Assembly (NCBI GenBank): GCA_016795105.1 | Contig: JAEUIH010000003.1 | Coordinates: 186,001 to 250,000, forward strand | DNA length: 64,000 nucleotides | Source: Planctomyces sp. | GTDB lineage: Bacteria; Planctomycetota; Planctomycetia; Planctomycetales; Planctomycetaceae | Direction: 5' to 3' | Shown: one piece after another, positions 1-64,000 of the stretch | Position numbering within the stretch: position 1 is the stretch's first letter | Layout of the letters: each line of letters begins with the position of its first letter | The notes under the pieces: model-generated | Database searches by the model: none | What the model was told of the DNA's origin: nothing | Seen by the model: only the letters and a program-made list of their open reading frames with translations | Translations under genes and position numbers: made by a program

Positions 1-1194
1 CCACGCAGCAACATCGCGATTGATGACGCTATCGCTCGAGTCAGCGGCTATATTCAGATGACATTTCTGATCAATGCGATTTACGGTGTCACGATTTCGA
101 TTGGTCTTGCCCTGATTGGAATTCCGAACGCCGTACTCTGGGGTGTGCTTGGAACCGTTCTCCGATTTGTTCCCTATCTTGGGCCGATGCTGATTTTTCT
201 GATGCCGCTCGCCTTGTCGTTGGCGGCGACTTCAACCTGGCTGGCTCCGGGATTAACACTCCTCTTATTTGTCGTGCTCGAACTGGTCCTGAACAATATC
301 ATAGAGCCATGGTTGTATGGTCGAAGTACCGGCGTGTCGTCTATGGGGATCATTCTTGCATCGATCTTCTGGGCGTGGGTCTGGGGACCAGTCGGTTTGA
401 TTCTTGCAACACCACTTACAGTCATTCTGGTTGTAATTGGAAGACACTTTCCTCAGCTTCAGTTTATGACGACTTTGTTCGCAGAGAAGGACGCGTTTCT
501 TCCGCATGATGAACTGTTTCAGCGACTTCTGATTGATGACTCAGCTGAAGCAGAGAACATTTCAACTCGGTTTGGCGCTGGACGAACGCTTCAGGAAGTC
601 TGCGATGAGCTTTATCTTCCGGTTTTGACACTTGTCGAAAACCATCGAAAGATGAAGCGAGTGACAGACAACTCTGCTGAGTCGATGTGTCGCGCTGTTG
701 TTCAGCTTGCAAAGACATGCGAGACGTCAGACTTCCAGATCAATTCATCGACGCCGGTTGTGCGGAACGAACAACCTGTCGTGCTCGTTCCAGAGAGACA
801 CACCGAGGATCTTGCTGCATCCGAGTTGATTCAGCATGTGTTGCAGTACCGGGGGTATGAGTGCCAGATCACAGGGGCCGGGATTCTGACAGGAGAACTG
901 TCGGAAATGCTTGTATCCAGCAGGACAGAAATTGTAGTCCTCTCGTCGATCGGCGGTGGTCGTTCGGCTTTGTTTATGAGTATCGCCAGGAGGTTGTCTC
1001 GCGCTGGCCACACTGTCGCCCTGATCTGTGGACTGTGGAATTGCATCGAGATCCGTGAGAAGGAGAGCGAATTCTTTCGTTCGGCAGGAATCACCAAAAC
1101 TGTGTCAAACGCAAAACAGCTGCTGATGGAACTGGAAGTGATCCATCAGCAGCTGAAAGCGGAGCATCGGAGACCGGTAGTTTCGGCAACCTGA
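1..1194 (+). CDS. AI-2E family transporter, 5'-truncated, with cytoplasmic C-terminal domain
   Basis: The frame is already open at base 1, so the N-terminus lies outside the window; the first methionine (base 58) is internal. The first ~140 residues are hydrophobic helices of the AI-2E/PerM permease family (PF01594): a segment with RVSGYIQ, then LGTVLRFVPYLGP, and the conserved NNIIEPWLYG loop. Family members are membrane permeases, some exporting small solutes or sodium; the substrate here is unknown. After the last membrane helix come about 240 soluble residues. The end (from PVVLVPERHTEDLAAS to the stop) looks like a Rossmann-type, B12-binding-like fold: a strand, a helix carrying ELIQHVLQYRG, then VVLSSIGGG. 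This tail is absent from the textbook family. Convergent with the next gene. Family sure; role of the tail unknown. Confidence 0.85.
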   Translation, partial: PRSNIAIDDAIARVSGYIQMTFLINAIYGVTISIGLALIGIPNAVLWGVLGTVLRFVPYLGPMLIFLMPLALSLAATSTWLAPGLTLLLFVVLELVLNNIIEPWLYGRSTGVSSMGIILASIFWAWVWGPVGLILATPLTVILVVIGRHFPQLQFMTTLFAEKDAFLPHDELFQRLLIDDSAEAENISTRFGAGRTLQEVCDELYLPVLTLVENHRKMKRVTDNSAESMCRAVVQLAKTCETSDFQINSSTPVVRNEQPVVLVPERHTEDLAASELIQHVLQYRGYECQITGAGILTGELSEMLVSSRTEIVVLSSIGGGRSALFMSIARRLSRAGHTVALICGLWNCIEIREKESEFFRSAGITKTVSNAKQLLMELEVIHQQLKAEHRRPVVSAT

Positions 1195-1219
1195 TCAGCG
1201 GCGGTGAATGCCACTGATC
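1193..1219. terminator. Hairpin between convergent genes
   Basis: GATCAG (1193-1198) pairs with CTGATC (1214-1219) and GGC (1200-1202) with GCC (1210-1212), with one mismatch between the two stem parts and a 7-nt loop. It overlaps the stop codon of the transporter and lies just past the end of the minus-strand surface protein gene, so it could stop transcription from both sides. There is no clear T-run. Confidence 0.4.
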
Positions 1220-1239
1220 CAGAGTTCTGCCGATTCAGA

Positions 1240-4200
1240 TCAGAGTTGCTCCAGTCGACCGAAGAAGCCGGCATCTGCGAACATCTCGTCAACGAGTTGA
1301 GTATCCTCCGGCATGTCGGACGCCATTACCACGTGATTGTCTGATGTGGTTTGGAAGCCGTTCTTCAGCAGATCAGGCTTTCGTTCTGATCGAGTTCGGG
1401 AAACAGAAGATGCCGCAGACTGCCGATCCTTCGAAGTACTGGTCAGCGACGGGTCGCCCATCGTTGGCGATGCTTTAAGACTATCAGAATGCAGGCGATT
1501 TCCCGTTGATCCCGGCATCGGGATTTGCATGCCCGGGTCGATGGTTCCCTGGCTGACTTGAGCCGGAGCTTCCTCCGTGTGTTCGCCAGCGGCCAGAGGA
1601 TCCGCGATTCCCTGTGGGTTTGTATTGCCTGGTGCAAGGACAAACGTAGTGCCCGGTTCCTGGCTGCCTGAGAGTCGTGTTGTGCCGGCATCATACTGGT
1701 AGATGCGATCTGTGCTGGCATCCACGACCCAAAGATGGTTCACATTGTTTGGGTCCAGCGTAATTCCGGTTGGACTTGGATTTGAAGTCGAGACGGACCA
1801 GCTGCCTTCCAGTGTCCCGGTAGTTGTGTATCTGAAGATCCGGTCAGAAGCGAGAGTATCATTAACGACCCAGATGTGTGCTCCGTCACTAACGAGGTCT
1901 GTCGAATCCAGGTTCCCTGAGTTGAGTGCAAAGCTTGACGTTGCGGCTGCTCTTCCACTGCGACGAGTTGCTCCACCAGCGAAGTAGAAGACTCGGTCCT
2001 GACTCGGGTCCACAACCCAAAGGTCATTTCCCCAGACAGTGATACCTTCCGGCTTGCGAATGTTCGTCAGTGTCCACTGACCCAGCAGTCCGCCGTCTTT
2101 GTTGTACACAAAGACAGCTCCACTGCCGTCAACAACCCATTGCGTTGTGCCCGTGGGGTTTGACGCGATGCCTCGTGGCTTGCTGTCGGATTTGTTGAGT
2201 GCGGTGCTTCCGATGGAAGAGCCGGATGCTGAGTAACGATACGTTGAGCGGCTGTCGAGGTCGGCTACGAAGAACTTTGCTCCGGGGACAACAGCATTGA
2301 CGCTGATACTTACAGTTCCCGTTGCAGTCAGTCCTCCGACGTCCGTTGCCTGATAGCTGAAGCTGTCTGTTCCGGTGAATCCGGCGGTTGGTGTGTACAG
2401 GAACGAACCATCTGTATTTAGGGTCAATGATCCATTCGTCGGTGCCGTCAGTATGACTGCTGAAAGCACATCACCGTCAGCGTCAGTGTCGTTCAGCAGA
2501 ACGCCACGAGCAGGAACCGACAGCGGAACATTCTGGTCTGTTGAGTAATTGTCAGCCGTTGCTGTGGGGCGGTCGTTGACGGGCGTCACCGAAAGTGACA
2601 CGGTTACCGTTGCAGAGGACAGTACGCCGTCACTGGCTCGGTATGTGAACGAGTCAGGGCCAGAGTAGTTCAGAGCCGGCACATAGGTGAATGTGCCGTT
2701 GCTGTTCAGAGTGAGAGTTCCATGTGCCGGACTGGTGACTCGAATAGCAGTCAGAGGAGTCCCGTCGGCATCGGAGTCATTTCCGAGAAGTCCAGGAAGT
2801 CCGACGGTGAGTGTCGTGTCTTCCAGCGTAGAATAGCTGTCAGGAGCAGCAACTGGAGCATCATTGACTGCTCCGACATTGATCGTGACAATCGTGTCTC
2901 CTGATTCAGTTGTTCCGTCGGTTGCCCGATAAACAAAGCTGTCGGTTCCGTTATAGTTGGCGTCGGGGATGTAGATGAATGAACCGTCTGCGTTGAGAGT
3001 CAGCGTGCCGTGAGCCGGGTCAGTGACTTTGACGACGGTCAGCGGATTCCCATCGGCGTCAGAGTCATTTGTAAGGACTCCGCCTGCACCGACCGTGAGC
3101 GTTACATCTTCGGTTGCTGCCCAGGTGTCATTCATTGATATCGGAGCATCGTTGACGGCCGTCACTTCAAGAGTGACAACCGCAATATTGGAGTCCGCTC
3201 GTCCATCGTTCACACGGTAAGAGAAGCTGTCGACGCCGAAGTAGTCAGCGGAAGGCGTATAGGTGATTGAGCCATCAGGTTGAATTGTCAATGATCCGTG
3301 TGAAGGGTCGGTTACACGAATGATCGTCAATGCGTTGCCATCAGCATCTGAGTCATTGGCGAGGATTCCCGGAGCATCAAGTACCAGAACTGTGTCTTCA
3401 GCAACTGCGTACAGATCATTGCCGGCAACCGGGGCATGATTGACGGGCAGAACTTCAATCGTGACCTGAGCTTCGGCAGAGCGAAGAGAGCCATCTTCTG
3501 CGACATAAGTGAAGCTGTCTGGTCCGCTGTAGCCCGGAACAGGAGTGTAGATGAATGAGCCGTCGGTATTCAGAGTGACAGTTCCGTGGAGAGGAGGAGT
3601 CACGAGAACGGCTGACAGTGCATCGCCTTCAACATCAGTGTCGTTGGCGAGCAGGCCGGATGCCGGAACGGTCAATACCTCTGATTCTGAGACTGACCAT
3701 GCATCGTTTGTCGTGACGGGAGCATCATTTTCCGGAGTTACGGAAATCACAAAGGTCTGTGGTTCGCTTGAGTCAACTCCTTCCGGGCCGGTTCCGCCGT
3801 TGTCACGTGCGATAATCGTGACGGTAGCTGTGCCATTTGCGTTGGCCGCAGGCGTAAATGTCAGAGTTCCGCCTGTCGAAACAGATGGCTGCACGCTGAA
3901 GAGAGCTGGGTTGTCGGTTGTGACGAGGAAGCTCACGGTCTGTCGAGATTCGGTGGCAGTTCCAGGACTGATACCGTTGGCCCAATTGTCCACTGTCTGC
4001 GGACCAGCATCTTCGGCGATTATCTGGCTGGGCCCGGCGACAAAGGCAGGTGCTGTGTTGGTGACGTAGTTCCCGAAGTGAGATGAGTGATGAATCTCAC
4101 CGTCTTCCAGATCATCGTAGCTGTAGCCTTCCCCGGCAACCGGGGTACCCAGAACGACGGGGATAGAGCCGAGCACGACATCCGTACCTTCTCGGACAAA

Positions 4201-7200
4201 CTGAAGGTCAAATCGATGTGGGCGGCCATCGCCGGTGAATTCGATATCAAACGTGGCGGTCTGACCGCCGGTTACTCCGGCAATTGTGCCCGTGTGATTC
4301 ACGATGCGAACTCTCGGGTCAGAGGCTCGGACAGTGATATCCATAGAGACATTTGTGACAGCGTTGCGGATCGCATTCACGATACCGTCGGCAACGGTTC
4401 CTGCGAATCCGGAGGCAATCTGGAAGTAAAACGGATCACCGGGGGCAATCGGATCTGCCGTTCCATTCAGAATTGTATCGGTTGATCGATTGACGGCTCC
4501 TGTCAGCTGGGCGAGCGATTCAAGGCCAAGTCGAGGATCAAGCGAAGCCTGATCATTGGTTCCAAGGCCAATAACGAGTGCTCCCAGAGCATTGAGTCCG
4601 GTTACTGTTTCCTGGATGCCTGCACCGGAAGAAAACGGCGTCGTGGATCGGGATGCCTGTGTCAGAGCTGAGATTGGCAGGGTAACGCCACCAGCTCCCT
4701 GGATCACCGTTTCGCCTTTTGGCTGATATGCAAAGCCAGTGTCCGTTGCAGTCAGAATGATGGGGAGAGCACCGGATCGAAAGCCCGCACCGCCAATGTT
4801 ACCCGAAGGTGCAAGCACCTGATTTGCCGGATCAGCAGTGAAAGAAGCAAAATCCGGAACGTCACCGCTGGCACCGGGATTCAGCTGAGTCGATGCAAGG
4901 CCGGCAGCCCCACTGTCGCTGACCGTGCCATTGTTGTTTCCGTCGAATCCTCGTCCAGTGACGAGCTGGTAGAGTGCCTCAATGTCGGTTTCCGGGGTGT
5001 CGCCACCATAGCCTGGAGCCATTCGATCCAGAGCGGCCTGAATGGAGCCCGAGAACCCGGTTGTTGATGCACTGACGATTGGCTGATTCAGCGTGAATGG
5101 GCGACCGTTTGCGAATTCAAGTGCGAATCCTCCGTATTCTTCAAGTCGGCCAACTCCGAATCCGAGGTCAATTCCTGGCAAAGATGCCTGAAGCGTACTG
5201 ATGATCGAAGGGAATGCGGATCGAACAATCGGGCTGTTCCCGGCAAAGCTGCCGGTGTCATCAAACAGCAGGAAGACGTCAACCATGTTGGTGAGACTGC
5301 CGCCATCTCCTGGCAGAGTCAGAGAAATTGTCTGAGTCAATGTCTGGCCGTCTGCCAGCACGGTTGTAATCGCCGAAGGTGTGACATTGCCAATCGAGGG
5401 ATTGCTTGTGCCAGCTGGCCAGAGTGTGCCGCCTCCGTTGACCGGATATGTATGCGGGCCGACAGTTCCACTGTGTTCGCGGACAATGTATGCGCCCGGA
5501 GTCAGGCCGGTAAATGCGTACGAGCCATCGTCACCGGTCACTGTTCGTGGTTCTGTGTCGTCGAGGACATCATTTCGATTCATGTCGACGTAAACGGACA
5601 CGCCCGGACGAGCGTATTCACTGTCGTCCCATGTACCGTCAGAATCGGTATCGTCAAAGACAACTCCATGAATCTCATTGGCACGGTACGTATTTCCAAA
5701 GTTGACGCCGCTTTGGTTGCCCGGTCCGACGGAGACGATAATCTCTCTCGCTGTTTCCGGTGTAGCGTCCAGTTCCGCCGGGACAGATTCGCGAACACGA
5801 TAGGTTCCGCGAGCGAGGCGGCTGAAGGTATATGTACCGGCCTCATTCACGCCAGGTGTGTAATAACGGTCAGCAAGTGTCACCGTTGTGGGTTCAGTAG
5901 ACTCCTGCAGACCGTTGTTGTTCAGGTCGAGGTAGACAGTAATGCCGTCAAGACCTCGTTCGCCACTATCAAGCAGACCATTGTGGTTCGCATCAAAGTA
6001 GGCTGTTCCGGAAATCGAGTATTCAGCGATTTCATGATTTCCAAAATTGAGTCCGGTTCGCTCTTCTCCATTCAGCAGAAAGACCGACGCGATACCACCT
6101 GGTCGATTGGTTGCCGTGAATCCTTCCTGAACAACTTCGCGAACTGTATTGGTGCCGTAAGGAACCCCTGAAATCGTGTAGTTGCCTGCGGCGTCAGTGG
6201 TCGCGGTCGGCTCACCAGCATCCAGAAGACCATTGCGGTTTGTGTCTGCATAGACCTGCCACCCGGCCATTCCGACTTCGGTTAATTCCTGAGCACCATT
6301 GGAATTCTGATCGTTCCATATTAACCCGCTGACAGAGCCAGCGACGGGAACGAGATTCAGGAAGTCTGCGCGATGAACACCGCCGATGATCACATTCACG
6401 AGGGACGAGGTTGTCTTACCTTCCGAGGTTGACCATCCGCCCTGAAGAATTTCCGTGACTTTCCATGTGCCAACAGGTACTCGAGTGAACACATAACTGC
6501 CATCTGTCGCTGTTTGTGTCGATGGCTCATCAGCATCCAGTGATCCGTTGTTGTTCACGTCCAGATACACAGACCAGTCGGGCATTCCGGCCTCGCCGAT
6601 GCCCTGAAGTCGGTCCCCATTGCTGTCATTCCAGACCGTGCCGGTGATCGTCCCGATCTTCTCCCGAACCCCGAATTGAACGGCCGATTTGTTTTCACCA
6701 TTCAGCAGCCGAAACGAGGAGGCTCCACTGACTGGATTTGTTCCGACCCATGTTGAAGGGATCGATGTTCTGACAGTTGTCGTGCCATAAGGAACATTCA
6801 GAAACGTGTACGAGCCATCTTCGGCGGTCACCGTTGACCGTTCCTCGGCATCAAGTGATCCGTTATTGTTCGAGTCCAGATAGACCTGCCAACCGGAGGC
6901 GCCAGTCTCTGAGGCTGATCGAAGACCACTCCCATCGCTGTCATTCCAGACCATCCCGCTGATTGATCCATCGACGGGAATCAAATTCGGATATGGGAGC
7001 GCGTATGTGACACCGCGGACAACACTGATGGTTCGCGCGGCCGTGCGATCCTCAGCCATGATCCAGCCGGCAGGAAGTTCTTCTGTGACGCGATGCACAC
7101 CCGTATGGATGTTGGCAAACGAAAATCGGCCGTTCGAATCTGTGATTCGAACAGGCTCTGATGCGTCTGCAACACCATTTGAGTTCACATCGACAAATAC

Positions 7201-8082
7201 TGTTCGACCGGCAAGTGGAAGTTCAGTCGCACCCTGAAGACCGTCGCCGTTCTGGTCATTCCAGACAGTCCCCGTGATTGTTCCAACCTGCGGCAGGAGG
7301 TTTCCGAAATCGGCTCGAACAGTTGACTCGGTCGTAACCGTAACGGTTTTGTGATCAAGTGCCCCTTCCAGAGGAAACATGCCACCATTCGTTGGAAGCA
7401 GACCACCCACCGGGATCTCGTAAATGGTTGCCGGACCGGTTGGCAAACCGGCAAGGATGTAATCCCCGTCCGTGTCCGTAGTTGTCGTGGGTTCGCCGTC
7501 GGTGAGAACGCCGTCACCATTGGTGTCCACAAAGACGGTCCAGCCTTCGAGACCGTCTTCAGCGGCCTCCTGAATGCCGTTTTCGTTGGTGTCCTCGAAA
7601 ACAGACCCGGCGATCTGGCCTGTGAAGACCGGTGCGGTGACGTTCGGGAACTTGACGCGTGTTTCTTTGCCATCGCGAACATTCACCGTTTGATGGTCCG
7701 AAAAGCCGGGCGTTGGTGACCAGCCGGATTCGGGTATCTCATAGATCGACTGATTTCCGGCCGCGACACCGAGAAATGCGTACCTTCCTTTGGTGTCGGT
7801 TACAGTCGATACTTCACCGGTATTGAGCTTTGCATCGCCGTTGGTGTCTATGAAGACCGTCCAGCCAGCGAGTCCGTTTTCTTCCGGATCATCGGCGCCG
7901 TTTGCGTTTGCATCATGAAAAACAACGCCTGTAACATCTCCGGTCAACAGTTGACGACTCTCAAGGTGCTCAAGTGCAGGCTGAGGCGCGGCAGATGTTT
8001 TTTCCGGACTGCGCTTGCGGCGACGCTGGGAAGGAATCTGCTGAGCCTGAGAAATGAGCCACTGTTGCCATCGGGATTTCAT
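1240..8082 (-). CDS. Giant modular surface protein: SdrD-B repeats, integrin/vWA-like domain, cadherin-like repeats, beta-propeller
   Basis: A 2280-residue protein. I chose the ATG at 8082, because a GAGG lies 9 nt upstream and the product then begins with the basic stretch and LESRQLL (residues 40-46) typical of very large planctomycete exported proteins; the frame stays open upstream to a TTG at 8283. Order: eight SdrD-B type repeats (about 45-880), each starting like GTITGTVWNDQNGDG with acidic calcium-type loops; an integrin-beta/vWA-like domain (about 930-1260, VDVFLLFDDTGSF as MIDAS-like start); a linker Ig-like domain near 1340; five tandem cadherin-like/Ig repeats (about 1450-1930, period ~97 residues, each opening NDAPV and ending with a DSFTY strand); and a beta-propeller-like part with WVVD strands (about 1934-2170). 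Probably cell surface, adhesion or matrix. No sortase or PEP-CTERM signal is seen at the end. Confidence 0.9.
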   Translation of the reverse strand: MKSRWQQWLISQAQQIPSQRRRKRSPEKTSAAPQPALEHLESRQLLTGDVTGVVFHDANANGADDPEENGLAGWTVFIDTNGDAKLNTGEVSTVTDTKGRYAFLGVAAGNQSIYEIPESGWSPTPGFSDHQTVNVRDGKETRVKFPNVTAPVFTGQIAGSVFEDTNENGIQEAAEDGLEGWTVFVDTNGDGVLTDGEPTTTTDTDGDYILAGLPTGPATIYEIPVGGLLPTNGGMFPLEGALDHKTVTVTTESTVRADFGNLLPQVGTITGTVWNDQNGDGLQGATELPLAGRTVFVDVNSNGVADASEPVRITDSNGRFSFANIHTGVHRVTEELPAGWIMAEDRTAARTISVVRGVTYALPYPNLIPVDGSISGMVWNDSDGSGLRSASETGASGWQVYLDSNNNGSLDAEERSTVTAEDGSYTFLNVPYGTTTVRTSIPSTWVGTNPVSGASSFRLLNGENKSAVQFGVREKIGTITGTVWNDSNGDRLQGIGEAGMPDWSVYLDVNNNGSLDADEPSTQTATDGSYVFTRVPVGTWKVTEILQGGWSTSEGKTTSSLVNVIIGGVHRADFLNLVPVAGSVSGLIWNDQNSNGAQELTEVGMAGWQVYADTNRNGLLDAGEPTATTDAAGNYTISGVPYGTNTVREVVQEGFTATNRPGGIASVFLLNGEERTGLNFGNHEIAEYSISGTAYFDANHNGLLDSGERGLDGITVYLDLNNNGLQESTEPTTVTLADRYYTPGVNEAGTYTFSRLARGTYRVRESVPAELDATPETAREIIVSVGPGNQSGVNFGNTYRANEIHGVVFDDTDSDGTWDDSEYARPGVSVYVDMNRNDVLDDTEPRTVTGDDGSYAFTGLTPGAYIVREHSGTVGPHTYPVNGGGTLWPAGTSNPSIGNVTPSAITTVLADGQTLTQTISLTLPGDGGSLTNMVDVFLLFDDTGSFAGNSPIVRSAFPSIISTLQASLPGIDLGFGVGRLEEYGGFALEFANGRPFTLNQPIVSASTTGFSGSIQAALDRMAPGYGGDTPETDIEALYQLVTGRGFDGNNNGTVSDSGAAGLASTQLNPGASGDVPDFASFTADPANQVLAPSGNIGGAGFRSGALPIILTATDTGFAYQPKGETVIQGAGGVTLPISALTQASRSTTPFSSGAGIQETVTGLNALGALVIGLGTNDQASLDPRLGLESLAQLTGAVNRSTDTILNGTADPIAPGDPFYFQIASGFAGTVADGIVNAIRNAVTNVSMDITVRASDPRVRIVNHTGTIAGVTGGQTATFDIEFTGDGRPHRFDLQFVREGTDVVLGSIPVVLGTPVAGEGYSYDDLEDGEIHHSSHFGNYVTNTAPAFVAGPSQIIAEDAGPQTVDNWANGISPGTATESRQTVSFLVTTDNPALFSVQPSVSTGGTLTFTPAANANGTATVTIIARDNGGTGPEGVDSSEPQTFVISVTPENDAPVTTNDAWSVSESEVLTVPASGLLANDTDVEGDALSAVLVTPPLHGTVTLNTDGSFIYTPVPGYSGPDSFTYVAEDGSLRSAEAQVTIEVLPVNHAPVAGNDLYAVAEDTVLVLDAPGILANDSDADGNALTIIRVTDPSHGSLTIQPDGSITYTPSADYFGVDSFSYRVNDGRADSNIAVVTLEVTAVNDAPISMNDTWAATEDVTLTVGAGGVLTNDSDADGNPLTVVKVTDPAHGTLTLNADGSFIYIPDANYNGTDSFVYRATDGTTESGDTIVTINVGAVNDAPVAAPDSYSTLEDTTLTVGLPGLLGNDSDADGTPLTAIRVTSPAHGTLTLNSNGTFTYVPALNYSGPDSFTYRASDGVLSSATVTVSLSVTPVNDRPTATADNYSTDQNVPLSVPARGVLLNDTDADGDVLSAVILTAPTNGSLTLNTDGSFLYTPTAGFTGTDSFSYQATDVGGLTATGTVSISVNAVVPGAKFFVADLDSRSTYRYSASGSSIGSTALNKSDSKPRGIASNPTGTTQWVVDGSGAVFVYNKDGGLLGQWTLTNIRKPEGITVWGNDLWVVDPSQDRVFYFAGGATRRSGRAAATSSFALNSGNLDSTDLVSDGAHIWVVNDTLASDRIFRYTTTGTLEGSWSVSTSNPSPTGITLDPNNVNHLWVVDASTDRIYQYDAGTTRLSGSQEPGTTFVLAPGNTNPQGIADPLAAGEHTEEAPAQVSQGTIDPGMQIPMPGSTGNRLHSDSLKASPTMGDPSLTSTSKDRQSAASSVSRTRSERKPDLLKNGFQTTSDNHVVMASDMPEDTQLVDEMFADAGFFGRLEQL

Positions 8083-8279
8083 AATGTGCCGCCTCAAACG
8101 CTGTGTTGGAAAAGACCTGGCATCTGAGAGACCGATTCCCGTGGGATCAGAAGACGCCATGCGTTGAGAGGAGCGAAGGTAAAAGCGATTCACCGCCACG
8201 CTTTTTCGGATAAAGTCCGTTTTTCGAAAATTGCCTTGTTTCTTTGCAAACATCGGGACCGAAGTCAGAGTCCCGACTC

Positions 8280-9218
8280 TCAATTCGACATCGATGCAAA
8301 ATTGCGTTCCGGACTCGGTGGATTTGGGGACTTGCGTTTTGATCGGGAACCCGCCGCCGAAGGCTCCTGCAGCCTGCGTGGACGGTGAGTGGCAAGGAAG
8401 TTTCCGAGAATGTCGGCGGTGCCGTCGAAAACTTCTTCCTGACGAGCCGGGACCTGATGCCGGAAATTGATCCAGTCGAGATTTCCGCGGATCAGTTGTT
8501 CAGTGAGCCATGGGATTCCACGCGTATGTTGTCCATGATGATCCATTTCTTCAGGACATTCGAGGTAGAAGCCAGCGTCTGTTTTCAGCTCTGTTGAGTC
8601 ATACGCGGAATACGTGTGAAATGACCATGCGATATGGCTGATGGGAGTGACGTCCGGAAGGGGGTAACCGCCAAGTGGTGAAGGGGGATTGAAGACAAGA
8701 AATCTTCCTTCGGAGCCCAACTGTTGGGCAATCCGGGCGTTAATACAGTTTCCAAAGCTCTCGCCAATCAGGGTTGTTTTGGAGATATTCAAACCGAGGG
8801 CTCTAAGTAGCTGAGCAAAGTGATCGGCAACCGGATTGATTTTTACAGCGACTTTTGTTGGTGCCGGCATTCCAAAGAAGTCCGTTTCCCATGCTTCGCC
8901 AGACCAGTCGAGAATCAGGACATTTGCATTCGGGATGTTGTCTGCAAGACCTTGTGCAAGAGTGTGGAAGCGGTCATCCGGCAAGGTACCTCCAAATCCG
9001 TGCGTGATCAGGTATGAGTGATTTTGAGTATCGAACTTGTCGTTGCGATTTGTCAAAATCCTCACTGAAGGCTGGATCGTTGGTTCGGATGAATTTTCTG
9101 ACAGATTGCCTGACGCGAGTGGTGTCCATTTTGAAGACGTAACTGATGCATTGAGGCATGACGTATGCGAAACTTGAAAGGCAAGGCAGAACATGGTGAC
9201 GATCGCAGGTTTGAACAC
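8280..9218 (-). CDS. Exported alpha/beta hydrolase, pancreatic-lipase-like
   Basis: 312 residues starting at GTG 9218, chosen because AAGGAG sits 8 nt upstream. The N-terminus is a probable signal peptide (FKPAIVTMFCLAFQVSHTS). An alpha/beta-hydrolase core follows: ITHGFGG (71-77, oxyanion region), VLILDWSGEAW (100-110), then the nucleophile elbow GESFG with Ser154. The arrangement HGFGG...LDWSG...GESFG follows the animal pancreatic lipase pattern (PF00151), so a lipase or esterase role outside the cytoplasm is likely; the substrate is unknown. The C-terminus is a basic, proline-rich tail. It lies upstream of and co-directional with the giant surface protein gene (about 200 nt between its stop and the chosen ATG), so the two may be co-transcribed. 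Confidence 0.75.
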   Translation of the reverse strand: MFKPAIVTMFCLAFQVSHTSCLNASVTSSKWTPLASGNLSENSSEPTIQPSVRILTNRNDKFDTQNHSYLITHGFGGTLPDDRFHTLAQGLADNIPNANVLILDWSGEAWETDFFGMPAPTKVAVKINPVADHFAQLLRALGLNISKTTLIGESFGNCINARIAQQLGSEGRFLVFNPPSPLGGYPLPDVTPISHIAWSFHTYSAYDSTELKTDAGFYLECPEEMDHHGQHTRGIPWLTEQLIRGNLDWINFRHQVPARQEEVFDGTADILGNFLATHRPRRLQEPSAAGSRSKRKSPNPPSPERNFASMSN

Positions 9219-9535
9219 AGGGAAACTCCTTGATTACTGATCCCATTTGACACAGACGAGTGTGTTTGGAGCTTCCTGAGGGGGCTGTGAGCGAGTTGCT
9301 TTCGAGCGCTGAAATCCAGCAAAAAACGGTGCACAGGACGAGTTTCTGAAATCTCATTAGAAACTCGATTTTTTGCGAAACATTCTGTCGGAAACGACGC
9401 CGTCCACGAAGTTCTTTTGTGGCAACCATGGATTCATCCGGGGCATGTTTCGCAGGAGGTTTTGGATGTCCAGTTCGGATGGCTTTGGACAGTCGAAGTC
9501 CGGGTTGCGGTTGATGTTGTCAATGGAGACATACC
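9219..9535. other. Divergent intergenic region (317 bp)
   Basis: Separates the minus-strand hydrolase gene from the plus-strand kinase gene and must hold both promoters. Apart from the two ribosome binding sites at its ends (AAGGAG for the hydrolase; GGAG for the kinase), I see no convincing small gene, hairpin or operator. Open frames here have no recognisable content. Confidence 0.5.
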
Positions 9536-12500
9536 ATGAACTCAGAACAAGAGCAGAATCCGGGGGACTCGCTCGATCAGCAGGTGAATGCTGCAATTGC
9601 GGCGTACTATGCTGAGACCGAACGGCTTGGCACTGAGCCGGATCGAGCCGAGTTTCTGGCGCGTTATCCCCATGTGGCGGGAGAGTTGGCGGAATTCTTC
9701 GAAAACCTGGAACTGATCGGTGAATTGAGAGATCGTCAGCGATGCAGCAACGAGTTGAACTCGACCAATTTGACAGACAATTCCGCCGAGGAATCATCTT
9801 CGCTGGTAAACCGCAGGAGTTACGAATCGTGTCAGGATGAGGAGCAGCTGTGGTCAGGCGGGGTTCGCTATTTTGGCGAGTATGAAATTCTGGAGGTGTT
9901 GGGGCGAGGTGGCATGGGGGTCGTCTACAAAGCTCGAGAGACCAGGCTTGGACGCATCGTTGCTCTGAAGATGATCCGATCCGGCAACATGGCAACGCCG
10001 AACGACGTCAGGCGATTCAAGAAAGAGACTCGGTCTGCCAGTCGACTCGTTCATCCCGGAATCGTGTCCGTTCATCAGGTGGGAGTGTATCGGGGACAGC
10101 ACTACTACACGATGGATTATGTTGAGGCTGGGAGTCTGTCTGAACTTTGCCGATCCGGACCAACGCCACCGTCACAGGCTGCTGAATACGTCCTGCAAAT
10201 CGCTTTGGCGATGGAATATGCTCATCGAGAGAACGTTGTCCATCGTGATTTGAAGCCGGCGAATATTCTGCTGACAGCAAACGGCAGGGTTCGAATTACA
10301 GACTTCGGGCTGGCTCGACAACTCGGAGCTCACGATGAGTCAGGTCATCAGACTCTGACGGAAACCGGTCAGATTTTAGGAACTGCCGGATATATGTCTC
10401 CCGAACAGGCAAGTGGAAGGAACAGGCATGTCGGAGCACTTTCAGACATTTATTCGATGGGCGCAATTCTGTACGCGTTGCTGACAGGACGAGCGCCGTT
10501 TGTTGGAGAATCTGCTGCACACACGATTCTGCAGGTCCTGCGGGACGATCCGGTTTCTCCAAGGGTGTTCAACTCAAGGATACCAAGGGATCTCGAAACG
10601 ATTTGCCTGAAGTGTCTTCAACGAGAGCCTCGTCGCCGGTATGGCACGGCCGAGCAGCTTGCCTGTGATCTTCAGCGGTTCATTGAAGGAAAACCGATTC
10701 AGGGGAGAAAGTCGGGACGGATTGAACGAACGTATCGCTGGTGCATGCGGAATCGAGCTCTGTCGGGCCTGCTGGCTTTGGGAATTCTTGTGCTGTTGCT
10801 GATGCCGCTTGTCTATTGGTTTCAGGTGTCCACGGCCGTAACTGCCATTCAGAATGCCCGAGGTACTGCACTTCCGGCATTGATCAGTGAAACTCGACAA
10901 CGTTACCCGGACTCGCTTCTTAGATGGATGTTATTGTCCCACTTCCATGGTGAACCAGACCATGATGAGCGTTTGGTGCTTGCGATGGCATTATCTCATC
11001 TCAGCGAACCACAGACTCAGTATCTGATTGAGCAGCTCATGACTGTTTCTGCGGGTGATTTCGAAAACTATGTTGAGGCGCTCGAGACAGATCGTGAACG
11101 AGCCGTGAAAGTGATCAGTTCGCGAATCGATGAATGCCGTGCATTGAGTGAGTGGGAAAAGTTGGCGAGCTTTGCTGTCCTGGCACTCCGACTGGGAGAC
11201 GAATCGCTTTCTGCCGAGATCGTTCGTTGTGGAATGAGCCAGGACCCAACTCCCAGAACAGCATGGATCCACGCAATTGGCCGCTGGGAAGGTGAAACAA
11301 CAGCCCTGCTGGAGTGTATTCGCAGAACCTCCAACGAAGAGATTCGATCGGCCGTCTTTCAGGGAATGTCGACTCTGCCGGAAGATCAGGTTCGATCACA
11401 AGAGAAGGCGGAATGGCTCGATCTGGCACGATCCGCCATCACCGATCCGAATGCTCTCGTTGCCAGTAGTGCCAGAGTCCTGATCAGTAAATGGAATGTG
11501 GCTTTACCTGAGCAGGCCGTTTTACCTGCGGAACCGAAAGGAAACTGGTACCGAAATGTTCGAGGTCAGACCTTCTGTCTGGCGCCGGCGGGTCAACTTC
11601 ACAGGAAGCCTGCTGCAGCTGCATCGGAGGTGCCTGGTGGCTCGTCACGCGATGTCATACAGATTTCGATTCCGTTCTGGATTTGTGATTCGGAAGTCAG
11701 TGTCGGGCTGTTTCGTGAATTCGTGGAGGATCCTCAGTATCCATCGACGGAAAAACCGCCGCATCAGGTACATCATTCCGTGCAGCACAGCCCAACTGAT
11801 TTGCATCCAGTTCAGTACGTAACCTGGTACGATGCAATTTTGTTCTGCAACTGGCTCAGCATTAAAGATGGGTTCACCCCGGCATATCACAGAACGGGAG
11901 CGGTTGAGGTTCTGGCAAATCAGGAGATTGATGTTTGGCAACGAGATGAATCGGCCTCAGGATATCGACTGCCGACAATATCGGAATGGGAATATGCCTG
12001 CCTCGCAGGTGCCGAATCGACCTATTGTCACGGAGAAAATGAAGAATTGCTTTCCGGCTTTGCGGTCATCCATTCCGATCAAAGCGAGCCCTGTGGAAGT
12101 CGACTCCCAAATCACTGGGGCATTTTTGATATGCACGGTAATGTCTTCGAGTGGTGTGATGATCAGTTTCAGTTTCGTACAGTTCGGGGAGGCGCATTTT
12201 CCACGGGGCCAAAGTACTGCATTGCAACTTCAGGCCCCAATTACTCAGCATTGGCCAGAATGCCCAATATCGGATTTCGGGTTGTTCGCCCTGCGACAGT
12301 GACTGGACGTCAGGTTCCCTCCCAAAGCCCAGGCGTCATTAACCTGGGCGTCATCAAGTTGACTGGCCGAAGACTCTTTGAGTCCACTTCAGGACTCACC
12401 TGTCTGCAGTACTCGGAAGATAGTACGAAACTTGTGTTTGGGGGTTTTGATCGTGAAGCTGTGCTGCTTGATTTGCAGACTCTACAGGTCGTTCGTTCAT

Positions 12501-13591
12501 TCCGAGGGCACGAGGGTACGATTTGGACGTTGTCTCTGGCACCCGACGGCCGGACATTTGTTACGGGCAGTGAAGACAAGACGATTCGGCTTTGGGATAC
12601 AACCACCGGCGACGAACTCGACAAATTCACGGGCGGTGGGATCTTTTCCAATGTGCATTACACGCCGGATGGGTCACATGTGTACGCTACCTGTTGGGAT
12701 GGAAAACTCCGCATCTGGAATCTTCTGGGCAAGAAATTAACGGACTTGAGGGAGTACGACCTCGGTGAGGCTGCTCTTGATGCGACATTTCTCCCAGACG
12801 GGCGACGTTATTACGTCGGAACGATTCACGGAAATGTGTTCGAGTTCAGTGATTCGTCGGAGAAGCAGATGCATAAGTTCAGGACACACTCAGGCTGGAT
12901 TCACAGTCTTGTGTCTCTGGGGGCAGGTGGGCGAATCGTTTCGGCGAGCCACGATCATACTCTTCGTTTGAGAAACTATCTGACTGGCCGACTGGAACGG
13001 ACCTACAGAGGGCACAGTGGGGTTGTCAATGAAGTGCGAATGGTACCTGGAGGCGCTGCATTTGTTTCCTGCAGCCGAGATCGCACGATTCGTCAGTGGG
13101 ATACGTCTTCCGGGAATGAACTCGCACGTGGTGTCAGTACAGGCGAGCTTCGAGCGATCTCGATGAGGCCGGATGGAAAGGCATGTGTAACGGCTGGATT
13201 TGACGGTGCGATTCGTGAATGGGAACTGATCGTGACAACAGATGAGGACAACGACACCACCGCTGTCGGATCGGATACCCACGGTGACCTCGGAGAGTCC
13301 GGGTTATGGATGGACCGGGATGAGTTTCAGGATGAGTTTGATCGCCAGGCAAAAGAGGGCATGGTACCTGACGAAGTGGATATTGACGTTTCACAGGATG
13401 GCAGTCGTGTCGTCTACTCGGCGACCTGGAAGCCGCGAGGATCAGTAGAGTTTGCTACGAGACACGGGATTTCTGACGAGCAGCTCCACGATGAGGAAAT
13501 ACGCCTGTCCGCGATGGGGTTCCAGCGGCAGAGGATCAAGACAACTCGATGGCAGGGGGCCAATCTTCACATCGTAGTCTGGGCAAAGTAA
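9536..13591 (+). CDS. Membrane Ser/Thr protein kinase with FGE-sulfatase and WD40 domains
   Basis: 1351 residues; ATG with GGAG 7 nt upstream. Residues 1-110 are the acidic leader common in planctomycete kinases (EPDRAEFLARYPHVAGEL). The kinase domain (about 116-385) is complete: G-loop GRGGMG 123-128, Lys145, HRD 237-239, DFG 256-258, SPE 288-290. One membrane helix follows (about 411-429). Residues ~435-650 are helical and unassigned. An FGE-sulfatase/SUMF1 domain (about 660-920) shows FWICDSEVSVGLF, GYRLPTISEWEYAC and IFDMHGNVFEWC. At the catalytic site the pair of cysteines of true FGE is reduced to one (GGAFSTGPKYC), so it is probably a binding rather than an oxidising domain. WD40 repeats fill ~945-1233 (e.g. 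TGSEDKTIRLWDT), then a 118-residue tail. Likely a membrane sensor kinase with large recognition modules after the helix. Confidence 0.92.
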   Translation: MNSEQEQNPGDSLDQQVNAAIAAYYAETERLGTEPDRAEFLARYPHVAGELAEFFENLELIGELRDRQRCSNELNSTNLTDNSAEESSSLVNRRSYESCQDEEQLWSGGVRYFGEYEILEVLGRGGMGVVYKARETRLGRIVALKMIRSGNMATPNDVRRFKKETRSASRLVHPGIVSVHQVGVYRGQHYYTMDYVEAGSLSELCRSGPTPPSQAAEYVLQIALAMEYAHRENVVHRDLKPANILLTANGRVRITDFGLARQLGAHDESGHQTLTETGQILGTAGYMSPEQASGRNRHVGALSDIYSMGAILYALLTGRAPFVGESAAHTILQVLRDDPVSPRVFNSRIPRDLETICLKCLQREPRRRYGTAEQLACDLQRFIEGKPIQGRKSGRIERTYRWCMRNRALSGLLALGILVLLLMPLVYWFQVSTAVTAIQNARGTALPALISETRQRYPDSLLRWMLLSHFHGEPDHDERLVLAMALSHLSEPQTQYLIEQLMTVSAGDFENYVEALETDRERAVKVISSRIDECRALSEWEKLASFAVLALRLGDESLSAEIVRCGMSQDPTPRTAWIHAIGRWEGETTALLECIRRTSNEEIRSAVFQGMSTLPEDQVRSQEKAEWLDLARSAITDPNALVASSARVLISKWNVALPEQAVLPAEPKGNWYRNVRGQTFCLAPAGQLHRKPAAAASEVPGGSSRDVIQISIPFWICDSEVSVGLFREFVEDPQYPSTEKPPHQVHHSVQHSPTDLHPVQYVTWYDAILFCNWLSIKDGFTPAYHRTGAVEVLANQEIDVWQRDESASGYRLPTISEWEYACLAGAESTYCHGENEELLSGFAVIHSDQSEPCGSRLPNHWGIFDMHGNVFEWCDDQFQFRTVRGGAFSTGPKYCIATSGPNYSALARMPNIGFRVVRPATVTGRQVPSQSPGVINLGVIKLTGRRLFESTSGLTCLQYSEDSTKLVFGGFDREAVLLDLQTLQVVRSFRGHEGTIWTLSLAPDGRTFVTGSEDKTIRLWDTTTGDELDKFTGGGIFSNVHYTPDGSHVYATCWDGKLRIWNLLGKKLTDLREYDLGEAALDATFLPDGRRYYVGTIHGNVFEFSDSSEKQMHKFRTHSGWIHSLVSLGAGGRIVSASHDHTLRLRNYLTGRLERTYRGHSGVVNEVRMVPGGAAFVSCSRDRTIRQWDTSSGNELARGVSTGELRAISMRPDGKACVTAGFDGAIREWELIVTTDEDNDTTAVGSDTHGDLGESGLWMDRDEFQDEFDRQAKEGMVPDEVDIDVSQDGSRVVYSATWKPRGSVEFATRHGISDEQLHDEEIRLSAMGFQRQRIKTTRWQGANLHIVVWAK

Positions 13592-13796
13592 ACGAAGGTG
13601 GGGAATTTCCACAAAGTCTTTAGGTGTTTTTGCGAATCCTCAGTTGGATTTCTCGCGACTCTCAGAAAAACACACTTCGGGCTTGCTGAAGAGCCCTGCT
13701 TAAGGGGAGAATTCTGAGGAAAGCAGGGGAGCTGCCTGTGAATTCGTGAGTTGCGAATTCAGCGTATCTTTTAGGCGAATTATCCGGGATCGCAGC

Positions 13797-16043
13797 ATGG
13801 CCGGTGAAGAATCCCTCGATGCAGAAACGCAGGACGAACTTTGGACACAGGCTGTCCGGATTTGTCGTGAATTTGAGGCGGACTGGCGTCGTGGAGGGCG
13901 TCCTGACTTTGGTGAGTTCCTGACACGTATACATGTTGGTCAGAGATCCGTTCTGTTTGCGGAGCTGGTGGATATTGATATCAGGTATCGCACAGCGGCA
14001 GGGGAGGTTGCGTCGATAGCCGAGTATCGTGCTCGGTATCCGGAAGTAGTAACAACGGCCGATACGATCCGCGCGGAAGAGACTCAGGAGAAGAAGCTCT
14101 TCCTTGGCAGGTTGCGACAGATCGGCAACTTTCGGTTGGTCGAAATGGTTGGCTCCGGCGAGTTTGGTGTGGTCTGGAAAGCAAAGGACCTTAAGCTGGA
14201 GCGTGAAGTCGCTATCAAGCTTCCGACTGATCGAAGCCTTACTCGGGAGTACGAAGCGGAGTTCTTTCACGAAGCAAAGTCTGCTGCGAGGCTAAGTCAC
14301 CAGGGGATTGTGCCAGTCTTCGAATATGGGATTCATCACGGCTTTGCGTTTATCGTAACGGAGTTCGTGCATGGTGTGACTCTCAAGGAGTGGATTCGTC
14401 AGAAGACGATTACCCCTCGCGATGCGGCTGAGCTTTGCGAAAAGATCGCAGACGCGTTGCAGCATGCTCACGAGAATGGGGTTATCCATCGAGATCTGAA
14501 GCCAGGAAACATCTTGATCGAAAAGACCGGGCGTCCTCGCATTACAGACTTCGGGCTTGCAAAGCGTCTTGGAACAATGACAACTGTTGCAGGGTCCGGA
14601 GTTGTTGTTGGAACATACGCTTATATGAGTCCGGAGCAGGCCACAGGAGAATCTCTTGAGATCGATGCTCGTTCCGACGTCTATTCACTGGGGGTATTGC
14701 TCTACGAATTGCTCGCGAAAAAACTACCCTTCTCCAACGATCTCCGAATTGTCGTTTCTCAAATTCTTAATCAGAAACCCCAGCCTCTTACAGAACTCTC
14801 CCTCGGTATCCCGGAATCCCTGGCAGGCATCTGTGAGAAGTGCCTGGAGAAGAAGCCTGAGGACAGGTATCAGTCAGCGTCTGAATTGAGGGACGACCTG
14901 CTTCGTTATCTTTCCGATCAGCCCACGCTGATTAAGGGGCCCAGACAAGCGAATTCAGATTCAGGCACTCAGCGGCGCAGGTTGCTGCGGCTTGTAGCAA
15001 TTGGATTGATGCTGATTTCCACTGTTCCGATCAGTTCTTATATGATGTACCGCATTGCTGAAGGCCCACCCGCCGAAGCGGCGAATTCTGAGGTTGATCG
15101 GACGTTCGAAGTCATCGTTCCGACGAGTCCTGCTGGTTCAGTGTATTCCGTTGTTATGATAGATCCCGTGACAGGCGAACCGCGTTATGACCAAAGTTCT
15201 CTGAGGGTGTTGAATTCTCATTTACCAGTCAGCCTGCTTCCAGGGCTTTACCAGGTGAATGTCTCGTATAATGAAGCTGATGGTATCCGGAGGCATTCCG
15301 TCTATCGTACTGTGCCTGGGAAGAGTATGGCGTCAGGTGGCGTGAGTTGGAGAGATTCTCCGGTGAGTGCGTCAGGCACGGTTCATTGGCCAGTTATTGA
15401 TTTGCCGCCAGTTGATGTTGCGAATGATATGGTCTATGTGAAGGGCACTGACTCCTTTACTGTGAACGGACCGCAAGGATCGAGGACTTACGAAGTTAGT
15501 CCATTTTATGTGTCGTCACGTTTGTTCACGTTCGGCGACTTCCAGAATCTCAGGCCAGGGGAAGATGGCTGGGACAAGTCAATGCCTGCAACGAAGCAAC
15601 CGCCCGAACTCCCTATGCCATGTCGATGCGATGCCGCTCTGCATTGGGCGGAAGAGTCCGGAGGTCGGCTGCTGACAGAACTCGAATTTGCATGGCTGGC
15701 GCACCTGGCAATGAATGCTCACCAAAATCAGATGTCTCCCTCAGATGTGTTCGAAATTCCCGTTGATCAGATGCTGCCAGGTCAGCAACATCGCCGAATT
15801 GAGGGCATTCTCAATGGGTCTCGTGAATGGACCAGTACCTGGGTGCACTCTCCGATGATCACCTCAGAGCGGAGAATTGTTACGCCGGAAAACATTCCGG
15901 CAGATCAGTTTCGAGTCATTCGAGGAGTTGACGTCGAGCAATTGCCGGATGCAAAATTCAAATACAATCAGGTTTTCGAAGCAGGCAATATCAACAAGCA
16001 TTATCCCAATGTTGGGTTTCGGATTGCCAGATCAGCCATGTAG
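13797..16043 (+). CDS. Membrane Ser/Thr protein kinase with C-terminal FGE-like domain
   Basis: 748 residues from ATG 13797; the frame extends to a GTG at 13746 but the ATG directly precedes the typical leader. Kinase domain (about 110-375): glycine loop GSGEFG, Lys141, HRD 231-233, DFG 251-253, MSPE. One membrane helix (about 395-419) separates it from the C-terminal half. There, residues ~540-748 look like a degenerate FGE-sulfatase domain: DMVYVKGTDSF, a segment with GGRLLTELEFAWLAH, NGSREWTSTW, and the closing YPNVGFRIARS, the family's usual last strand. The catalytic cysteines of true FGE are not visible. The clostripain-like gene begins about 21 nt after the stop, so the two are almost certainly one operon; the kinase at 9536 is 205 nt upstream on the same strand. 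Confidence 0.9.
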   Translation: MAGEESLDAETQDELWTQAVRICREFEADWRRGGRPDFGEFLTRIHVGQRSVLFAELVDIDIRYRTAAGEVASIAEYRARYPEVVTTADTIRAEETQEKKLFLGRLRQIGNFRLVEMVGSGEFGVVWKAKDLKLEREVAIKLPTDRSLTREYEAEFFHEAKSAARLSHQGIVPVFEYGIHHGFAFIVTEFVHGVTLKEWIRQKTITPRDAAELCEKIADALQHAHENGVIHRDLKPGNILIEKTGRPRITDFGLAKRLGTMTTVAGSGVVVGTYAYMSPEQATGESLEIDARSDVYSLGVLLYELLAKKLPFSNDLRIVVSQILNQKPQPLTELSLGIPESLAGICEKCLEKKPEDRYQSASELRDDLLRYLSDQPTLIKGPRQANSDSGTQRRRLLRLVAIGLMLISTVPISSYMMYRIAEGPPAEAANSEVDRTFEVIVPTSPAGSVYSVVMIDPVTGEPRYDQSSLRVLNSHLPVSLLPGLYQVNVSYNEADGIRRHSVYRTVPGKSMASGGVSWRDSPVSASGTVHWPVIDLPPVDVANDMVYVKGTDSFTVNGPQGSRTYEVSPFYVSSRLFTFGDFQNLRPGEDGWDKSMPATKQPPELPMPCRCDAALHWAEESGGRLLTELEFAWLAHLAMNAHQNQMSPSDVFEIPVDQMLPGQQHRRIEGILNGSREWTSTWVHSPMITSERRIVTPENIPADQFRVIRGVDVEQLPDAKFKYNQVFEAGNINKHYPNVGFRIARSAM

Positions 16044-16064
16044 TCCGCAACGGCCGTGAAATCA

Positions 16065-17204
16065 ATGACAACTCGTGCTTCAATCTGCGTGATTTGTCTG
16101 GGTGGAGATAAAGCGACCTGCGAGCTCATCGACACTGTTCTTGCAGAGCTTCAGGTTGGGCTTAGTGCTTACCAACAACGCTCTCTCAAGCCGATGATTC
16201 AGTGCTGTTATATTCATGGAGACTCAGGAAGGGATGCACGTTGTTTTGAGATTTCAGAACACCAGCCCTCGTTTAGATGGCATTCGGAGACTCGAGCATC
16301 TCTCAGCGAGTCTGTGTCACCTGAGTCAAACAGTACTGCTTTGCGGGGGGACCCAGGCGAGCAGGTCAGGTCGTTCTGTGAATTTCTAAAGGGCGTCCTG
16401 CCCTCCAGTGGTCCTGTTCACTTCATTGTTGTTGGGCATGGTGTTCCTGCGATTGGAGTCAGTTCAGTCCTTCATCCAGTTGCAGCGAATCACACACTGC
16501 ATGATGTTGCTCGGAGTCAGGATCATCTGCTGATGTATGACGATCTCGGGCATTCCATGAGTCTTGTGCCGCGGTTGAACTCACTGACCCTGCACATGTG
16601 CTATGGCAGTTCCATTGAGGCGATCTGTTCATTGTCTGCCGCACCTGTTCAATTTGCATTTCAGGGCGAGATGAGGACTGCGTGTCTGAAAGACTGGCTT
16701 GGAGCGATCGCTGGTCCGCACTTTGATCCGGTTGAGGCGGCGGAGGCAGCATTCAAGGCGATTTCCGATTGCCCGCATCAGGAGCCCATCAGTCGAGCGA
16801 GTGCGCATTACACGAATTCGGACTCGTTGCTTTCGTGTCTGAATCGTCTTGGGGCAGAACTGCTTTGCATTCTTGATGTCGCCGAAAGTGGCGTGGAACT
16901 GCTGGCTCGGATTCGGCTCAGAAGTGCTGTCGCATGTTCCGTGGATGTGCAGAGATTCTGCCATCTGATCGCTGCTGAGACGGCGTTTGCTGATGAATGT
17001 CGAGCAGCGGCGGCGGAACTGTCAGCTGCAGTTGATGACCTACAGTTCGCTCAGTTGCCATGGCATCATGACGAGTTGCTCGGGATCAATCTCTATTTTC
17101 CACAACCCGGAGCTGAAGTTCGAATCGTTGAGCAACTGCCGGCAAAAATTCAGGAGCAGGCACCAGACTGGTGCCTGCTCCTTAGGAAATGGCAAAGCTA
17201 CTGA
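16065..17204 (+). CDS. Clostripain-like (peptidase C11, caspase-fold) protein
   Basis: 379 residues from ATG 16065 (a GTG at 16056 is an alternative; neither has a clear ribosome site). Family evidence is motif-based. An N-terminal strand (ASICVICLGGDKATCELID) is followed by an open-sheet strand PMIQCCYIHGD. The histidine motif VHFIVVGHG (His125) matches the WGHG of clostripain. After it come YDDLG and the strand LTLHMCYGSSIEA, where Cys179 takes the place of the catalytic Cys of DACLMGSIEVA; the usual preceding Asp-Ala is His-Met here. Near residue 340 GINLYFP matches the GLSIYFP signature at the end of C11 domains. Expected activity is Arg/Lys-specific cysteine proteolysis; the change next to the Cys leaves activity open. 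No signal peptide, so cytoplasmic. Operon with the upstream kinase suggests a phospho-regulated protease. Confidence 0.72.
   Translation: MTTRASICVICLGGDKATCELIDTVLAELQVGLSAYQQRSLKPMIQCCYIHGDSGRDARCFEISEHQPSFRWHSETRASLSESVSPESNSTALRGDPGEQVRSFCEFLKGVLPSSGPVHFIVVGHGVPAIGVSSVLHPVAANHTLHDVARSQDHLLMYDDLGHSMSLVPRLNSLTLHMCYGSSIEAICSLSAAPVQFAFQGEMRTACLKDWLGAIAGPHFDPVEAAEAAFKAISDCPHQEPISRASAHYTNSDSLLSCLNRLGAELLCILDVAESGVELLARIRLRSAVACSVDVQRFCHLIAAETAFADECRAAAAELSAAVDDLQFAQLPWHHDELLGINLYFPQPGAEVRIVEQLPAKIQEQAPDWCLLLRKWQSY
17153..17181 (-). terminator. Perfect 13-bp hairpin, probable terminator of the minus-strand gene
   Basis: GGAGCAGGCACCA (17153-17165) and its exact reverse complement (17169-17181) are separated by only GAC. 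Read on the minus strand the stem is followed by TGAATTTTT, which fits a rho-independent terminator for the gene ending at 17217. It lies inside the last 20 codons of the convergent clostripain-like gene. Confidence 0.6.
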
Positions 17205-17216
17205 CAGAATCAGCGA

Positions 17217-17966
17217 TTATTCGACCGGAGCGACCATTCGAATGAACGCGTAGTCAACATCTTTAGGGTTGGTGCTGTTGCTGATGCGGATTTGCATCAG
17301 TCCCGGGACCGGGTTCGAGACGATTTGTTCTTCATTCCGAATCGTGGTTGTAGCATTCTTTGTATCTGTACCTCTGATTACCGAGAACTTTGGTTTGTCG
17401 GCACCGGGATCTGCGACCTGCAGACCGATATGGCTGTAAGTCTTCTTTGTGTCCGAAACAACTCGCCAGACAATCGCAAAATGTGTTTTCTCTTCTGTTT
17501 CGGTCTTTACGACAAACTGAACCAGGACTGGCTTCGTGTAGAGTGAAGGAAACGGCTGTTTAATGGAGACCTTTGCTCCGGCATATCCACCGGGTACAGG
17601 AGACAATTCTTCAATCTTGCGAAGGAAGCTCTCTGTTGTATTCAGTTCAAGGGCAGACAACGGGAGCCCATTTTCAGTCTTGTAATAGAGATTGACTTCC
17701 GGAGGTTGAAGGCTGCTGAGCGTCAGGCAGTTAAAGCAGCTGTCTGGGTCGTTGCAGGTTTCGCCCGAAATCGGGTCTCCGATGAAGCCGGTCGGGTATT
17801 TGAAAATACAACCCATTGAGCTGGTTTCGCAGACGACAGCGTAGTTCATCCAGCCGCCGGGAACCGGATACATTGGGACCACTCGACAGAGGCAGTTGGT
17901 GGCCTCGCTGTTGCAGACAAAGAGTGTAAACGCCAGCACGAACGTGAAAACGCTGAGTGGTTTCAT
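17217..17966 (-). CDS. Secreted protein of unknown function
   Basis: 249 residues from ATG 17966 (GGAG 8 nt upstream; an in-frame start at 17990 has less support). It begins with a clear signal peptide (MKPLSVFTFVLAFTLFVCNSEA). The first mature part holds several cysteines (CLCRVV, CETSSMGC, CNDPDSCFNC), suggesting disulphides and export. The rest looks like beta-rich sequence, with FVVKTETEEKTHFAIVWRVV and an ending in which SNPVPGLMQIRIS resembles a jelly-roll or Ig strand. I recognise no family. It converges on the clostripain-like gene with 12 nt between them. Confidence 0.75.
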   Translation of the reverse strand: MKPLSVFTFVLAFTLFVCNSEATNCLCRVVPMYPVPGGWMNYAVVCETSSMGCIFKYPTGFIGDPISGETCNDPDSCFNCLTLSSLQPPEVNLYYKTENGLPLSALELNTTESFLRKIEELSPVPGGYAGAKVSIKQPFPSLYTKPVLVQFVVKTETEEKTHFAIVWRVVSDTKKTYSHIGLQVADPGADKPKFSVIRGTDTKNATTTIRNEEQIVSNPVPGLMQIRISNSTNPKDVDYAFIRMVAPVE

Positions 17967-18160
17967 GATGGAAACTCCACGAGACATCATCGCGAAAAAG
18001 GATTGATCATAGGATGGCCAGGTCCGGGATTATTGGGGAGGGATGTTACTGAGTCCAGCCCCGCAGAGATGTTTCGGGGAATTCCATAGGGATTTTGGAT
18101 GCGTGAGTGTGCGGGGGGTTTCGGTGACCTGGGGGACTTGCTGGATGCTCAGCCAGAGTG

Positions 18161-18949
18161 TTACTGCAGTGCTTGAAGCAGGTGCTGAATTTCATCATTG
18201 AGGTCGTTTTCGTCGTTGAGTGTGTGGCTGACCTCCTGAATCAGAAGTTCCCGATATCTCTTCCGCATCCGATGAACCGCGACCTTTACTGCGGACTCGG
18301 TCATGCGGAGCGATTCGGCGATTGATGCAAGAGACTGGTTGTCATCGCCGAGCAGGTATTCACGACACATCTCAAAGAGTTCTGATCGGTTTCGAGCCGC
18401 CATTTCCTGTTTGAGCAAATGCAGAACGCGAGCAAGAAGAGTCATGGCCCAGCGTCGCTCGTAAGTCTGTTCGGGCGTTATGGTATCCACTGGATGTAGC
18501 GATAGATAAGATTCCGACTGCAGGGTATCGAGAGACAGGATAGAGTGTGAGCCTCCTCGTTTGATGGCTTTTTCGCGGTCAGACTGATTGCAGAGAAATC
18601 GCTGAAACGCTGTCAGCAGGAATGTTCGAAATCGGCCACGACTCTGATCTGCAGACTTCAGGTAGTGCTTTTCGAGCATGACTGCAAAGAAGGCCTGAGT
18701 CATGTCCGCGGCATTGTCCGGCGAATAGCCCTTTCGCCTTGCATATTCATAAAGTGGCGACCAATACGCACGACATAAGACTTCCAGCGCAGCGACCGCA
18801 TCAGCCTGCTCAGACGCGCCGGCTGCGACGATGACACTCCAATGAGTCGTGGAGAACTGACGTGGACCAGACTGCATGGCCGATTGCGCCCCCGAACCGG
18901 TAATGTTCCTCAGACAGCCCGACACTATACACTTCAGATCGTCTGACAT
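18161..18949 (-). CDS. ECF-family RNA polymerase sigma factor, planctomycete type
   Basis: 262 residues; an alternative ATG at 18877 would start just before the conserved QFSTTHWSVI. Region 2 shows LEVLCRAYWSPLYEYARRKG, NAADMTQAFFAVML and SRGRFRTFLLTAFQRFL; region 4 ends in SIAESLRMTESAVKVAVHR, the helix-turn-helix for the -35 element. The TTHWSV start and GRFRTFL motif mark the large planctomycete ECF group, which often lies near Ser/Thr kinases and has no membrane anti-sigma factor next door. The gene starts 43 nt after the stop of the lectin/dockerin protein gene, on the same strand, and probably ends the operon 28274 to 18161. Close relative at 34586. Confidence 0.88.
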   Translation of the reverse strand: MSDDLKCIVSGCLRNITGSGAQSAMQSGPRQFSTTHWSVIVAAGASEQADAVAALEVLCRAYWSPLYEYARRKGYSPDNAADMTQAFFAVMLEKHYLKSADQSRGRFRTFLLTAFQRFLCNQSDREKAIKRGGSHSILSLDTLQSESYLSLHPVDTITPEQTYERRWAMTLLARVLHLLKQEMAARNRSELFEMCREYLLGDDNQSLASIAESLRMTESAVKVAVHRMRKRYRELLIQEVSHTLNDENDLNDEIQHLLQALQ

Positions 18950-18992
18950 GAAACAACAGTTGTCCGGTTACCAGACTCTGCCGCCCTGGGGA

Positions 18993-21900
18993 CTAGTCGT
19001 CGGTAAACAAATCGTCCCTGAGTTTCCTGCCGAAGGCCCGTGAGACAAGTGAAAGATCAGTCAGATTGACGAATCCGTTCCCATTCGCATCTGATTCCGG
19101 ATCTGATGTGCGGTTTGCCAGCAGAACCTGAGATTTGTCCGATGCATCGACCCTTCCGTCCCCGTTTACGTCTCCAAGAAGTCGATGAAAACTCATTTTT
19201 GGTGAATCTGCTTCAAACAGCCCATCCTGATTATGGTCATACACAATTTGGTAGTAGCCATCGCCGACATTTAGATTTCGGCTTCCTCCAATCCCCTGCA
19301 GACCGAAGTCTAATTGAATCCGACTGCCATTAATCGTGTGAGCAGGGAGTGACATCATGCCAACGCTGTTTCCATTCAGATCAAATCGATGCAACTGAAG
19401 TTGGTTGTTATTGAGCATATCGAGGAGCCCGTTTGGCTGATCAAAGATCAGGTCGACGTAACGCACATAGGATCGCTGATTCAAACCTCGTTCCACGTCG
19501 ATGCCAGTCAATTTAATCCTGTCCAGCCCTGGGTCCACGAGTTCTACGTCCGAGAATTCGATTCTGTCCGAGTTTGGAAAGACCACAGCACCGGTTTCCG
19601 ATGCAGAATACTGTGTCAGAATTTGGTCAAAGGCGGAGAACGGAGACTGCGTGCTGTTTTTCAGCTGCAAAACATCGATATCTGTGCCAGAGGGCTGTTC
19701 ATCGCCCAAAAGCCGGAGTCCTGTCGGTATGACACTCTCTGCCGACAGGTTAATCACAAGATGATTGGAACCGAGGCTGCCAGCGATGGTGAGGTCAGCA
19801 GCAAGGTATTGTGTGAAGAAAACATTATGCTGGAAGCCATCTGCGAAGTTGTCGGCAATGTGAATCGTATTGCCTGCTGTTGCCAGTTGAAGTCCGGCCT
19901 GAACACCTTCGGTAGCAGGTGTGATAAAAATCTGTCCTGTCTGCCAGGAAACAAGTCCGATTGTTCCAGTCAGCTCTGATGGCAAATCAAGGGCATGGAA
20001 GATCAGGTCTTCGATAATAAACGGGTCAGACACGGGTGTCTGATCAAGTTCGAACTGCAGATGACTGCCTGTGAACAGATGCGACAGATCGAGACGTTCT
20101 GCGGCTTCATAGTGAATCAGCTGACCGGCTCCGCGAACGTCGAGTATGTTGTCAGCATGTTCGTCGAAAATCAGCAGTGCACCAGACTCAACAAAGATGG
20201 CCGATTGTGAGAAGATGTCTGATTCTTCGACACGTACGCCTCCCAGACTAGCATCACCGAGTCGCAGAGTTGCACCGCTGCGAACCAGGATTGTTGGGAA
20301 ATCCCCGGTACCACTGTCTGCTCCGGCGGAGGTCTGAGAGAGTACTCCATTGGCGACAATGACGTGACCGCTGTTGACGGTGAGCGCGGGAGACCCGGGG
20401 CCGACTGTCGATGTACCGAGGTCAATGCTCAGTATGACGTTTTCCGGTACCGATGCCATCAGGCCATCATAGACTTCTCCGTTGAGATCCTGCTGAAGAC
20501 TGAGTTCGACATCGATAGTGTCTGAGCCTGAAGAGTCCGGATTTACAAGGCTGAGCGCATCAAGGAAATTTGCGGCATCTGCATTCGATGCCTCTTCAAG
20601 AGCCAGTGAATTCGCGTTGACCATTGCGGCAATTGTCTGAAACGCGGTCTCTATGTAACTGGCAGTCAGCGACTCACCTTTCGCAAGGAGCATTTCCCCC
20701 GTTACGCGAAATTGATTGCCCGTCATCAGATGAGTGACAACAGCATCCGAAGAGAAGTCGGTTGGCCCATTTTCAGGCCACAATTCACTCTGGAGTTGTC
20801 CGATCGCAGAATCGGCGCCCTCGGCATACAAAACTCCACCGGTGACAAACACATTGTCCACTCGCGCGTGCAGGGAATAGGATTCTGCTATTGCATCGAA
20901 CGTCTCTAAATCGGGATCAGGGCGATTGACGATCATGGGATAACGAAGGAATGTTCCACCCGCCAGTTGGCTGCCAAACATCGCATCCGATAACTGTATG
21001 TTCGGACCGTTGAGTATTAGACCAGCTGCACCGAGACCATGCCGAGGCTGTGGGATGTTCGGATCCGTACTTCCCGGGCCGAAGAAACTGCTGGAAACGG
21101 GCGTGAATTCATACGATGTCGTGCCACGATTCCAAAGATTCTCGAGGTATTCCCATCCCGTATGTACATCAACCGTCCCGTTGCCATCCGGAGAGTTTTC
21201 AACCACAACGGCCGCAAATCCGTTGGCGCGAAACTGTGATCCGAGGATGAGTTTAGATTGTTGAGGTCCGCTGGACGTTCGTGATGCAATGAGTCCGGCT
21301 CCATGATTGTCCCATCCTTCGATCGGAGAACCAGCTTCAGCTGAGAACGGGTTGTCAATATTCAATCCCGTGTGGACAATGTCGGTGCCGATGACTGTCG
21401 CCTGTGCAACATCCGTTAGTCGCAGGCCTGCATAGTTCGGAAGGGTTGCATTTCCAAGTCGTCCAGCTCGACGGATTGTCATATCCTGGAGAACAACTTC
21501 AGCTGCCCCAGACACAATGATTCCGTCTCCTGCTGCGTCAATGATGTTGATGCCGTTGATTCGAAGGAATTGATCATCCGTGGACGTTCCCCGGTTCCAT
21601 GAGATGGCCGCCTGACTCGCGTCTGAAACCTGATCCATGAGCAGGTTTACATGATAGCCTGAAAATCCCGACACGGGATCCCAGCTGGGCTGAGCCTTCA
21701 AATGAAGGCTCTTGCCTTCAATATGGACGGCAGTTCGGTAGTCGCCAGGAGCAAACAGCAGAGTTCCGCCGTCAGGGAGTTTCGAGATGATCTCCTGCAG
21801 CCTTGCTTCATCCATTGATGGGTCGATCAGACCAAACGTATCTTCGTTGTTGCAATAGATTTCGACATCGCGCAATGTGACATTGACCTGATACTGGTCA

Positions 21901-22898
21901 GATGCGGAATAATGCCACTCACCTACACCGTTGTTGTCTGTAAACGTGAACGACAGCTCAGGCGAATGCCAACCCTGCATTGTGTCGATCCCAGGGCCGC
22001 CGTCGAAAATGTCTGTGCCGCCACCGACACGGAAGTAGTCATCTCCCTCGCCTCCGGTGAACGTGATTCCCGCCATGGCCGGGTTCTGAAATGCATCGCG
22101 GTACCAGTCGATGCCGAAGCTTTCAATTCGATCATTTCCACTCGTGCCCGCAATGCTCAGCGAATTCAGGAATCCCTGAGTAGCACCATAGATGGAAGCA
22201 CCTGAAAGAGCAGGTCCGTCATTAAATTTCTGGTTCAGCTGCAGCATCTGAAAATCAGTGCCGACGTACCACCCAGTCAGCTCATACGCGGTGCCTTCAG
22301 AATTGCCATCCGGCAACTGAACGAAGACGTCCCGGGTTGAGATCTCAATCAGTCCTGGCAGAAGAACCCCATCATGGAGTGCAGTTTCAATATACCACTT
22401 GCCGGGTTCAAGACTTCCGTTGGACGCTGCCCCCTGCATGAAGACAGTGTCAATGTTTCCAGGTCTGTCAGCCGGTTGCCCCAAATCCCAGTTCATGAAC
22501 GAAACGTCTGCACCGGAATCCCAGGTGAAAGTGCCATCCATCGCTATGTCATTGAGCCCGATCCAGAACGCTCCGTCAGAGATGGCTGAAGTGACAAAAG
22601 CATTCTCCTCCGGGCTGTCGATTGTCGCGAGGTGACTGCCCAGCAGTTGTGCGGACTGCTCCACCTGCTGCCATGTTGGTGTGGTGGAATCAGAATTCAG
22701 GACGACCAGATAATCATGCCCCTCATGATGAAATGCCTGAAGAACACTGGCTGCCAGTACGCAACGCGTTTCAAGTGAGTCAGCGAAGAGACACGTCTTC
22801 AGTTGTGAATCGTTCGATCGCTTACGACGCAGCTTCGCACGACCCAGCCATGCACGACCCAGCCATGCACAACGCAAAAAGGCCTTTAGATGGAGCAT
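18993..22898 (-). CDS. Giant secreted protein: C-type lectin domain, beta-helix, dockerin end
   Basis: 1301 residues. The basic N-terminus runs into LETRCVLAA (42-50), the planctomycete exported-giant motif. Residues ~55-200 form a C-type lectin-like domain (HDYLVVL, TWQQVEQSAQLLGSHLATI, FWIGLND, GQPADRPGN). From ~370 on, repeated short strands (TLRDVEIYCNN, LQDMTIRRAGRLG, RLTDVAQATVIG) suggest a right-handed beta-helix of the pectate-lyase type. The last ~170 residues are a module shared with the protein at 23790, ending in a dockerin type I pair of calcium loops (GDVNGDGRVDASD and DANGNGFVNLTD) and DDLFTDD. Probable cell-surface or matrix protein, perhaps carbohydrate binding. No cohesin is visible in this window. 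Confidence 0.85.
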   Translation of the reverse strand: MLHLKAFLRCAWLGRAWLGRAKLRRKRSNDSQLKTCLFADSLETRCVLAASVLQAFHHEGHDYLVVLNSDSTTPTWQQVEQSAQLLGSHLATIDSPEENAFVTSAISDGAFWIGLNDIAMDGTFTWDSGADVSFMNWDLGQPADRPGNIDTVFMQGAASNGSLEPGKWYIETALHDGVLLPGLIEISTRDVFVQLPDGNSEGTAYELTGWYVGTDFQMLQLNQKFNDGPALSGASIYGATQGFLNSLSIAGTSGNDRIESFGIDWYRDAFQNPAMAGITFTGGEGDDYFRVGGGTDIFDGGPGIDTMQGWHSPELSFTFTDNNGVGEWHYSASDQYQVNVTLRDVEIYCNNEDTFGLIDPSMDEARLQEIISKLPDGGTLLFAPGDYRTAVHIEGKSLHLKAQPSWDPVSGFSGYHVNLLMDQVSDASQAAISWNRGTSTDDQFLRINGINIIDAAGDGIIVSGAAEVVLQDMTIRRAGRLGNATLPNYAGLRLTDVAQATVIGTDIVHTGLNIDNPFSAEAGSPIEGWDNHGAGLIASRTSSGPQQSKLILGSQFRANGFAAVVVENSPDGNGTVDVHTGWEYLENLWNRGTTSYEFTPVSSSFFGPGSTDPNIPQPRHGLGAAGLILNGPNIQLSDAMFGSQLAGGTFLRYPMIVNRPDPDLETFDAIAESYSLHARVDNVFVTGGVLYAEGADSAIGQLQSELWPENGPTDFSSDAVVTHLMTGNQFRVTGEMLLAKGESLTASYIETAFQTIAAMVNANSLALEEASNADAANFLDALSLVNPDSSGSDTIDVELSLQQDLNGEVYDGLMASVPENVILSIDLGTSTVGPGSPALTVNSGHVIVANGVLSQTSAGADSGTGDFPTILVRSGATLRLGDASLGGVRVEESDIFSQSAIFVESGALLIFDEHADNILDVRGAGQLIHYEAAERLDLSHLFTGSHLQFELDQTPVSDPFIIEDLIFHALDLPSELTGTIGLVSWQTGQIFITPATEGVQAGLQLATAGNTIHIADNFADGFQHNVFFTQYLAADLTIAGSLGSNHLVINLSAESVIPTGLRLLGDEQPSGTDIDVLQLKNSTQSPFSAFDQILTQYSASETGAVVFPNSDRIEFSDVELVDPGLDRIKLTGIDVERGLNQRSYVRYVDLIFDQPNGLLDMLNNNQLQLHRFDLNGNSVGMMSLPAHTINGSRIQLDFGLQGIGGSRNLNVGDGYYQIVYDHNQDGLFEADSPKMSFHRLLGDVNGDGRVDASDKSQVLLANRTSDPESDANGNGFVNLTDLSLVSRAFGRKLRDDLFTDD
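22837..22866 (-). repeat. 15-bp in-frame tandem duplication
   Basis: Two exact 15-nt copies side by side (22837-22851 and 22852-22866) within the N-terminal coding region of the lectin/dockerin protein; they give a doubled WLGRA in the basic leader. A recent slippage event is the simple explanation. Confidence 0.8.
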
Positions 22899-22965
22899 AG
22901 ATGATCAACCTTTGGCAATCGGGGAATCGCAGAGGGGAGCCTGGGTCAATTTTGAATGTCGTTTT

Positions 22966-23664
22966 TCAGGCGGAAGCTCGGCGGCGACGACATCGATGCA
23001 GGCCGAACACCATGGCGCTCCCGAAGATGATCGCACTGCCGGGCTCGGGTACAGCGGCCGGAGCGGCTTCGACTGTGAGCGTTAAGGGAATCGATCTGTA
23101 TGGCAGAGAGTCCGGAAATTCGAGGAGATCTTCCATCCCGGAAAACTCAGAGAAGTCGAGATCTATGGTGTATGTGCCAGCTGCTAAGGCCAAAAGATCC
23201 AGCCGATAGAGAATTGCCTCCTGACCGACCGTTGGTATGAGAACTGGGTTCGGCAAACCCGGAAACCCGCCGCCGGATCCATCATCGCTGAAGTCACTGC
23301 CGGTGTAGACCGTCCCGCCGGAAAGTACTTCACCGACTGGGAGGCCTGTATTCTGATTCAGACTGCTGCCATAAAAGATGTAGTTCGTGTGATTGAGCTG
23401 TGATTCTGATTGAGTCGCCGAGAAGACCAGGCCGCCAGTTGGGCCAGACACCGAGGACAGTACTACATCCGCAAAGAAGCCATCGAGGTAAAGGTCTGTT
23501 GCAGATTCATTTGCAATCAGTACATCAATCTGAGCGCTGGTGCCTGCGACCAGTGTCGATGGAGTTGTATTCGAGAATGAGATGACCAGTCCGGCAGATG
23601 CAGTGCCGGCTGATGCCGTCAATATAAGAGAACAAAAGAGGAAGGACAGTTGATGGAGTTTCAT
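22966..23664 (-). CDS. PEP-CTERM protein
   Basis: 232 residues from ATG 23664, which places the signal peptide (MKLHQLSFLFCSLILTASAG) at the start. The mature part is beta-rich (GLVISFSNTTPSTLVAGT...). The C-terminus is a full PEP-CTERM signal: VPEPGSA, a short hydrophobic helix, then the basic tail HRCRRRRASA. Such proteins are processed by an exosortase (EpsH/XrtA family) and often belong to exopolysaccharide or biofilm matrix. No exosortase is in this window. It sits between the two giant dockerin-ended proteins (125 and 67 nt gaps) in the same direction, so co-expression is likely. Confidence 0.85.
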   Translation of the reverse strand: MKLHQLSFLFCSLILTASAGTASAGLVISFSNTTPSTLVAGTSAQIDVLIANESATDLYLDGFFADVVLSSVSGPTGGLVFSATQSESQLNHTNYIFYGSSLNQNTGLPVGEVLSGGTVYTGSDFSDDGSGGGFPGLPNPVLIPTVGQEAILYRLDLLALAAGTYTIDLDFSEFSGMEDLLEFPDSLPYRSIPLTLTVEAAPAAVPEPGSAIIFGSAMVFGLHRCRRRRASA

Positions 23665-23789
23665 TTGTGGATACCTGATTAATCGTTTTCGAAAAAAATG
23701 CTCTCGGTCGTAGGTTATCTTTCTGGACACTCGAGCGTCGCGAGACGTTCGATCAGCGGTTCGCTGCGTCTCAGAGCAGTGATGACTGA

Positions 23790-26700
23790 CTAGTCATCAG
23801 TGAACAGGTCGTCCTTGATCTTCCTTCCAAAGGCTCTGGAAATCAGCGAGATATCCGTCAGATTGACGAGTCCATCGCCGTTGGCATCGGACTCCGGCTC
23901 AGCGGTACGATTTGCCAACAGCGCCTGAGACTTGTCAGCAGCATCGACTTTGCCATCACCAGTCACATCTCCAAGCAGGCGATGAAAACTACGTACCTGA
24001 GAATCGAGTACAAGTTGGTAGTAACCATCTCCGACGTTGGAGTTGCGGTTTCCGCCGATTCCCTGAAATCCAAAGTCAAACTGAACTGTGTTTCCAGAGA
24101 TGCTGTATGTCGGCAGGGGCACGGATTGAGGATTCAGTCCGTTAAGATCGAATCGATACAGCTGCAGGTGATTTTCACTGAGCAGAGTTGTGATTTCTTC
24201 GGGGCGATCAAAGATCGCATCAAGATATCGTACGAACGATCTTTGGTTCTGCCCTGCCTGAACATCAATACCAACGAGTTCAGTGACGTCCTGGACCATT
24301 ACCGTAAATGATTTTTCGATCGAGAAACCGTTTGATCCTGTCGATCTGACTCGGACAACGAGTGAATTCTGAACCTCAAAGTCGAAGACCCCCAGTGTTC
24401 TCAACTCATTGCCATTAACAATCGTAAACCGGTGATTATCGTCACTGCCAGGTCCTTCGATCAGTTCAAATGTATGACTGACTTCAGTGTTGTCTTCGAT
24501 CGTGGATAAGATGCCGATCAGAGTGTTGACAGGCTGATTCTCGAGTATTGTTGAATGGTCGAGAATTATGTCAGAAGGACCGCCTGGAGTGTACAGAGCG
24601 ACTACGATGTCGTTGCCGTCACCACCGACGTAAGTGATTTGAAGATCGACTCCCGAAACATTAAAGACCGCTCCTTCCGGTAGTCCGTTAAAGGTGCCCG
24701 TCACGGGGAGTTCACTCTGGTTGTCCAGAATCCTGAATTGTGAACCGTCCACGGGCAAAAATTCGGAGATCTGCAGGTTGAACTCGACATCGCTGATGTC
24801 GACTGATTCTGTGGCAATTATCTGGTCATAGCCGGTTCCCGGACTTTCGCCCATGATCTCGATGAGAATGCGACCTCCCGGACTCGATGTCAGGTGCTGC
24901 ATCCCAAACTGTCCAGGGCTATTACCCGCGGTGAGCAGGCCGGCGTTCGAAATGTGGACTGTCCCGGCAGAAATCTCAGGTGTAGGCGCAATTGACGTTG
25001 CGATCCCGTCACCGCTGATATGGAGAGTCGAATTTGTAAGGTTCGCCCCGGGGGCAAGGACGACAGTACCGTTTGTGACAATGACCTGTCCTGTGGTCAG
25101 ATTGTCCCCGTTGAAGGTGAAATAGCCCGTCTCATATTTGTAGATATCCTGGTGGCCCCCCAGTCCGGATGCTTCGCCTGTCGTCACAAACACCTGTCCG
25201 GATGTGCTGACAACAGAGCCCCCCGTTGAGACGACAGCCCCGCCAAAGATACCAAGTCCACCGACCAGTTCATGGTGACTTGTCAGGTCAAGTGAACTGC
25301 CGGTGTGGACATTCAATCCGCTCGAATCATCAATACTGTCCCCTGACATCAGCTGAAAGATACCGCCGTTGAAATGGATCTGTGCCAGATCAGCATCGAG
25401 CTGCTGAATCAGTGTCGTGCCGGGTGTTGACAGGTATTGATTGAAGGAAGAAGTCGTTGAGAGACTCCCGCTGTTCTCGACTGATATTGTGAGGGGAAGT
25501 CCGGATTCACCAAGTTCGCCATTGGTCGAAATCAGGTTCACGCCGGTCGAGGCGGTTGTCAGGAGCATTGCAGGCCCATAGATGCTCGACTGGGCGCCTA
25601 TCTGAATGCTGCCGGCCTCCAATGTGCCTTCTGCCGACAGAATCACAGCTCCGGCGGAGGTGATAGAGACATCGTCGTTGAGTACAAAAGGACTTTCAAG
25701 GATGATGTCTCCTGTGGTTGTGGAGATCTGGACCACATCCGGATCCGGTCCTGTCACAAGGCTTCCAACGGAGAGATGCGACGTTGACAAGACAAACACA
25801 TCTCCCGCAGGCCCGCCAGGTCCTTCCGTTTCGATGAACAGTTTTCCGGCGACGTCAACGCTGACTGGAGTCTCCTGACTACCGATCGCCTCGCTCTGAG
25901 AATGTAAAGTGAGGTCCCCATCAGTTGTTTGAAATGCCCCCTGAATTCCGTTGTTAGATAAAATATTCATCGACGCAGCAGACAGCAGATCAGAGCCCAT
26001 GAGTGAATTCGATAAATTCAGCTCCAGGTTGTCATCGAGGATGGTAAGGCTGCTGATGAACGCCGTTTCCCCGTCCAGAACAACTCGCTGAACGTCCTCA
26101 AATGTGTCGATCAGTATCAGAGGCACTGTCTCCAGTTGGGGAATGCCGAAATCAAAGCTTTCATTCAGGATCCTTGCGAAGACACTGCCATTGCTGCCGG
26201 AGGCGTGTGTTTCGAATCTGATGGAATCAGCTGCAAAGACCCGGATCTTGTGATCTTCGGTTCCGATTGTTCCTTGTGACGAGAGCAAATGGAGACTCGA
26301 GTCCGAGGATACGATTCCCGAACCCAGAATTTTCTGCGCGATCAGCGTGAGCGAGCTGTCAGAATGGAAGTCGGCATTGATATTTATCACTGGAACGCTA
26401 TCATCATCCCCAATGATGAACTCAGTGAACCCCGGTCTGAAGAGGTCCATCCATTCTGTGCCGATCACTACGTCTGCGGTTTCAGGATTCGAATCCGCAG
26501 CTCCGAGACTGATCCCTTCGTTCGTGAATGCTCGCAGGTGGACTGTCCCTGAGCCGGCGAGGATATTCGGAACAACTTCCGGTCCTGATCCGATCCATGG
26601 GCGGCTGTAGAATCCGTCCGAAACCAGTGACAAGCTTCCGTCACCGAACTGAATTCCCAGATTTGGCACAGCTTCGAGAAACTCAATCTGTCCTCCGACA

Positions 26701-28274
26701 GAGGATGAAAGGAACGACACCTGATCGCCGGAGAGGCCGCTGAAGTCGTCACCAAAGAACGGGAAGAGCTGGACGATCAGCAGGCCCGAGGTGGATTCAA
26801 TCCGGACCACATTTGAGTGATCGGGATCTGTAAGCACGTGCTGAACTCGCAGGACCCCCGAACTGGAGATATGGACGTCACCGTTCGCGGGCATCGACCA
26901 GAAGTCATTGACATAGAGCTTGCCGTATCCGGCATTATCAAAACCGGCGCCTGTGGACGGCATTGCAGTACCGGTGAATACGCTGAGCATTCCGCCAGCG
27001 TCATCAGAAGAGATTCCGGAACCTGCGTAAAAGTGGATATTTCCGGAACTGGTGAATAGATTCTGTTCCTCAACAGGTGATGTCAGAGCATTGCCAGTTG
27101 CCACTGCATCTGTAGCAGCCATCTCAATCCGACCAAAGACCGATTCGACTCTTGCTGAACCGCTGTGTGCCGAACCGCCACTCAAGTGGTGAACGTTTCC
27201 AGTTCGAACGCGACCATTTTCGCTGCCGATTACTGCTCCGGTGCTGTAGGCCGAACCAGAGGGATCCCCGCCCGCCCTCAGGAGAATTTCTCCGGAACTC
27301 AGGATTCCATAAAACGGGTCTTCGGTCGCGGAAACGACATCTCCCGTTGCTACCTCAGCATTGAGCGAAATGCTTCCCAGTGACAGCATCTGAATTGAAG
27401 GTGTTACAGAACGCCCACCCGGTCCATCGGCGTCAGCGGTACTCACTTTCGCATTGACCGAAATTTGCTCCGCAACAATGCTCATACCGACAATGTGAGT
27501 TTCAACGCCGTCCCAGACGTTCTCTTCACCGCCAACGATGGTAAACGGTTGGTCAAACTGCAGATGACCAGCGGACTCAATCGATACTGGCCCTTCCACG
27601 ATGACCGGCACATCGAAATCAACGCGTTGCACATCCGCGGCCGTTTCTTCGTAGGAATGATGCCCAAGGTGACTGACATTCATGTTGAGGCGTCCGCTGA
27701 ATCGAGCAGTGTCGCCGGTAAAATGAACGGAACCCCTGTCCCCACTCAGGGACAGATAAAAATCAAACGGGAACGGCTGATCTTCACCCGCTCCGACAAT
27801 AGTGACTGCCGAATTGGCTCCAGAGACTGAAATGGACGGCGATGTTGACGGTGTTGGCACTGAGAACTTTGTGATATCAACAGTCAGCGTCTGAAGCCCA
27901 TTTCCCCGGAATCCAGCAACCGGGTCGTCTATACCCACCCATGCATCTTCATTTTCTGTCCCCAAAGTAAATTGTACATGAGTCTCATCAAGGAACGAGA
28001 CGTTTAGGGTTTCGTTGTCAAAAGTCGTATTGAGCGCCAGATGACCGCCGCTGGCGCTGAAGGATGCCGGCACAATTCGACGTTCAAGAGGGTCGCTGAC
28101 CTGTGTCGCCAAACGAAATCGATCTCTACGTACAGACCGTCGCAGATTGCGAGAACGCACACCTGATCCGCTGGCGTTCGAGGCTCTTCGAAGTCCGTTG
28201 AGTGACATCTTTAAATTGCGAACGAGAGTCACACAGCGATCGAATGCGGATTCTTTCCTGGACACAGAGAGCAC
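23790..28274 (-). CDS. Giant secreted beta-rich protein with cadherin-like domain and dockerin end
   Basis: 1494 residues from GTG 28274; the ATG at 28208 is an alternative and neither has a clear ribosome site. The leader is basic and contains LERRIVPAS (63-71), the exported-giant motif. Most of the protein is repetitive beta-strand sequence (VSITSAGAVILSAEG, GDLTLHSQSEAIGS, VVLAPGANLTNSTLHISG), like filamentous or autotransporter passenger beta-helices. About 1230-1325 is a cadherin-like domain (ILENQPVNTLIGIL; FDFEVQNSLVVRV). The last ~160 residues match the end of the protein at 18993 and close with two dockerin calcium loops and DDLFTDD. Probably surface-exposed; substrate or partner unknown. 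First gene of the proposed four-gene operon. Confidence 0.85.
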   Translation of the reverse strand: MLSVSRKESAFDRCVTLVRNLKMSLNGLRRASNASGSGVRSRNLRRSVRRDRFRLATQVSDPLERRIVPASFSASGGHLALNTTFDNETLNVSFLDETHVQFTLGTENEDAWVGIDDPVAGFRGNGLQTLTVDITKFSVPTPSTSPSISVSGANSAVTIVGAGEDQPFPFDFYLSLSGDRGSVHFTGDTARFSGRLNMNVSHLGHHSYEETAADVQRVDFDVPVIVEGPVSIESAGHLQFDQPFTIVGGEENVWDGVETHIVGMSIVAEQISVNAKVSTADADGPGGRSVTPSIQMLSLGSISLNAEVATGDVVSATEDPFYGILSSGEILLRAGGDPSGSAYSTGAVIGSENGRVRTGNVHHLSGGSAHSGSARVESVFGRIEMAATDAVATGNALTSPVEEQNLFTSSGNIHFYAGSGISSDDAGGMLSVFTGTAMPSTGAGFDNAGYGKLYVNDFWSMPANGDVHISSSGVLRVQHVLTDPDHSNVVRIESTSGLLIVQLFPFFGDDFSGLSGDQVSFLSSSVGGQIEFLEAVPNLGIQFGDGSLSLVSDGFYSRPWIGSGPEVVPNILAGSGTVHLRAFTNEGISLGAADSNPETADVVIGTEWMDLFRPGFTEFIIGDDDSVPVININADFHSDSSLTLIAQKILGSGIVSSDSSLHLLSSQGTIGTEDHKIRVFAADSIRFETHASGSNGSVFARILNESFDFGIPQLETVPLILIDTFEDVQRVVLDGETAFISSLTILDDNLELNLSNSLMGSDLLSAASMNILSNNGIQGAFQTTDGDLTLHSQSEAIGSQETPVSVDVAGKLFIETEGPGGPAGDVFVLSTSHLSVGSLVTGPDPDVVQISTTTGDIILESPFVLNDDVSITSAGAVILSAEGTLEAGSIQIGAQSSIYGPAMLLTTASTGVNLISTNGELGESGLPLTISVENSGSLSTTSSFNQYLSTPGTTLIQQLDADLAQIHFNGGIFQLMSGDSIDDSSGLNVHTGSSLDLTSHHELVGGLGIFGGAVVSTGGSVVSTSGQVFVTTGEASGLGGHQDIYKYETGYFTFNGDNLTTGQVIVTNGTVVLAPGANLTNSTLHISGDGIATSIAPTPEISAGTVHISNAGLLTAGNSPGQFGMQHLTSSPGGRILIEIMGESPGTGYDQIIATESVDISDVEFNLQISEFLPVDGSQFRILDNQSELPVTGTFNGLPEGAVFNVSGVDLQITYVGGDGNDIVVALYTPGGPSDIILDHSTILENQPVNTLIGILSTIEDNTEVSHTFELIEGPGSDDNHRFTIVNGNELRTLGVFDFEVQNSLVVRVRSTGSNGFSIEKSFTVMVQDVTELVGIDVQAGQNQRSFVRYLDAIFDRPEEITTLLSENHLQLYRFDLNGLNPQSVPLPTYSISGNTVQFDFGFQGIGGNRNSNVGDGYYQLVLDSQVRSFHRLLGDVTGDGKVDAADKSQALLANRTAEPESDANGDGLVNLTDISLISRAFGRKIKDDLFTDD

Positions 28275-28587
28275 CTTTCTTCAGATCTTCAGAGACAGCG
28301 CAGCAGCGAACCGTCCGGCTATTCTGCGGTTGGGACGTCTATTCTCCGGTTTTTTCCGGGGACAGGCTCTTTGAGGCTTTCAGCGAATGAGGAGCCGCAG
28401 TCACGCATATTTTTCCCCAGGCCGGCACAATTTTTCTGGATTCTCAATCTCTTTCCGTTGCTGGTCTGAGTCCTGGCTTGCTGGTCCCCCGCGCTCCGCC
28501 TCTGATCGGACCACTTCATTCAGCGATCCGCAGGGATATACTGCCGGGAACGTGGTCGAGAGAATTGGCGGAACAGGGTGATTGATT
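28275..28587. other. Divergent intergenic region (313 bp)
   Basis: Lies between the minus-strand giant protein gene and the plus-strand TPR kinase gene. It should contain both promoters. Apart from AGGGTG ahead of the kinase ATG, I find no clear operator, hairpin or small gene. Confidence 0.5.
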
Positions 28588-31500
28588 ATGATAAATTCCG
28601 GGGACCGATCATCGGTCGATAAGAGTTTGTTGACGTGCGTTCTGGTCTCAGAACTGAGGCTGATTCCGGAAATCACGCTGCTGAAGGTTGTTGATCAGTG
28701 GAAACTTGGTCAGCAGCGGCAAACCATACAGGACTGTTTGATTGAACCGGGGGGGTTGACGGTTCAGCAGATCGCTATGCTGGACTCGATTGCAGATACT
28801 CAGATTCAATTGTGTCACGGAGATTGCTCGCGAGTTCTGGAATCCATCACTGCGAACCAGCGAATCAGTGAAACTCTGCGGCGAAAGATCTTTGGTTCGG
28901 GTGATCAGGAGCACGTTAATTCTTCGGGTGGGGCAGATGATTCGTCTGCCACGTTGGCGAAGTCTTCAGCCGAGGCTGTTGCTGAGAGTGGGCGAGAGTC
29001 GGGGCTGCGTTACGTTTCAACAGAGTTACATGCCGAGGGTGGACTCGGGGCCGTGTTTCGTGCCAAAGATACGGAACTCAACCGCGAAGTCGCCCTCAAG
29101 GAGATTCGCCCCGAGTTTGCGGATGACGCTGCAAGCAGAACTCGGTTCGTTCTGGAAGCGGAGATTACGGGAGGACTGGAACACCCGGGAATCGTTCCTG
29201 TCTATGGTTTTGGTTATTACGACGATGGACGTCCGTTTTATGCCATGCGACTGATTCAGGGTGTCAGTTTGAAGGAGGCTGTTAACAGATTTCACGACGG
29301 CAGCTCTGGTCGAAAAGAAGGTCTCGCAGCCGAACGTAGTCAGGTGGCGAGTTCCAGGTACGCGCGGCTGGAATTTCGTCAGCTTCTTGGTCGGTTCGTC
29401 GATGTTTGCCAGGCAGTCAGTTATGCGCATGCTCGGGGTGTACTGCATCGGGATTTGAAACCAGCCAATATTATGCTGGGCGACTACGGCGAGACTTTGG
29501 TGGTCGACTGGGGATTGGCAAGAGTTCAGGGAGCAGAGAGCAATTCCGAACAAGAGCCCGTTTTGGCTCGTCGTTCGCTTCCGGAGACTCTGCTGCATCA
29601 GACACTCGAAGGAGATGCGATTGGAACGCCCGCGTATATGTCGCCGGAGCAGGCGGTCGGAAGTCTTGACCAAATTGGACCTGCCAGTGATGTGTATAGT
29701 CTTGGAGCAACTCTGTATCACCTGCTCACCGGGTCAGCGCCGATTCAGGCGACGAGCAGACAGGAAGCACTGAAGGCTGTTCAGGCAGGCAGTTTCAGGC
29801 GACCACGGCAGGTCGAATCGACGATTCCTGGCTCACTCGAAGCCGTTTGTCTGAAGGCGATGTCGCTGCATCCGTCGGATCGATACTCATCGCCGCTTCA
29901 GCTTGCCGAAGAGATCGATCGATATCTGGCGGATGAGCCTGTGATCGCGTTTACTGAACCGACTGCAGTTCGCGTGCGTCGGTGGGTGAGGCGCCATCAG
30001 ACTTTGGCGGCAACTACGGCCGCGGTAATCTTCGTGGCAGCCATTGGTCTCGGAGTGTTTTCCGCAATCCTCGGTGGCGTGAATCGAAACCTCACTGAGG
30101 CTCGATCTGTGGCGGAACAGAATGAGCAAACAGCTCGAGAACAAAGTCAGGTTGCCCTTTCCACTCTGACGTTCGTCATTGCAGATACTCAGGAAGCACT
30201 CAGAAACCTGCCCGGTGGCGGTCCGGTACGCAGAAAGCTGCTGACAGCATCTCTTCAAAAACTGGAATCTGTGTCAACGAAATTTCTGGAGCAATCCAGC
30301 GTCGATCAGACCACGGCCCGCGCTCTGACCGAGATGGGTGACATTGTGCTGACGTTTGGAACTGAAGTTCCGGAGAGTGGATCTGCAAGTCGCGATGAAG
30401 ATCAGTCTGCGGTGCTTCTGGCAGAATCCTATTATCGTCGTGCTCTGGAGATTGCGGTTGAGCTGGCAAAAGCAGATCCAAAGGATCTTCAAAATCAGCG
30501 TGCCCTTTCCCTGTCACATGCATCACTGGGCAAAGTTCTGATGATACTCGGAAAGACGGATGATGGACTTCAGCATCTGGAAACAGAGCTGAGCATTGAT
30601 CGGGCCATTTTGAGGGATCATCCAGACGACTCCCAATGTCTGCGGGATCTTGCAGTGTCTCTGGTTAATGTGGGTGATGTGTATCTTCGAGTTGGTCGCA
30701 CATCCGATGCAGAGAACCTTTTTGAAGAGTCCATGAGTCTTCGCGAGCGTCTGGCTGCACTCCGTCCGGACGATCTTGACGCTCAACGGGATCTGGATGT
30801 TTGTATGGAGCGTCTTGGAAGTGTTGCCCTCAAACAGGGGAAGCACGACGAAGCCAAAGTACATTTCGAGAAACTTCTCTCCCACACCACGGAGCTTTCA
30901 AAGGCACACCCGGACGATTCTGTGCTGGATCGAGACCTTGCCATTTGTTATCGACGACTCGGTTCGTTTTTACTGGAGAACGGGCAAACGCTTGAAGCTC
31001 AGGGATATTTTGAAAAGGGGCTGGAGATTGCTGAACGGTTGTCTGGAGGAGATCCCGAAGATTTGAGCAAACGCCGGGATGTAGCGGTGGCCTGTAACAA
31101 ACTCGGTGATGTACTGTCGAATCGAGGTCTCATCGATGAAGCGGCTTCACGCTTCCGGCGGTCTCTTGAAATTGGCCGTGAACTGGCAGAGATTGACAGG
31201 AACGACATGGATCGTCGACGCGATGTCGCGATTGCTCTTGGAAAGCTGGGAGACGCGGCTCAACAGCTCAGAAACCTCTCTGAGGCCGAAGCTTGTTATG
31301 CGGAAGCTCTGCAGATTACGGAATCACTTGCGAGTCTCGAAGACAACGACGTTCGCGGACAGCGCGATCTGTCGGTCTCATGGAACGATCTGGGAGATCT
31401 GCAGCTGGAGCGAGAAAATGCAGAGGCCGCCATGGTGAGCTTCAAAAAGGCAATGACGATCCGCCGCAGACTCGCCAATGCCGACAGCAAAGACGCCGGG

Positions 31501-32382
31501 CTTCAACGCGACCTTTCAGTCTCCTGCGATCGGGTAGGGCTGGCTCTGCTTGCTCTGGATCGAAACGAGGAGGCTCTGAGTCAATTTGAAGAGGGACTCA
31601 CAATTCGAAAAGCACTGTCGAATCTGAGTACACGTGGAGCTGAGAGACAACGCGACCTGTCTGTTTCATTCGATAATATCGGAGACACTCTGGTAAAGCT
31701 CAATCGGTTGGAAGAAGCTCTCAGGAACTATGAAGAATCACTGAAGCTGCGAACTGTGCTTGCCGGCCAGGATGAAGCTGACTCCAGAAAACAGCGAGAC
31801 GTGATGGTGAGCCATTCCAATATTGGGCGGGTATGGATGAATCTACAGGAGTATCAAAAAGCTGCGGAGTCGTACGAAGCAGGCGCACGAGTCATGCAGA
31901 AACTGGTCGATAACGGTATTAAGAACGAATCTGTTCATCAGGAATTGCGCAGGGTTGAAAGGCGAGCAGCTGCGGCGCGCGAAGCCATTATTGCTATGGG
32001 AGACTGGCAGGAACTGAATTCTCAGCCACTCGAAAAACTGCCAAAACTGATGGAAACCAGAGGATTGCTCTGTTGCCGGTCGTCTCGATTCAGCGACGCC
32101 TCACAGGCAGCTTTCAGGCTTAGAGAACTGAGTAACGCCGACAAGGGGAATCTCTACAATGCTGCCTGCGTTTTCAGCCTGTGTGCCGGGGCTCTTGATT
32201 TCCCAGGAAGCGGCGAGCTTACCGAGGAGTCGCGTGCTCAAAAGCAAGTCCTGATCAACGAAGCGATCAATACACTTCGCATGGCCATCGACAAAGGGTG
32301 GGACGATTTTGATCAGTTGCGAACGGACTCAGATCTTGCTCCACTGCGAGAGTTCGAAGGCTTTCAGAAGCTGCTGCAATAG
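28588..32382 (+). CDS. Membrane Ser/Thr protein kinase with about ten long TPR repeats
   Basis: 1264 residues from ATG 28588 (AGGGTG about 8 nt upstream). Kinase domain ~141-448: glycine loop EGGLGAVF 150-157, Lys171, HRD 287-289, the metal motif DWG 307-309 (instead of DFG, as in a known bacterial kinase subset), SPE 352-354. One membrane helix (about 473-495). Then a coiled region (NEQTAREQSQVALST) and about ten TPR-type repeats, each opening like QRDLSVSxDRxGD, with a period of about 48 residues rather than 34. A final part of ~150 residues (NAACVFSLCAGAL; AIDKGWDDFDQLRTDSDL) is the usual end of planctomycete TPR kinases. Expected role: membrane signalling kinase that binds partner proteins through the TPR part. 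First plus-strand gene after the divergent region. Confidence 0.92.
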   Translation: MINSGDRSSVDKSLLTCVLVSELRLIPEITLLKVVDQWKLGQQRQTIQDCLIEPGGLTVQQIAMLDSIADTQIQLCHGDCSRVLESITANQRISETLRRKIFGSGDQEHVNSSGGADDSSATLAKSSAEAVAESGRESGLRYVSTELHAEGGLGAVFRAKDTELNREVALKEIRPEFADDAASRTRFVLEAEITGGLEHPGIVPVYGFGYYDDGRPFYAMRLIQGVSLKEAVNRFHDGSSGRKEGLAAERSQVASSRYARLEFRQLLGRFVDVCQAVSYAHARGVLHRDLKPANIMLGDYGETLVVDWGLARVQGAESNSEQEPVLARRSLPETLLHQTLEGDAIGTPAYMSPEQAVGSLDQIGPASDVYSLGATLYHLLTGSAPIQATSRQEALKAVQAGSFRRPRQVESTIPGSLEAVCLKAMSLHPSDRYSSPLQLAEEIDRYLADEPVIAFTEPTAVRVRRWVRRHQTLAATTAAVIFVAAIGLGVFSAILGGVNRNLTEARSVAEQNEQTAREQSQVALSTLTFVIADTQEALRNLPGGGPVRRKLLTASLQKLESVSTKFLEQSSVDQTTARALTEMGDIVLTFGTEVPESGSASRDEDQSAVLLAESYYRRALEIAVELAKADPKDLQNQRALSLSHASLGKVLMILGKTDDGLQHLETELSIDRAILRDHPDDSQCLRDLAVSLVNVGDVYLRVGRTSDAENLFEESMSLRERLAALRPDDLDAQRDLDVCMERLGSVALKQGKHDEAKVHFEKLLSHTTELSKAHPDDSVLDRDLAICYRRLGSFLLENGQTLEAQGYFEKGLEIAERLSGGDPEDLSKRRDVAVACNKLGDVLSNRGLIDEAASRFRRSLEIGRELAEIDRNDMDRRRDVAIALGKLGDAAQQLRNLSEAEACYAEALQITESLASLEDNDVRGQRDLSVSWNDLGDLQLERENAEAAMVSFKKAMTIRRRLANADSKDAGLQRDLSVSCDRVGLALLALDRNEEALSQFEEGLTIRKALSNLSTRGAERQRDLSVSFDNIGDTLVKLNRLEEALRNYEESLKLRTVLAGQDEADSRKQRDVMVSHSNIGRVWMNLQEYQKAAESYEAGARVMQKLVDNGIKNESVHQELRRVERRAAAAREAIIAMGDWQELNSQPLEKLPKLMETRGLLCCRSSRFSDASQAAFRLRELSNADKGNLYNAACVFSLCAGALDFPGSGELTEESRAQKQVLINEAINTLRMAIDKGWDDFDQLRTDSDLAPLREFEGFQKLLQ

Positions 32383-32437
32383 TGCATAACTGTGCCTGTG
32401 ATCTGCACAATCCAACGACAGACAAGAGGTTCTCGCG

Positions 32438-33001
32438 GTGCCTAAAATTCTCGTGTTGTACCATTCAAATTCGGGTAATACTCAGCTGATGGCCGAACTG
32501 GTTGCTGAGGGCGCAAGGCAGCTTGACGGGGCCGACGTTCGTCTGCGAGAAATCTCCACGGCTGACCATACCGACCTCGAATGGTGTGATGGTATTGCGA
32601 TGGGCTCACCAACCAACTATGGAACCGTAAGCTGGCAAATGAAGCAATGGTGGGATCAGCAGCCCATCGAAAACTGGGGTCGGCGTGACGGAAAAATTGG
32701 ATGCGTCTTTTCATCTGCAGGTGCGTGGGGCGGCGGTCAGGAGTGGACCTGCATGGCGTTGATGTCGATCCTGATCAATTATGGGTTTCTCGTGTTCGGA
32801 CTGACTGACTACACGGGTGTTAAGTTCTCAGCGCACTACGGTGCCGTATGTGCCGGTCCTCCATCTGACGAACGCGCGGCGGAAGCCTGTCGTCGACTGG
32901 GGCTGCGACTTGCGGAATGGACAGCCTGCATGATTGATGGCCAAAAGGAAGCTCATCCCCTCAGGCAATCCTACGAACGGTTCAGGGAACTGGGGAAGTA
33001 G
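32438..33001 (+). CDS. WrbA-like flavodoxin / NAD(P)H:quinone oxidoreductase
   Basis: 187 residues from GTG 32438, with AGAGG about 8 nt upstream. The FMN phosphate loop is YHSNSGNT near the start. SPTNYGTVSWQMKQWWD and SSAGAWGGGQEWTCMALM match the flavin-binding and active-site loops of WrbA. Family members reduce quinones by two electrons with NAD(P)H, protecting against semiquinone radicals. It differs from E. coli WrbA in the first loop after the FMN motif, so the exact acceptor is open. 55 nt after the TPR kinase; the spacing permits co-transcription but does not prove it. Confidence 0.85.
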   Translation: MPKILVLYHSNSGNTQLMAELVAEGARQLDGADVRLREISTADHTDLEWCDGIAMGSPTNYGTVSWQMKQWWDQQPIENWGRRDGKIGCVFSSAGAWGGGQEWTCMALMSILINYGFLVFGLTDYTGVKFSAHYGAVCAGPPSDERAAEACRRLGLRLAEWTACMIDGQKEAHPLRQSYERFRELGK

Positions 33002-33011
33002 ACACCATCTC

Positions 33012-33030
33012 CTGCCTCTTATTCAGGCAG
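33012..33030 (+). terminator. Weak hairpin after the WrbA-like gene
   Basis: CTGCCT and AGGCAG (6-bp stem, 7-nt loop) lie 11 nt past the stop codon. There is no T-run, so termination is doubtful. Confidence 0.25.
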
Positions 33031-33155
33031 AGTGACATGAGTTCCAGGATGAATGTTCTCTGAAAAAGAGGCCGATACGAATTGACATGTCGGAATCTGT
33101 CGATATAAATGAATTGAGTGGGTGATGTGCGTTTCGGCAATGGCAGTGTCTCGCG

Positions 33156-33320
33156 ATGGGAGTAGGGCTTGGTACAATTGGCACTGCGTCAGCGTTGCTG
33201 ATTGGTGCGACATGTCCGATTTGTGTAGTGATGGCACCGGCACTGATTGGGATGGGGCTGTTGAAGGGCTATGCGGCGAAAAAGAAACTAAGAGTCGCGT
33301 CGCCGGAATCGGATGGGTAG
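33156..33320 (+). CDS. Small membrane protein with a CPIC motif (54 aa)
   Basis: A short frame from ATG 33156 to TAG 33320. About 40 residues are hydrophobic and glycine-rich (MGVGLGTIGTASALLIGAT, then CPICVVMAPALIGMGLLKGY), followed by the basic tail AAKKKLRVASPESDG. That gives one or two membrane helices with a Cys-x-x-Cys pair between or inside them and a positive cytoplasmic end. The pattern recalls small metal-handling membrane proteins such as the MerF/MerC group, but similarity is only general. The ribosome site is weak. It sits 67 nt ahead of the methyltransferase-DsrE gene, whose DsrE part also concerns sulphur chemistry. No family assigned. Confidence 0.55.
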   Translation: MGVGLGTIGTASALLIGATCPICVVMAPALIGMGLLKGYAAKKKLRVASPESDG

Positions 33321-33387
33321 CAGGTTTCTTGTCCGGCCTCGCGGAGTAGAGCGGAACATCTAACAGAAGTTCAGGAGTTCGTGGATA

Positions 33388-34560
33388 ATGATTCGGAATC
33401 TGGTCGCTGTGTGTTGCGTGTCTGTGGTATTCAGTGGAGTTCTGACTGCTCAGGACAAGAGCGTAAAACCGGGTGTCAATGACTCCTTTCGAGATCCGGA
33501 CCCGAAGCAGTTCACGGAGCGATTTGAGATCGAAAGCCGCGAGGTGTTTGCAAAGCGGCAGGAGATCCTGAAGGCCATTGAATTGAAGCCCACAGATGTT
33601 GTGGCAGACGTCGGAGCGGGTACGGGCTTGTTTACTCGGCTGTTCGCTGCAAATCTGGGACCGGAAGGGCGAGTCATCGCCGTCGATATTGCTCAGAAGT
33701 TTCTTGACCACATCGAGGTCACAAGCCGTGAGCGAGGGATTCGCAATGTCGAAACACTGCTCTGCAAAGATGACTCGACGGAGTTGCCGGAAAATTCCGT
33801 CGACGTAGCCTTTATCTGCGACACCTATCATCACTTTGAATTCCCGGTGAAAACAATGACATCACTTCGCAGGGCTCTGAAGCCAGGTGGGCGTGTTGTG
33901 GTTGTGGACTTTAAGCGTATTGAAGGTGAGAGTTCGGACTGGACGCTGAACCATGTGCGAGCTGGCCAGGACGTCTTTGAGGCGGAGATCATCAGTTCCG
34001 GTTTCCGGAAGGTCAACGAAGTCAAGGATGTGCTCAGTGAAAACTACATGGTTGTCTTTGAGCCGACATCTTCAGAAGGCAGCGTGAGTCTGCAGTACCC
34101 TGTAATCTCAGGATATGGTGGCGTGGTTGCTGTGAGCGATGCTGTTGAACTTCCGCGAGCCGGGATGAAACTCGTGCTGGACGTGACAGCTGATACAAAA
34201 TCTCCGGATGAGGTGAATAAGGGTCTTGAACGTGCAGCTCGTGTCGTCAACCTGTTCGGGCTCCACGAAATCAAGTCGCCGGATGTTCAGATTTCTGTGG
34301 TGCTGCATGGCGAGGCGACGAAGTCTGTTTTGACGGACGCAGCGTGGAAGACGCGATTTCAGACGGAAGGAAATCCGAATCTTCCGCTGATTGAGGTGCT
34401 CCGAGGGGCTGGTGTTGAGGTTTTCGTCTGCGGACAGGCTTTGAACTACAAGAAGATCGATCGAAGTGAAGTGGCGGATTCTGTGCCAGTTGCCTCTGCG
34501 GCGATCACTGTGCTGGTCGATCGACAGTCAAAAGGTTTTTCGTATATCCCCGTGCCGTAG
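33388..34560 (+). CDS. Exported methyltransferase-DsrE fusion protein
   Basis: 390 residues; AGGAG about 11 nt before the ATG. The N-terminus is a signal peptide (MIRNLVAVCCVSVVFSGVLT, then AQ). Residues ~45-230 are a class I SAM methyltransferase: RFEIESREVFAKRQEILKAI, motif I ADVGAGTG (73-80), DDSTELPENSVDVAF, then the post-motif LKPGGRVVVVDF. Residues ~235-390 match the DsrE/DsrF fold: GYGGVVAVSDAVELPRAG, VQISVVLHGEATKSVL, LRGAGVEVFVCGQAL and the end RQSKGFSYIPVP. DsrE-family proteins carry persulphide or act in sulphur relay; this one keeps a Cys in VFVCGQ. The fusion with an export signal is odd, because SAM is cytoplasmic; the substrate is unknown. Confidence 0.83.
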   Translation: MIRNLVAVCCVSVVFSGVLTAQDKSVKPGVNDSFRDPDPKQFTERFEIESREVFAKRQEILKAIELKPTDVVADVGAGTGLFTRLFAANLGPEGRVIAVDIAQKFLDHIEVTSRERGIRNVETLLCKDDSTELPENSVDVAFICDTYHHFEFPVKTMTSLRRALKPGGRVVVVDFKRIEGESSDWTLNHVRAGQDVFEAEIISSGFRKVNEVKDVLSENYMVVFEPTSSEGSVSLQYPVISGYGGVVAVSDAVELPRAGMKLVLDVTADTKSPDEVNKGLERAARVVNLFGLHEIKSPDVQISVVLHGEATKSVLTDAAWKTRFQTEGNPNLPLIEVLRGAGVEVFVCGQALNYKKIDRSEVADSVPVASAAITVLVDRQSKGFSYIPVP

Positions 34561-34585
34561 ACTTGTTTCTAAGTCGCTCACCTGA

Positions 34586-35332
34586 TCAGCGAGTTCTTGC
34601 TGGATTGAGTGCCCGAAACAGGTGCTGGATTTCGTCGTCGACATCCTGGCTGGATGCAACGGTCTTCTGAATCTCATCTTTCAGCAATTCCCGGTATCGC
34701 GATCTCAAACGGCTGACGGCCATGCGAGCTGCGGGCTCAGACAGATTTAGTTCTGAGCAGATGGACGCATAACCTCCAGCTGGTCCTTCGCCGGTCAGAA
34801 AGACCTTGAGTGTTTCGAATTGTGTGATCCTGTCGGCATCAGCATGTTCTGACTTCAGCCGTTGCATCGTCTGACTCAGCAGCGTGACAGCCCAGTCTCG
34901 CTCAAAAGCCTGTTCGGCGCTGAGGCTGCTGTCGTCCATTGGTTCATGGCCTGACGACGAAAAGTCAAGAGGAAAGGTCTGAACTGCACCACCACGTTTC
35001 AGAGCATTCCGCTCACGAAACTCATTCGCAAGGTGCCATTCGAAAGCCTGAATGAGAAACGTGCGAAATCGCCCGCGTGCAGGGTCTGCCAGTCTGAGCG
35101 AGCTTCCTTTCAGTAGCCTGGCAAAGAATGACTGCGTCAGATCCTGTGCGAGATGGACATCCGCGACTTTGCGTCGGACATAGGCATGGAGCGGAGGCCA
35201 GTAGATTGAGCAGAGAGCTTCGAGCGATGAACGGTTCGATGCGTGCTGGGAATTCCCGGCGGCAAGTACGGCACTCCATGGTGTGGAATCAAACAACCCG
35301 CTTTGAACCAGGTGCTGATTGTTTTCAGACAT
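34586..35332 (-). CDS. ECF-family RNA polymerase sigma factor, planctomycete type
   Basis: 248 residues. STPWSAVLAAGNSQ opens the conserved region, followed by region 2 (ALCSIYWPPLHAYVRRKVAD; AQDLTQSFFARLL; RGRFRTFLIQAFEWHL) and region 4 with the helix-turn-helix ICSELNLSEPAARMAVSRLR. It belongs to the same group as the factor at 18161 and shares the pattern Asp-Glu-Ile-Gln-His-Leu near the C-terminus. No anti-sigma factor is adjacent. It lies just downstream of the seven-gene operon that ends at 35440 (107 nt gap) but may have its own promoter; it converges on the methyltransferase-DsrE gene. Confidence 0.88.
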   Translation of the reverse strand: MSENNQHLVQSGLFDSTPWSAVLAAGNSQHASNRSSLEALCSIYWPPLHAYVRRKVADVHLAQDLTQSFFARLLKGSSLRLADPARGRFRTFLIQAFEWHLANEFRERNALKRGGAVQTFPLDFSSSGHEPMDDSSLSAEQAFERDWAVTLLSQTMQRLKSEHADADRITQFETLKVFLTGEGPAGGYASICSELNLSEPAARMAVSRLRSRYRELLKDEIQKTVASSQDVDDEIQHLFRALNPARTR

Positions 35333-35439
35333 ACATTGTTTCCGGCATTGTGCAACACAATTGAGACAGGAAACAGCTTATATCTGAAGTTCGATCGATG
35401 CAATCTCAGCCGATCTGCCACGACTCAGAGGGAAGGCTT

Positions 35440-37809
35440 CTAATCCGATTGTTTGTTGAGCAGCAGCCGAATGAGGGGTTCAGTGGTGTGCCATCGGTCA
35501 GGAAACTGAGTGGAAAGCCAGATATGGCGAGCGAGTCCGAGGAGCGTCCATGCGTTCAGTCGGTCTTCGGTTGTATCCGGATTCGCTTCGAGAAAGCAAT
35601 CCTGAAATACAAGGGCTGCATGGCGACAGTATTCGGCGGCATCCGTTCTGCGCAGGCCATATTCCATAAGGTGAGCAATATAGTTTCCGGCATCCAGTTC
35701 CGGAGACCCCATCGCAGCCAGATCGAGATCGAGCATTGAAATCTGGCGGGCATCATACAAGACCTGATCAAAATAGAAATCGCGATGGATGAGCACTCCC
35801 TTAGCTGTCCTCAGCGTTCCCGCCAGCGCTGAACAGTTTTCCAGAATTTTCAAGGTCGCTGCTTCCCATTCAGGATTCAGCCGTCGAAATTCGCTCAACC
35901 GCTGATTGAGAACGGAGAGTTCATCATCAACAGTGTGCTCCCGTTCAACGACAACGCCACTGCTGTGAAACTCCCTCAGTGCCTGGGCGACACGACTATG
36001 GACGACGAGAGGCGTCCTCTGATCCGGTGTTACCTGAGTCGCATCGATTCGTTCCTGTATCCACATCTGCAGAGCCGGGACAATTCCCAGAGTCCGAGGA
36101 ATCCTCAAATGTCGACTGTTCTGAAGTGGGGATCGATTCAGTGCGTTGTGTAACTCTGGTGTACGTCGATCAAGTCCTTTGAAGCGTACCTTTCCAAGAA
36201 CACCTGCCGGAAGACCTGTCTCGGTCGATTGTTTTTGTTGTTGAGCCCGGGTTCCTTCTGTGAAACAGAGCTCCAGCAGCTGCCGTCGTCCGGGCTTGTG
36301 TCGCAGACTCACAGCATTTGACAGGTGTTTGTCTTTAAGGATCGGATCCAGCTGAGTGGCCGCATGCTTCAGGGCTGCTCGAACTTCTTCGACGAGCTGG
36401 AACGCATCGACTTTCAACGGGCCCGGCTGTTGATCTGATTGCAGATACTGTGCGGCATGCATCATTTTGCCGGATGGTTCGGACTCCAGCAGGCACTTCT
36501 CTGCAAGCTCGAGCAGTGTACTGAACTTCTCTGGCCAGTTTTCGAGTGCTTGTCGGAACGTGTGAGGTATTGTCTTCATTAGTCCGACGGCGAGGAAGCA
36601 TTGATACTGCTGTTCGTCCCAGTCCTGTTCCTGTCGGCAGCCACGGAGGAATCCTTCAACAGCGACGTCGACAGCGTTCTGTGGAACCTGCCTGCGTACA
36701 GCATTCCAATGGAGTTTTGCGACGAAGTTGCCAATGTCAATGTATGGACACCCCGTTGACAGTTCATCAAAATCGATGAAGTGCACCGATGAATTGTTTA
36801 CAATGACCTGCCTCGCATAAAAGTCGCCGTGAATCAGCGCGATCCTGCAATCGGTCGGTAGGCGACTTTGAATTCGAGCTGCTATACTCTTCACAACCTG
36901 AGCAAGGGCCGGATAAAGAAACTCAAGGTCGTTTGACAGCGAATCAATGTCGGCAGAGATATCTGACATGGAGATTCGCGGGAGACACCTGTCTGTTTTC
37001 AGGCTGGTTGAATGAAGCAGTGAAAGTTGGCGACCGGTTTCGTGAAATATTTCAGGCAAAAGAGAATTTGATTGTGACTGAAGCAGGTCAATCAGGTTGT
37101 CGCCCGGAACCCAGTCCGTCGTGATCGCTCTGTATCGCGGGCAAAGGTGCGACCTGGAAACCCGGTCAGGCAGCAGTTGCCGGAGAACTTCTGTTCTTTC
37201 AGCCGCAGAAGAATAGGTAGCGGAAGAATGGAGTTTGACTGTGTGCATCGCCTTTCCGGGAGTCGCGACTCGAATTACGAATCGGCGGGAGGGCTTATAT
37301 GCCAGCCGATGCAGCTCATAGTGGCTTTCAGGGGCAGAGTTCTCCTCGCAGGCACTCGGAAGGACGCGTGTGAGAAATCGCCGCTGTGAACTACTGTCGA
37401 AGAGCTTTGAGAGACTTCTGAGCTGCCGATCAAACGGGAACCGCTCGATGCGGATGAAGCTGTCGTCGATCGCCAGACAATTAGTTTCCTGGGAGGGTAC
37501 TGGCGGCTTCCGCTTCCAGTTGCCCCAGCTCTCCTGCTGCATGGCAGTGGCCACAAACGTTTCTGAACTGTCACCGCGTCTGGCATCGAACAGAGCAACG
37601 CACCGTCGATGAGGTTTGTAACGCAGGTAGTTCAGCTGTACGTCGGTGACGTCAGCGCCGTTCGTCAGCTGTTCGAAAAGATGTTGAAGAGTTTCCGGCT
37701 TGAGAATAGACCCGAGTCCTGGCAACTGATCGTCCCTGCGAATGAGGTCAAGATTCGCTGCCTTCACCGAGTTATTTTCGGAGCTGTTGCACTGCGAAAT
37801 CAACGACAT
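35440..37809 (-). CDS. Double aminoglycoside-phosphotransferase-like protein
   Basis: 789 residues; its ATG overlaps the stop of the ABC exporter gene by 10 nt. Two complete kinase-like C-lobes: first LIHGDFYARQVIV (HGD 327-329) with metal motif FIDFDE (346-348); second LIHRDFYFDQVLY (HRD 675-677) with MLDLDLA (694-696). These are the Brenner-type motifs of APH/choline-kinase fold enzymes (PF01636), which phosphorylate small hydroxylated molecules, sugars or lipids using ATP. The N-lobe hairpin motif (YKPxRR-type) occurs three times: ~64-69, ~171-176 and ~504-509, so the first ~140 residues look like a leftover half domain. The setting among glycosyltransferases and an exporter points to phosphorylation of a sugar, lipid or glycan rather than drug resistance. 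Confidence 0.83.
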   Translation of the reverse strand: MSLISQCNSSENNSVKAANLDLIRRDDQLPGLGSILKPETLQHLFEQLTNGADVTDVQLNYLRYKPHRRCVALFDARRGDSSETFVATAMQQESWGNWKRKPPVPSQETNCLAIDDSFIRIERFPFDRQLRSLSKLFDSSSQRRFLTRVLPSACEENSAPESHYELHRLAYKPSRRFVIRVATPGKAMHTVKLHSSATYSSAAERTEVLRQLLPDRVSRSHLCPRYRAITTDWVPGDNLIDLLQSQSNSLLPEIFHETGRQLSLLHSTSLKTDRCLPRISMSDISADIDSLSNDLEFLYPALAQVVKSIAARIQSRLPTDCRIALIHGDFYARQVIVNNSSVHFIDFDELSTGCPYIDIGNFVAKLHWNAVRRQVPQNAVDVAVEGFLRGCRQEQDWDEQQYQCFLAVGLMKTIPHTFRQALENWPEKFSTLLELAEKCLLESEPSGKMMHAAQYLQSDQQPGPLKVDAFQLVEEVRAALKHAATQLDPILKDKHLSNAVSLRHKPGRRQLLELCFTEGTRAQQQKQSTETGLPAGVLGKVRFKGLDRRTPELHNALNRSPLQNSRHLRIPRTLGIVPALQMWIQERIDATQVTPDQRTPLVVHSRVAQALREFHSSGVVVEREHTVDDELSVLNQRLSEFRRLNPEWEAATLKILENCSALAGTLRTAKGVLIHRDFYFDQVLYDARQISMLDLDLAAMGSPELDAGNYIAHLMEYGLRRTDAAEYCRHAALVFQDCFLEANPDTTEDRLNAWTLLGLARHIWLSTQFPDRWHTTEPLIRLLLNKQSD

Positions 37810-39668
37810 GAAGTTTCCAGTGCAGACGATTGGAGTTCATGGGGCAGAGAATATTCAGCTGCGCGACAAAGGGATCGGTATACGTCGCAACGTTCCAGCA
37901 GCTCGGAGTGTGTTCCATGTCTAATCGTACCGTCGGCTGAAATGCACAGAACTGCATCGCATTCAGCGGCAAGAGACATGTCGTGTGTAATCAAAAGTGT
38001 TGTTCGCCTGTTCGAAACAAGACGAAGTGCTGCAATGACCTTACAGCGGTTTTCAGGATCGAGGCTTGAAGTTGGTTCGTCAAGCAGAAGGATGGGTGAT
38101 TGTCTGAGGGCAGCTCTTGCAATTGCCAGCCGCTGACGCTGTCCCTGAGACAAATTGACTCCTCGTTCTCCAAGGGGAGTGTCATAGCCTTCCGGCAGTT
38201 GCCGGATGAACTCATCGGCCATCGCAACGCTGGCGGCCCGAATAACGTCCTCATCCGTCGCCTGATCGACGGCCATGGAGATGTTGTCACGCACGGACGA
38301 GGCGAAGACTGCATTGTCCTGGAGCACCACGCTGATCTGGCGGCGCAGTGATCGGAGAGTCCATTGCTGGATCTCTTCCCCGTCGATCAGAATTCGCCCG
38401 CTCTGTGGGTCATAGAGTCGCAGCAGCAGGCTCAGGAGCGTGGACTTACCGGAGCCGGATGGGCCAACCACTGCCAGTTGCTGGCCGGCCGGGATTTCGA
38501 AAGAAAGGCCCTGAAAGATTTTTTTGCCAGGTTCATAGCCAAACGTGACCTTTTCAAAGGTCAGGCGACCCTGCAGCTGTGGTGCGGGTAGAGCGTTCGA
38601 ATCCTCCACAACGTCGGGTTGATGTTCCAGCAGTTCCATGACTCGATCGCTGGCTGCCATTGCTTTCGAAAGACGACCAGTGTACTTGGCAAAATCCTGA
38701 AGCGGCTTGAATCCTCGCTTCAGATAGGCGAGGTAGACAACGAGCTCGCCGGGAGTCAGTGACCTGTTGATGACGGCATCGGCGCCCTTCCAGAGTACAA
38801 TGGCAGTTGCAGCGGAAATCATCACATCAACAGTTCGTTCGAGGCTTGCCGTCAGTCGGCTCGTTTTGACGCCCTCTTTATTGCTCTTCGTGTTGTGAGT
38901 CGTGAAGGCGTCAGAGAATCCATCACCGATGTCCATTGCCTGCACGGATTTTACTGCAGACAGAGCTTCTGCAGCGGTCGCTGCGAGTGCTCCATCCTGT
39001 GATCGCTGTCTTTTTGCTGACAGATGAATCTTTCGACTCCCGCGGACGGTGACGAGCCAGAAAGCGGGAAAGATACAGAGCACGATCATCCCCAGTCGCC
39101 AGTTCATATACAACATGACGCCGACCATGCCAATCAGAAGCAGGATGCTGGACAACAGTGGCAGAGCAGCTGAAACGGTCACGTCTTTCATCATATTCAG
39201 ATCGCCAACGAGTCGGATTGTTAAGTCGCCGCCGCGCGAACGCTGATGAAACCCGAGTGAAAGGCTCTGAAGATGTTCGTACACCTGCCCACGAAGTCGG
39301 GTGACGATGCCGTTTCCAACAATTGAAAATGTGACAGTGCGGTAATAGTCGGCTACAGCCCGCAAAACCGAAAAGCACACGAGCGCAAGCACACACAAGA
39401 TCAATGTTGTATCGGCCGATGCTCCGAAGACTGTCGTTTGTTGTGTCAGAGCCTGAGGCGCCAGAGATTTGACATCCGGACGAATATCAGCAATCACGTG
39501 GTCAAGCACGTACTGAAGTGGCCACGGTTCGACGATTCGTATGGCAACGCTGAAGAACAGGCATGAAATGGCGGTCGCCACCCGCGCCCATTGCGACCTG
39601 ATTCCAGGCAGCAAAAGCTGAAGGAGTCGCTGTGAGCGAGTTGGTGTCGACTTGGATGAGCTTTGCAT
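37800..39668 (-). CDS. ABC exporter, fused membrane and ATPase domains (MsbA/McjD type)
   Basis: 622 residues. Residues ~25-330 form the six-helix exporter membrane domain (FHQRSRGGDLTIRLVGDLNMM is the typical coupling-region start). The ATPase follows: Walker A GPSGSGKST (402-410), Q-loop Gln450, signature LSQGQRQRL (506-514), Walker B ILLLDE (526-531), H-loop His562. As a half transporter it should act as a homodimer in the cytoplasmic membrane, moving a lipid-linked or hydrophobic molecule outward. Between GT4 genes and the double phosphotransferase gene its likely cargo is a glycolipid or glycan intermediate. Stop and next start overlap. Confidence 0.9.
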   Translation of the reverse strand: MQSSSKSTPTRSQRLLQLLLPGIRSQWARVATAISCLFFSVAIRIVEPWPLQYVLDHVIADIRPDVKSLAPQALTQQTTVFGASADTTLILCVLALVCFSVLRAVADYYRTVTFSIVGNGIVTRLRGQVYEHLQSLSLGFHQRSRGGDLTIRLVGDLNMMKDVTVSAALPLLSSILLLIGMVGVMLYMNWRLGMIVLCIFPAFWLVTVRGSRKIHLSAKRQRSQDGALAATAAEALSAVKSVQAMDIGDGFSDAFTTHNTKSNKEGVKTSRLTASLERTVDVMISAATAIVLWKGADAVINRSLTPGELVVYLAYLKRGFKPLQDFAKYTGRLSKAMAASDRVMELLEHQPDVVEDSNALPAPQLQGRLTFEKVTFGYEPGKKIFQGLSFEIPAGQQLAVVGPSGSGKSTLLSLLLRLYDPQSGRILIDGEEIQQWTLRSLRRQISVVLQDNAVFASSVRDNISMAVDQATDEDVIRAASVAMADEFIRQLPEGYDTPLGERGVNLSQGQRQRLAIARAALRQSPILLLDEPTSSLDPENRCKVIAALRLVSNRRTTLLITHDMSLAAECDAVLCISADGTIRHGTHSELLERCDVYRSLCRAAEYSLPHELQSSALETSCR

Positions 39669-39715
39669 GATGCTATCGGTTTCAGAATCACCTGGGCAGG
39701 TGTTTGTACATGGAT

Positions 39716-40897
39716 TCAGGTGGTTTCGCAGACGGCTGGTTCAAGGATTCGTTCGAGCGTCTGTTGCCAGGAATGGTGATGAACAACGGTTGCTCGGGCT
39801 GCGGCTCCAAGTAGCTTTCGCAATTGCCTGTCTTCTGCAAGTCGGGTCAGAGCCTGCCTGAGCTCGCTGACATTTCCTGCTTCATACAGCAGCCCATTCT
39901 CCCCGTTTTGAATCAGCTCGTTCAGCTGGCCCGTCGCACTCGCAGCAACCGGGAGTCCACAGGCCATGTACTCGTAGACCTTGAGCGGCGAGAAGTAAAA
40001 GCCGTCATTTTTCAGGTAAGGTGCTACTGCTATATCCAGTGACGTGAGATGAGTGGGCATTTCCTCTGCCGGAACAGCTCCGTGGAAGTGAATGCGATGG
40101 GCGATTGACGAATCCAGAAGTGAAGACTCAAGCGTGTCACGCATTGGTCCATCACCGATAATCTTCAATTGAGTGTCCGGAAAGACATCAGCCATCATTT
40201 GAAACGCTTCGATCAGCGACTCTACTCCGTGCCATGGTTTCAGGGATCCTACAAATCCGATCGTCAGACATGAATGGCTTTGCTTTCCGGAACGATCATG
40301 AACATGACCGGAGGGACGAAAACGATCAACGTCAACCCCATTGTTTACAACCTGAACAGTTGTCAGATGTCGGCCTGTCTGATCAGGAAAAAACGTCCTC
40401 ACATATTCAGCCACTTCCGCCGACACAGCAACGATTCGTCCCGCATGGCGAAAGGCGTTGACCGCGCATTGTTCGGCGCCGGAACGGTTGTGAAGTTCTC
40501 GATGAAGTTGTTGTTCATCGATCAGCGGGGCATTGACTTCCAGAACAGAGTGTACACCGAAATCCGCAGCGTGCTTTTGAGTGTCGTCGCTCCAAAGTGA
40601 GTAACGTTCATAAATCAGGTCGAATTGCGAGAACACAATGTGTTGTGCAATCGTGCGGGCAAGGCTGTGCTGTGCAGACTCCCGATTCGCAGTGGTGAGA
40701 TGCTTTGCGAGCGGGAACTCGTGAACAATGCAGTTGCTGAGATCTGCTGGCGGCCTGCCACCGAGGCGTGCCGCAAAGATTTCAACACTGTCCCCTCGAC
40801 GGAGGAATGCTCGCACAATTTCCTGTACATGAATCGAACAGCCTTTGCTTCCAAAGACCGGCACACCAGCGTCGGCACAGACATAAGCAACATGCAT
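39716..40897 (-). CDS. Glycosyltransferase family 4
   Basis: 393 residues; a perfect AGGAGG lies 10 nt before the ATG. GT-B fold of the GT4 family: GSKGCSIHVQEIVRAFLRRG in the N-terminal acceptor domain, then in the donor domain GFVGSLKPWHGVESLIEAF, IIGDGPM and KVYEYMACGLPVAAS followed by GENGLLYEAGN. It transfers a sugar from a nucleotide donor with retention of configuration; donor and acceptor unknown. Cytoplasmic. 47 nt upstream of the ABC exporter gene and 32 nt after the preceding GT4 gene, so the three form one transcript. Confidence 0.9.
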   Translation of the reverse strand: MHVAYVCADAGVPVFGSKGCSIHVQEIVRAFLRRGDSVEIFAARLGGRPPADLSNCIVHEFPLAKHLTTANRESAQHSLARTIAQHIVFSQFDLIYERYSLWSDDTQKHAADFGVHSVLEVNAPLIDEQQLHRELHNRSGAEQCAVNAFRHAGRIVAVSAEVAEYVRTFFPDQTGRHLTTVQVVNNGVDVDRFRPSGHVHDRSGKQSHSCLTIGFVGSLKPWHGVESLIEAFQMMADVFPDTQLKIIGDGPMRDTLESSLLDSSIAHRIHFHGAVPAEEMPTHLTSLDIAVAPYLKNDGFYFSPLKVYEYMACGLPVAASATGQLNELIQNGENGLLYEAGNVSELRQALTRLAEDRQLRKLLGAAARATVVHHHSWQQTLERILEPAVCETT

Positions 40898-40929
40898 CGT
40901 TGTAAAACCTCCTGACAGATGTCACTCAA

Positions 40930-42216
40930 TCAGTGAGTTCTGCTTGTTACGGGTTCGGAAATTGACCAGGACTCGCTGAGTGTATTGCGAGGCAGGTTTT
41001 TCTGTTGAGAACTGAGGTTTGATGTACTGAAATAGTGACGCTGCTGGCTGGAGATTCGCTGGACGTCGAATTCCTGTTCAATCAGACTTCTTGCGGCGGT
41101 TGCGAGATACACCCGCAGATCACTGCGATACAGCAGTTGCTGAATGGCGTCGGCCAGTTCAGCAGGAGATTTTTGTCGGACCATCAATCCAGTTTCCCGA
41201 TTTCTGATCACTTCCGGAATCCCCGTGACATCAGTGGAAACACAGGGAGTTCCAAGGGCCATGGATTCGAGAAGCACTGTTGGCAGGCCGTCGCGATTAC
41301 CGTCTTCGCCCTGAATACATGGAGCCGCCATAACAGCAGACGTTCGAATCAGCTCCTTGACTTCTCGCTGTGGGCAGGGGCCCAGCATCCTGATGTGGTC
41401 GGATAAGCGTTGTACTGCGATCTGTGATGCAAGAGATGTTTCAAGTTCTCCGCCCCCGACGAGCATGCATTCGAAACTGACACCCTGGTCACGGAGTAGT
41501 CCACATGCGCTGATCAGGTCATTGAAACCCTTTTTTTCCACAAACCTCCCGACGGCAACGATGCGGGGAGGTCGCTGCAGAGGTGAATGAAACGGGAAGT
41601 CACTCAGATTCAGCCCGTTGTAAAGTCGTACAATCCGACTGGTGCTCTCCGGGAACATCTGCTGCAGATAATTCAGGTTGAAATCGGAAACGGTAAGTGT
41701 CCAGGCTGAGTCGTGGATCTTTCGTCCAAGGTCTTCCGGGGAGACGCTTTCGTGAAAGATATCCTTGGCATGAGCAGTCATCGAATACGGAATTCCGGTT
41801 AGCTTCGACGCGATTCTGGCGACAGATGCGGAGCTGGTTGCAAAATGGGCATGTAGATGAGTGATTCCCTTTCGGACAGCCTGAACTGCCAGCTGAACAC
41901 CGCAAAAGACATCCAGTGCGGGTTCGTTCGCGGCTTCCTCCAAACGCTGGATCGTACCCGGCAGAACCTGATTGCAGTTAACGATCGCCTCCCAGAGTTC
42001 GTTTGACTGGACTCGCCCGCATGACAGGTATGTGAGAGGACTTCTGACCCGAGAAATCAAATCCTGAAAGTGTGTATCTGCGGGTGGTCGGAGAGAGAAA
42101 ATCTCGAGGGACTGTCCAGCTGTCTCATGCGCAAGGATCTCATTCACCACAAAGGTCTCAGAGAAACGCGGATATCGTTTGACCACATAACCAATTTTCG
42201 AAGACTCATTCAACAT
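40930..42216 (-). CDS. Glycosyltransferase family 4
   Basis: 428 residues with a very strong ribosome site (GGAGGTGAG) upstream. The N-terminal motif KIGYVVKRYPRFSETFVVNE is characteristic of GT4 enzymes of exopolysaccharide clusters (the SETFV type). In the donor domain are VGRFVEKKGFNDLISACGLL and RDGLPTVLLESMALGTPCVS; the DGxPxxLLExMAxGxP pattern carries the nucleotide-sugar binding Glu. The region HAHFATSSASVARIA is the usual second motif. Expected to add one sugar to a lipid-linked or soluble acceptor. The operon neighbours give its probable pathway; no specific sugar can be inferred. Confidence 0.9.
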   Translation of the reverse strand: MLNESSKIGYVVKRYPRFSETFVVNEILAHETAGQSLEIFSLRPPADTHFQDLISRVRSPLTYLSCGRVQSNELWEAIVNCNQVLPGTIQRLEEAANEPALDVFCGVQLAVQAVRKGITHLHAHFATSSASVARIASKLTGIPYSMTAHAKDIFHESVSPEDLGRKIHDSAWTLTVSDFNLNYLQQMFPESTSRIVRLYNGLNLSDFPFHSPLQRPPRIVAVGRFVEKKGFNDLISACGLLRDQGVSFECMLVGGGELETSLASQIAVQRLSDHIRMLGPCPQREVKELIRTSAVMAAPCIQGEDGNRDGLPTVLLESMALGTPCVSTDVTGIPEVIRNRETGLMVRQKSPAELADAIQQLLYRSDLRVYLATAARSLIEQEFDVQRISSQQRHYFSTSNLSSQQKNLPRNTLSESWSISEPVTSRTH

Positions 42217-42242
42217 TGTAATTTCTCACCTCCACCTCGTAG

Positions 42243-42295
42243 GATGGGCATTCCTGCCCGTCACCAACTCTGTACGACGGGCATTCCTGCCCGTC
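42243..42295. repeat. Two tandem REP-like palindromes
   Basis: Copy 1 (42243-42262) and copy 2 (42276-42295) share the core GGGCATTCCTGCCCGTC. Copy 2 is a perfect 8-bp hairpin (GACGGGCA, loop TTCC, TGCCCGTC); copy 1 has one changed base in the stem. They fill the gap between two genes of one operon, directly after the stop codon of the COG4671-type gene. They could stabilise or attenuate the transcript, or be a dispersed repeat element. Confidence 0.75.
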
Positions 42296-43545
42296 TACAC
42301 TCCTTCGCCGCACTTCCCATTCATCTGCACAACAGATTCAAGCCGACCGCAGATCTTCAGAAGACCGTCGAGGTTAATCTGGCTCTTGTCGGGTGCCGGG
42401 ACATGATCATTCTCCAGCCATGCTCGGATCACACCAGGTTTGAGGTCTGAAGGCGAGACAACAGAGGTCCAGCCCAGCGACTGAAGTCGTTCAGCGCGAA
42501 TCCACTGTTCCTGACGAGGTTCGATTCGGGGTACAATCAGTGCCGGTTTGCCGAACGAGAGAATAGCGGTGACTGTATTGTAGCCTCCCATTGCTACAAC
42601 TCTGGTTGCCTGAGAAAGCCAGTCATCGGTTTCAACCAGCTGGTCAATCACATGAATTTCAGGATGGCATTCGGCAAGACTGTTTAGTCGTTTTCGTTCC
42701 ACTGGCGGCATGCACGGACCCGTGATAACGACGCCTTTCCAGCCTTCCGGGACCCCATCCTGAATAAATGCGGATGCAAGCGTGTAGCCGTCCTGTCCGC
42801 CACCTACGACACATAGAGCCAGTGGCTGTTTGTTGTCGGCGTCCACAGAGTGGTCGGTCTGGTGTTTGCGATTCGCACGAGCAGTCTGGTCGAGGTATCC
42901 GGTGTAGTGCGTCTTGTCCGCAACCTCAGATGAAAATCCATACTCCGCGATACTGTCGTAGACTAACGGATCGCCATAGATCCAGACTTCGTCAAAGTAC
43001 CGGGCAATAGCATCATCGCTGGCCGAGGCCTTCCATTCTCGTTGTACCGTCTGTGGGTCATCCAGGACGTCACGCAATCCGAGCACACAGTGTGCGTCTG
43101 AATTTTGACGCAGAGCACTGAGTGCTGCATCAAGTTCATTGCCGATTCCTCGCGGGACCTTATCGACGACAAAGACATCCGGCTGAAAGCACTCGATCGT
43201 TGCTGCGATGATCCGGGATCGAAAAGCAAGAATTCGTTCGAGAGACCAGTCAAAACTGCGAGACTTATATTGCCCGCAAGTGTCTTTATGGAGAGCTGGC
43301 AGCGTAACACAGTCCATGCTGGCCTGTTGCGAGAACCAGGCGGTCTCAGAAGCGCCAGAGATGATCAACGCTTCTGCTGAGACGGACGATCTTGTCATCG
43401 CGGATGCGATCAGGAGGTTGCGTCTCAGGTGCCCCATGCCCATTGTGTCATGAGAATAGAAGGCAACTCTGGGACGTTGTCTTTCCTGTGTTGTGATCAC
43501 CGTTGCGGAGCTTCGTCTGACGTGACTCGCACGTAGTTTTGACAT
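42295..43545 (-). CDS. COG4671-type glycosyltransferase
   Basis: 416 residues from ATG 43545, 7 nt after the HEAT gene stop; the frame could start 11 codons earlier inside that gene. The N-terminal YSHDTMGMGHLRRN matches the HxxGxGHLRR motif of the predicted glycosyltransferase family COG4671 (a MurG-like GT-B fold). The C-terminal half has VAMGGYNTVTAILSFGKPAL and a segment VPRIEPRQEQWIRAERL, also diagnostic. It may transfer a sugar or act on a nucleotide-sugar; none of the family is well characterised. Operon position 3 of 7. Followed by the REP-like hairpins. Confidence 0.82.
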   Translation of the reverse strand: MSKLRASHVRRSSATVITTQERQRPRVAFYSHDTMGMGHLRRNLLIASAMTRSSVSAEALIISGASETAWFSQQASMDCVTLPALHKDTCGQYKSRSFDWSLERILAFRSRIIAATIECFQPDVFVVDKVPRGIGNELDAALSALRQNSDAHCVLGLRDVLDDPQTVQREWKASASDDAIARYFDEVWIYGDPLVYDSIAEYGFSSEVADKTHYTGYLDQTARANRKHQTDHSVDADNKQPLALCVVGGGQDGYTLASAFIQDGVPEGWKGVVITGPCMPPVERKRLNSLAECHPEIHVIDQLVETDDWLSQATRVVAMGGYNTVTAILSFGKPALIVPRIEPRQEQWIRAERLQSLGWTSVVSPSDLKPGVIRAWLENDHVPAPDKSQINLDGLLKICGRLESVVQMNGKCGEGV

Positions 43546-43552
43546 TGGTAAC

Positions 43553-44140
43553 TCAGTCCTGCATGTCTTCAAGAGCATCTGTGGCTGCCTTCCGAACGTC
43601 TTCGCTGGGGTCTTTCAACAGTTTTTCTACTGCCTTCATTGATGGCTCGTGTTCCTCACCGATCTCACTCAGAGTCTTCACCAGATATTTGCGAACTTCC
43701 GAGTCTTCATCGGTCAGTGCAGCGACGACAGCATCGCGAGCCGGTTCAGCGGCTGCACCGATCTTGTATAAGGATTTGGCGCAGTAGTAGCGCACTTCCC
43801 GATCAGGGTCCTTTAGGCCTTCTGTGAGAGAAGGGATTGCAGCAGCGGCAAGCTCACCCATTTTTGACAGTGCTTTCGCAGATCGATAGCGGACTCGGGG
43901 ATCCGAATCTCCCATCGAAACCGCCAGTTCGTCTACGGCTGCATGGGCGTTGGGCCCAAGTTCTTCAAGTTGCTTTGCAGCTTTGTATCTTACCTGAGCA
44001 TCGGAGTCCTGAAGCTGTTCAGACAGCTTCGAGACCGGGTCAGCCTGGAAGTAAAAGGCGCCTGTTCCAATCGCGGCACAGACTGCGGCAGTGGCGGCAA
44101 GTACAAGTGTTCGATGTTGCTGAAAGATAGAGTCTGACAT
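43553..44140 (-). CDS. Membrane-anchored HEAT-repeat protein
   Basis: 195 residues. One N-terminal membrane helix (about 12-31, LVLAATAAVCAAIGTGAFYF), then about five HEAT/PBS-lyase-like repeats of ~31 residues with the DPxxxVRYxxAKALxxxG pattern (VRYKAAKQLEELG, VRYRSAKALSKMG, VRYYCAKSLYKIG, VRKYLVKTLSEIG, VRKAATDALEDMQ). A protein-binding scaffold facing the periplasm-like space or the cytoplasm depending on orientation. It lies 39 nt after the DUF1559 gene and 7 nt before the COG4671 gene. Confidence 0.85.
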   Translation of the reverse strand: MSDSIFQQHRTLVLAATAAVCAAIGTGAFYFQADPVSKLSEQLQDSDAQVRYKAAKQLEELGPNAHAAVDELAVSMGDSDPRVRYRSAKALSKMGELAAAAIPSLTEGLKDPDREVRYYCAKSLYKIGAAAEPARDAVVAALTDEDSEVRKYLVKTLSEIGEEHEPSMKAVEKLLKDPSEDVRKAATDALEDMQD

Positions 44141-44179
44141 ACCTGTATTCCCGAGTGATCGATAACTAAAACGCTGCCA

Positions 44180-45100
44180 TCAGAATTCTGATACGACCTG
44201 ACCGTCGTTGATGTTCCCAATGTTCTCGAACACGCGACTGTCCACGGAATAGCTGATCGGGCGAGTCGAACCATCAGCGAGTACGCTGATGAAAACTCCG
44301 GGATGTGATGATCCAAATCGATCGTCACCGTCTCCAAGCCCATTGAAATCCGGTAGCGGAGTCTTTTGAGTGCTTCGCATCGTGTCCGAGTTCCAGCCGG
44401 CCGTGTAGCCTTCGTTGTCGTCTTCCTGCTCGGAGCCAAGGAATGCTCGGTTCAGACGCTTCTCCCCGATCATGAGCGTGTTTGAAGTTCCATCAGTTAT
44501 GTCGCGAAATCTGCGAGGCACGAATCGGCGAACTACCCCCGAGCCATCTCGGTTAGATGCGGCATAGTCACACAGAGCCCGCTTGATCGTGGATCCGGTG
44601 ACTGGAGGTACGTAGTTGTCGGATGTTGTGATTGTTTGCGGACTTCGACGCGAAGGGCAGAAGAAAACGGAGTTCGTCTGCCCAACGGCAACTTCCGTAC
44701 CCGCTTGCCAGGTGTTTGCAGCTTCGATGAACGGAAGAATCTGGAACCCCCACCCAGCTCGCTGATCAGCGCCGACTTCAGGATGCCCATCTCGATAGCT
44801 GGGGGGAGTATTCCAATTCCATCCGCCTGCGGGGAAATAGTCGTATTGGTCATGATGATTGTGAAATGCCAATCCCAATTGCTTCAGCTGGTTGGCACAT
44901 TGTGTTCGACGAGCGGACTCCCGGGCCTGCTGGACTGCCGGCATCAGCAAACTGACGAGCACTGAGATAATTGCGATCACGACCAGCAATTCGATCAGAG
45001 TGAATCCGGCTCTGCGAGACGTATTGATTTTGTTTGCAGTTGCGATACCTGAACCGTTGATCATTTTGCGTAATGCCTGCCTGGCAAATGGGGGTCTCAT
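44180..45100 (-). CDS. DUF1559 pseudopilin-like protein
   Basis: 306 residues from ATG 45100, picked because GGAG stands 6 nt upstream (a longer frame reaches a TTG at 45196). The N-terminal type IV prepilin motif is complete: RAGFTLIELLVVIAIISVLV, with Glu5 after the cleavage glycine. Then comes the DUF1559 start (MPAVQQARESARRTQCANQL), typical of planctomycetes, where hundreds of paralogues per genome are usual. The C-terminal half contains RRFRDITDGTSNTLMIGE and the H-x-G-pattern SSHPGVFISVLADGS. Likely processed by a prepilin peptidase and located at the envelope. It is the first gene of the proposed glycan operon; whether it takes part in that pathway is unknown. Confidence 0.93.
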   Translation of the reverse strand: MRPPFARQALRKMINGSGIATANKINTSRRAGFTLIELLVVIAIISVLVSLLMPAVQQARESARRTQCANQLKQLGLAFHNHHDQYDYFPAGGWNWNTPPSYRDGHPEVGADQRAGWGFQILPFIEAANTWQAGTEVAVGQTNSVFFCPSRRSPQTITTSDNYVPPVTGSTIKRALCDYAASNRDGSGVVRRFVPRRFRDITDGTSNTLMIGEKRLNRAFLGSEQEDDNEGYTAGWNSDTMRSTQKTPLPDFNGLGDGDDRFGSSHPGVFISVLADGSTRPISYSVDSRVFENIGNINDGQVVSEF

Positions 45101-45337
45101 AGAGTGCTCCGTCTTGTGCGGCACTTCCGGCAACGGCAAACACGACTTGTCTGCCTCACAGTTCGAGAAGCACAATTTGGGGCTCTCATCCGCCAAAGAA
45201 ATTCATCAAACTTTCATATTCATGAGGTTTGCTCAGAATCCCTGATGACGTTCAGCAAAAAATCTGCGTGATATTCGGGAACCGGCTCCGCCCCTGCGTT
45301 AGACGAACTCGAGAATTCGGTCGAAACGGAGACAGTC

Positions 45338-45739
45338 ATGAGTGAGCTCAGTGCAGACCCGCGGGAAAATCCTGTTCCGGCAATCCGGGGCGAAGACGTT
45401 CAGGGCACAGACACAAATGGTCTGGCCGGTTTTTCGTTTTCCCTGCTGGGGTTGTTTGGATGGCTTGGGACCTTTCTCTTTATTCATGTCCTCGAATTTG
45501 CCAAGACCGGCGAAGAAGATCTGTTTGGGGTATTCGTCGTTTACCTCAAACAAGTGGCTGTTGGCCTGTTTGGGGTTGGTGCGAGTGGTGTCTTTTCATT
45601 TGCTGGTTCTGTGATCAGCCTGGTTGGGCTCGGTGAAAAGAAATCTCAGGCAGCGGTCCCGGGCTTAGTCATGGGGCTGATTGGTATCTTGTGCGGATTT
45701 GGGCTGGTGATGTGGCGAGTTCATGCCTGGATGTCGTGA
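45338..45739 (+). CDS. Small membrane protein, three predicted helices
   Basis: 133 residues with GGAG about 8 nt upstream of the ATG. About 30 polar residues at the start, then hydrophobic segments around 31-50 (GFSFSLLGLFGWLGTFLFIH), 70-95 (VAVGLFGVGASGVFSFAGSV) and 107-127 (VPGLVMGLIGILCGFGLVM). Ends MWRVHAWMS. I recognise no family. It stands alone on the plus strand, 78 nt before an aldo/keto reductase gene. Confidence 0.75.
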   Translation: MSELSADPRENPVPAIRGEDVQGTDTNGLAGFSFSLLGLFGWLGTFLFIHVLEFAKTGEEDLFGVFVVYLKQVAVGLFGVGASGVFSFAGSVISLVGLGEKKSQAAVPGLVMGLIGILCGFGLVMWRVHAWMS

Positions 45740-45817
45740 TGCTCTTTCTGGTTGCTCAACAGTCTGATTGCACTATCCTGCGTGCAGAAACGTATGTTTT
45801 AGAACGCGGAGGCAGTC

Positions 45818-46852
45818 ATGCAGCGACGGCGACTTGGTGGTAGCGCGATTACGGTCACTTCAATCTGCATGGGTACAATGACCTTTGGTACCCAGTGTGA
45901 TGAAAAGCAGTCTTTTGCCATTATGGATCGCGCCTACGATGCCGGCATTGACTTCTTCGACACGGCGGAATTGTACCCGGTGCCTCCCTCGAAGCAGTTG
46001 TTTGGAGTTACTGAAGAGATTGTTGGACGATGGATGAAGACGAAGCCACGCGAAACCGTCATCCTCGCAACCAAAGTCACCGGTCCGGCTCATGGCTGGT
46101 TTGTACCTCCGGTTCGTAACGGAAGGACTGCGCTCGATCGAATTCAAGTGACTCGTGCGGTCGAAGACAGTTTGAAGCGATTGAAGACAGACTATATCGA
46201 TCTGTATCAGACACACTGGCCCGATCATGGGGCTCGCTACGAGGACGTGCTTGGGGTTCTGACAGAACTTGTGCGGCAGGGAAAGATTCGAACGATTGGG
46301 TGCAGCAATGAAACCTGTTGGGGTGTGATGAAGAGTCTCTCGGCGGCAGAAAAGCACGGTCTCTGCCGTTATGACACAATCCAAAATAACTTCAGTCTGA
46401 TCAATCGCAGGTGCGAAAGTGAACTTGCACAGGTGTGTCGACGAGAGAATGTATCGCTCTTACCGTTTTCTCCGCTCGGTGGAGGTGTTCTGACGGGCAA
46501 GTACGTAAACAGCTATCCGCCCAAAGCCAGATTCACAGAATACCGAAATGCCGGCGAGCGTCAGCAGAAAATGGCCGAGCGGTTTCTGAACGACAGGACT
46601 CGTGAGACCGTTGCCAGATTAAAAGCCATCGCGGATGAACTGGGGATCACGCTGACGGCGCTGTCGGTCGCATGGAGTAAACAGCACGACTTCGTGGCAT
46701 CGACCATTATTGGTGCAACCAGCGTGGAGCAGCTCAATGAGAGTCTTGCTGGTTCAGATGTGGTGCTGGATGCGGAGACTCTCCAGCGAATCAATGAAAT
46801 CGATGCTGATATTCCGAATCCGATGAAGGAAGACGGACTCCGCCGACTTTGA
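45818..46852 (+). CDS. Aldo/keto reductase
   Basis: 344 residues; GGAGG 6 nt before the ATG. TIM-barrel AKR family: catalytic tetrad Asp48 and Tyr53 (FDTAELY), Lys86 (ILATKV), His133 (YQTHWPD). NADPH-binding end: ASTIIGATSVEQLNESL. Residues near GKYVNSYPPKARF belong to the Tas/YajO subgroup, which includes reductases for various aldehydes and ketones. Physiological substrate unknown. Probably its own transcript; the region after it has no gene for 530 nt. Confidence 0.92.
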   Translation: MQRRRLGGSAITVTSICMGTMTFGTQCDEKQSFAIMDRAYDAGIDFFDTAELYPVPPSKQLFGVTEEIVGRWMKTKPRETVILATKVTGPAHGWFVPPVRNGRTALDRIQVTRAVEDSLKRLKTDYIDLYQTHWPDHGARYEDVLGVLTELVRQGKIRTIGCSNETCWGVMKSLSAAEKHGLCRYDTIQNNFSLINRRCESELAQVCRRENVSLLPFSPLGGGVLTGKYVNSYPPKARFTEYRNAGERQQKMAERFLNDRTRETVARLKAIADELGITLTALSVAWSKQHDFVASTIIGATSVEQLNESLAGSDVVLDAETLQRINEIDADIPNPMKEDGLRRL

Positions 46853-47382
46853 AACCAAACTGGGACCTGCAGCGTTGCGTGGATCTGTAAATGGCTTCCA
46901 AACCGCGGATGAACTCGGATGTGAATGAGGAATGGCAAGAGAATGAGGGCAGGAGAATCCGTGCTTCTGAGTTGATGGGACTGGATGCAGCGGGCGCGGT
47001 CACATCGCCGTCGCTTTATGCCTCCCATAAGTTTAACGGCAAGCCGCAGGCGACTGAGTCCACCCCCGCCGACACCGAGTGCGACTGAGTCCACCGACCG
47101 ACACCACCGATCGTGGCGTCAGTCACTCAATTTCACGAAGAGCCAGAATTCACCTTGGATGGTTCGCGACCTGCGAAAGCGGGTGTGATCGGACTGGAAT
47201 GCCCTGCCTGTGCCGGAGGTTGTTGAGTTAGTGCTGGTGAAACAGGTCGTAGAGCTTTCCGGAAAGATACCTGGCGGAGAAGCCGAGTATGCATCCGCCA
47301 GTGAGATACCCGGGCGCAGATCCTTGGGCGACGGGCACAGCCGGTAGATCACCGCAGATGACTTTTAAGGCGAACTCAAGCT
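46853..47382. other. Gene-free region (530 bp) between convergent genes
   Basis: Contains no frame with recognisable protein content on either strand. It does hold an imperfect tandem repeat (47050-47111, given separately), preceded by a stretch (GCCTCCCATAAGTTTAACGG) that looks like non-coding repeat material. No clear terminator with a T-run is visible. Confidence 0.5.
47050..47111. repeat. Imperfect tandem repeat, about 31-nt unit, two copies
   Basis: Both copies begin GCGACTGAGTCCACC (47050-47064 and 47081-47095) and both continue with CCGACACC. It may be the visible part of a larger dispersed intergenic repeat. Confidence 0.6.
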
Positions 47383-49002
47383 TCAGTGCGACTTCGGATT
47401 CCGAAATTGCTCGACAAGATCATCACGAAGGCGAGACTGAACGGTTGATCTGTGTTTTTGCAGGCGTCGAGCAGCGTCAGAGAGGTGCTCGGAGCGTGCG
47501 AATACCAGAGAACAGTAGTGGTCAAGAAGTTCGTCATAGGAAAGGTCCGTTGCACGGATTCGTCGTATGAAAGTATCGAGTGCTGGATTGCGAGAATCGA
47601 GAAGTGAGTATGCTGATGAGGTTGTCGCCGCAGAGTCACAAGCGGGCCGCGTCGGAATTCGGGTTGGATGATAGTGTCCCCTGACCATCACATTCCGAAC
47701 GCACTGTTCCAGTTCGCGAAAGTTACCGGGCCAGTCGTACGCAAGGCCAAGTTCCGGAGAAGACTCAATCCAATCGATGGTCAGGTTGCTGAGCCAGTCA
47801 ATCTGTTCAGGCCACGCGTGTGGTCCGAGGCACTTTGTCGCAATGATCCGGATGAGCTTTGGAAGATCGTTCGGAGAATCCTCCAGTTGCTCGCAGAGTG
47901 ACGGTGTTCGAACGAGATCAGAGCAGAGTCGATAGAACAGGTCCTGTCGAAATCTTCCAGCGGCGATTTCGGTTCCCAGATCTCGATTCGTGGCAGCGAT
48001 GACCTTTCCGGAGAACCGGCGAACTTCTGTTTCGCCCACACGAACGAACTCTCGGTTCTGGAGGACTCGAAGGAGTTTGACCTGAATCGAGGGCACCAGT
48101 TCACCAACTTCATCTAAAAAGACAGTGTGTCGATGGCCACACTTTTCGAGCCATCCCTGTCGGTTATGTGTTGCTCCAGTGAAAGAACCCGCGGCATGGC
48201 CAAACAGATCTGATTCGATCAGATCAATCGGCATTGCTGACAGATTGATCGGGTGAAATGCACCAGCCAGAAGTTCTTTAAATTTCAGTTTAGCTGAATC
48301 GAATGCAATATATCTCGAGAGCCCGATGGCCATCGCAACAAGATCCTTGCCAGTGCCCGATGGGCCGACGATCAGTGTTGTGACGTCCTGCATACGATCG
48401 TAGAGCACTGTCCCGTAGAGTTGCAGTTCGTGTGGGAAGATGGAGTGCCAGATTTCAGCGCGAAGTCGGCGGATTGGGCGTGAATCGCCCTGAATGAGCT
48501 GTCTGATCACTTCGAAACTGCGACACAGTTGAAAGTAGACAGCGAACATATGTGCTGGCTGCTGCAGAAACGGACTGAAAGTGATTGGTAGCCGATACCA
48601 GCGTTCCGCATCACGTTTGAATTCGCGAAACGAGTCAACCTTTCCACTTCCATCGCCGACCTCCGTCAGTGGTCTGCGATTTTCGAAATGGTGATAATAG
48701 AGTGCCCCCATGATCAGCGATTCAAGGATGCGATGTTCCTCGTAGTTTTGAGGGACAGTTCCTTTCTGAATTCGCTGTTCAATCACATCGAGTAGAGCGT
48801 CGAGACTTTGGGTCAGCCGGATGATTCGATGGCGATCTGATTCGATTGCTCTCTGCCGTTTTGTGGACAACCCAAGGGCGGAGGCCAGCAACTCCAGTTG
48901 ATCGAGAAGATCGCTTGATCGTTGCTGTTCGAAGGGATTGAGGAACAGGTGCCGCGCAAACGCTTCGGCAAACTGAAACTCGGCTTCATTGAAGAAAGTC
49001 AT
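47383..49002 (-). CDS. Sigma-54-dependent transcriptional activator (bacterial enhancer-binding protein)
   Basis: 539 residues from ATG 49002 (an in-frame start at 49047 is less likely). AAA+ domain: Walker A GPSGTGKD (213-220), the sigma-54 contact loop as GSFTGA (272-277; consensus GAFTGA), Walker B VFLDEVG (294-300), and an arginine-finger region with AATNRDL. The end has a Fis-like HTH (LSDAARRLQKHRSTVQSRL). The first ~200 residues carry no receiver, GAF or PAS domain that I recognise; they are helical with QLELLASALGLSTKRQRAI. It would drive sigma-54 promoters in response to an unknown signal. A palindrome lies between this gene and the divergent ceramidase-like gene. Confidence 0.88.
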   Translation of the reverse strand: MTFFNEAEFQFAEAFARHLFLNPFEQQRSSDLLDQLELLASALGLSTKRQRAIESDRHRIIRLTQSLDALLDVIEQRIQKGTVPQNYEEHRILESLIMGALYYHHFENRRPLTEVGDGSGKVDSFREFKRDAERWYRLPITFSPFLQQPAHMFAVYFQLCRSFEVIRQLIQGDSRPIRRLRAEIWHSIFPHELQLYGTVLYDRMQDVTTLIVGPSGTGKDLVAMAIGLSRYIAFDSAKLKFKELLAGAFHPINLSAMPIDLIESDLFGHAAGSFTGATHNRQGWLEKCGHRHTVFLDEVGELVPSIQVKLLRVLQNREFVRVGETEVRRFSGKVIAATNRDLGTEIAAGRFRQDLFYRLCSDLVRTPSLCEQLEDSPNDLPKLIRIIATKCLGPHAWPEQIDWLSNLTIDWIESSPELGLAYDWPGNFRELEQCVRNVMVRGHYHPTRIPTRPACDSAATTSSAYSLLDSRNPALDTFIRRIRATDLSYDELLDHYCSLVFARSEHLSDAARRLQKHRSTVQSRLRDDLVEQFRNPKSH

Positions 49003-49037
49003 CACTTTAGCGCCGCTCTTTGAGATACTTATGTCGG

Positions 49038-49060
49038 AATATGTCACTTCGTGTCATATT
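49038..49060. promoter_or_regulatory. 23-bp palindrome, probable operator
   Basis: AATATGTCAC, three bases (TTC), GTGTCATATT: the arms match at 9 of 10 positions. Further TGTC half-sites lie on both sides (near 49032 and 49062). It is 36 bp upstream of the sigma-54 activator start and 140 bp upstream of the divergent ceramidase-like gene, so it may control one or both. Confidence 0.6.
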
Positions 49061-49199
49061 CTGTCACTCGTCGAGCAGCATTGTCTAATAGATTTGTTCG
49101 TAAACTGTTTGCTGAATGAGACTTTTGATCAAAGGGAGAAATTCGGCATCGCATGTGCGTAGTTCGAGATCAAACAATCAACAAGCACTGGAGATATCG

Positions 49200-49850
49200 A
49201 TGTCTGAGTTACTGAACATCTACCGTGAACGCAGTGGTGATCCGGCATTCTGGGGCGAGCCGGTCAACGCAATGACGAATTCCTCGTTTCTGATCGCCGC
49301 TGTTTTTGCGATGCAATTGGCCATTCAGCGACAGGCTCTGACAACAACGACCGTCACGCTGATTTCCCTGGCAGCGATGATTGGTGTCGGGAGTTTCTTG
49401 TTTCACACTGCGGTGAGTCCATTGACGATGTGGCTCGACGTAATCCCGATTGCGATACTGCAGACTCTATTCCTCTGGCTGGCCTGCCGTGAGATGCTGA
49501 GTCTTGGAGAATTGCGGTCGGCAGCTGTGGTCACTGCTGTTCTTTTACTTTCGTTTGCGCTAATGCCCGTTCATCGTCTGTTGAATGGTTCGTTATTCTA
49601 TGCTCCGTCTCTTGTCGCCTTCCTCTGGCTTGGCTATTCGTTGTCCCAGCGTTCAATCTCTGAGCCCTGGCTTGTGCTCAGTGCCGCCGTGTGCTTTTAC
49701 CTGGCTGTGACGGCGAGAACATTCGACTGGATTGTTCCGTGGGCAGTGGGAAGCCACTACTTGTGGCATATGCTGAATGGCGTTGTTGTTTACCTTGCAC
49801 TTCGATCATGGATTCTGCATGTTTCACAGCTGCGACTGAGCGAGGGATAG
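49200..49850 (+). CDS. Ceramidase-like membrane protein (CREST superfamily)
   Basis: 216 residues from ATG 49200 (GGAG 6 nt upstream; a start at 49116 lacks this). About seven membrane helices. The N-terminus DPAFWGEPVNAMTNSSFLI, the motif GSFLFHT (64-70), W-L-D at 78-80, and GSHYLWHMLNG near the end match alkaline ceramidases (PF05875), in which His, Asp and two later His residues hold the zinc. Family members hydrolyse ceramides in membranes; a bacterial member could act on other amide-linked lipids. Divergent from the sigma-54 activator with the palindrome between them. Confidence 0.85.
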   Translation: MSELLNIYRERSGDPAFWGEPVNAMTNSSFLIAAVFAMQLAIQRQALTTTTVTLISLAAMIGVGSFLFHTAVSPLTMWLDVIPIAILQTLFLWLACREMLSLGELRSAAVVTAVLLLSFALMPVHRLLNGSLFYAPSLVAFLWLGYSLSQRSISEPWLVLSAAVCFYLAVTARTFDWIVPWAVGSHYLWHMLNGVVVYLALRSWILHVSQLRLSEG

Positions 49851-50082
49851 TGGCCGGACAAAGCTGGTTCCTCTGGACGCGCAGCTTCGGAGACGTTTAT
49901 TAGGAGCATAGTCTCGAAGTCAAAACTGAGTGTGAATGCAGACAGTCATTTTGGCAACAGGAGGATTTCAGAAGTACGTCAGACATTAGAATTTCTTTGG
50001 CGGGTCTGACAGACAACATCCGCTTCCTTCCATGAAGCAAAGTGTTTTTTAGAACGATTTGTAATGATAGGGAGTGAACGGT

Positions 50083-50459
50083 ATGCGTTACATGAGGAAG
50101 TCTGCATTGTCGGTTGCTGTTTTGACCACAGTCCTGGGGATGTATGCTGCTGAGCCATGCAAGAGCGGCTCGACCGGAAAGCAGCAACGGGATGACCTGC
50201 GTTATGGATGTTGTAGTTGAATCTCGGAATCAGACGGGGGTTCTGATTGGTACGGAGACCTATCACAAAGCAAAACGGTGTAAAAACGATTGCGATTGAC
50301 TGGTTTGCTGACGTCACCGTGTTCAATTCGGTTGATTTTCGTACTGCTGTGGTTCTGTCGAACGGCGACAAAGACGGTCAGTCAGCTGGTGAACACACTC
50401 TTTACACATCAAGCGGCAGTACAACCACATCATATTCGCTGTCGTGTGTCGAGAACTAA
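50083..50459 (+). pseudogene. Frameshifted gene for a small secreted protein
   Basis: Starts with a good signal peptide (MRYMRKSALSVAVLTTVLGM, then YAAEPCKSG) in one frame that stops after ~46 codons. A second frame carries on with NGMTCVMDVVVESRNQTG, stops, and a third frame has AIDWFADVTVFNSVDF up to CVEN and a stop at 50459. Together they make a plausible ~120-residue exported protein interrupted twice, near runs of A (50266-50285). Either a decayed gene or sequence error. I do not recognise the family. Confidence 0.45.
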
Positions 50460-50581
50460 ATTCAGCATTCAGGCAAGTTGACCTTCACCGCGGCGTACGT
50501 CTCCAGCTTCGAGTCGTAGCCGCGGAATTGAATGGACTCGAAGACTGAAGTGGACCCAATGTCTGCGAAAGGCGGCCGAAG

Positions 50582-51418
50582 CTAATCCTGTTTCGGTCGC
50601 CTGCGGATTCTCTTCACTGCGACTGTTGCAGCGAGGCCCAGGAATATGCTGATACTCCCGGGTTCCGGTACGGGGGAGGCTGAAATCGTGAAATTGTCAT
50701 ATCGATAAGTGAAATCACTTCGCTGGAAATCAGCATTGTCCGGGCGTGCGTATGCGACGAGTGCACCTCGCAGCAAGACATCAGACGTGTTACTGCTGTT
50801 GTAACTGAATTGTCCGAGAAGTCCTCCATTGACAAAGAATCGAGTGATATTGTTCTGGAAGTCTACTTCCATCGCCAGATTGTGCCATTTCGACATATCG
50901 ACCGTGTCGCTCGTAAACAATGGGCCGCCACTAATGCCGTCATAAGCGTAGACGCGTCCGTCTGACGAAAGTTCGATTTCACCGACAGCTGCGATATCGG
51001 AACGAGCTGCGAGGCTTGCCGCAGCGAAGTCGCCGGATGTAAATCTACTCCCATCAAGTCGAACGTCGGCCGATAGGCGCACAATTGGATACCCGTTCGC
51101 TGCAGCATTGAAAGAGACAGGTCTGCGATACGACCCTACGGCATCATAGGGGGTGGTTATACCTCCGGACGAAACGAGGTGTGAGCCGAGTACGCTGAGC
51201 GAACGACTGCCAGTTGACGCCTCGTCGTTCACAATCTTCGCAGCACCAGGGTTCAGGAAAGGCGGAATGGCGTTCGACCATCCATCCTGTCCCAATAGTC
51301 CTGAACCAACGTCCATTGATTCGAAGCCTGTCGAGTAAATGACTGCACCTGCTCTTGCTTGCGCTGGAACAAGCAGACAGACCCAGAGAATACAGAGCCT
51401 GCAGACTGACTTAACCAT
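50582..51418 (-). CDS. PEP-CTERM protein with lectin/LamG-like fold
   Basis: 278 residues; ATG 51418. Signal peptide MVKSVCRLCILWVCLLVPAQ, ending at ARA. The middle looks like a jelly-roll of the concanavalin/LamG type: YSTGFESMDVG at the start, WHNLAMEVDFQNNITRFFV, then FTYRYDNFTIS. The end is a PEP-CTERM sorting signal, VPEPGSISIFLGLAATVAV followed by KRIRRRPKQD. Probably exported and then processed by an exosortase that is not in this window. Isolated gene, facing the plus-strand frameshifted gene. Confidence 0.88.
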   Translation of the reverse strand: MVKSVCRLCILWVCLLVPAQARAGAVIYSTGFESMDVGSGLLGQDGWSNAIPPFLNPGAAKIVNDEASTGSRSLSVLGSHLVSSGGITTPYDAVGSYRRPVSFNAAANGYPIVRLSADVRLDGSRFTSGDFAAASLAARSDIAAVGEIELSSDGRVYAYDGISGGPLFTSDTVDMSKWHNLAMEVDFQNNITRFFVNGGLLGQFSYNSSNTSDVLLRGALVAYARPDNADFQRSDFTYRYDNFTISASPVPEPGSISIFLGLAATVAVKRIRRRPKQD

Positions 51419-51916
51419 GGTGTCCCCGTCTTATGGAAAGTTGTTCGCTGTTCAGTTTAGGCGACATGCGCCGAAGGCCACTGATTGTTGAGGCCTTTGA
51501 TACAACGCGATACCAGTGGAGCACTATTGTCAGGTTGTTACAGGGATTCTGCAGATTATTTCGAAGTGTCCGAAGTCTTTTCCGTCAGCAGGCCGATTTC
51601 GAACAACACGATCTCACGACTGAATCTGACACAACCTCAAACACGAAAGTGCAGCCGAAGTCGTTTCCCATCGTGCTTCGCTGGACGCATAGTCCTTGTG
51701 ATGTGACAGCTGCTGCTGTAACCTGACGACAGGAAGAGTGTTTAGGCCGAGTGGCTAACCATTGCGACAACCGGAACACCGTTAGGCCGGCAAGTTCAAT
51801 TCAGACGTAACCGGCTGGCGGGTTGTGCTGGTCACTGCATCCATTTTGCAAGTCTCTGATCTTCGAAGAGGAAGTGTTCACGGATTCAAACCCATCTGGT
51901 CACAAGGATTCCAGCG
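51419..51916. other. Divergent intergenic region (498 bp)
   Basis: Between the minus-strand PEP-CTERM gene and the plus-strand Ntn hydrolase gene. Open frames on both strands here have no signal peptide, ribosome site or known motif. AGGA (8 nt before the ATG at 51917) is the only clear element. Confidence 0.5.
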
Positions 51917-52969
51917 ATGTCTTTTACGCGCTGTTCAGTTGTGCTTTTCCTGTCTCTGTTGATGATTCTGTTGCCGGTACGCCTGGGTTCAGCCTGCAGT
52001 CGAGCTGTCTACTTTGGGCTGGAAGAGCAGACTGTTACCGGCAGAAGTATGGACTGGATGGAAGAGATGCAGTCCAATCTGTGGACCTTCCCCAGAGGAA
52101 TTGAAAACGACGGAGGTATGGGCGCGAAGGGCTTGAAGTGGACCAGCAAGTATGGCAGCGTGATAACCTCTGTCTATGAGGCTGGTACCGCTGATGGGAT
52201 GAACGAAGCCGGCCTTGTTGCCAATTTGTTGTTTCTTGTTGAAAGTGAGTATCCCTCCGGTGAAAACGACGACCGTCCGCAGATGTCGATTTCCGCATGG
52301 ACACAATACATGCTTGACAGCTTCGGAACCGTGGATGAGGCTGTTCGTGAAATGCGGAAGGAGGCGTTCAGGCCGGTGGGCGTCGTGGCTCCGAATGGCG
52401 TCGAAGGGAAAATACACCTCTCAGTTTCTGATGCTACCGGAGACTCTGCGATCTTCGAATACATCGGGGGCAAACTGATCATTCACCATGGACGGCAGTT
52501 TCAGGTGATGACCAACTCGCCGATCTATGATCGGCAACTGGCACTGAATGAGTACTGGAAGCAACTTGGTGGAACAGTGATGTTGCCCGGAACGAATCGA
52601 GCCGCCGACCGGTTTGCTCGTGCCAGCTTTTATATCAACGCAGCACAGCAGTCGGCAGTTCCTCGCGAAGCCGTCGCGGCTGTGTTCAGTGTGATGCGAA
52701 ACGTCAGTGTGCCTAGAGGGATCAGCACTCCAGGGCAGCCAAATATTTCATCGACCATCTGGCGTACGGTGGCAGATCAGAGGAATCGGGTGTACTACTT
52801 TGAAGACACCGCCAGCCCGGGACTTGTCTGGGTTGACCTCAAGGTCATTGATTTCCAGCCGGGTTCAGGAATTCGAAAGCTCACGCTGCATGGAAATCCT
52901 GACCTGACAGGTAACCAAACTTCGAACTTCAAGGCTGCTGCTCCATTTCACTTTCTGGCACCAGAATGA
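51917..52969 (+). CDS. Secreted Ntn hydrolase, choloylglycine/penicillin V acylase family
   Basis: 350 residues with a signal peptide; the predicted cut falls just before Cys27 (GSA then CSRAVYFG), which would become the N-terminal nucleophile. That is the hallmark of the linear amide C-N hydrolase family (PF02275). Further family marks: GRSMDWMEEM, the turn NEAGLVANLLFL, SISAWTQYMLDSFG and MTNSPIYDRQL. Known members open amide bonds of bile-acid conjugates, penicillin V or acyl-homoserine lactones; the natural substrate here is not readable. It would act outside the cytoplasmic membrane. Confidence 0.87.
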   Translation: MSFTRCSVVLFLSLLMILLPVRLGSACSRAVYFGLEEQTVTGRSMDWMEEMQSNLWTFPRGIENDGGMGAKGLKWTSKYGSVITSVYEAGTADGMNEAGLVANLLFLVESEYPSGENDDRPQMSISAWTQYMLDSFGTVDEAVREMRKEAFRPVGVVAPNGVEGKIHLSVSDATGDSAIFEYIGGKLIIHHGRQFQVMTNSPIYDRQLALNEYWKQLGGTVMLPGTNRAADRFARASFYINAAQQSAVPREAVAAVFSVMRNVSVPRGISTPGQPNISSTIWRTVADQRNRVYYFEDTASPGLVWVDLKVIDFQPGSGIRKLTLHGNPDLTGNQTSNFKAAAPFHFLAPE

Positions 52970-53135
52970 AATCGATGTCAGTCAGACGATCAAATTGGAG
53001 AGAGAAGAGCAGGCCATCAGGTTAGAGACGACTCGGCAAGTCAGCCTCGGTTAGCTTCTCTGTCGTCAGCCAGCTTGCCCCTGAGCAGGTTCGCATCAAT
53101 CACTCCCTCTCTACCGGCACAGGACAGCATTTGAC

Positions 53136-53909
53136 ATGGGCGACTCGCAAAGGCCTTCGATAAGTCACCACAAAACTCATCATGTTCGAACGGAGTACAA
53201 TCGGCTGGCCGCAACGTATGATCAGCGATGGAGTCATTACGTGGAATCCACGATTACTGCCACGCTCGACGGGCTTGAGCTTGTTGGTGATGAGAGAGTC
53301 CTGGACATCCCCATCGGTACAGGTGAATTGGCGCTAAGGCTGCTGCAGCGATGGCAGCAGTTGAAGATTGCAGGTGTCGATCTCAGCCCTCGCATGCTGG
53401 ATCAGGCCGCTGCAAAATTCCGGAGTTCAGAGACTTCCCGATCGCATTGGGGCGGAAGTCACTCTGGTGTCGTTGGAAGCAACCATCATCCTTCAAATCC
53501 CAACCATTCTCTCAGTGGCAACCCTCAAAGCGATTTGACGGTCCCGGATTTATACGAAGGCTGTGTAACCAGTCTTCCATTTGCTGATCACGAATTTGAC
53601 TGCATCTTCTGCGTGAACAGTTTTCACTACTTTCCGGACCCGGAGAAGTCACTGATGGAGCTTCGCAGAGTACTCCGCGACGGAGGGAAGCTGATCCTGG
53701 TGGACTGGTGTGATGACTACTGGATGTGCAGAATGTGCAGTTTATGGCTGAGACTGGTCGATCCTGCGTTCCATCAGACGTATTCACAACGCCACTGCGA
53801 AGCTCTCCTTCGAGAAGCCGGATTTCGGATTGACCATGCCAGGAGATTTCGGGTTGGGCGAATCTGGGGCCTGATGCGAATCGAAGCCCGTGCTGCAGGC
53901 AATCTGTAG
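53136..53909 (+). CDS. Class I SAM-dependent methyltransferase with a low-complexity insert
   Basis: 257 residues. The opening RTEYNRLAATYDQRW and motif I RVLDIPIGTGELAL (the GxG loop as IGTGE) are those of UbiE/Methyltransf_11 proteins; the later FADHEFDCIFCVNSFHYFPD and LRDGGKLILVDW are the post-motifs. Between motif II and III lies an unusual insert of about 35 residues rich in Ser, Asn, His and Gly (HWGGSHSGVVGSNHHPSNPN). Cytoplasmic; substrate unknown, perhaps a quinone, lipid or small metabolite. Stands alone, converging on the next PEP-CTERM gene. Confidence 0.85.
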   Translation: MGDSQRPSISHHKTHHVRTEYNRLAATYDQRWSHYVESTITATLDGLELVGDERVLDIPIGTGELALRLLQRWQQLKIAGVDLSPRMLDQAAAKFRSSETSRSHWGGSHSGVVGSNHHPSNPNHSLSGNPQSDLTVPDLYEGCVTSLPFADHEFDCIFCVNSFHYFPDPEKSLMELRRVLRDGGKLILVDWCDDYWMCRMCSLWLRLVDPAFHQTYSQRHCEALLREAGFRIDHARRFRVGRIWGLMRIEARAAGNL

Positions 53910-53950
53910 AACGGGCCCTTTGAGATACTCCGAATTGAGTGAATTCAAGA

Positions 53951-54667
53951 TCAGGTTCGACGTCGTTTCAGCAGCAGCATTCCAACGCCCATGAGCATGA
54001 TGATTCCGGTGGATGGTTCCGGAACTGCTACTGGCGGTGCAGCTGACGCGATCCGGATGTCCCCGCCACTAATCGATGAAATTATCTGCGGCACATCGCC
54101 GTCGCCGGTGGACTTTGGAAACAAAACAGAAAATGGTGCTGCTGTCAATTTAAAGAATTCGTCACCCGTCGGTGTTCCTGTTGCTTGAATCTCAAGACGA
54201 AACAAGAGTCTTTGGACGCCGGAAAGCGTTACGCCCGTTGACGAAGTATCAAACAGTTCGTCGTCACCATTAAACGTCGTGTTCGTAATTTCGTCAACGA
54301 TGCCTCCAGGTAATCCCAGCGTCTTTTTCCGGCTGTTATTTGCAAACAGATAATTGGGATCCGAAAGCTGGTGATTACCATTGTGTAGTTCGCCACTACC
54401 ATCCAAATAGGTCTTGAACGTGACAAAACTGGTATTCGTTCCCATCGGCACGATGGAGAACTCGGCGATCGCTTGTACCACGTCAATAGAAGTAATCGAG
54501 TCTGATTCCGCCCAGGACACATTTACATCAACAAACTTAGACGGTCCACCGCTGGTGAGAGTGACATTGTCAATTGTCATGACAACGCCTGCCTGAGCGA
54601 TTTGAGACGCATTGGTCAGCAGGATGAGCGCAAGGATGCCGCAGAGGTAAATCGGTCGAATCGTCAT
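53951..54667 (-). CDS. PEP-CTERM protein
   Basis: 238 residues from ATG 54667, which puts the signal peptide (MTIRPIYLCGILALILL, ending in AQAG) at the start; a longer frame to 54826 adds nothing recognisable. The mature part is beta-rich (VVMTIDNVTLTSGGPSKFVD, VTLSGVQRLLFRLEIQAT). The end is a PEP-CTERM signal: VPEPSTGIIMLMGVGMLLL then KRRRT. Exported and likely exosortase-processed. Confidence 0.86.
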   Translation of the reverse strand: MTIRPIYLCGILALILLTNASQIAQAGVVMTIDNVTLTSGGPSKFVDVNVSWAESDSITSIDVVQAIAEFSIVPMGTNTSFVTFKTYLDGSGELHNGNHQLSDPNYLFANNSRKKTLGLPGGIVDEITNTTFNGDDELFDTSSTGVTLSGVQRLLFRLEIQATGTPTGDEFFKLTAAPFSVLFPKSTGDGDVPQIISSISGGDIRIASAAPPVAVPEPSTGIIMLMGVGMLLLKRRRT

Positions 54668-54994
54668 GGTGTGTTCTTCTTCAGGAGATGTATCGAATTC
54701 AAACGATCGGTTTCCTCGGCTCAGAGAAAACGTCAGGCGGACTGTAGATGACGCGTTTGAGTTCTGCAAAACATCGGCCAGCCGAACAGTGATGAAACGC
54801 AGATCTTCCTGGGACTGAGGAAGCATGGTGTATTGGGGTGACCATCACTAAGTCCCGCGTACGGTACAGTCGATAGCGGATCCATGATGTTGGATCTCTT
54901 CTTGATTGGGTCTCTGATGTTTGTCGTGGGGGAGGGATTCCCCGCGATGATGGGTGGCCGCGACGTGCAATTCCGGGCCGGATTCAGAGGTTCG

Positions 54995-57250
54995 CTAATT
55001 GATCAACTGCGAGTCTTGCAGATTCGGTTCACCACGTACGTGAATGACTGCCTCTCCTTCGTGAATTGTGATGATCCGATCCATTTCCACTTCATGAAAG
55101 ACCTGTGAAGTCACAGTGCCAGGCCATTGGATTTTGAGGGAGGCAATCTGTGAGCACTGTCCCAGACCGATTTCGCAGCGGAGCGGATTGGCTCCGAAGC
55201 TCCCGCCACTTCCCACCCATTTGTGAATCGTTCTTTGCTGACCGTTCTCGAGGGTTTCCACAGTGACCTTTGCACCGACAGCGGAACGATTCGTTTGTTT
55301 GCCGATCAGTGTGACTGTAAGCCAGTGCTGGTTGAAGCCGGGATTTCGATAGACTGCATTGACAGCCGGATCTCCTGGAAACGCGCCGCCCATAACTGCA
55401 AAAACATCCTGATCACCGTCTTCGTCGAAGTCGGCAAAAGAAATGGCGTGCCCCTTTTGAAGGTGACCAAATCCGCCTGACGTCGTTACGTCTGAGAACT
55501 GCTGTCCCTGCTGATTCAGATACATGAGGTTGGGCATCAGTCCCTGATACTGTGGTGCTCCGGTGCCAAGATAGAAATCCGGGTAACCGTCGTTGTTCAG
55601 GTCGCCGAAATTAGCGCCCATGGGAGGCAGTTCATTTGTCAGTCCCTTCTCAACGGCAACTTCCTGAAAGTTTCCCTGACCATCACCCAGATACAAACAA
55701 CTGAATTGCTTCTTTGAAGGGACTCCAAAATACTGAACTCCAAGCCCATGGAGTTCAAAGGTGTAACCGCAAACCATGATGTCGAGGTGACCATCCTGAT
55801 TGAAGTCCCATGCCCAGACCGGGAAACTGTCAAGTGGCTCAGTGACCTTCTTTTCGACAGCTCGATCGGTGAAAGTGCCATCCCGGTTGTTCATGTAGAG
55901 TCTGTTGGGGCCATAGAGATTTGAAACGTAAAGGTCCGCAAATCCATCACTGTTAAAATCGGCAGCGATTACTCCTTTGGCGAATCGATCGTTGGTTACA
56001 CCGGCACGAACAGCAATGTCTTTAAACGTCCGACCGTCTTCGATGTTTTCAAACAGGCTTGAAGGCATATCTTCATTACCGATGTAGACATCAAGGTCTC
56101 CATCGTTATCAAAGTCAAACCAAGCGGCTGTTTGGGTCGGTTTCGCTTCGCTCGCGATACCGCAGTCGTAGCTCACATCGGTGAATCGACCAGTGCCATC
56201 ATTCTGCAGGAGTGAATTCGGAATACACCCGCGTTCGGCGCACCATGCTCCTCGCAGAACGAGAACATCGACATCTCCGTCGTTATCGTAGTCAGCCTGA
56301 ACGAGGTTGAGTCCACCAAAGATGCCGCTCAGGTTTGCCTGTATCGTGTTGTTGCGAAAACGTCCATTGTCATTTCGCATAAACTGAAGCTCGTCGCCAT
56401 CGCCCCATGAAGACGTCAGGACATCCAGGTCACCATCTCCGTCGAAGTCTTCTACGATGATTCCACCGGCAAGAGACAGTGTATTCAGGCCGATTTCTCC
56501 GGCAATATTCTGAAATCGTGGAATCGACTCCCGAGACTCGAAAGCCTCCGGAGAGACTCGAAACTGTTCAGGCACATCATGCGGATATCGCCCCAGTGTC
56601 ATCGCTGCCACATTGAGAAGCCAGCGAGACGTGTAGTCGTCCGGATTGAGTTCCAGAGCTTTAAGCAGCCACGTAAATGCCTCTTCCGAGCCCTTACGAT
56701 TCTGATGGATACCGGCTCCGGAAATCGGAGCAAGACAACTCTCGCCATTGCTGCAGTTGACGCAGTTTTCGTTTTCCCCGACCCTCAGCCATACCAGACC
56801 AAGTTCAGCATAAAGCTGCTGCAGAATCTCCTTCGGAGCTGCAGCTCCTGCCTGATCGCAGATGGTAAGTGCTTTGTCCAGGTGTTTCAGAGCGCGGCGA
56901 GTATCACCGTGCCAGAGTCTTCGTTCAGCAACATGCATCAGGCTCATGAATTGTTCGCGGCCTGAAGACAGCCCAAGTTCAAGTGTGCGTTCTTCTGATT
57001 CAACTGTGTCGGGTCCAAAGAACACCTGTTCGTAGTTGCGTCTGGATTTGACCCTTGCCAATGCGTCAATCATCTTGTCATGGCTGTTGAGTGGAGCCGC
57101 GATTTCAGTAGTCGGTCCCTGTCTGACCACTTCTTTGGGGACGGGTCTTTCATCTGCATTACGTGTATTCATAAAGTCTCTTGCAGTGGGATACGCAAAT
57201 ACTCCCGCAAGAACCACGATAGCACCACTGATCAACAACAGCCGTGTCAT
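54995..57250 (-). CDS. FG-GAP/VCBS-repeat protein with ASPIC/UnbV end (CRTAC1-like)
   Basis: 751 residues from ATG 57250 (AGG 7 nt upstream; the frame reaches 57283). One N-terminal membrane helix (LLLISGAIVVLAGVFAYPTA). Residues ~60-235 are TPR-like with the family mark ENCVNCSNGESCLAPI. Then seven or so beta-propeller blades with calcium loops (DFDGDGDLD, DYDNDGDVD, DFDNDGDLD, DFNSDGFAD, DFNQDGHLD, DLNNDGYPD, DFDEDGDQD). The last ~110 residues form an ASPIC/UnbV domain (LTVTLIGKQTNRSAVGAKV; KIQWPGTVTSQVF). Surface-located, of unknown biochemical role. Downstream of the WD40 protein gene on the same strand (242 nt). Confidence 0.88.
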   Translation of the reverse strand: MTRLLLISGAIVVLAGVFAYPTARDFMNTRNADERPVPKEVVRQGPTTEIAAPLNSHDKMIDALARVKSRRNYEQVFFGPDTVESEERTLELGLSSGREQFMSLMHVAERRLWHGDTRRALKHLDKALTICDQAGAAAPKEILQQLYAELGLVWLRVGENENCVNCSNGESCLAPISGAGIHQNRKGSEEAFTWLLKALELNPDDYTSRWLLNVAAMTLGRYPHDVPEQFRVSPEAFESRESIPRFQNIAGEIGLNTLSLAGGIIVEDFDGDGDLDVLTSSWGDGDELQFMRNDNGRFRNNTIQANLSGIFGGLNLVQADYDNDGDVDVLVLRGAWCAERGCIPNSLLQNDGTGRFTDVSYDCGIASEAKPTQTAAWFDFDNDGDLDVYIGNEDMPSSLFENIEDGRTFKDIAVRAGVTNDRFAKGVIAADFNSDGFADLYVSNLYGPNRLYMNNRDGTFTDRAVEKKVTEPLDSFPVWAWDFNQDGHLDIMVCGYTFELHGLGVQYFGVPSKKQFSCLYLGDGQGNFQEVAVEKGLTNELPPMGANFGDLNNDGYPDFYLGTGAPQYQGLMPNLMYLNQQGQQFSDVTTSGGFGHLQKGHAISFADFDEDGDQDVFAVMGGAFPGDPAVNAVYRNPGFNQHWLTVTLIGKQTNRSAVGAKVTVETLENGQQRTIHKWVGSGGSFGANPLRCEIGLGQCSQIASLKIQWPGTVTSQVFHEVEMDRIITIHEGEAVIHVRGEPNLQDSQLIN

Positions 57251-57492
57251 TCGCTCACCTTCATTTATTTTGCTCATTAACAATGCCCGGGGATTTGATC
57301 CACAGACAAGGTCTTCGTCGCAAAACAGAAGGTGTTCAAAACGGTGTCGCGCAAAATACTGGGGACTGCCGGGATTCTCTGCAATCAGTCGAGTCCGCCG
57401 AGAACCATCGTTCCTGAGGAAAATAACTTAACTGTCTGAAGAGACTTGAGGCATTGAAACACGCGTCATGCTGCCTCACAGAACGTTGTGCG

Positions 57493-59661
57493 TTACTCTG
57501 TGACCGGTTGAGTCTGGTTGGCTGGTGCAGTTTTTTTGAGAGTATGAACGCGTCGAATCTGGAGTGGTGCCGTTTCGCTAAGAACAACGGAACCGCCTGT
57601 CGTGCAACTGGCGAGACGGGAACCATCGGGGCTAAATGAAAGGTAGTAAATGGTATCGTCATTTGGCTGGAATCGAAGCAATGGAGCGCCTCGATCAACA
57701 TCGATCATGACAATGGCATCCGTACCCGCTGCAAGGCGTTTGCAGTCTGGTGAAAACGAGAGTCTGGAAACGGGACTATCTCCGACGTCCACCGAATGCA
57801 GAAGTTGAAAGTCACTGCTGTCCCATATGATGACCTCTCCAGGACGTCCGGTAGCAATTCGTCGTCCGTCGTTTGAGAAGATAACAGTTGATGCACGCTG
57901 GGAGGTGTCACCCAGGGTTCCGACGAGTTCCTGTGTGGATACATTCCAAATCTGAGCCGGCGATCCTTCGGAGCTCACCGCAACCGATTTTCCATCGGGT
58001 GAGAAGGCAAGGTCAACGAGGCCACCGCCAGCCCCTTCGCAGGTCCCGATCAGCATGTTCTGATTAACATCCCAAATCTGCATGTGTTTTCCGACGGCGA
58101 GTGCTGCTCGAGTTCCGTCAGGGGAAATTGCGCAATGGGTAACGCCGTTGCCGGCATCCAGAGTTGCCAGCAAACTCAGGTCAGCGGTGTTCCAGAGTTT
58201 GGCTGACTTGTCCCAGGAGCATGTCAGGAGCCGCTGCCCATCTCTGCTGAGAGATAGTGTATTGCAGCTGGCGGAATGAGAAGCCCAGTCGTGAGTAATG
58301 TCGCCGGACTGCGTATCCACGACACGAACGTGCCCGTCAAAACATGCGATGTACAGGCGAGTTCCGTCCGGGGAGAATATAGTTGAATAAGATCCCTTTT
58401 GCTCAATCTGAACTGCAAGGCGGCCTCCGAAATCGGCAGACAAATCCCAGATTCTCAACTGCTTGTCACTCCCTGCGCTGATCAGCTTTCCTGAGTCTTC
58501 AGTCAGATCTGCTGCAGCAATACTGCCGGTGTGGCCATGCAGGACCTGAAGTTCTTTTCCGGACGCTGAATCCCAAATGCGATTTGTTCCATCAACACTG
58601 GAGGTGATAAGTCGACTGTTGTCTGAGGTGAACTGAACAGCATTGACGAAGCCGTTGTGACCGATCATGGTGGCCTGAAGCTGGCCATCGTCCAGTCGCC
58701 AGACTCGTGCAGATCGATCTTTAGAGCCAGCTGCCGCATATTTGCCGTCGTGACTGATGGCGACTGAAATTACCGAATTGTAGACGCCGTCGTCGGGGAT
58801 AGTGATTGTCATTTGTTCGTTAGCATCAGCATCGAGAACATGAACGAGCCCTCCCCAGGAACCCACCACGATCTTCGTGCCATCGTCGGACCACTGCATG
58901 GAGTCCAGTGGTTTCACTCCGACATTTTTCTTTGCAATGACTTCACCCGAGTTTGCATTCCAGATCCAGACGACGCCTTTTACAGAACGCTGTCCCTGAT
59001 CGATGGTCATGGCCCAGGTACATGTTGCAACTCGTTCGCCCGACGGGGAAAAACAGGTTTCAGCGACACCAGGATTGTCGAGTTGAATACGTGACAGCTC
59101 TTTGCCGGTTGCAACATCCCAGACACGAGCCGTGACATCGCGAGCGACGGTAGCCAACCGGGTTCCATCCGGAGAAAATGACACTGAGTAGACAGCCTCC
59201 TTATGATCACCGATGGAGTCAGTTTGTCTGAACGACGGGAACTCGAAGAGTCGGACTTTGCCGTCAGTCGCAGCAACTGCAATCTGATTGCCTTTGGGAG
59301 ACAGATCGATCGAGGTCACCTGCATGTCTGCGAGCGGAAAGCGAGCGGTTGATTCGTCGCACTGCGAGTAAAGGTAGTGCCATTCCCAGCCGCGAAGACT
59401 GATCGGAGCGCGTTCAAGCCAGAGCTTTGCATCTGACAGCTCATGCAGCCGCAGCGACTTCTCGCCTGTCAAAAGGCAGGATTGATAAAGCAGTTCATTT
59501 AACTCACTTGTGCTGACCGTCTCCTGTCCCGCCACATTCAAGCGCGAGGCTGCGGTGATCAGGAACGCCAGCAGTACGGTCGCCATGAACCGTATGAAAC
59601 GAACGGATTGGCAGATACGGAACATCGCTCGTTCTGATGGTCTGGCAGTATCGCAGTTCAT
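57493..59661 (-). CDS. Membrane-anchored or exported WD40 protein
   Basis: 722 residues; ATG 59661. An N-terminal hydrophobic segment (~25-40, MATVLLAFLITAASRL) is a signal anchor or signal peptide. Next comes a helical linker with LRGWEWHYLYSQC (89-101), a motif that in planctomycetes usually connects Ser/Thr kinases to WD40 propellers. About thirteen or fourteen WD40 blades fill the rest (e.g. FSPDGTRLATVARDVTARVWD, VDGTNRIWDSASGKEL), enough for two seven-bladed propellers. No kinase domain is present. Expected role: scaffold outside or at the membrane. Confidence 0.87.
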   Translation of the reverse strand: MNCDTARPSERAMFRICQSVRFIRFMATVLLAFLITAASRLNVAGQETVSTSELNELLYQSCLLTGEKSLRLHELSDAKLWLERAPISLRGWEWHYLYSQCDESTARFPLADMQVTSIDLSPKGNQIAVAATDGKVRLFEFPSFRQTDSIGDHKEAVYSVSFSPDGTRLATVARDVTARVWDVATGKELSRIQLDNPGVAETCFSPSGERVATCTWAMTIDQGQRSVKGVVWIWNANSGEVIAKKNVGVKPLDSMQWSDDGTKIVVGSWGGLVHVLDADANEQMTITIPDDGVYNSVISVAISHDGKYAAAGSKDRSARVWRLDDGQLQATMIGHNGFVNAVQFTSDNSRLITSSVDGTNRIWDSASGKELQVLHGHTGSIAAADLTEDSGKLISAGSDKQLRIWDLSADFGGRLAVQIEQKGSYSTIFSPDGTRLYIACFDGHVRVVDTQSGDITHDWASHSASCNTLSLSRDGQRLLTCSWDKSAKLWNTADLSLLATLDAGNGVTHCAISPDGTRAALAVGKHMQIWDVNQNMLIGTCEGAGGGLVDLAFSPDGKSVAVSSEGSPAQIWNVSTQELVGTLGDTSQRASTVIFSNDGRRIATGRPGEVIIWDSSDFQLLHSVDVGDSPVSRLSFSPDCKRLAAGTDAIVMIDVDRGAPLLRFQPNDDTIYYLSFSPDGSRLASCTTGGSVVLSETAPLQIRRVHTLKKTAPANQTQPVTE

Positions 59662-59803
59662 AAGTGGGTCTTCTTCTGTAAGTCACGTGTGTTGCAGAAA
59701 ATGATTTACACATGGTGGATGCACAGTTTTGAGGGGCGTCCTCATCAGGAGCCCGAGCCACAGAGTGTATGAAATAACCAGAAACACGACCAACCGAGCG
59801 ATG

Positions 59804-60262
59804 CACTGGTCCTTTCAGTCGCCTCGGGACGTTCGGTCACCGATTGCTGCAAATGAAGCGAGGCCGGGAGGCAATTTCGATCGATTTCTGTTGTCGGCCA
59901 TGGAACCCCGCGATCTGGATCCGGTTTCAGTGCGGGTCTCACGATTCTGCTTCGACGGCTGTCGTTAGATCTGACCGGGCTTCTCCCAAAATACAAGGAA
60001 ACAGTGACGTTTGTCAGACGGGCGTTATCGAAGTCACTGGAAGTGGTGGAGGACAATCTGAAGCGTCTCCAGCATTCGGACAGAACTGGGCGCCACATAG
60101 GCTGGATGTCGCTCGATACGCGGATTCCGTGAGGGACGATCCAGGTGCTCTGCGGACAAACGTTGGTGATATCGCCTGGATCGAGCGGTAGACTTTCGTT
60201 GGCTCGCTGTACGGGAGAATCCGCTCGCTGCTCGTGTCATGGTAAATTGAATATGGCTGCAG
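59804..60262 (+). pseudogene. Remnant of a DUF1549/DUF1553 (planctomycete cytochrome-associated) gene
   Basis: Four pieces in different frames are clearly homologous to these families. HWSFQ at 59804 with NFDRFLLSAMEPRDL (first frame), LTILLRRLSLDLTGLLP (near 59940), then SPAFGQNWAPHRLDVARYADS (near 60070), all from DUF1549; finally ENPLAARVMVN, a stop, IWLQ (60215-60262), which is the DUF1553 signature. A large internal part is missing between the last two, so both frameshifts and a deletion occurred. The intact family proteins are secreted and often carry a cytochrome c domain upstream; none is seen here. Confidence 0.7.
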
Positions 60263-60632
60263 ATTGATCCGGAAGCACGTCTACGACATCTCCCAGGACA
60301 ATGGTCGATCGGATCAACTCTGAAGCGCAACAGTGCTTTGCTGCAAGCTCGATCATGACAGGATCCCATTCCACAATGGTCAGTGCCGCTGTTGGGTAAC
60401 AGGAATGAATTGCGAGAATTGCACTGCCCGTGCCAAGACCGAGCATCAGAATTCGGTCGACCTTCTGGCTCCCAGGCAATCTGAGGAGCGCCTGATGCCA
60501 CATTCGCCACAGGTAGCGTCCGGACTGTGTGTAACCATCGACAAGGACTTCAACGGAGCCGAACCACTTTCGAACTTCGATCGTGCCATTTCGTTCCGAC
60601 TGCATGGTGGGAGATTGAAAAATCCGGTGCAT
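60237..60632 (-). pseudogene. C-terminally truncated spermidine-synthase-like methyltransferase
   Basis: 131 residues: a start like MHRIFQSPTMQSERN, then the Rossmann motif RILMLGLGTGSAILAI and LTIVEWDPVMIELA, followed by VLGDVVDVL. This is the SAM- or decarboxylated-SAM-binding half of spermidine-synthase-like methyltransferases. The frame stops right after AAIFNLP, where the family would continue for about 80-100 more residues. The stop lies within the DUF1549/DUF1553 remnant on the opposite strand, so the gene was probably cut when that region rearranged. It may still be transcribed but is unlikely to be active. Confidence 0.55.
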
Positions 60633-60673
60633 GGGGAACTCAGTGAAAGTGGCTGAACGGGCCGTCAGGTCAA

Positions 60674-60874
60674 TTACCCTTTTTGATCGCTTTGCTGAAA
60701 AAGCGAGATCGTCAAATCAAGTTCCTGTTCGGCTCGCGTGATCTGCAGTTGCAGGGCATCAACTTCTGTCCGCGACTTGAAGTCGGAGTTTTGCCTCAGC
60801 AGGGCGATGGACTTTTTGAGTTTTTGAATTCGTTCGCGCAGCACAACGATCTGTTTTTTTGACTTCCTGGGCAT
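60674..60874 (-). CDS. Small basic coiled-coil protein
   Basis: 66 residues from ATG 60874. Begins MPRKSKKQIVVLRERIQKLKK and continues as a single long helix with heptad-like spacing (VDALQLQITRAEQELDLTI). No family recognised. It is divergent from the ArsR fragment, sharing its promoter region with the palindrome at 60978. Real coding is plausible but unproven. Confidence 0.5.
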   Translation of the reverse strand: MPRKSKKQIVVLRERIQKLKKSIALLRQNSDFKSRTEVDALQLQITRAEQELDLTISLFQQSDQKG

Positions 60875-60977
60875 ATGTTTCTCGCCGGCAAGTAAGAGTT
60901 CGCAGCGGGCGAACTTTGGGGTTTTGGCAAAGCCAGCGTGGAAAAAGATCGTGTACAGCCCTGCATCGCGTCAATGA

Positions 60978-60997
60978 ATATTAGAATAATCGAATAT
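60978..60997. promoter_or_regulatory. ArsR-type palindromic operator with overlapping -10-like box
   Basis: ATATTAG, six bases, CGAATAT: arms match at 6 of 7 positions. AT-rich palindromes of this form are typical ArsR/SmtB operators. TATACT (60995-61000) could be the -10 box of the ArsR fragment gene, so repressor binding would block it. It lies about 30 bp upstream of that gene. Confidence 0.5.
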
Positions 60998-61027
60998 ACT
61001 TGTCAACGAAGTCCGCGGGAGAGTCAA

Positions 61028-61258
61028 ATGAGTGTTCAGGACTCAATGCGGCAGTTCAAAGCGGGCGTGTTTCAGGCGCTCTCGCATCCCACCCGCATTT
61101 TTATCATTGAGACGATTGGTCGCAGAGAGATGACAGTTGGGCAATTGTCGGAGTCACCGGGGAGAATTGCCATGGAGGAAAACCCGGATGATGGTTTGCC
61201 GGAAGTGCATTTGCGACGAGACAGGGTAAATCCGGACGTATGTTTTCGAAGGCTGTGA
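61028..61258 (+). pseudogene. Truncated ArsR-family regulator
   Basis: From ATG 61028 (GGGAG just upstream) the first ~45 residues are a good ArsR start: MRQFKAGVFQALSHPTRIFI, then IETIGRREMTVGQL. The recognition helix with its S-x-x-S-x-H-L pattern should follow but is absent; instead the frame runs as SPGRIAMEENPDDGL and ends at 61258. Another frame downstream has RQGKSGRMFS, like the family's wing (REGRxVYYS), suggesting a frameshift or small deletion. Not expected to bind DNA as it stands. Confidence 0.55.
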
Positions 61259-61309
61259 AAAGATTGCGAAAAAGTGAGGCCTGTTGTTTTCGGGCGGGAA
61301 GGCATTGAG

Positions 61310-62008
61310 ATGTCAACAGATTCGCCGACCGCACTAATCGTCGATGATGATTCGATTGCGCGAGAAATGCTCCGGGTCGCTCTGCAGAAAGCGGGGTTTG
61401 TCTGCGAATCCGCTGCCGACGGGAAACATGCCCTCGAATTGATTTCACATCAGTTGTTCGATCTGGTTGTCACAGATCTGTGTTTGCCCAACACGAACGG
61501 GCACAGCATTGTCAGGCAGTTGCTTGCCAGTGAATCACCGCCTCTGATTGTGGTTCATACAGCATTGACCGATCCGAGGATCACTACTGAGTTAATGTGT
61601 CTTGGCGTCGACGACATCCTGTACAAGCCATCCTGCTACGCGACGTTTGCTGCGAAGATGAAAGTCGTGATTTCGAGAAGACGTCAGTCTCGGTTGAATG
61701 CGAACGTGCACTTTGTAACGTTTCGTGACGGAATTCCGATTGAGTATGTCGACAGTTCTGCGGCAGTTGAGACATTCGTTGCTTCGCAGGTTGAAACGAA
61801 TACAAACCATGAGATCGAGGTCATTGTCGATACCAGTGAGGAGCTCAGAGCGGAATTGATGAAGCTGGCCCGAAGTCCCACCTACAATCGTCTGGGGCGA
61901 GAGATTACATCGGCGGCCGATGCGATATCGATGCTGGGACGTCGACGTGTGAGTGATCTCGCACTGCAGGTGCTCGAGAGATCACAGCTGGATGCAATGA
62001 CTCATTAG
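61310..62008 (+). CDS. Response regulator with a partial HDOD-like C-terminus
   Basis: 232 residues from ATG 61310 (GGAAGG 7 nt upstream). Receiver domain 1-125: acidic pocket Asp12-14, phosphorylation site Asp56 (VVTDLCLP), Thr84, Lys106 (LYKPS). The second half (EELRAELMKLARSPTYNRLG, then EITSAADAISMLGRRRVSDL) resembles the opening of an HDOD domain, but only about 45 residues of its usual ~200 are present before the stop. HDOD proteins act in signalling and phase control. No histidine kinase lies next to it. Either a short functional version or a shortened gene. Confidence 0.78.
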   Translation: MSTDSPTALIVDDDSIAREMLRVALQKAGFVCESAADGKHALELISHQLFDLVVTDLCLPNTNGHSIVRQLLASESPPLIVVHTALTDPRITTELMCLGVDDILYKPSCYATFAAKMKVVISRRRQSRLNANVHFVTFRDGIPIEYVDSSAAVETFVASQVETNTNHEIEVIVDTSEELRAELMKLARSPTYNRLGREITSAADAISMLGRRRVSDLALQVLERSQLDAMTH

Positions 62009-62476
62009 CTCGCGTTCGCAAAATGCGTTCGCCCTGGGGATCCTTCGAAAGAAGCGATGCTGATGGATCAAAAACTGTTGTTTTCGACTTCATCGTGGAA
62101 GTGCATAGCCATCTGCACATGTCTGGCTCTATAATGTGCTGAAGCAAAGCATCCGATGTCTGTTGATGTGGATGCACAGATGTTTTCTGAAGTCAAACTG
62201 ATCTGTCTCGTTATTCTTTTTTCTGTTTTGAACAACAGTTCTGTTTTTGAACAGCAGAGTTCCTTCCCGGATCCTGTCTGCGCGGTTAAAGAGGGCACCC
62301 TTCCTGACGGGCCTTCGTGCAGTGGATCGCATTGGTGAACCGTAGCAGCAACCTGCATATTGGCCGATCGCAGGCCGATAGTTCCGGATTGTTGTATGTG
62401 ACCCATGTTTGACCCCGGATTGCTGCGTGCAAAATTCCGGTACGCCATTTCCATACTCGGAGAAAGCTGGTGAGTT
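62009..62476 (+). other. Gene-poor region (468 bp) before the sucrose-type glycosyltransferase
   Basis: Must carry the promoter of the next gene. A 60-codon frame (62156-62338) has a short hydrophobic stretch (LICLVILFSVL) but no ribosome site or family. I see no strong hairpin followed by T residues. Confidence 0.45.
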
Positions 62477-63826
62477 ATGGACGAGTCTGATGATCTGCAG
62501 GCCGATACACAGTTGCCTCGGATAGCGATGATTTCAACACATGGTTATGTCTCAGCGGAACCACCTCTTGGAGCGGCGGACACGGGGGGACAGGTTGTTT
62601 ATGTGCTTGAGCTTTCAAAGAAGCTGGCTCGGCTTGGCTATGAAGTTGACATCTGGACTCGACAGTTTGAAGACCAGCCAACATTGGAGTATGTGAGTGA
62701 CCATGTTCGGATTATTCGAATGCCGTGTGGAGGCCGGAGGTTCATTCCGAAGGAGTACTTGTGCAACTTCATTCCGGAATGGGCTGCGAACGCGAAGCGT
62801 TTTGTGCATTTACATGGACTTGAATACCAGTTCATCAACAGCCACTATTGGGATGCCGGCATCGCGGGCCATATATTGAGCGAAGAGTACAATGTGCCGC
62901 ACATTCATACGCCTCATTCGCTGGGAATCTGGAAGATGCGGCAGATGGAATCCGATTATCCAGGCGACGCTCATAATTTCGAGAAGCAGTACAACTTCAC
63001 AGAGCGAATACAGCGTGAACGTGAACTGTATGCAGGTGCAAACATGGTGTTGGCTACGACACCGTTGCAGCTGGATTTGCTGAAGGATGAATACGATCTC
63101 ACAGATGAGAGCTGCCGGATGATTCCGCCGGGGTACGATGATAATCGTTTCTTCCCCGTTGGCGAGGGAAGTCGGAACGCGATCCGGAGCCGCCTCGGAT
63201 TTTCGGGCAAAGTGATTCTTGCACTCGGACGGCTGGCACGCAATAAAGGTTATGATCTCCTGATCGAGGGATTTTCGGTACTTGCAGAACGAGAACCTGA
63301 TGCGGTCCTTCATCTCGCTGTCGGAGGTTCAAGCCTGAATGCCTCTGAAGCATCCGTGCTGAAGGAGCTACAGTGCCTCGCAGCTAAGCTTGATCTCAGC
63401 GATCGAGTTCAGTTCGGGGGTTTTATACCGGATGATCTGCTGGCAGACTACTATCGTGCGGCCGATCTGTTTGTGTTGTCGAGTCGATATGAACCATTTG
63501 GAATGACGGCCATAGAGGCCATGGCTTCCGGAACTCCAACGGTAGTGACAATCCATGGTGGCCTGTATCGAGCTCTGACTTTTGGTCGGCATGCTCTGTT
63601 TGCCGATCCACTGGACAGGGAAGATCTCGGAATTTCCATGCTGAAGGTTCTGCAGTTTCCAAAACTGCGTGACCGAATGGCTCGGATGGGTGCTCACAAA
63701 GCCCGAAGCCTGTTTACGTGGACCGGAATTGCTCAGCAACTAATCGCTGTTGCAGAGAACCGGCAGATGACGTCGCCAGTGAGCGCGGAGCTGGACTGGG
63801 ACGAGCCGTGGGTTGATGCCGACTGA
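62477..63826 (+). CDS. Sucrose-phosphate-synthase-like glycosyltransferase (GT4)
   Basis: 449 residues; GGTGAG directly upstream of the ATG. The N-terminal half has ISTHGYVSAEPPLGAADTGG and GGQVVYVLELSKKLARLGYE, the sucrose-phosphate synthase/sucrose synthase variant of the GT4 acceptor domain, and HTPHSLGIWK. The donor domain has LALGRLARNKGYDLLIEGF, DRVQFGGFIPDDLLADYYRA and YEPFGMTAIEAMASGTPTV with the EX7E glutamates. The enzyme would join glucose from a nucleotide donor to fructose 6-phosphate. The HAD phosphatase 76 nt downstream is the expected partner, giving sucrose, a compatible solute. A mannosyl- or other glycosyltransferase role remains possible. Confidence 0.8.
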   Translation: MDESDDLQADTQLPRIAMISTHGYVSAEPPLGAADTGGQVVYVLELSKKLARLGYEVDIWTRQFEDQPTLEYVSDHVRIIRMPCGGRRFIPKEYLCNFIPEWAANAKRFVHLHGLEYQFINSHYWDAGIAGHILSEEYNVPHIHTPHSLGIWKMRQMESDYPGDAHNFEKQYNFTERIQRERELYAGANMVLATTPLQLDLLKDEYDLTDESCRMIPPGYDDNRFFPVGEGSRNAIRSRLGFSGKVILALGRLARNKGYDLLIEGFSVLAEREPDAVLHLAVGGSSLNASEASVLKELQCLAAKLDLSDRVQFGGFIPDDLLADYYRAADLFVLSSRYEPFGMTAIEAMASGTPTVVTIHGGLYRALTFGRHALFADPLDREDLGISMLKVLQFPKLRDRMARMGAHKARSLFTWTGIAQQLIAVAENRQMTSPVSAELDWDEPWVDAD

Positions 63827-63902
63827 GATTTCGTGCGTTGATCTGTTTTGCAGTCCTCAGAATCAAATTTTCAGACGGCAGTTGAGTATCGCAGGAATAC
63901 AC

Positions 63903-64000
63903 ATGGCACTTGATCAGGCACCTGTATTGTCTCCGGTAAACATGTTCTGTTCTGACCTCGACGGAACACTGATTGGCAATCCCGAAGCGACTCGTCGCTT
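63903..64000 (+). CDS. HAD-family phosphatase, sucrose-phosphatase-like, 3'-truncated by window end
   Basis: Starts at ATG 63903 with AGGA 6 nt upstream. The 32 visible residues include FCSDLDGTLIGNP, the HAD motif I (DxDGT) in the form used by sucrose-6F-phosphate phosphatase and related sugar phosphatases. The rest lies outside the window. Its place right after the sucrose-phosphate-synthase-like gene supports a phosphatase that completes sucrose synthesis. Confidence 0.65.
   Translation, partial: MALDQAPVLSPVNMFCSDLDGTLIGNPEATRR

What the first reader, a model, noticed from the sequence alone, without database searches (positions are those of the whole stretch)
9536..17204. Kinase-FGE / kinase-FGE / clostripain-like protease locus
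Two membrane Ser/Thr kinases, each with an FGE-type domain after the membrane helix, are followed within about 21 nt by a caspase-fold protease candidate. Kinases, FGE-sulfatase domains, WD40 propellers and caspase-like proteases are each recurrent parts of bacterial signalling and conflict systems, but I know of no named system with exactly this set. A model: the FGE and WD40 parts sense something, the kinases signal inward, and the protease acts as effector.
Basis: partly seen in the sequence, partly recalled or inferred. Interest (0 to 1): 0.72.

Follow-up and report, generated by a model that had tools for sequence, protein, structure and literature searches.

The report
Receptor kinase, secreted partner, caspase-like peptidase
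In planctomycete bacteria a membrane receptor kinase is paired with a fast-evolving, probably secreted cysteine protein encoded head-on beside it, and in four lineages, including this one, a clostripain-like (caspase-fold family) peptidase gene lies between the two, which hints at a ligand-receptor-protease signalling unit.

Summary
Kinase 1 (9536-13591) is Pkinase-TM-FGE-WD40 and of a common type (81 of 170 order genomes, own included, match its middle/FGE part at E<=1e-20). Kinase 2 (ATG 13797-16043) has a degenerate FGE part (Pfam E=0.18). The 16065-17204 product has no close relative found. It scores as a divergent C11 (clostripain-type) protein, through its C-terminal half; H125 and C179 align with the catalytic pair. 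The pair is conserved: 3 of 54 other kinase-2 loci carry a C11-type gene beside the kinase, in one kinase group with the window. The 17217-17990(-) gene belongs to a four-cysteine, probably secreted family without a credible Pfam or NCBIfam match. It sits convergent to this kinase type: 24 of 34 loci not used to build the profile, against 0 of 20 control loci. Kinase ectodomain and secreted protein co-diverge; the C11 gene lies exactly between them. Best reading: a secreted partner sensed by a receptor kinase, with a C11-like peptidase as optional output. The genomic module is well supported; the mechanism is inferred.

The parts
13797..16043 (+). Kinase 2: N-terminal region, Ser/Thr kinase domain (about 14133-14879), one TM segment (about 14982-15038), ectodomain with a PEGA-like part (weak, by a sub-threshold hit in one relative and by eye) and a degenerate FGE-like part (profile match 15111-16040). 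The ORF opens at GTG 13746; ATG 13797 is the likelier start.
16065..17204 (+). C11-like (clostripain-type) cysteine peptidase candidate, 379 aa, no clear signal peptide; candidate catalytic His at 16437-16439 (H125) and Cys at 16599-16601 (C179); C-terminal GINLYFP motif
17217..17990 (-). Probably secreted four-cysteine protein, 257 aa, convergent partner of the kinase; family-conserved Cys 35, 61, 79, 88
17152..17182 (-). Intrinsic-terminator-like hairpin behind the convergent Cys-protein gene (14-bp stem, T-rich tail), overlapping the 3' end of the C11-like gene
18161..18949 (-). ECF sigma factor upstream of the Cys-protein gene; many related loci have an ECF gene directly upstream of the kinase instead. 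Link to the unit inferred from position only.
9536..13591 (+). Kinase 1 (Pkinase-TM-FGE-WD40), probably a neighbour rather than part of the conserved unit

Best explanation
The locus is a receptor-kinase unit. Shown: a membrane Ser/Thr kinase with a PEGA/FGE-like ectodomain is encoded tail-to-tail with a four-cysteine, probably secreted protein whose sequence diverges together with the kinase ectodomain, and in four lineages a C11-like gene lies between them. Inferred: the secreted protein is the kinase's own extracellular partner (ligand, co-receptor or sensed surface component). Binding or release at the ectodomain sets the activity of the cytoplasmic kinase. In many loci the output would be the adjacent ECF sigma factor, as in PknS-EcfK and PknT-EcfP. 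In this locus and three others the kinase additionally or instead controls a C11-like peptidase, taken to be cytoplasmic, by phosphorylating it or its inhibitor, which then cleaves cellular targets.
For: Kinase-C11 pairing: 3 of 13 C11 places over the Pfam cut-off in 170 order genomes lie beside kinase-2-type genes; in the ten other places no kinase of this set was found at E<=1e-10 on the stretches fetched. In a 54-row tree the four kinases fall in one 10-row group (98/96), with window and G181 sisters (97/90). The window peptidase scores 18.7 bits, E=4e-5 among 1036 sequences, with a profile of 14 canonical C11 domains that excludes the kinase-linked ones; best of 2000 shuffles 3.0 bits. Cys-protein family: a seed profile without the window member finds it at E=8.8e-6 among 56 neighbours. 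Of 34 loci not used to build the profile 24 have a member; 30 of the 34 have at least 1000 nt of 3' flank or a hit. Over all 90 loci, those used for the profile included, 71 of 74 hits lie 3' of and convergent to the kinase within 2.1 kb; 0 hits in 852 ORFs of 20 kinase-1-type loci, 19 of which have at least 1000 nt of 3' flank. Of 69 kinase-Cys-protein pairs 63 gaps are <=284 nt, two are 497 and 975, and the four largest (1173-1989 nt) are exactly the four C11 loci. Co-divergence of ectodomain and Cys protein: Spearman 0.225 after thinning by ectodomain identity (51 of 69 kept), partial 0.21 given kinase-domain distance, 1 of 2000 permutations as high. Location: by a crude hydropathy scan the window peptidase lacks the N-terminal segment that two canonical planctomycete C11 proteins show, and 63 of 69 Cys proteins have a hydrophobic 15-mer in the first 130 residues. 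ECF next to the kinase: 25 of 32 same-strand upstream neighbours scanned match the ECF model.
Against: The catalytic half of the window peptidase alone gives no significant C11 score (-2.9 bits; 578 of 3000 shuffles as good); the signal sits in residues 211-379, about 8 bits of it in one motif, and two helical decoys reach 12.4 and 11.9 bits with canonical domains and 16 bits with the larger profile. The AlphaFold model failed. Only 4 of 55 kinase loci have the peptidase, and six loci of the same tree group lack it; the G181 kinase is a long branch whose place the tree program calls unsure. In G181 the peptidase gene runs with the Cys-protein gene, not the kinase. The window kinase has kinase 1, not an ECF gene, upstream. 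No signal-peptide predictor was at hand: the N-terminal 11-mer of the window peptidase reaches 1.70 against 2.1-2.4 in the canonical pair, and hydrophobic stretches at 118-136 (read here as the strand before the His) and at 410-428 of the G181 protein leave export or membrane association open. A weak PADLOC hit of the Cys protein (JAB, E=0.013) was not followed. No interaction, phosphorylation or cleavage is shown.
Confidence: 0.44

Rival explanations
1. The C11-like protein acts on the Cys protein instead: it processes it, or a complex of it, before or during export, and the kinase only reports on the product.
For: In all four loci the peptidase gene lies next to the Cys-protein gene, and in G181 it is codirectional with that gene and convergent to the kinase.
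Against: No clear signal peptide in the peptidases by a crude scan, so the two proteins would meet only inside the cell; 65 of 69 kinase-Cys-protein pairs have no C11 hit between them.
Confidence: 0.21
2. Neighbourhood only: a kinase-Cys-protein pair into which an unrelated C11-like gene fell, or was kept, with no shared pathway.
For: Peptidase present in 4 of 55 loci and very divergent; members of the same tree group without it exist.
Against: Same slot each time, one kinase group, overlap of 4 nt in G005, intact reading frames; no C11 hit at E<=1e-3 in the 20 control loci.
Confidence: 0.18
3. One reading: both FGE kinases and the WD40 propeller form one sensing and conflict system with the protease as effector.
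For: Three codirectional genes with gaps of 205 nt (to ATG 13797) and 21 nt.
Against: Kinase 1 type is widespread and absent upstream in the two other C11 loci where that side is visible; PADLOC gave kinase-type models for the kinases and none for the peptidase (the best 25 of 37 rows seen for each kinase).
Confidence: 0.08
4. The 16065 product is not a peptidase: a C11-derived protein whose catalytic half has decayed and that serves as a binding or inhibitor subunit.
For: Catalytic half not recognisable by profile; C11-domain proteins that look inactive occur in the order (by eye) and class (L146 with R and S at the two positions).
Against: His and Cys kept at the right columns in this and all three kinase-linked relatives.
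Confidence: 0.09

Closest known systems
Planctomycete ECF sigma factor - Ser/Thr kinase pairs (groups such as ECF59, ECF61, ECF62, ECF217; PMC8999054, passages read)
   Same: ECF gene next to a membrane Ser/Thr kinase; 21 of the 33 proteins scanned match Sig-70_plancto1 at E<=0.001.
   Different: Here the kinase also has a convergent Cys-protein partner and, in four loci, a C11-like gene; the passages read do not mention either.
PknS-EcfK of Xanthomonas citri (PMC13147305, abstract and outline read) and PknT-EcfP (PMC8999054, passages)
   Same: Membrane Hanks-type kinase activating a cognate ECF sigma factor by phosphorylation, the likely mechanism of the core unit.
   Different: No secreted partner or peptidase in what was read; here the output may be a peptidase.
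Peptidase family C11 (clostripain; PF03415; PMC4357240, passages)
   Same: His then Cys order, aligned C-terminal half, GLSIYFP-type motif.
   Different: No clear signal peptide, not reached by the Pfam model, encoded beside a kinase.
NTP-dependent conflict systems with caspase-like domains (PMC7159879, passages)
   Same: Caspase-fold peptidases joined to signalling modules in planctomycetes and other aggregating bacteria.
   Different: Their core parts as I recall them (vWA, MoxR, VMAP, STAND-type ATPases) were not among the hits listed for the 12 window proteins given to Pfam; this unit is membrane-receptor based.

Membership tests
Peptidase C11 (clan CD) | Score over the Pfam PF03415 cut-off | tested here: not met
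   No PF03415 hit for the window protein; L037 37.8 and L060 25.8 reach the cut-off of 25.8, L046 24.8 just misses it on the protein, 26.1 with neighbours in the genome search
Peptidase C11 (clan CD) | Sequence homology to C11 proteins | tested here: met
   Custom canonical profiles, E=1e-3 to 4e-5 among 1036 sequences; carried by the C-terminal half only, decoys at 12 bits
Peptidase C11 (clan CD) | Catalytic His and Cys in order | tested here: met
   H125 and C179 in the catalytic columns of the alignment
Peptidase C11 (clan CD) | Caspase-like fold | tested here: inconclusive
   Single-sequence model, mean pLDDT 38
Peptidase C11 (clan CD) | Cys-dependent peptidase activity | not testable with these tools
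   none
FGE-sulfatase domain (kinase 2) | Score over the PF03781 cut-off | tested here: not met
   11.9 of 23.3 bits
FGE-sulfatase domain (kinase 1) | Score over the PF03781 cut-off | tested here: met
   102.1 bits
ECF-kinase signalling pair | ECF gene directly beside the kinase | tested here: not met
   In the window the ECF gene lies beyond the Cys-protein gene (18161-18949) and shows no TIGR02984 match at E<=0.001
ECF-kinase signalling pair | Kinase phosphorylates and activates the sigma factor | not testable with these tools
   none
Known anti-phage system (PADLOC) | Complete named gene set | tested here: not met
   Four window proteins scanned: kinase-type models for the two kinases (best 25 of 37 rows seen each), none for the peptidase, JAB E=0.013 for the Cys protein

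The most novel reading that the evidence does not exclude
A class-wide bacterial ligand-receptor kinase system: each locus encodes its own fast-diversifying secreted cysteine ligand and the matching receptor kinase, which together work as a self or kin recognition pair; in some lineages recognition is wired to a cytoplasmic caspase-fold peptidase that carries out a regulated, possibly self-harming, response, a bacterial parallel to receptor-kinase and caspase signalling.
Probability: 0.17. Interest if true: 0.88.

Novelty: new variant of a known kind. Interest (0 to 1): 0.66.

Why it matters
Planctomycetes carry many membrane Ser/Thr kinases with FGE-like ectodomains whose signals are unknown. 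A probably secreted protein encoded beside one kinase family, diverging with its ectodomain and present in several planctomycete families, is a concrete candidate for such a signal and can be tested by simple binding and deletion experiments. The C11-like insertion would be a case of a caspase-fold family peptidase attached to a bacterial receptor kinase.

Tried and rejected
Close relatives of the 16065 product: none in genome contigs or, in 170 order genomes, beyond two weak partial hits judged chance (E 0.008 and 0.009). More kinase-linked C11 proteins with a two-row profile: nothing at E below 0.04 beyond the two rows used; but that profile also failed to list the known G181 member and the window one, so it says little. 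Apparent C11 hits in L209 and L225 (E about 8e-4) look like OmpH/Skp-like helical proteins by eye and were rejected; they show that E-values near 1e-3 from the larger custom profile are not safe. The first small profiles: three kinase-linked or four canonical sequences alone did not separate the window protein from shuffles; all seven gave 5.9 bits against 0.7. Viral contigs: no relatives of C11 or of the kinase ectodomain. Synteny in three congeners: no match to the C11 or Cys-protein region, only short kinase-like stretches and flank pieces elsewhere. Dropped rows: 7 of 17 class C11 loci tried were left out of the profile because the slices I took held stop codons; L062 gave no BLAST hit and was left out of the 55-locus set; one row under 400 aa was left out of the tree; of 35 same-strand upstream ORFs, kinase 1 and two of 83 aa were left out of the ECF scan.
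Full report
Observation. Kinase 1 is Pkinase, TM, FGE and WD40; kinase 2 is Pkinase, TM and an ectodomain in which Pfam does not see FGE above threshold (11.9 bits, cut-off 23.3). The third ORF starts 21 nt after kinase 2 and has no NCBIfam, PADLOC or PDB sequence match and one unrelated sub-threshold Pfam hit (E=0.059).

Is it a C11 protein? Profiles of 11 or 14 canonical planctomycete C11 domains score it at 14.0 and 18.7 bits (E=1e-3 and 4e-5 among 1036 sequences), against a best of 4.8 and 3.0 bits in 2000 shuffles. With the three kinase-linked sequences added it reaches 22.3 bits, shuffles 6.4. H125 and C179 fall in the catalytic columns; notebook notes that say H124 are off by one. Against this: split in two, the catalytic half scores -2.9 bits and the C-terminal half 19.6. 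Masking the GINLYFP stretch lowers the latter to 11.0, and two helical decoys reach 12.4 and 11.9. So homology rests on the C-terminal half, on motif order and on context. The AlphaFold model was too poor to use.

Is the pair conserved? The ectodomain of kinase 2 finds relatives in 46 of 170 order genomes. I studied 55 such loci, the window included. PF03415 over the same 170 genomes gives 13 places over cut-off, two of them only with neighbouring stretches in the frame. Three are immediate neighbours of kinase-2-type genes: G016 (63 nt after the kinase), G005 (overlap of 4 nt) and G181 (convergent, 18 nt). The kinase tree of 54 rows puts all four in a 10-row group (98/96), with window and G181 as sisters (97/90) and G016 with G005 (92/97). 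The six other members are closely related loci without a C11 hit. The tree is drawn from a midpoint root and flags G181 as a long branch.

The gene convergent to these kinases encodes a protein of mostly about 200-400 residues, 63 of 69 with a hydrophobic stretch near the start by a crude scan, so probably secreted. Thirty-nine members align with three invariant cysteines and a fourth nearly so. Pfam and NCBIfam show no credible family (best E 0.0048 and 0.043, each in one member of 39; one Pfam model touches four members at best E 0.034). A profile seeded without the window member finds the window protein at E=8.8e-6 among 56 neighbours. Of 34 loci fetched later from the same class, 24 have a member; of the ten without, four (L203, L213, L218, L220) have under 800 nt beyond the kinase, so 24 of 30 with room. 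Over all 90 loci, those used for the profile included, 71 of 74 hits are convergent at the kinase 3' side. Twenty loci of kinase-1-type genes, 19 with at least 1000 nt of 3' flank, gave none. In 14 of 69 pairs a gene with a pilin-like N-terminus lies just upstream of the Cys-protein gene (found by motif); the two checked are DUF1559. The window genome has four kinases of this type, each with a Cys-family gene on its 3' side, one of them 975 nt away.

Geometry and co-divergence. Of 69 pairs, 63 have gaps of at most 284 nt, two have 497 and 975, and the four largest, 1173 to 1989 nt, are the four C11 loci. Distances between ectodomains correlate with distances between Cys proteins (0.336, best of 500 permutations 0.145), more than kinase-domain distances do (0.152, best 0.181). 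After thinning to 51 pairs the values are 0.225 (0 of 2000) and 0.118 (82 of 2000), and the partial correlation given the kinase domain is 0.21 (1 of 2000). These rest on rough identity distances from MAFFT alignments of very divergent proteins and share the species tree.

Mechanism. An ECF sigma gene precedes the kinase in at least 25 of the 54 other loci: 25 of 32 same-strand upstream neighbours scanned match the ECF model, and the remaining loci have other or no visible neighbours there. Membrane kinases that phosphorylate and activate their ECF partner are known (PMC13147305 abstract and outline; PMC8999054 passages), and planctomycete ECF groups predicted to work this way are listed there. 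FGE-type domains are the third commonest accessory domain of planctomycete kinases and mostly periplasmic (PMC11032199 passages). I infer that the ectodomain senses the Cys protein, and that the C11-like protein is a cytoplasmic output in four lineages. The cytoplasmic placing rests on a crude hydropathy scan only. The gene order in G181, where the peptidase runs with the Cys-protein gene, keeps the rival that it acts on the partner alive.

Kinase 1. Relatives of its middle and FGE part occur in 81 of 170 order genomes, own included, at E<=1e-20. None lies upstream in the two other C11 loci where that side can be seen. I treat it as a neighbour.

Literature. Searches showed, in the rows listed, no paper describing the Cys family or a kinase-C11 unit; I saw titles and the starts of abstracts there, and passages or outlines of seven papers. 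The library holds open-licence PMC papers only, and Jogler et al. 2012 is not held, so this is not proof of absence.

Change on checking.

Verdict.

Noticed in passing
L123 7446-12227, L124 292-5022, L125 4101-9104, L126 7455-12164, L127 7833-12440: Proteins of 1535-1667 aa with a Pfam C11 match in which the HG and DAC motifs look lost, and an alpha/beta-hydrolase-like C-terminal end by eye; recalls the caspase plus alpha/beta-hydrolase pairings described in PMC7159879.
   Followed up: no
window 1240-8283 (-) and G000:C144:9718-11190: A cadherin/SdrD-repeat adhesin-like gene near this locus has a 69% DNA-identical stretch about 6.5 kb from a paralogous kinase-Cys-protein pair (L035) in the same genome.
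   Followed up: partly
window 18993-22898 (-) and 23790-28274 (-): Large proteins with dockerin-type ends (the second below the Pfam cut-off), the first with a C-type lectin domain.
   Followed up: no
window 28582-32382 (+): A further Ser/Thr kinase, with TPR repeats.
   Followed up: no
window 17152-17182: A 14-bp hairpin that looks like the Cys-protein gene's terminator on one strand and is coding 3' end of the C11-like gene on the other.
   Followed up: yes
L129 9855-10889, L130 9583-10728 and 12 other pairs: Pilin-like genes (the two checked are DUF1559 with an N-methyl motif) directly upstream of the Cys-protein gene; a possible fourth part of the unit.
   Followed up: partly
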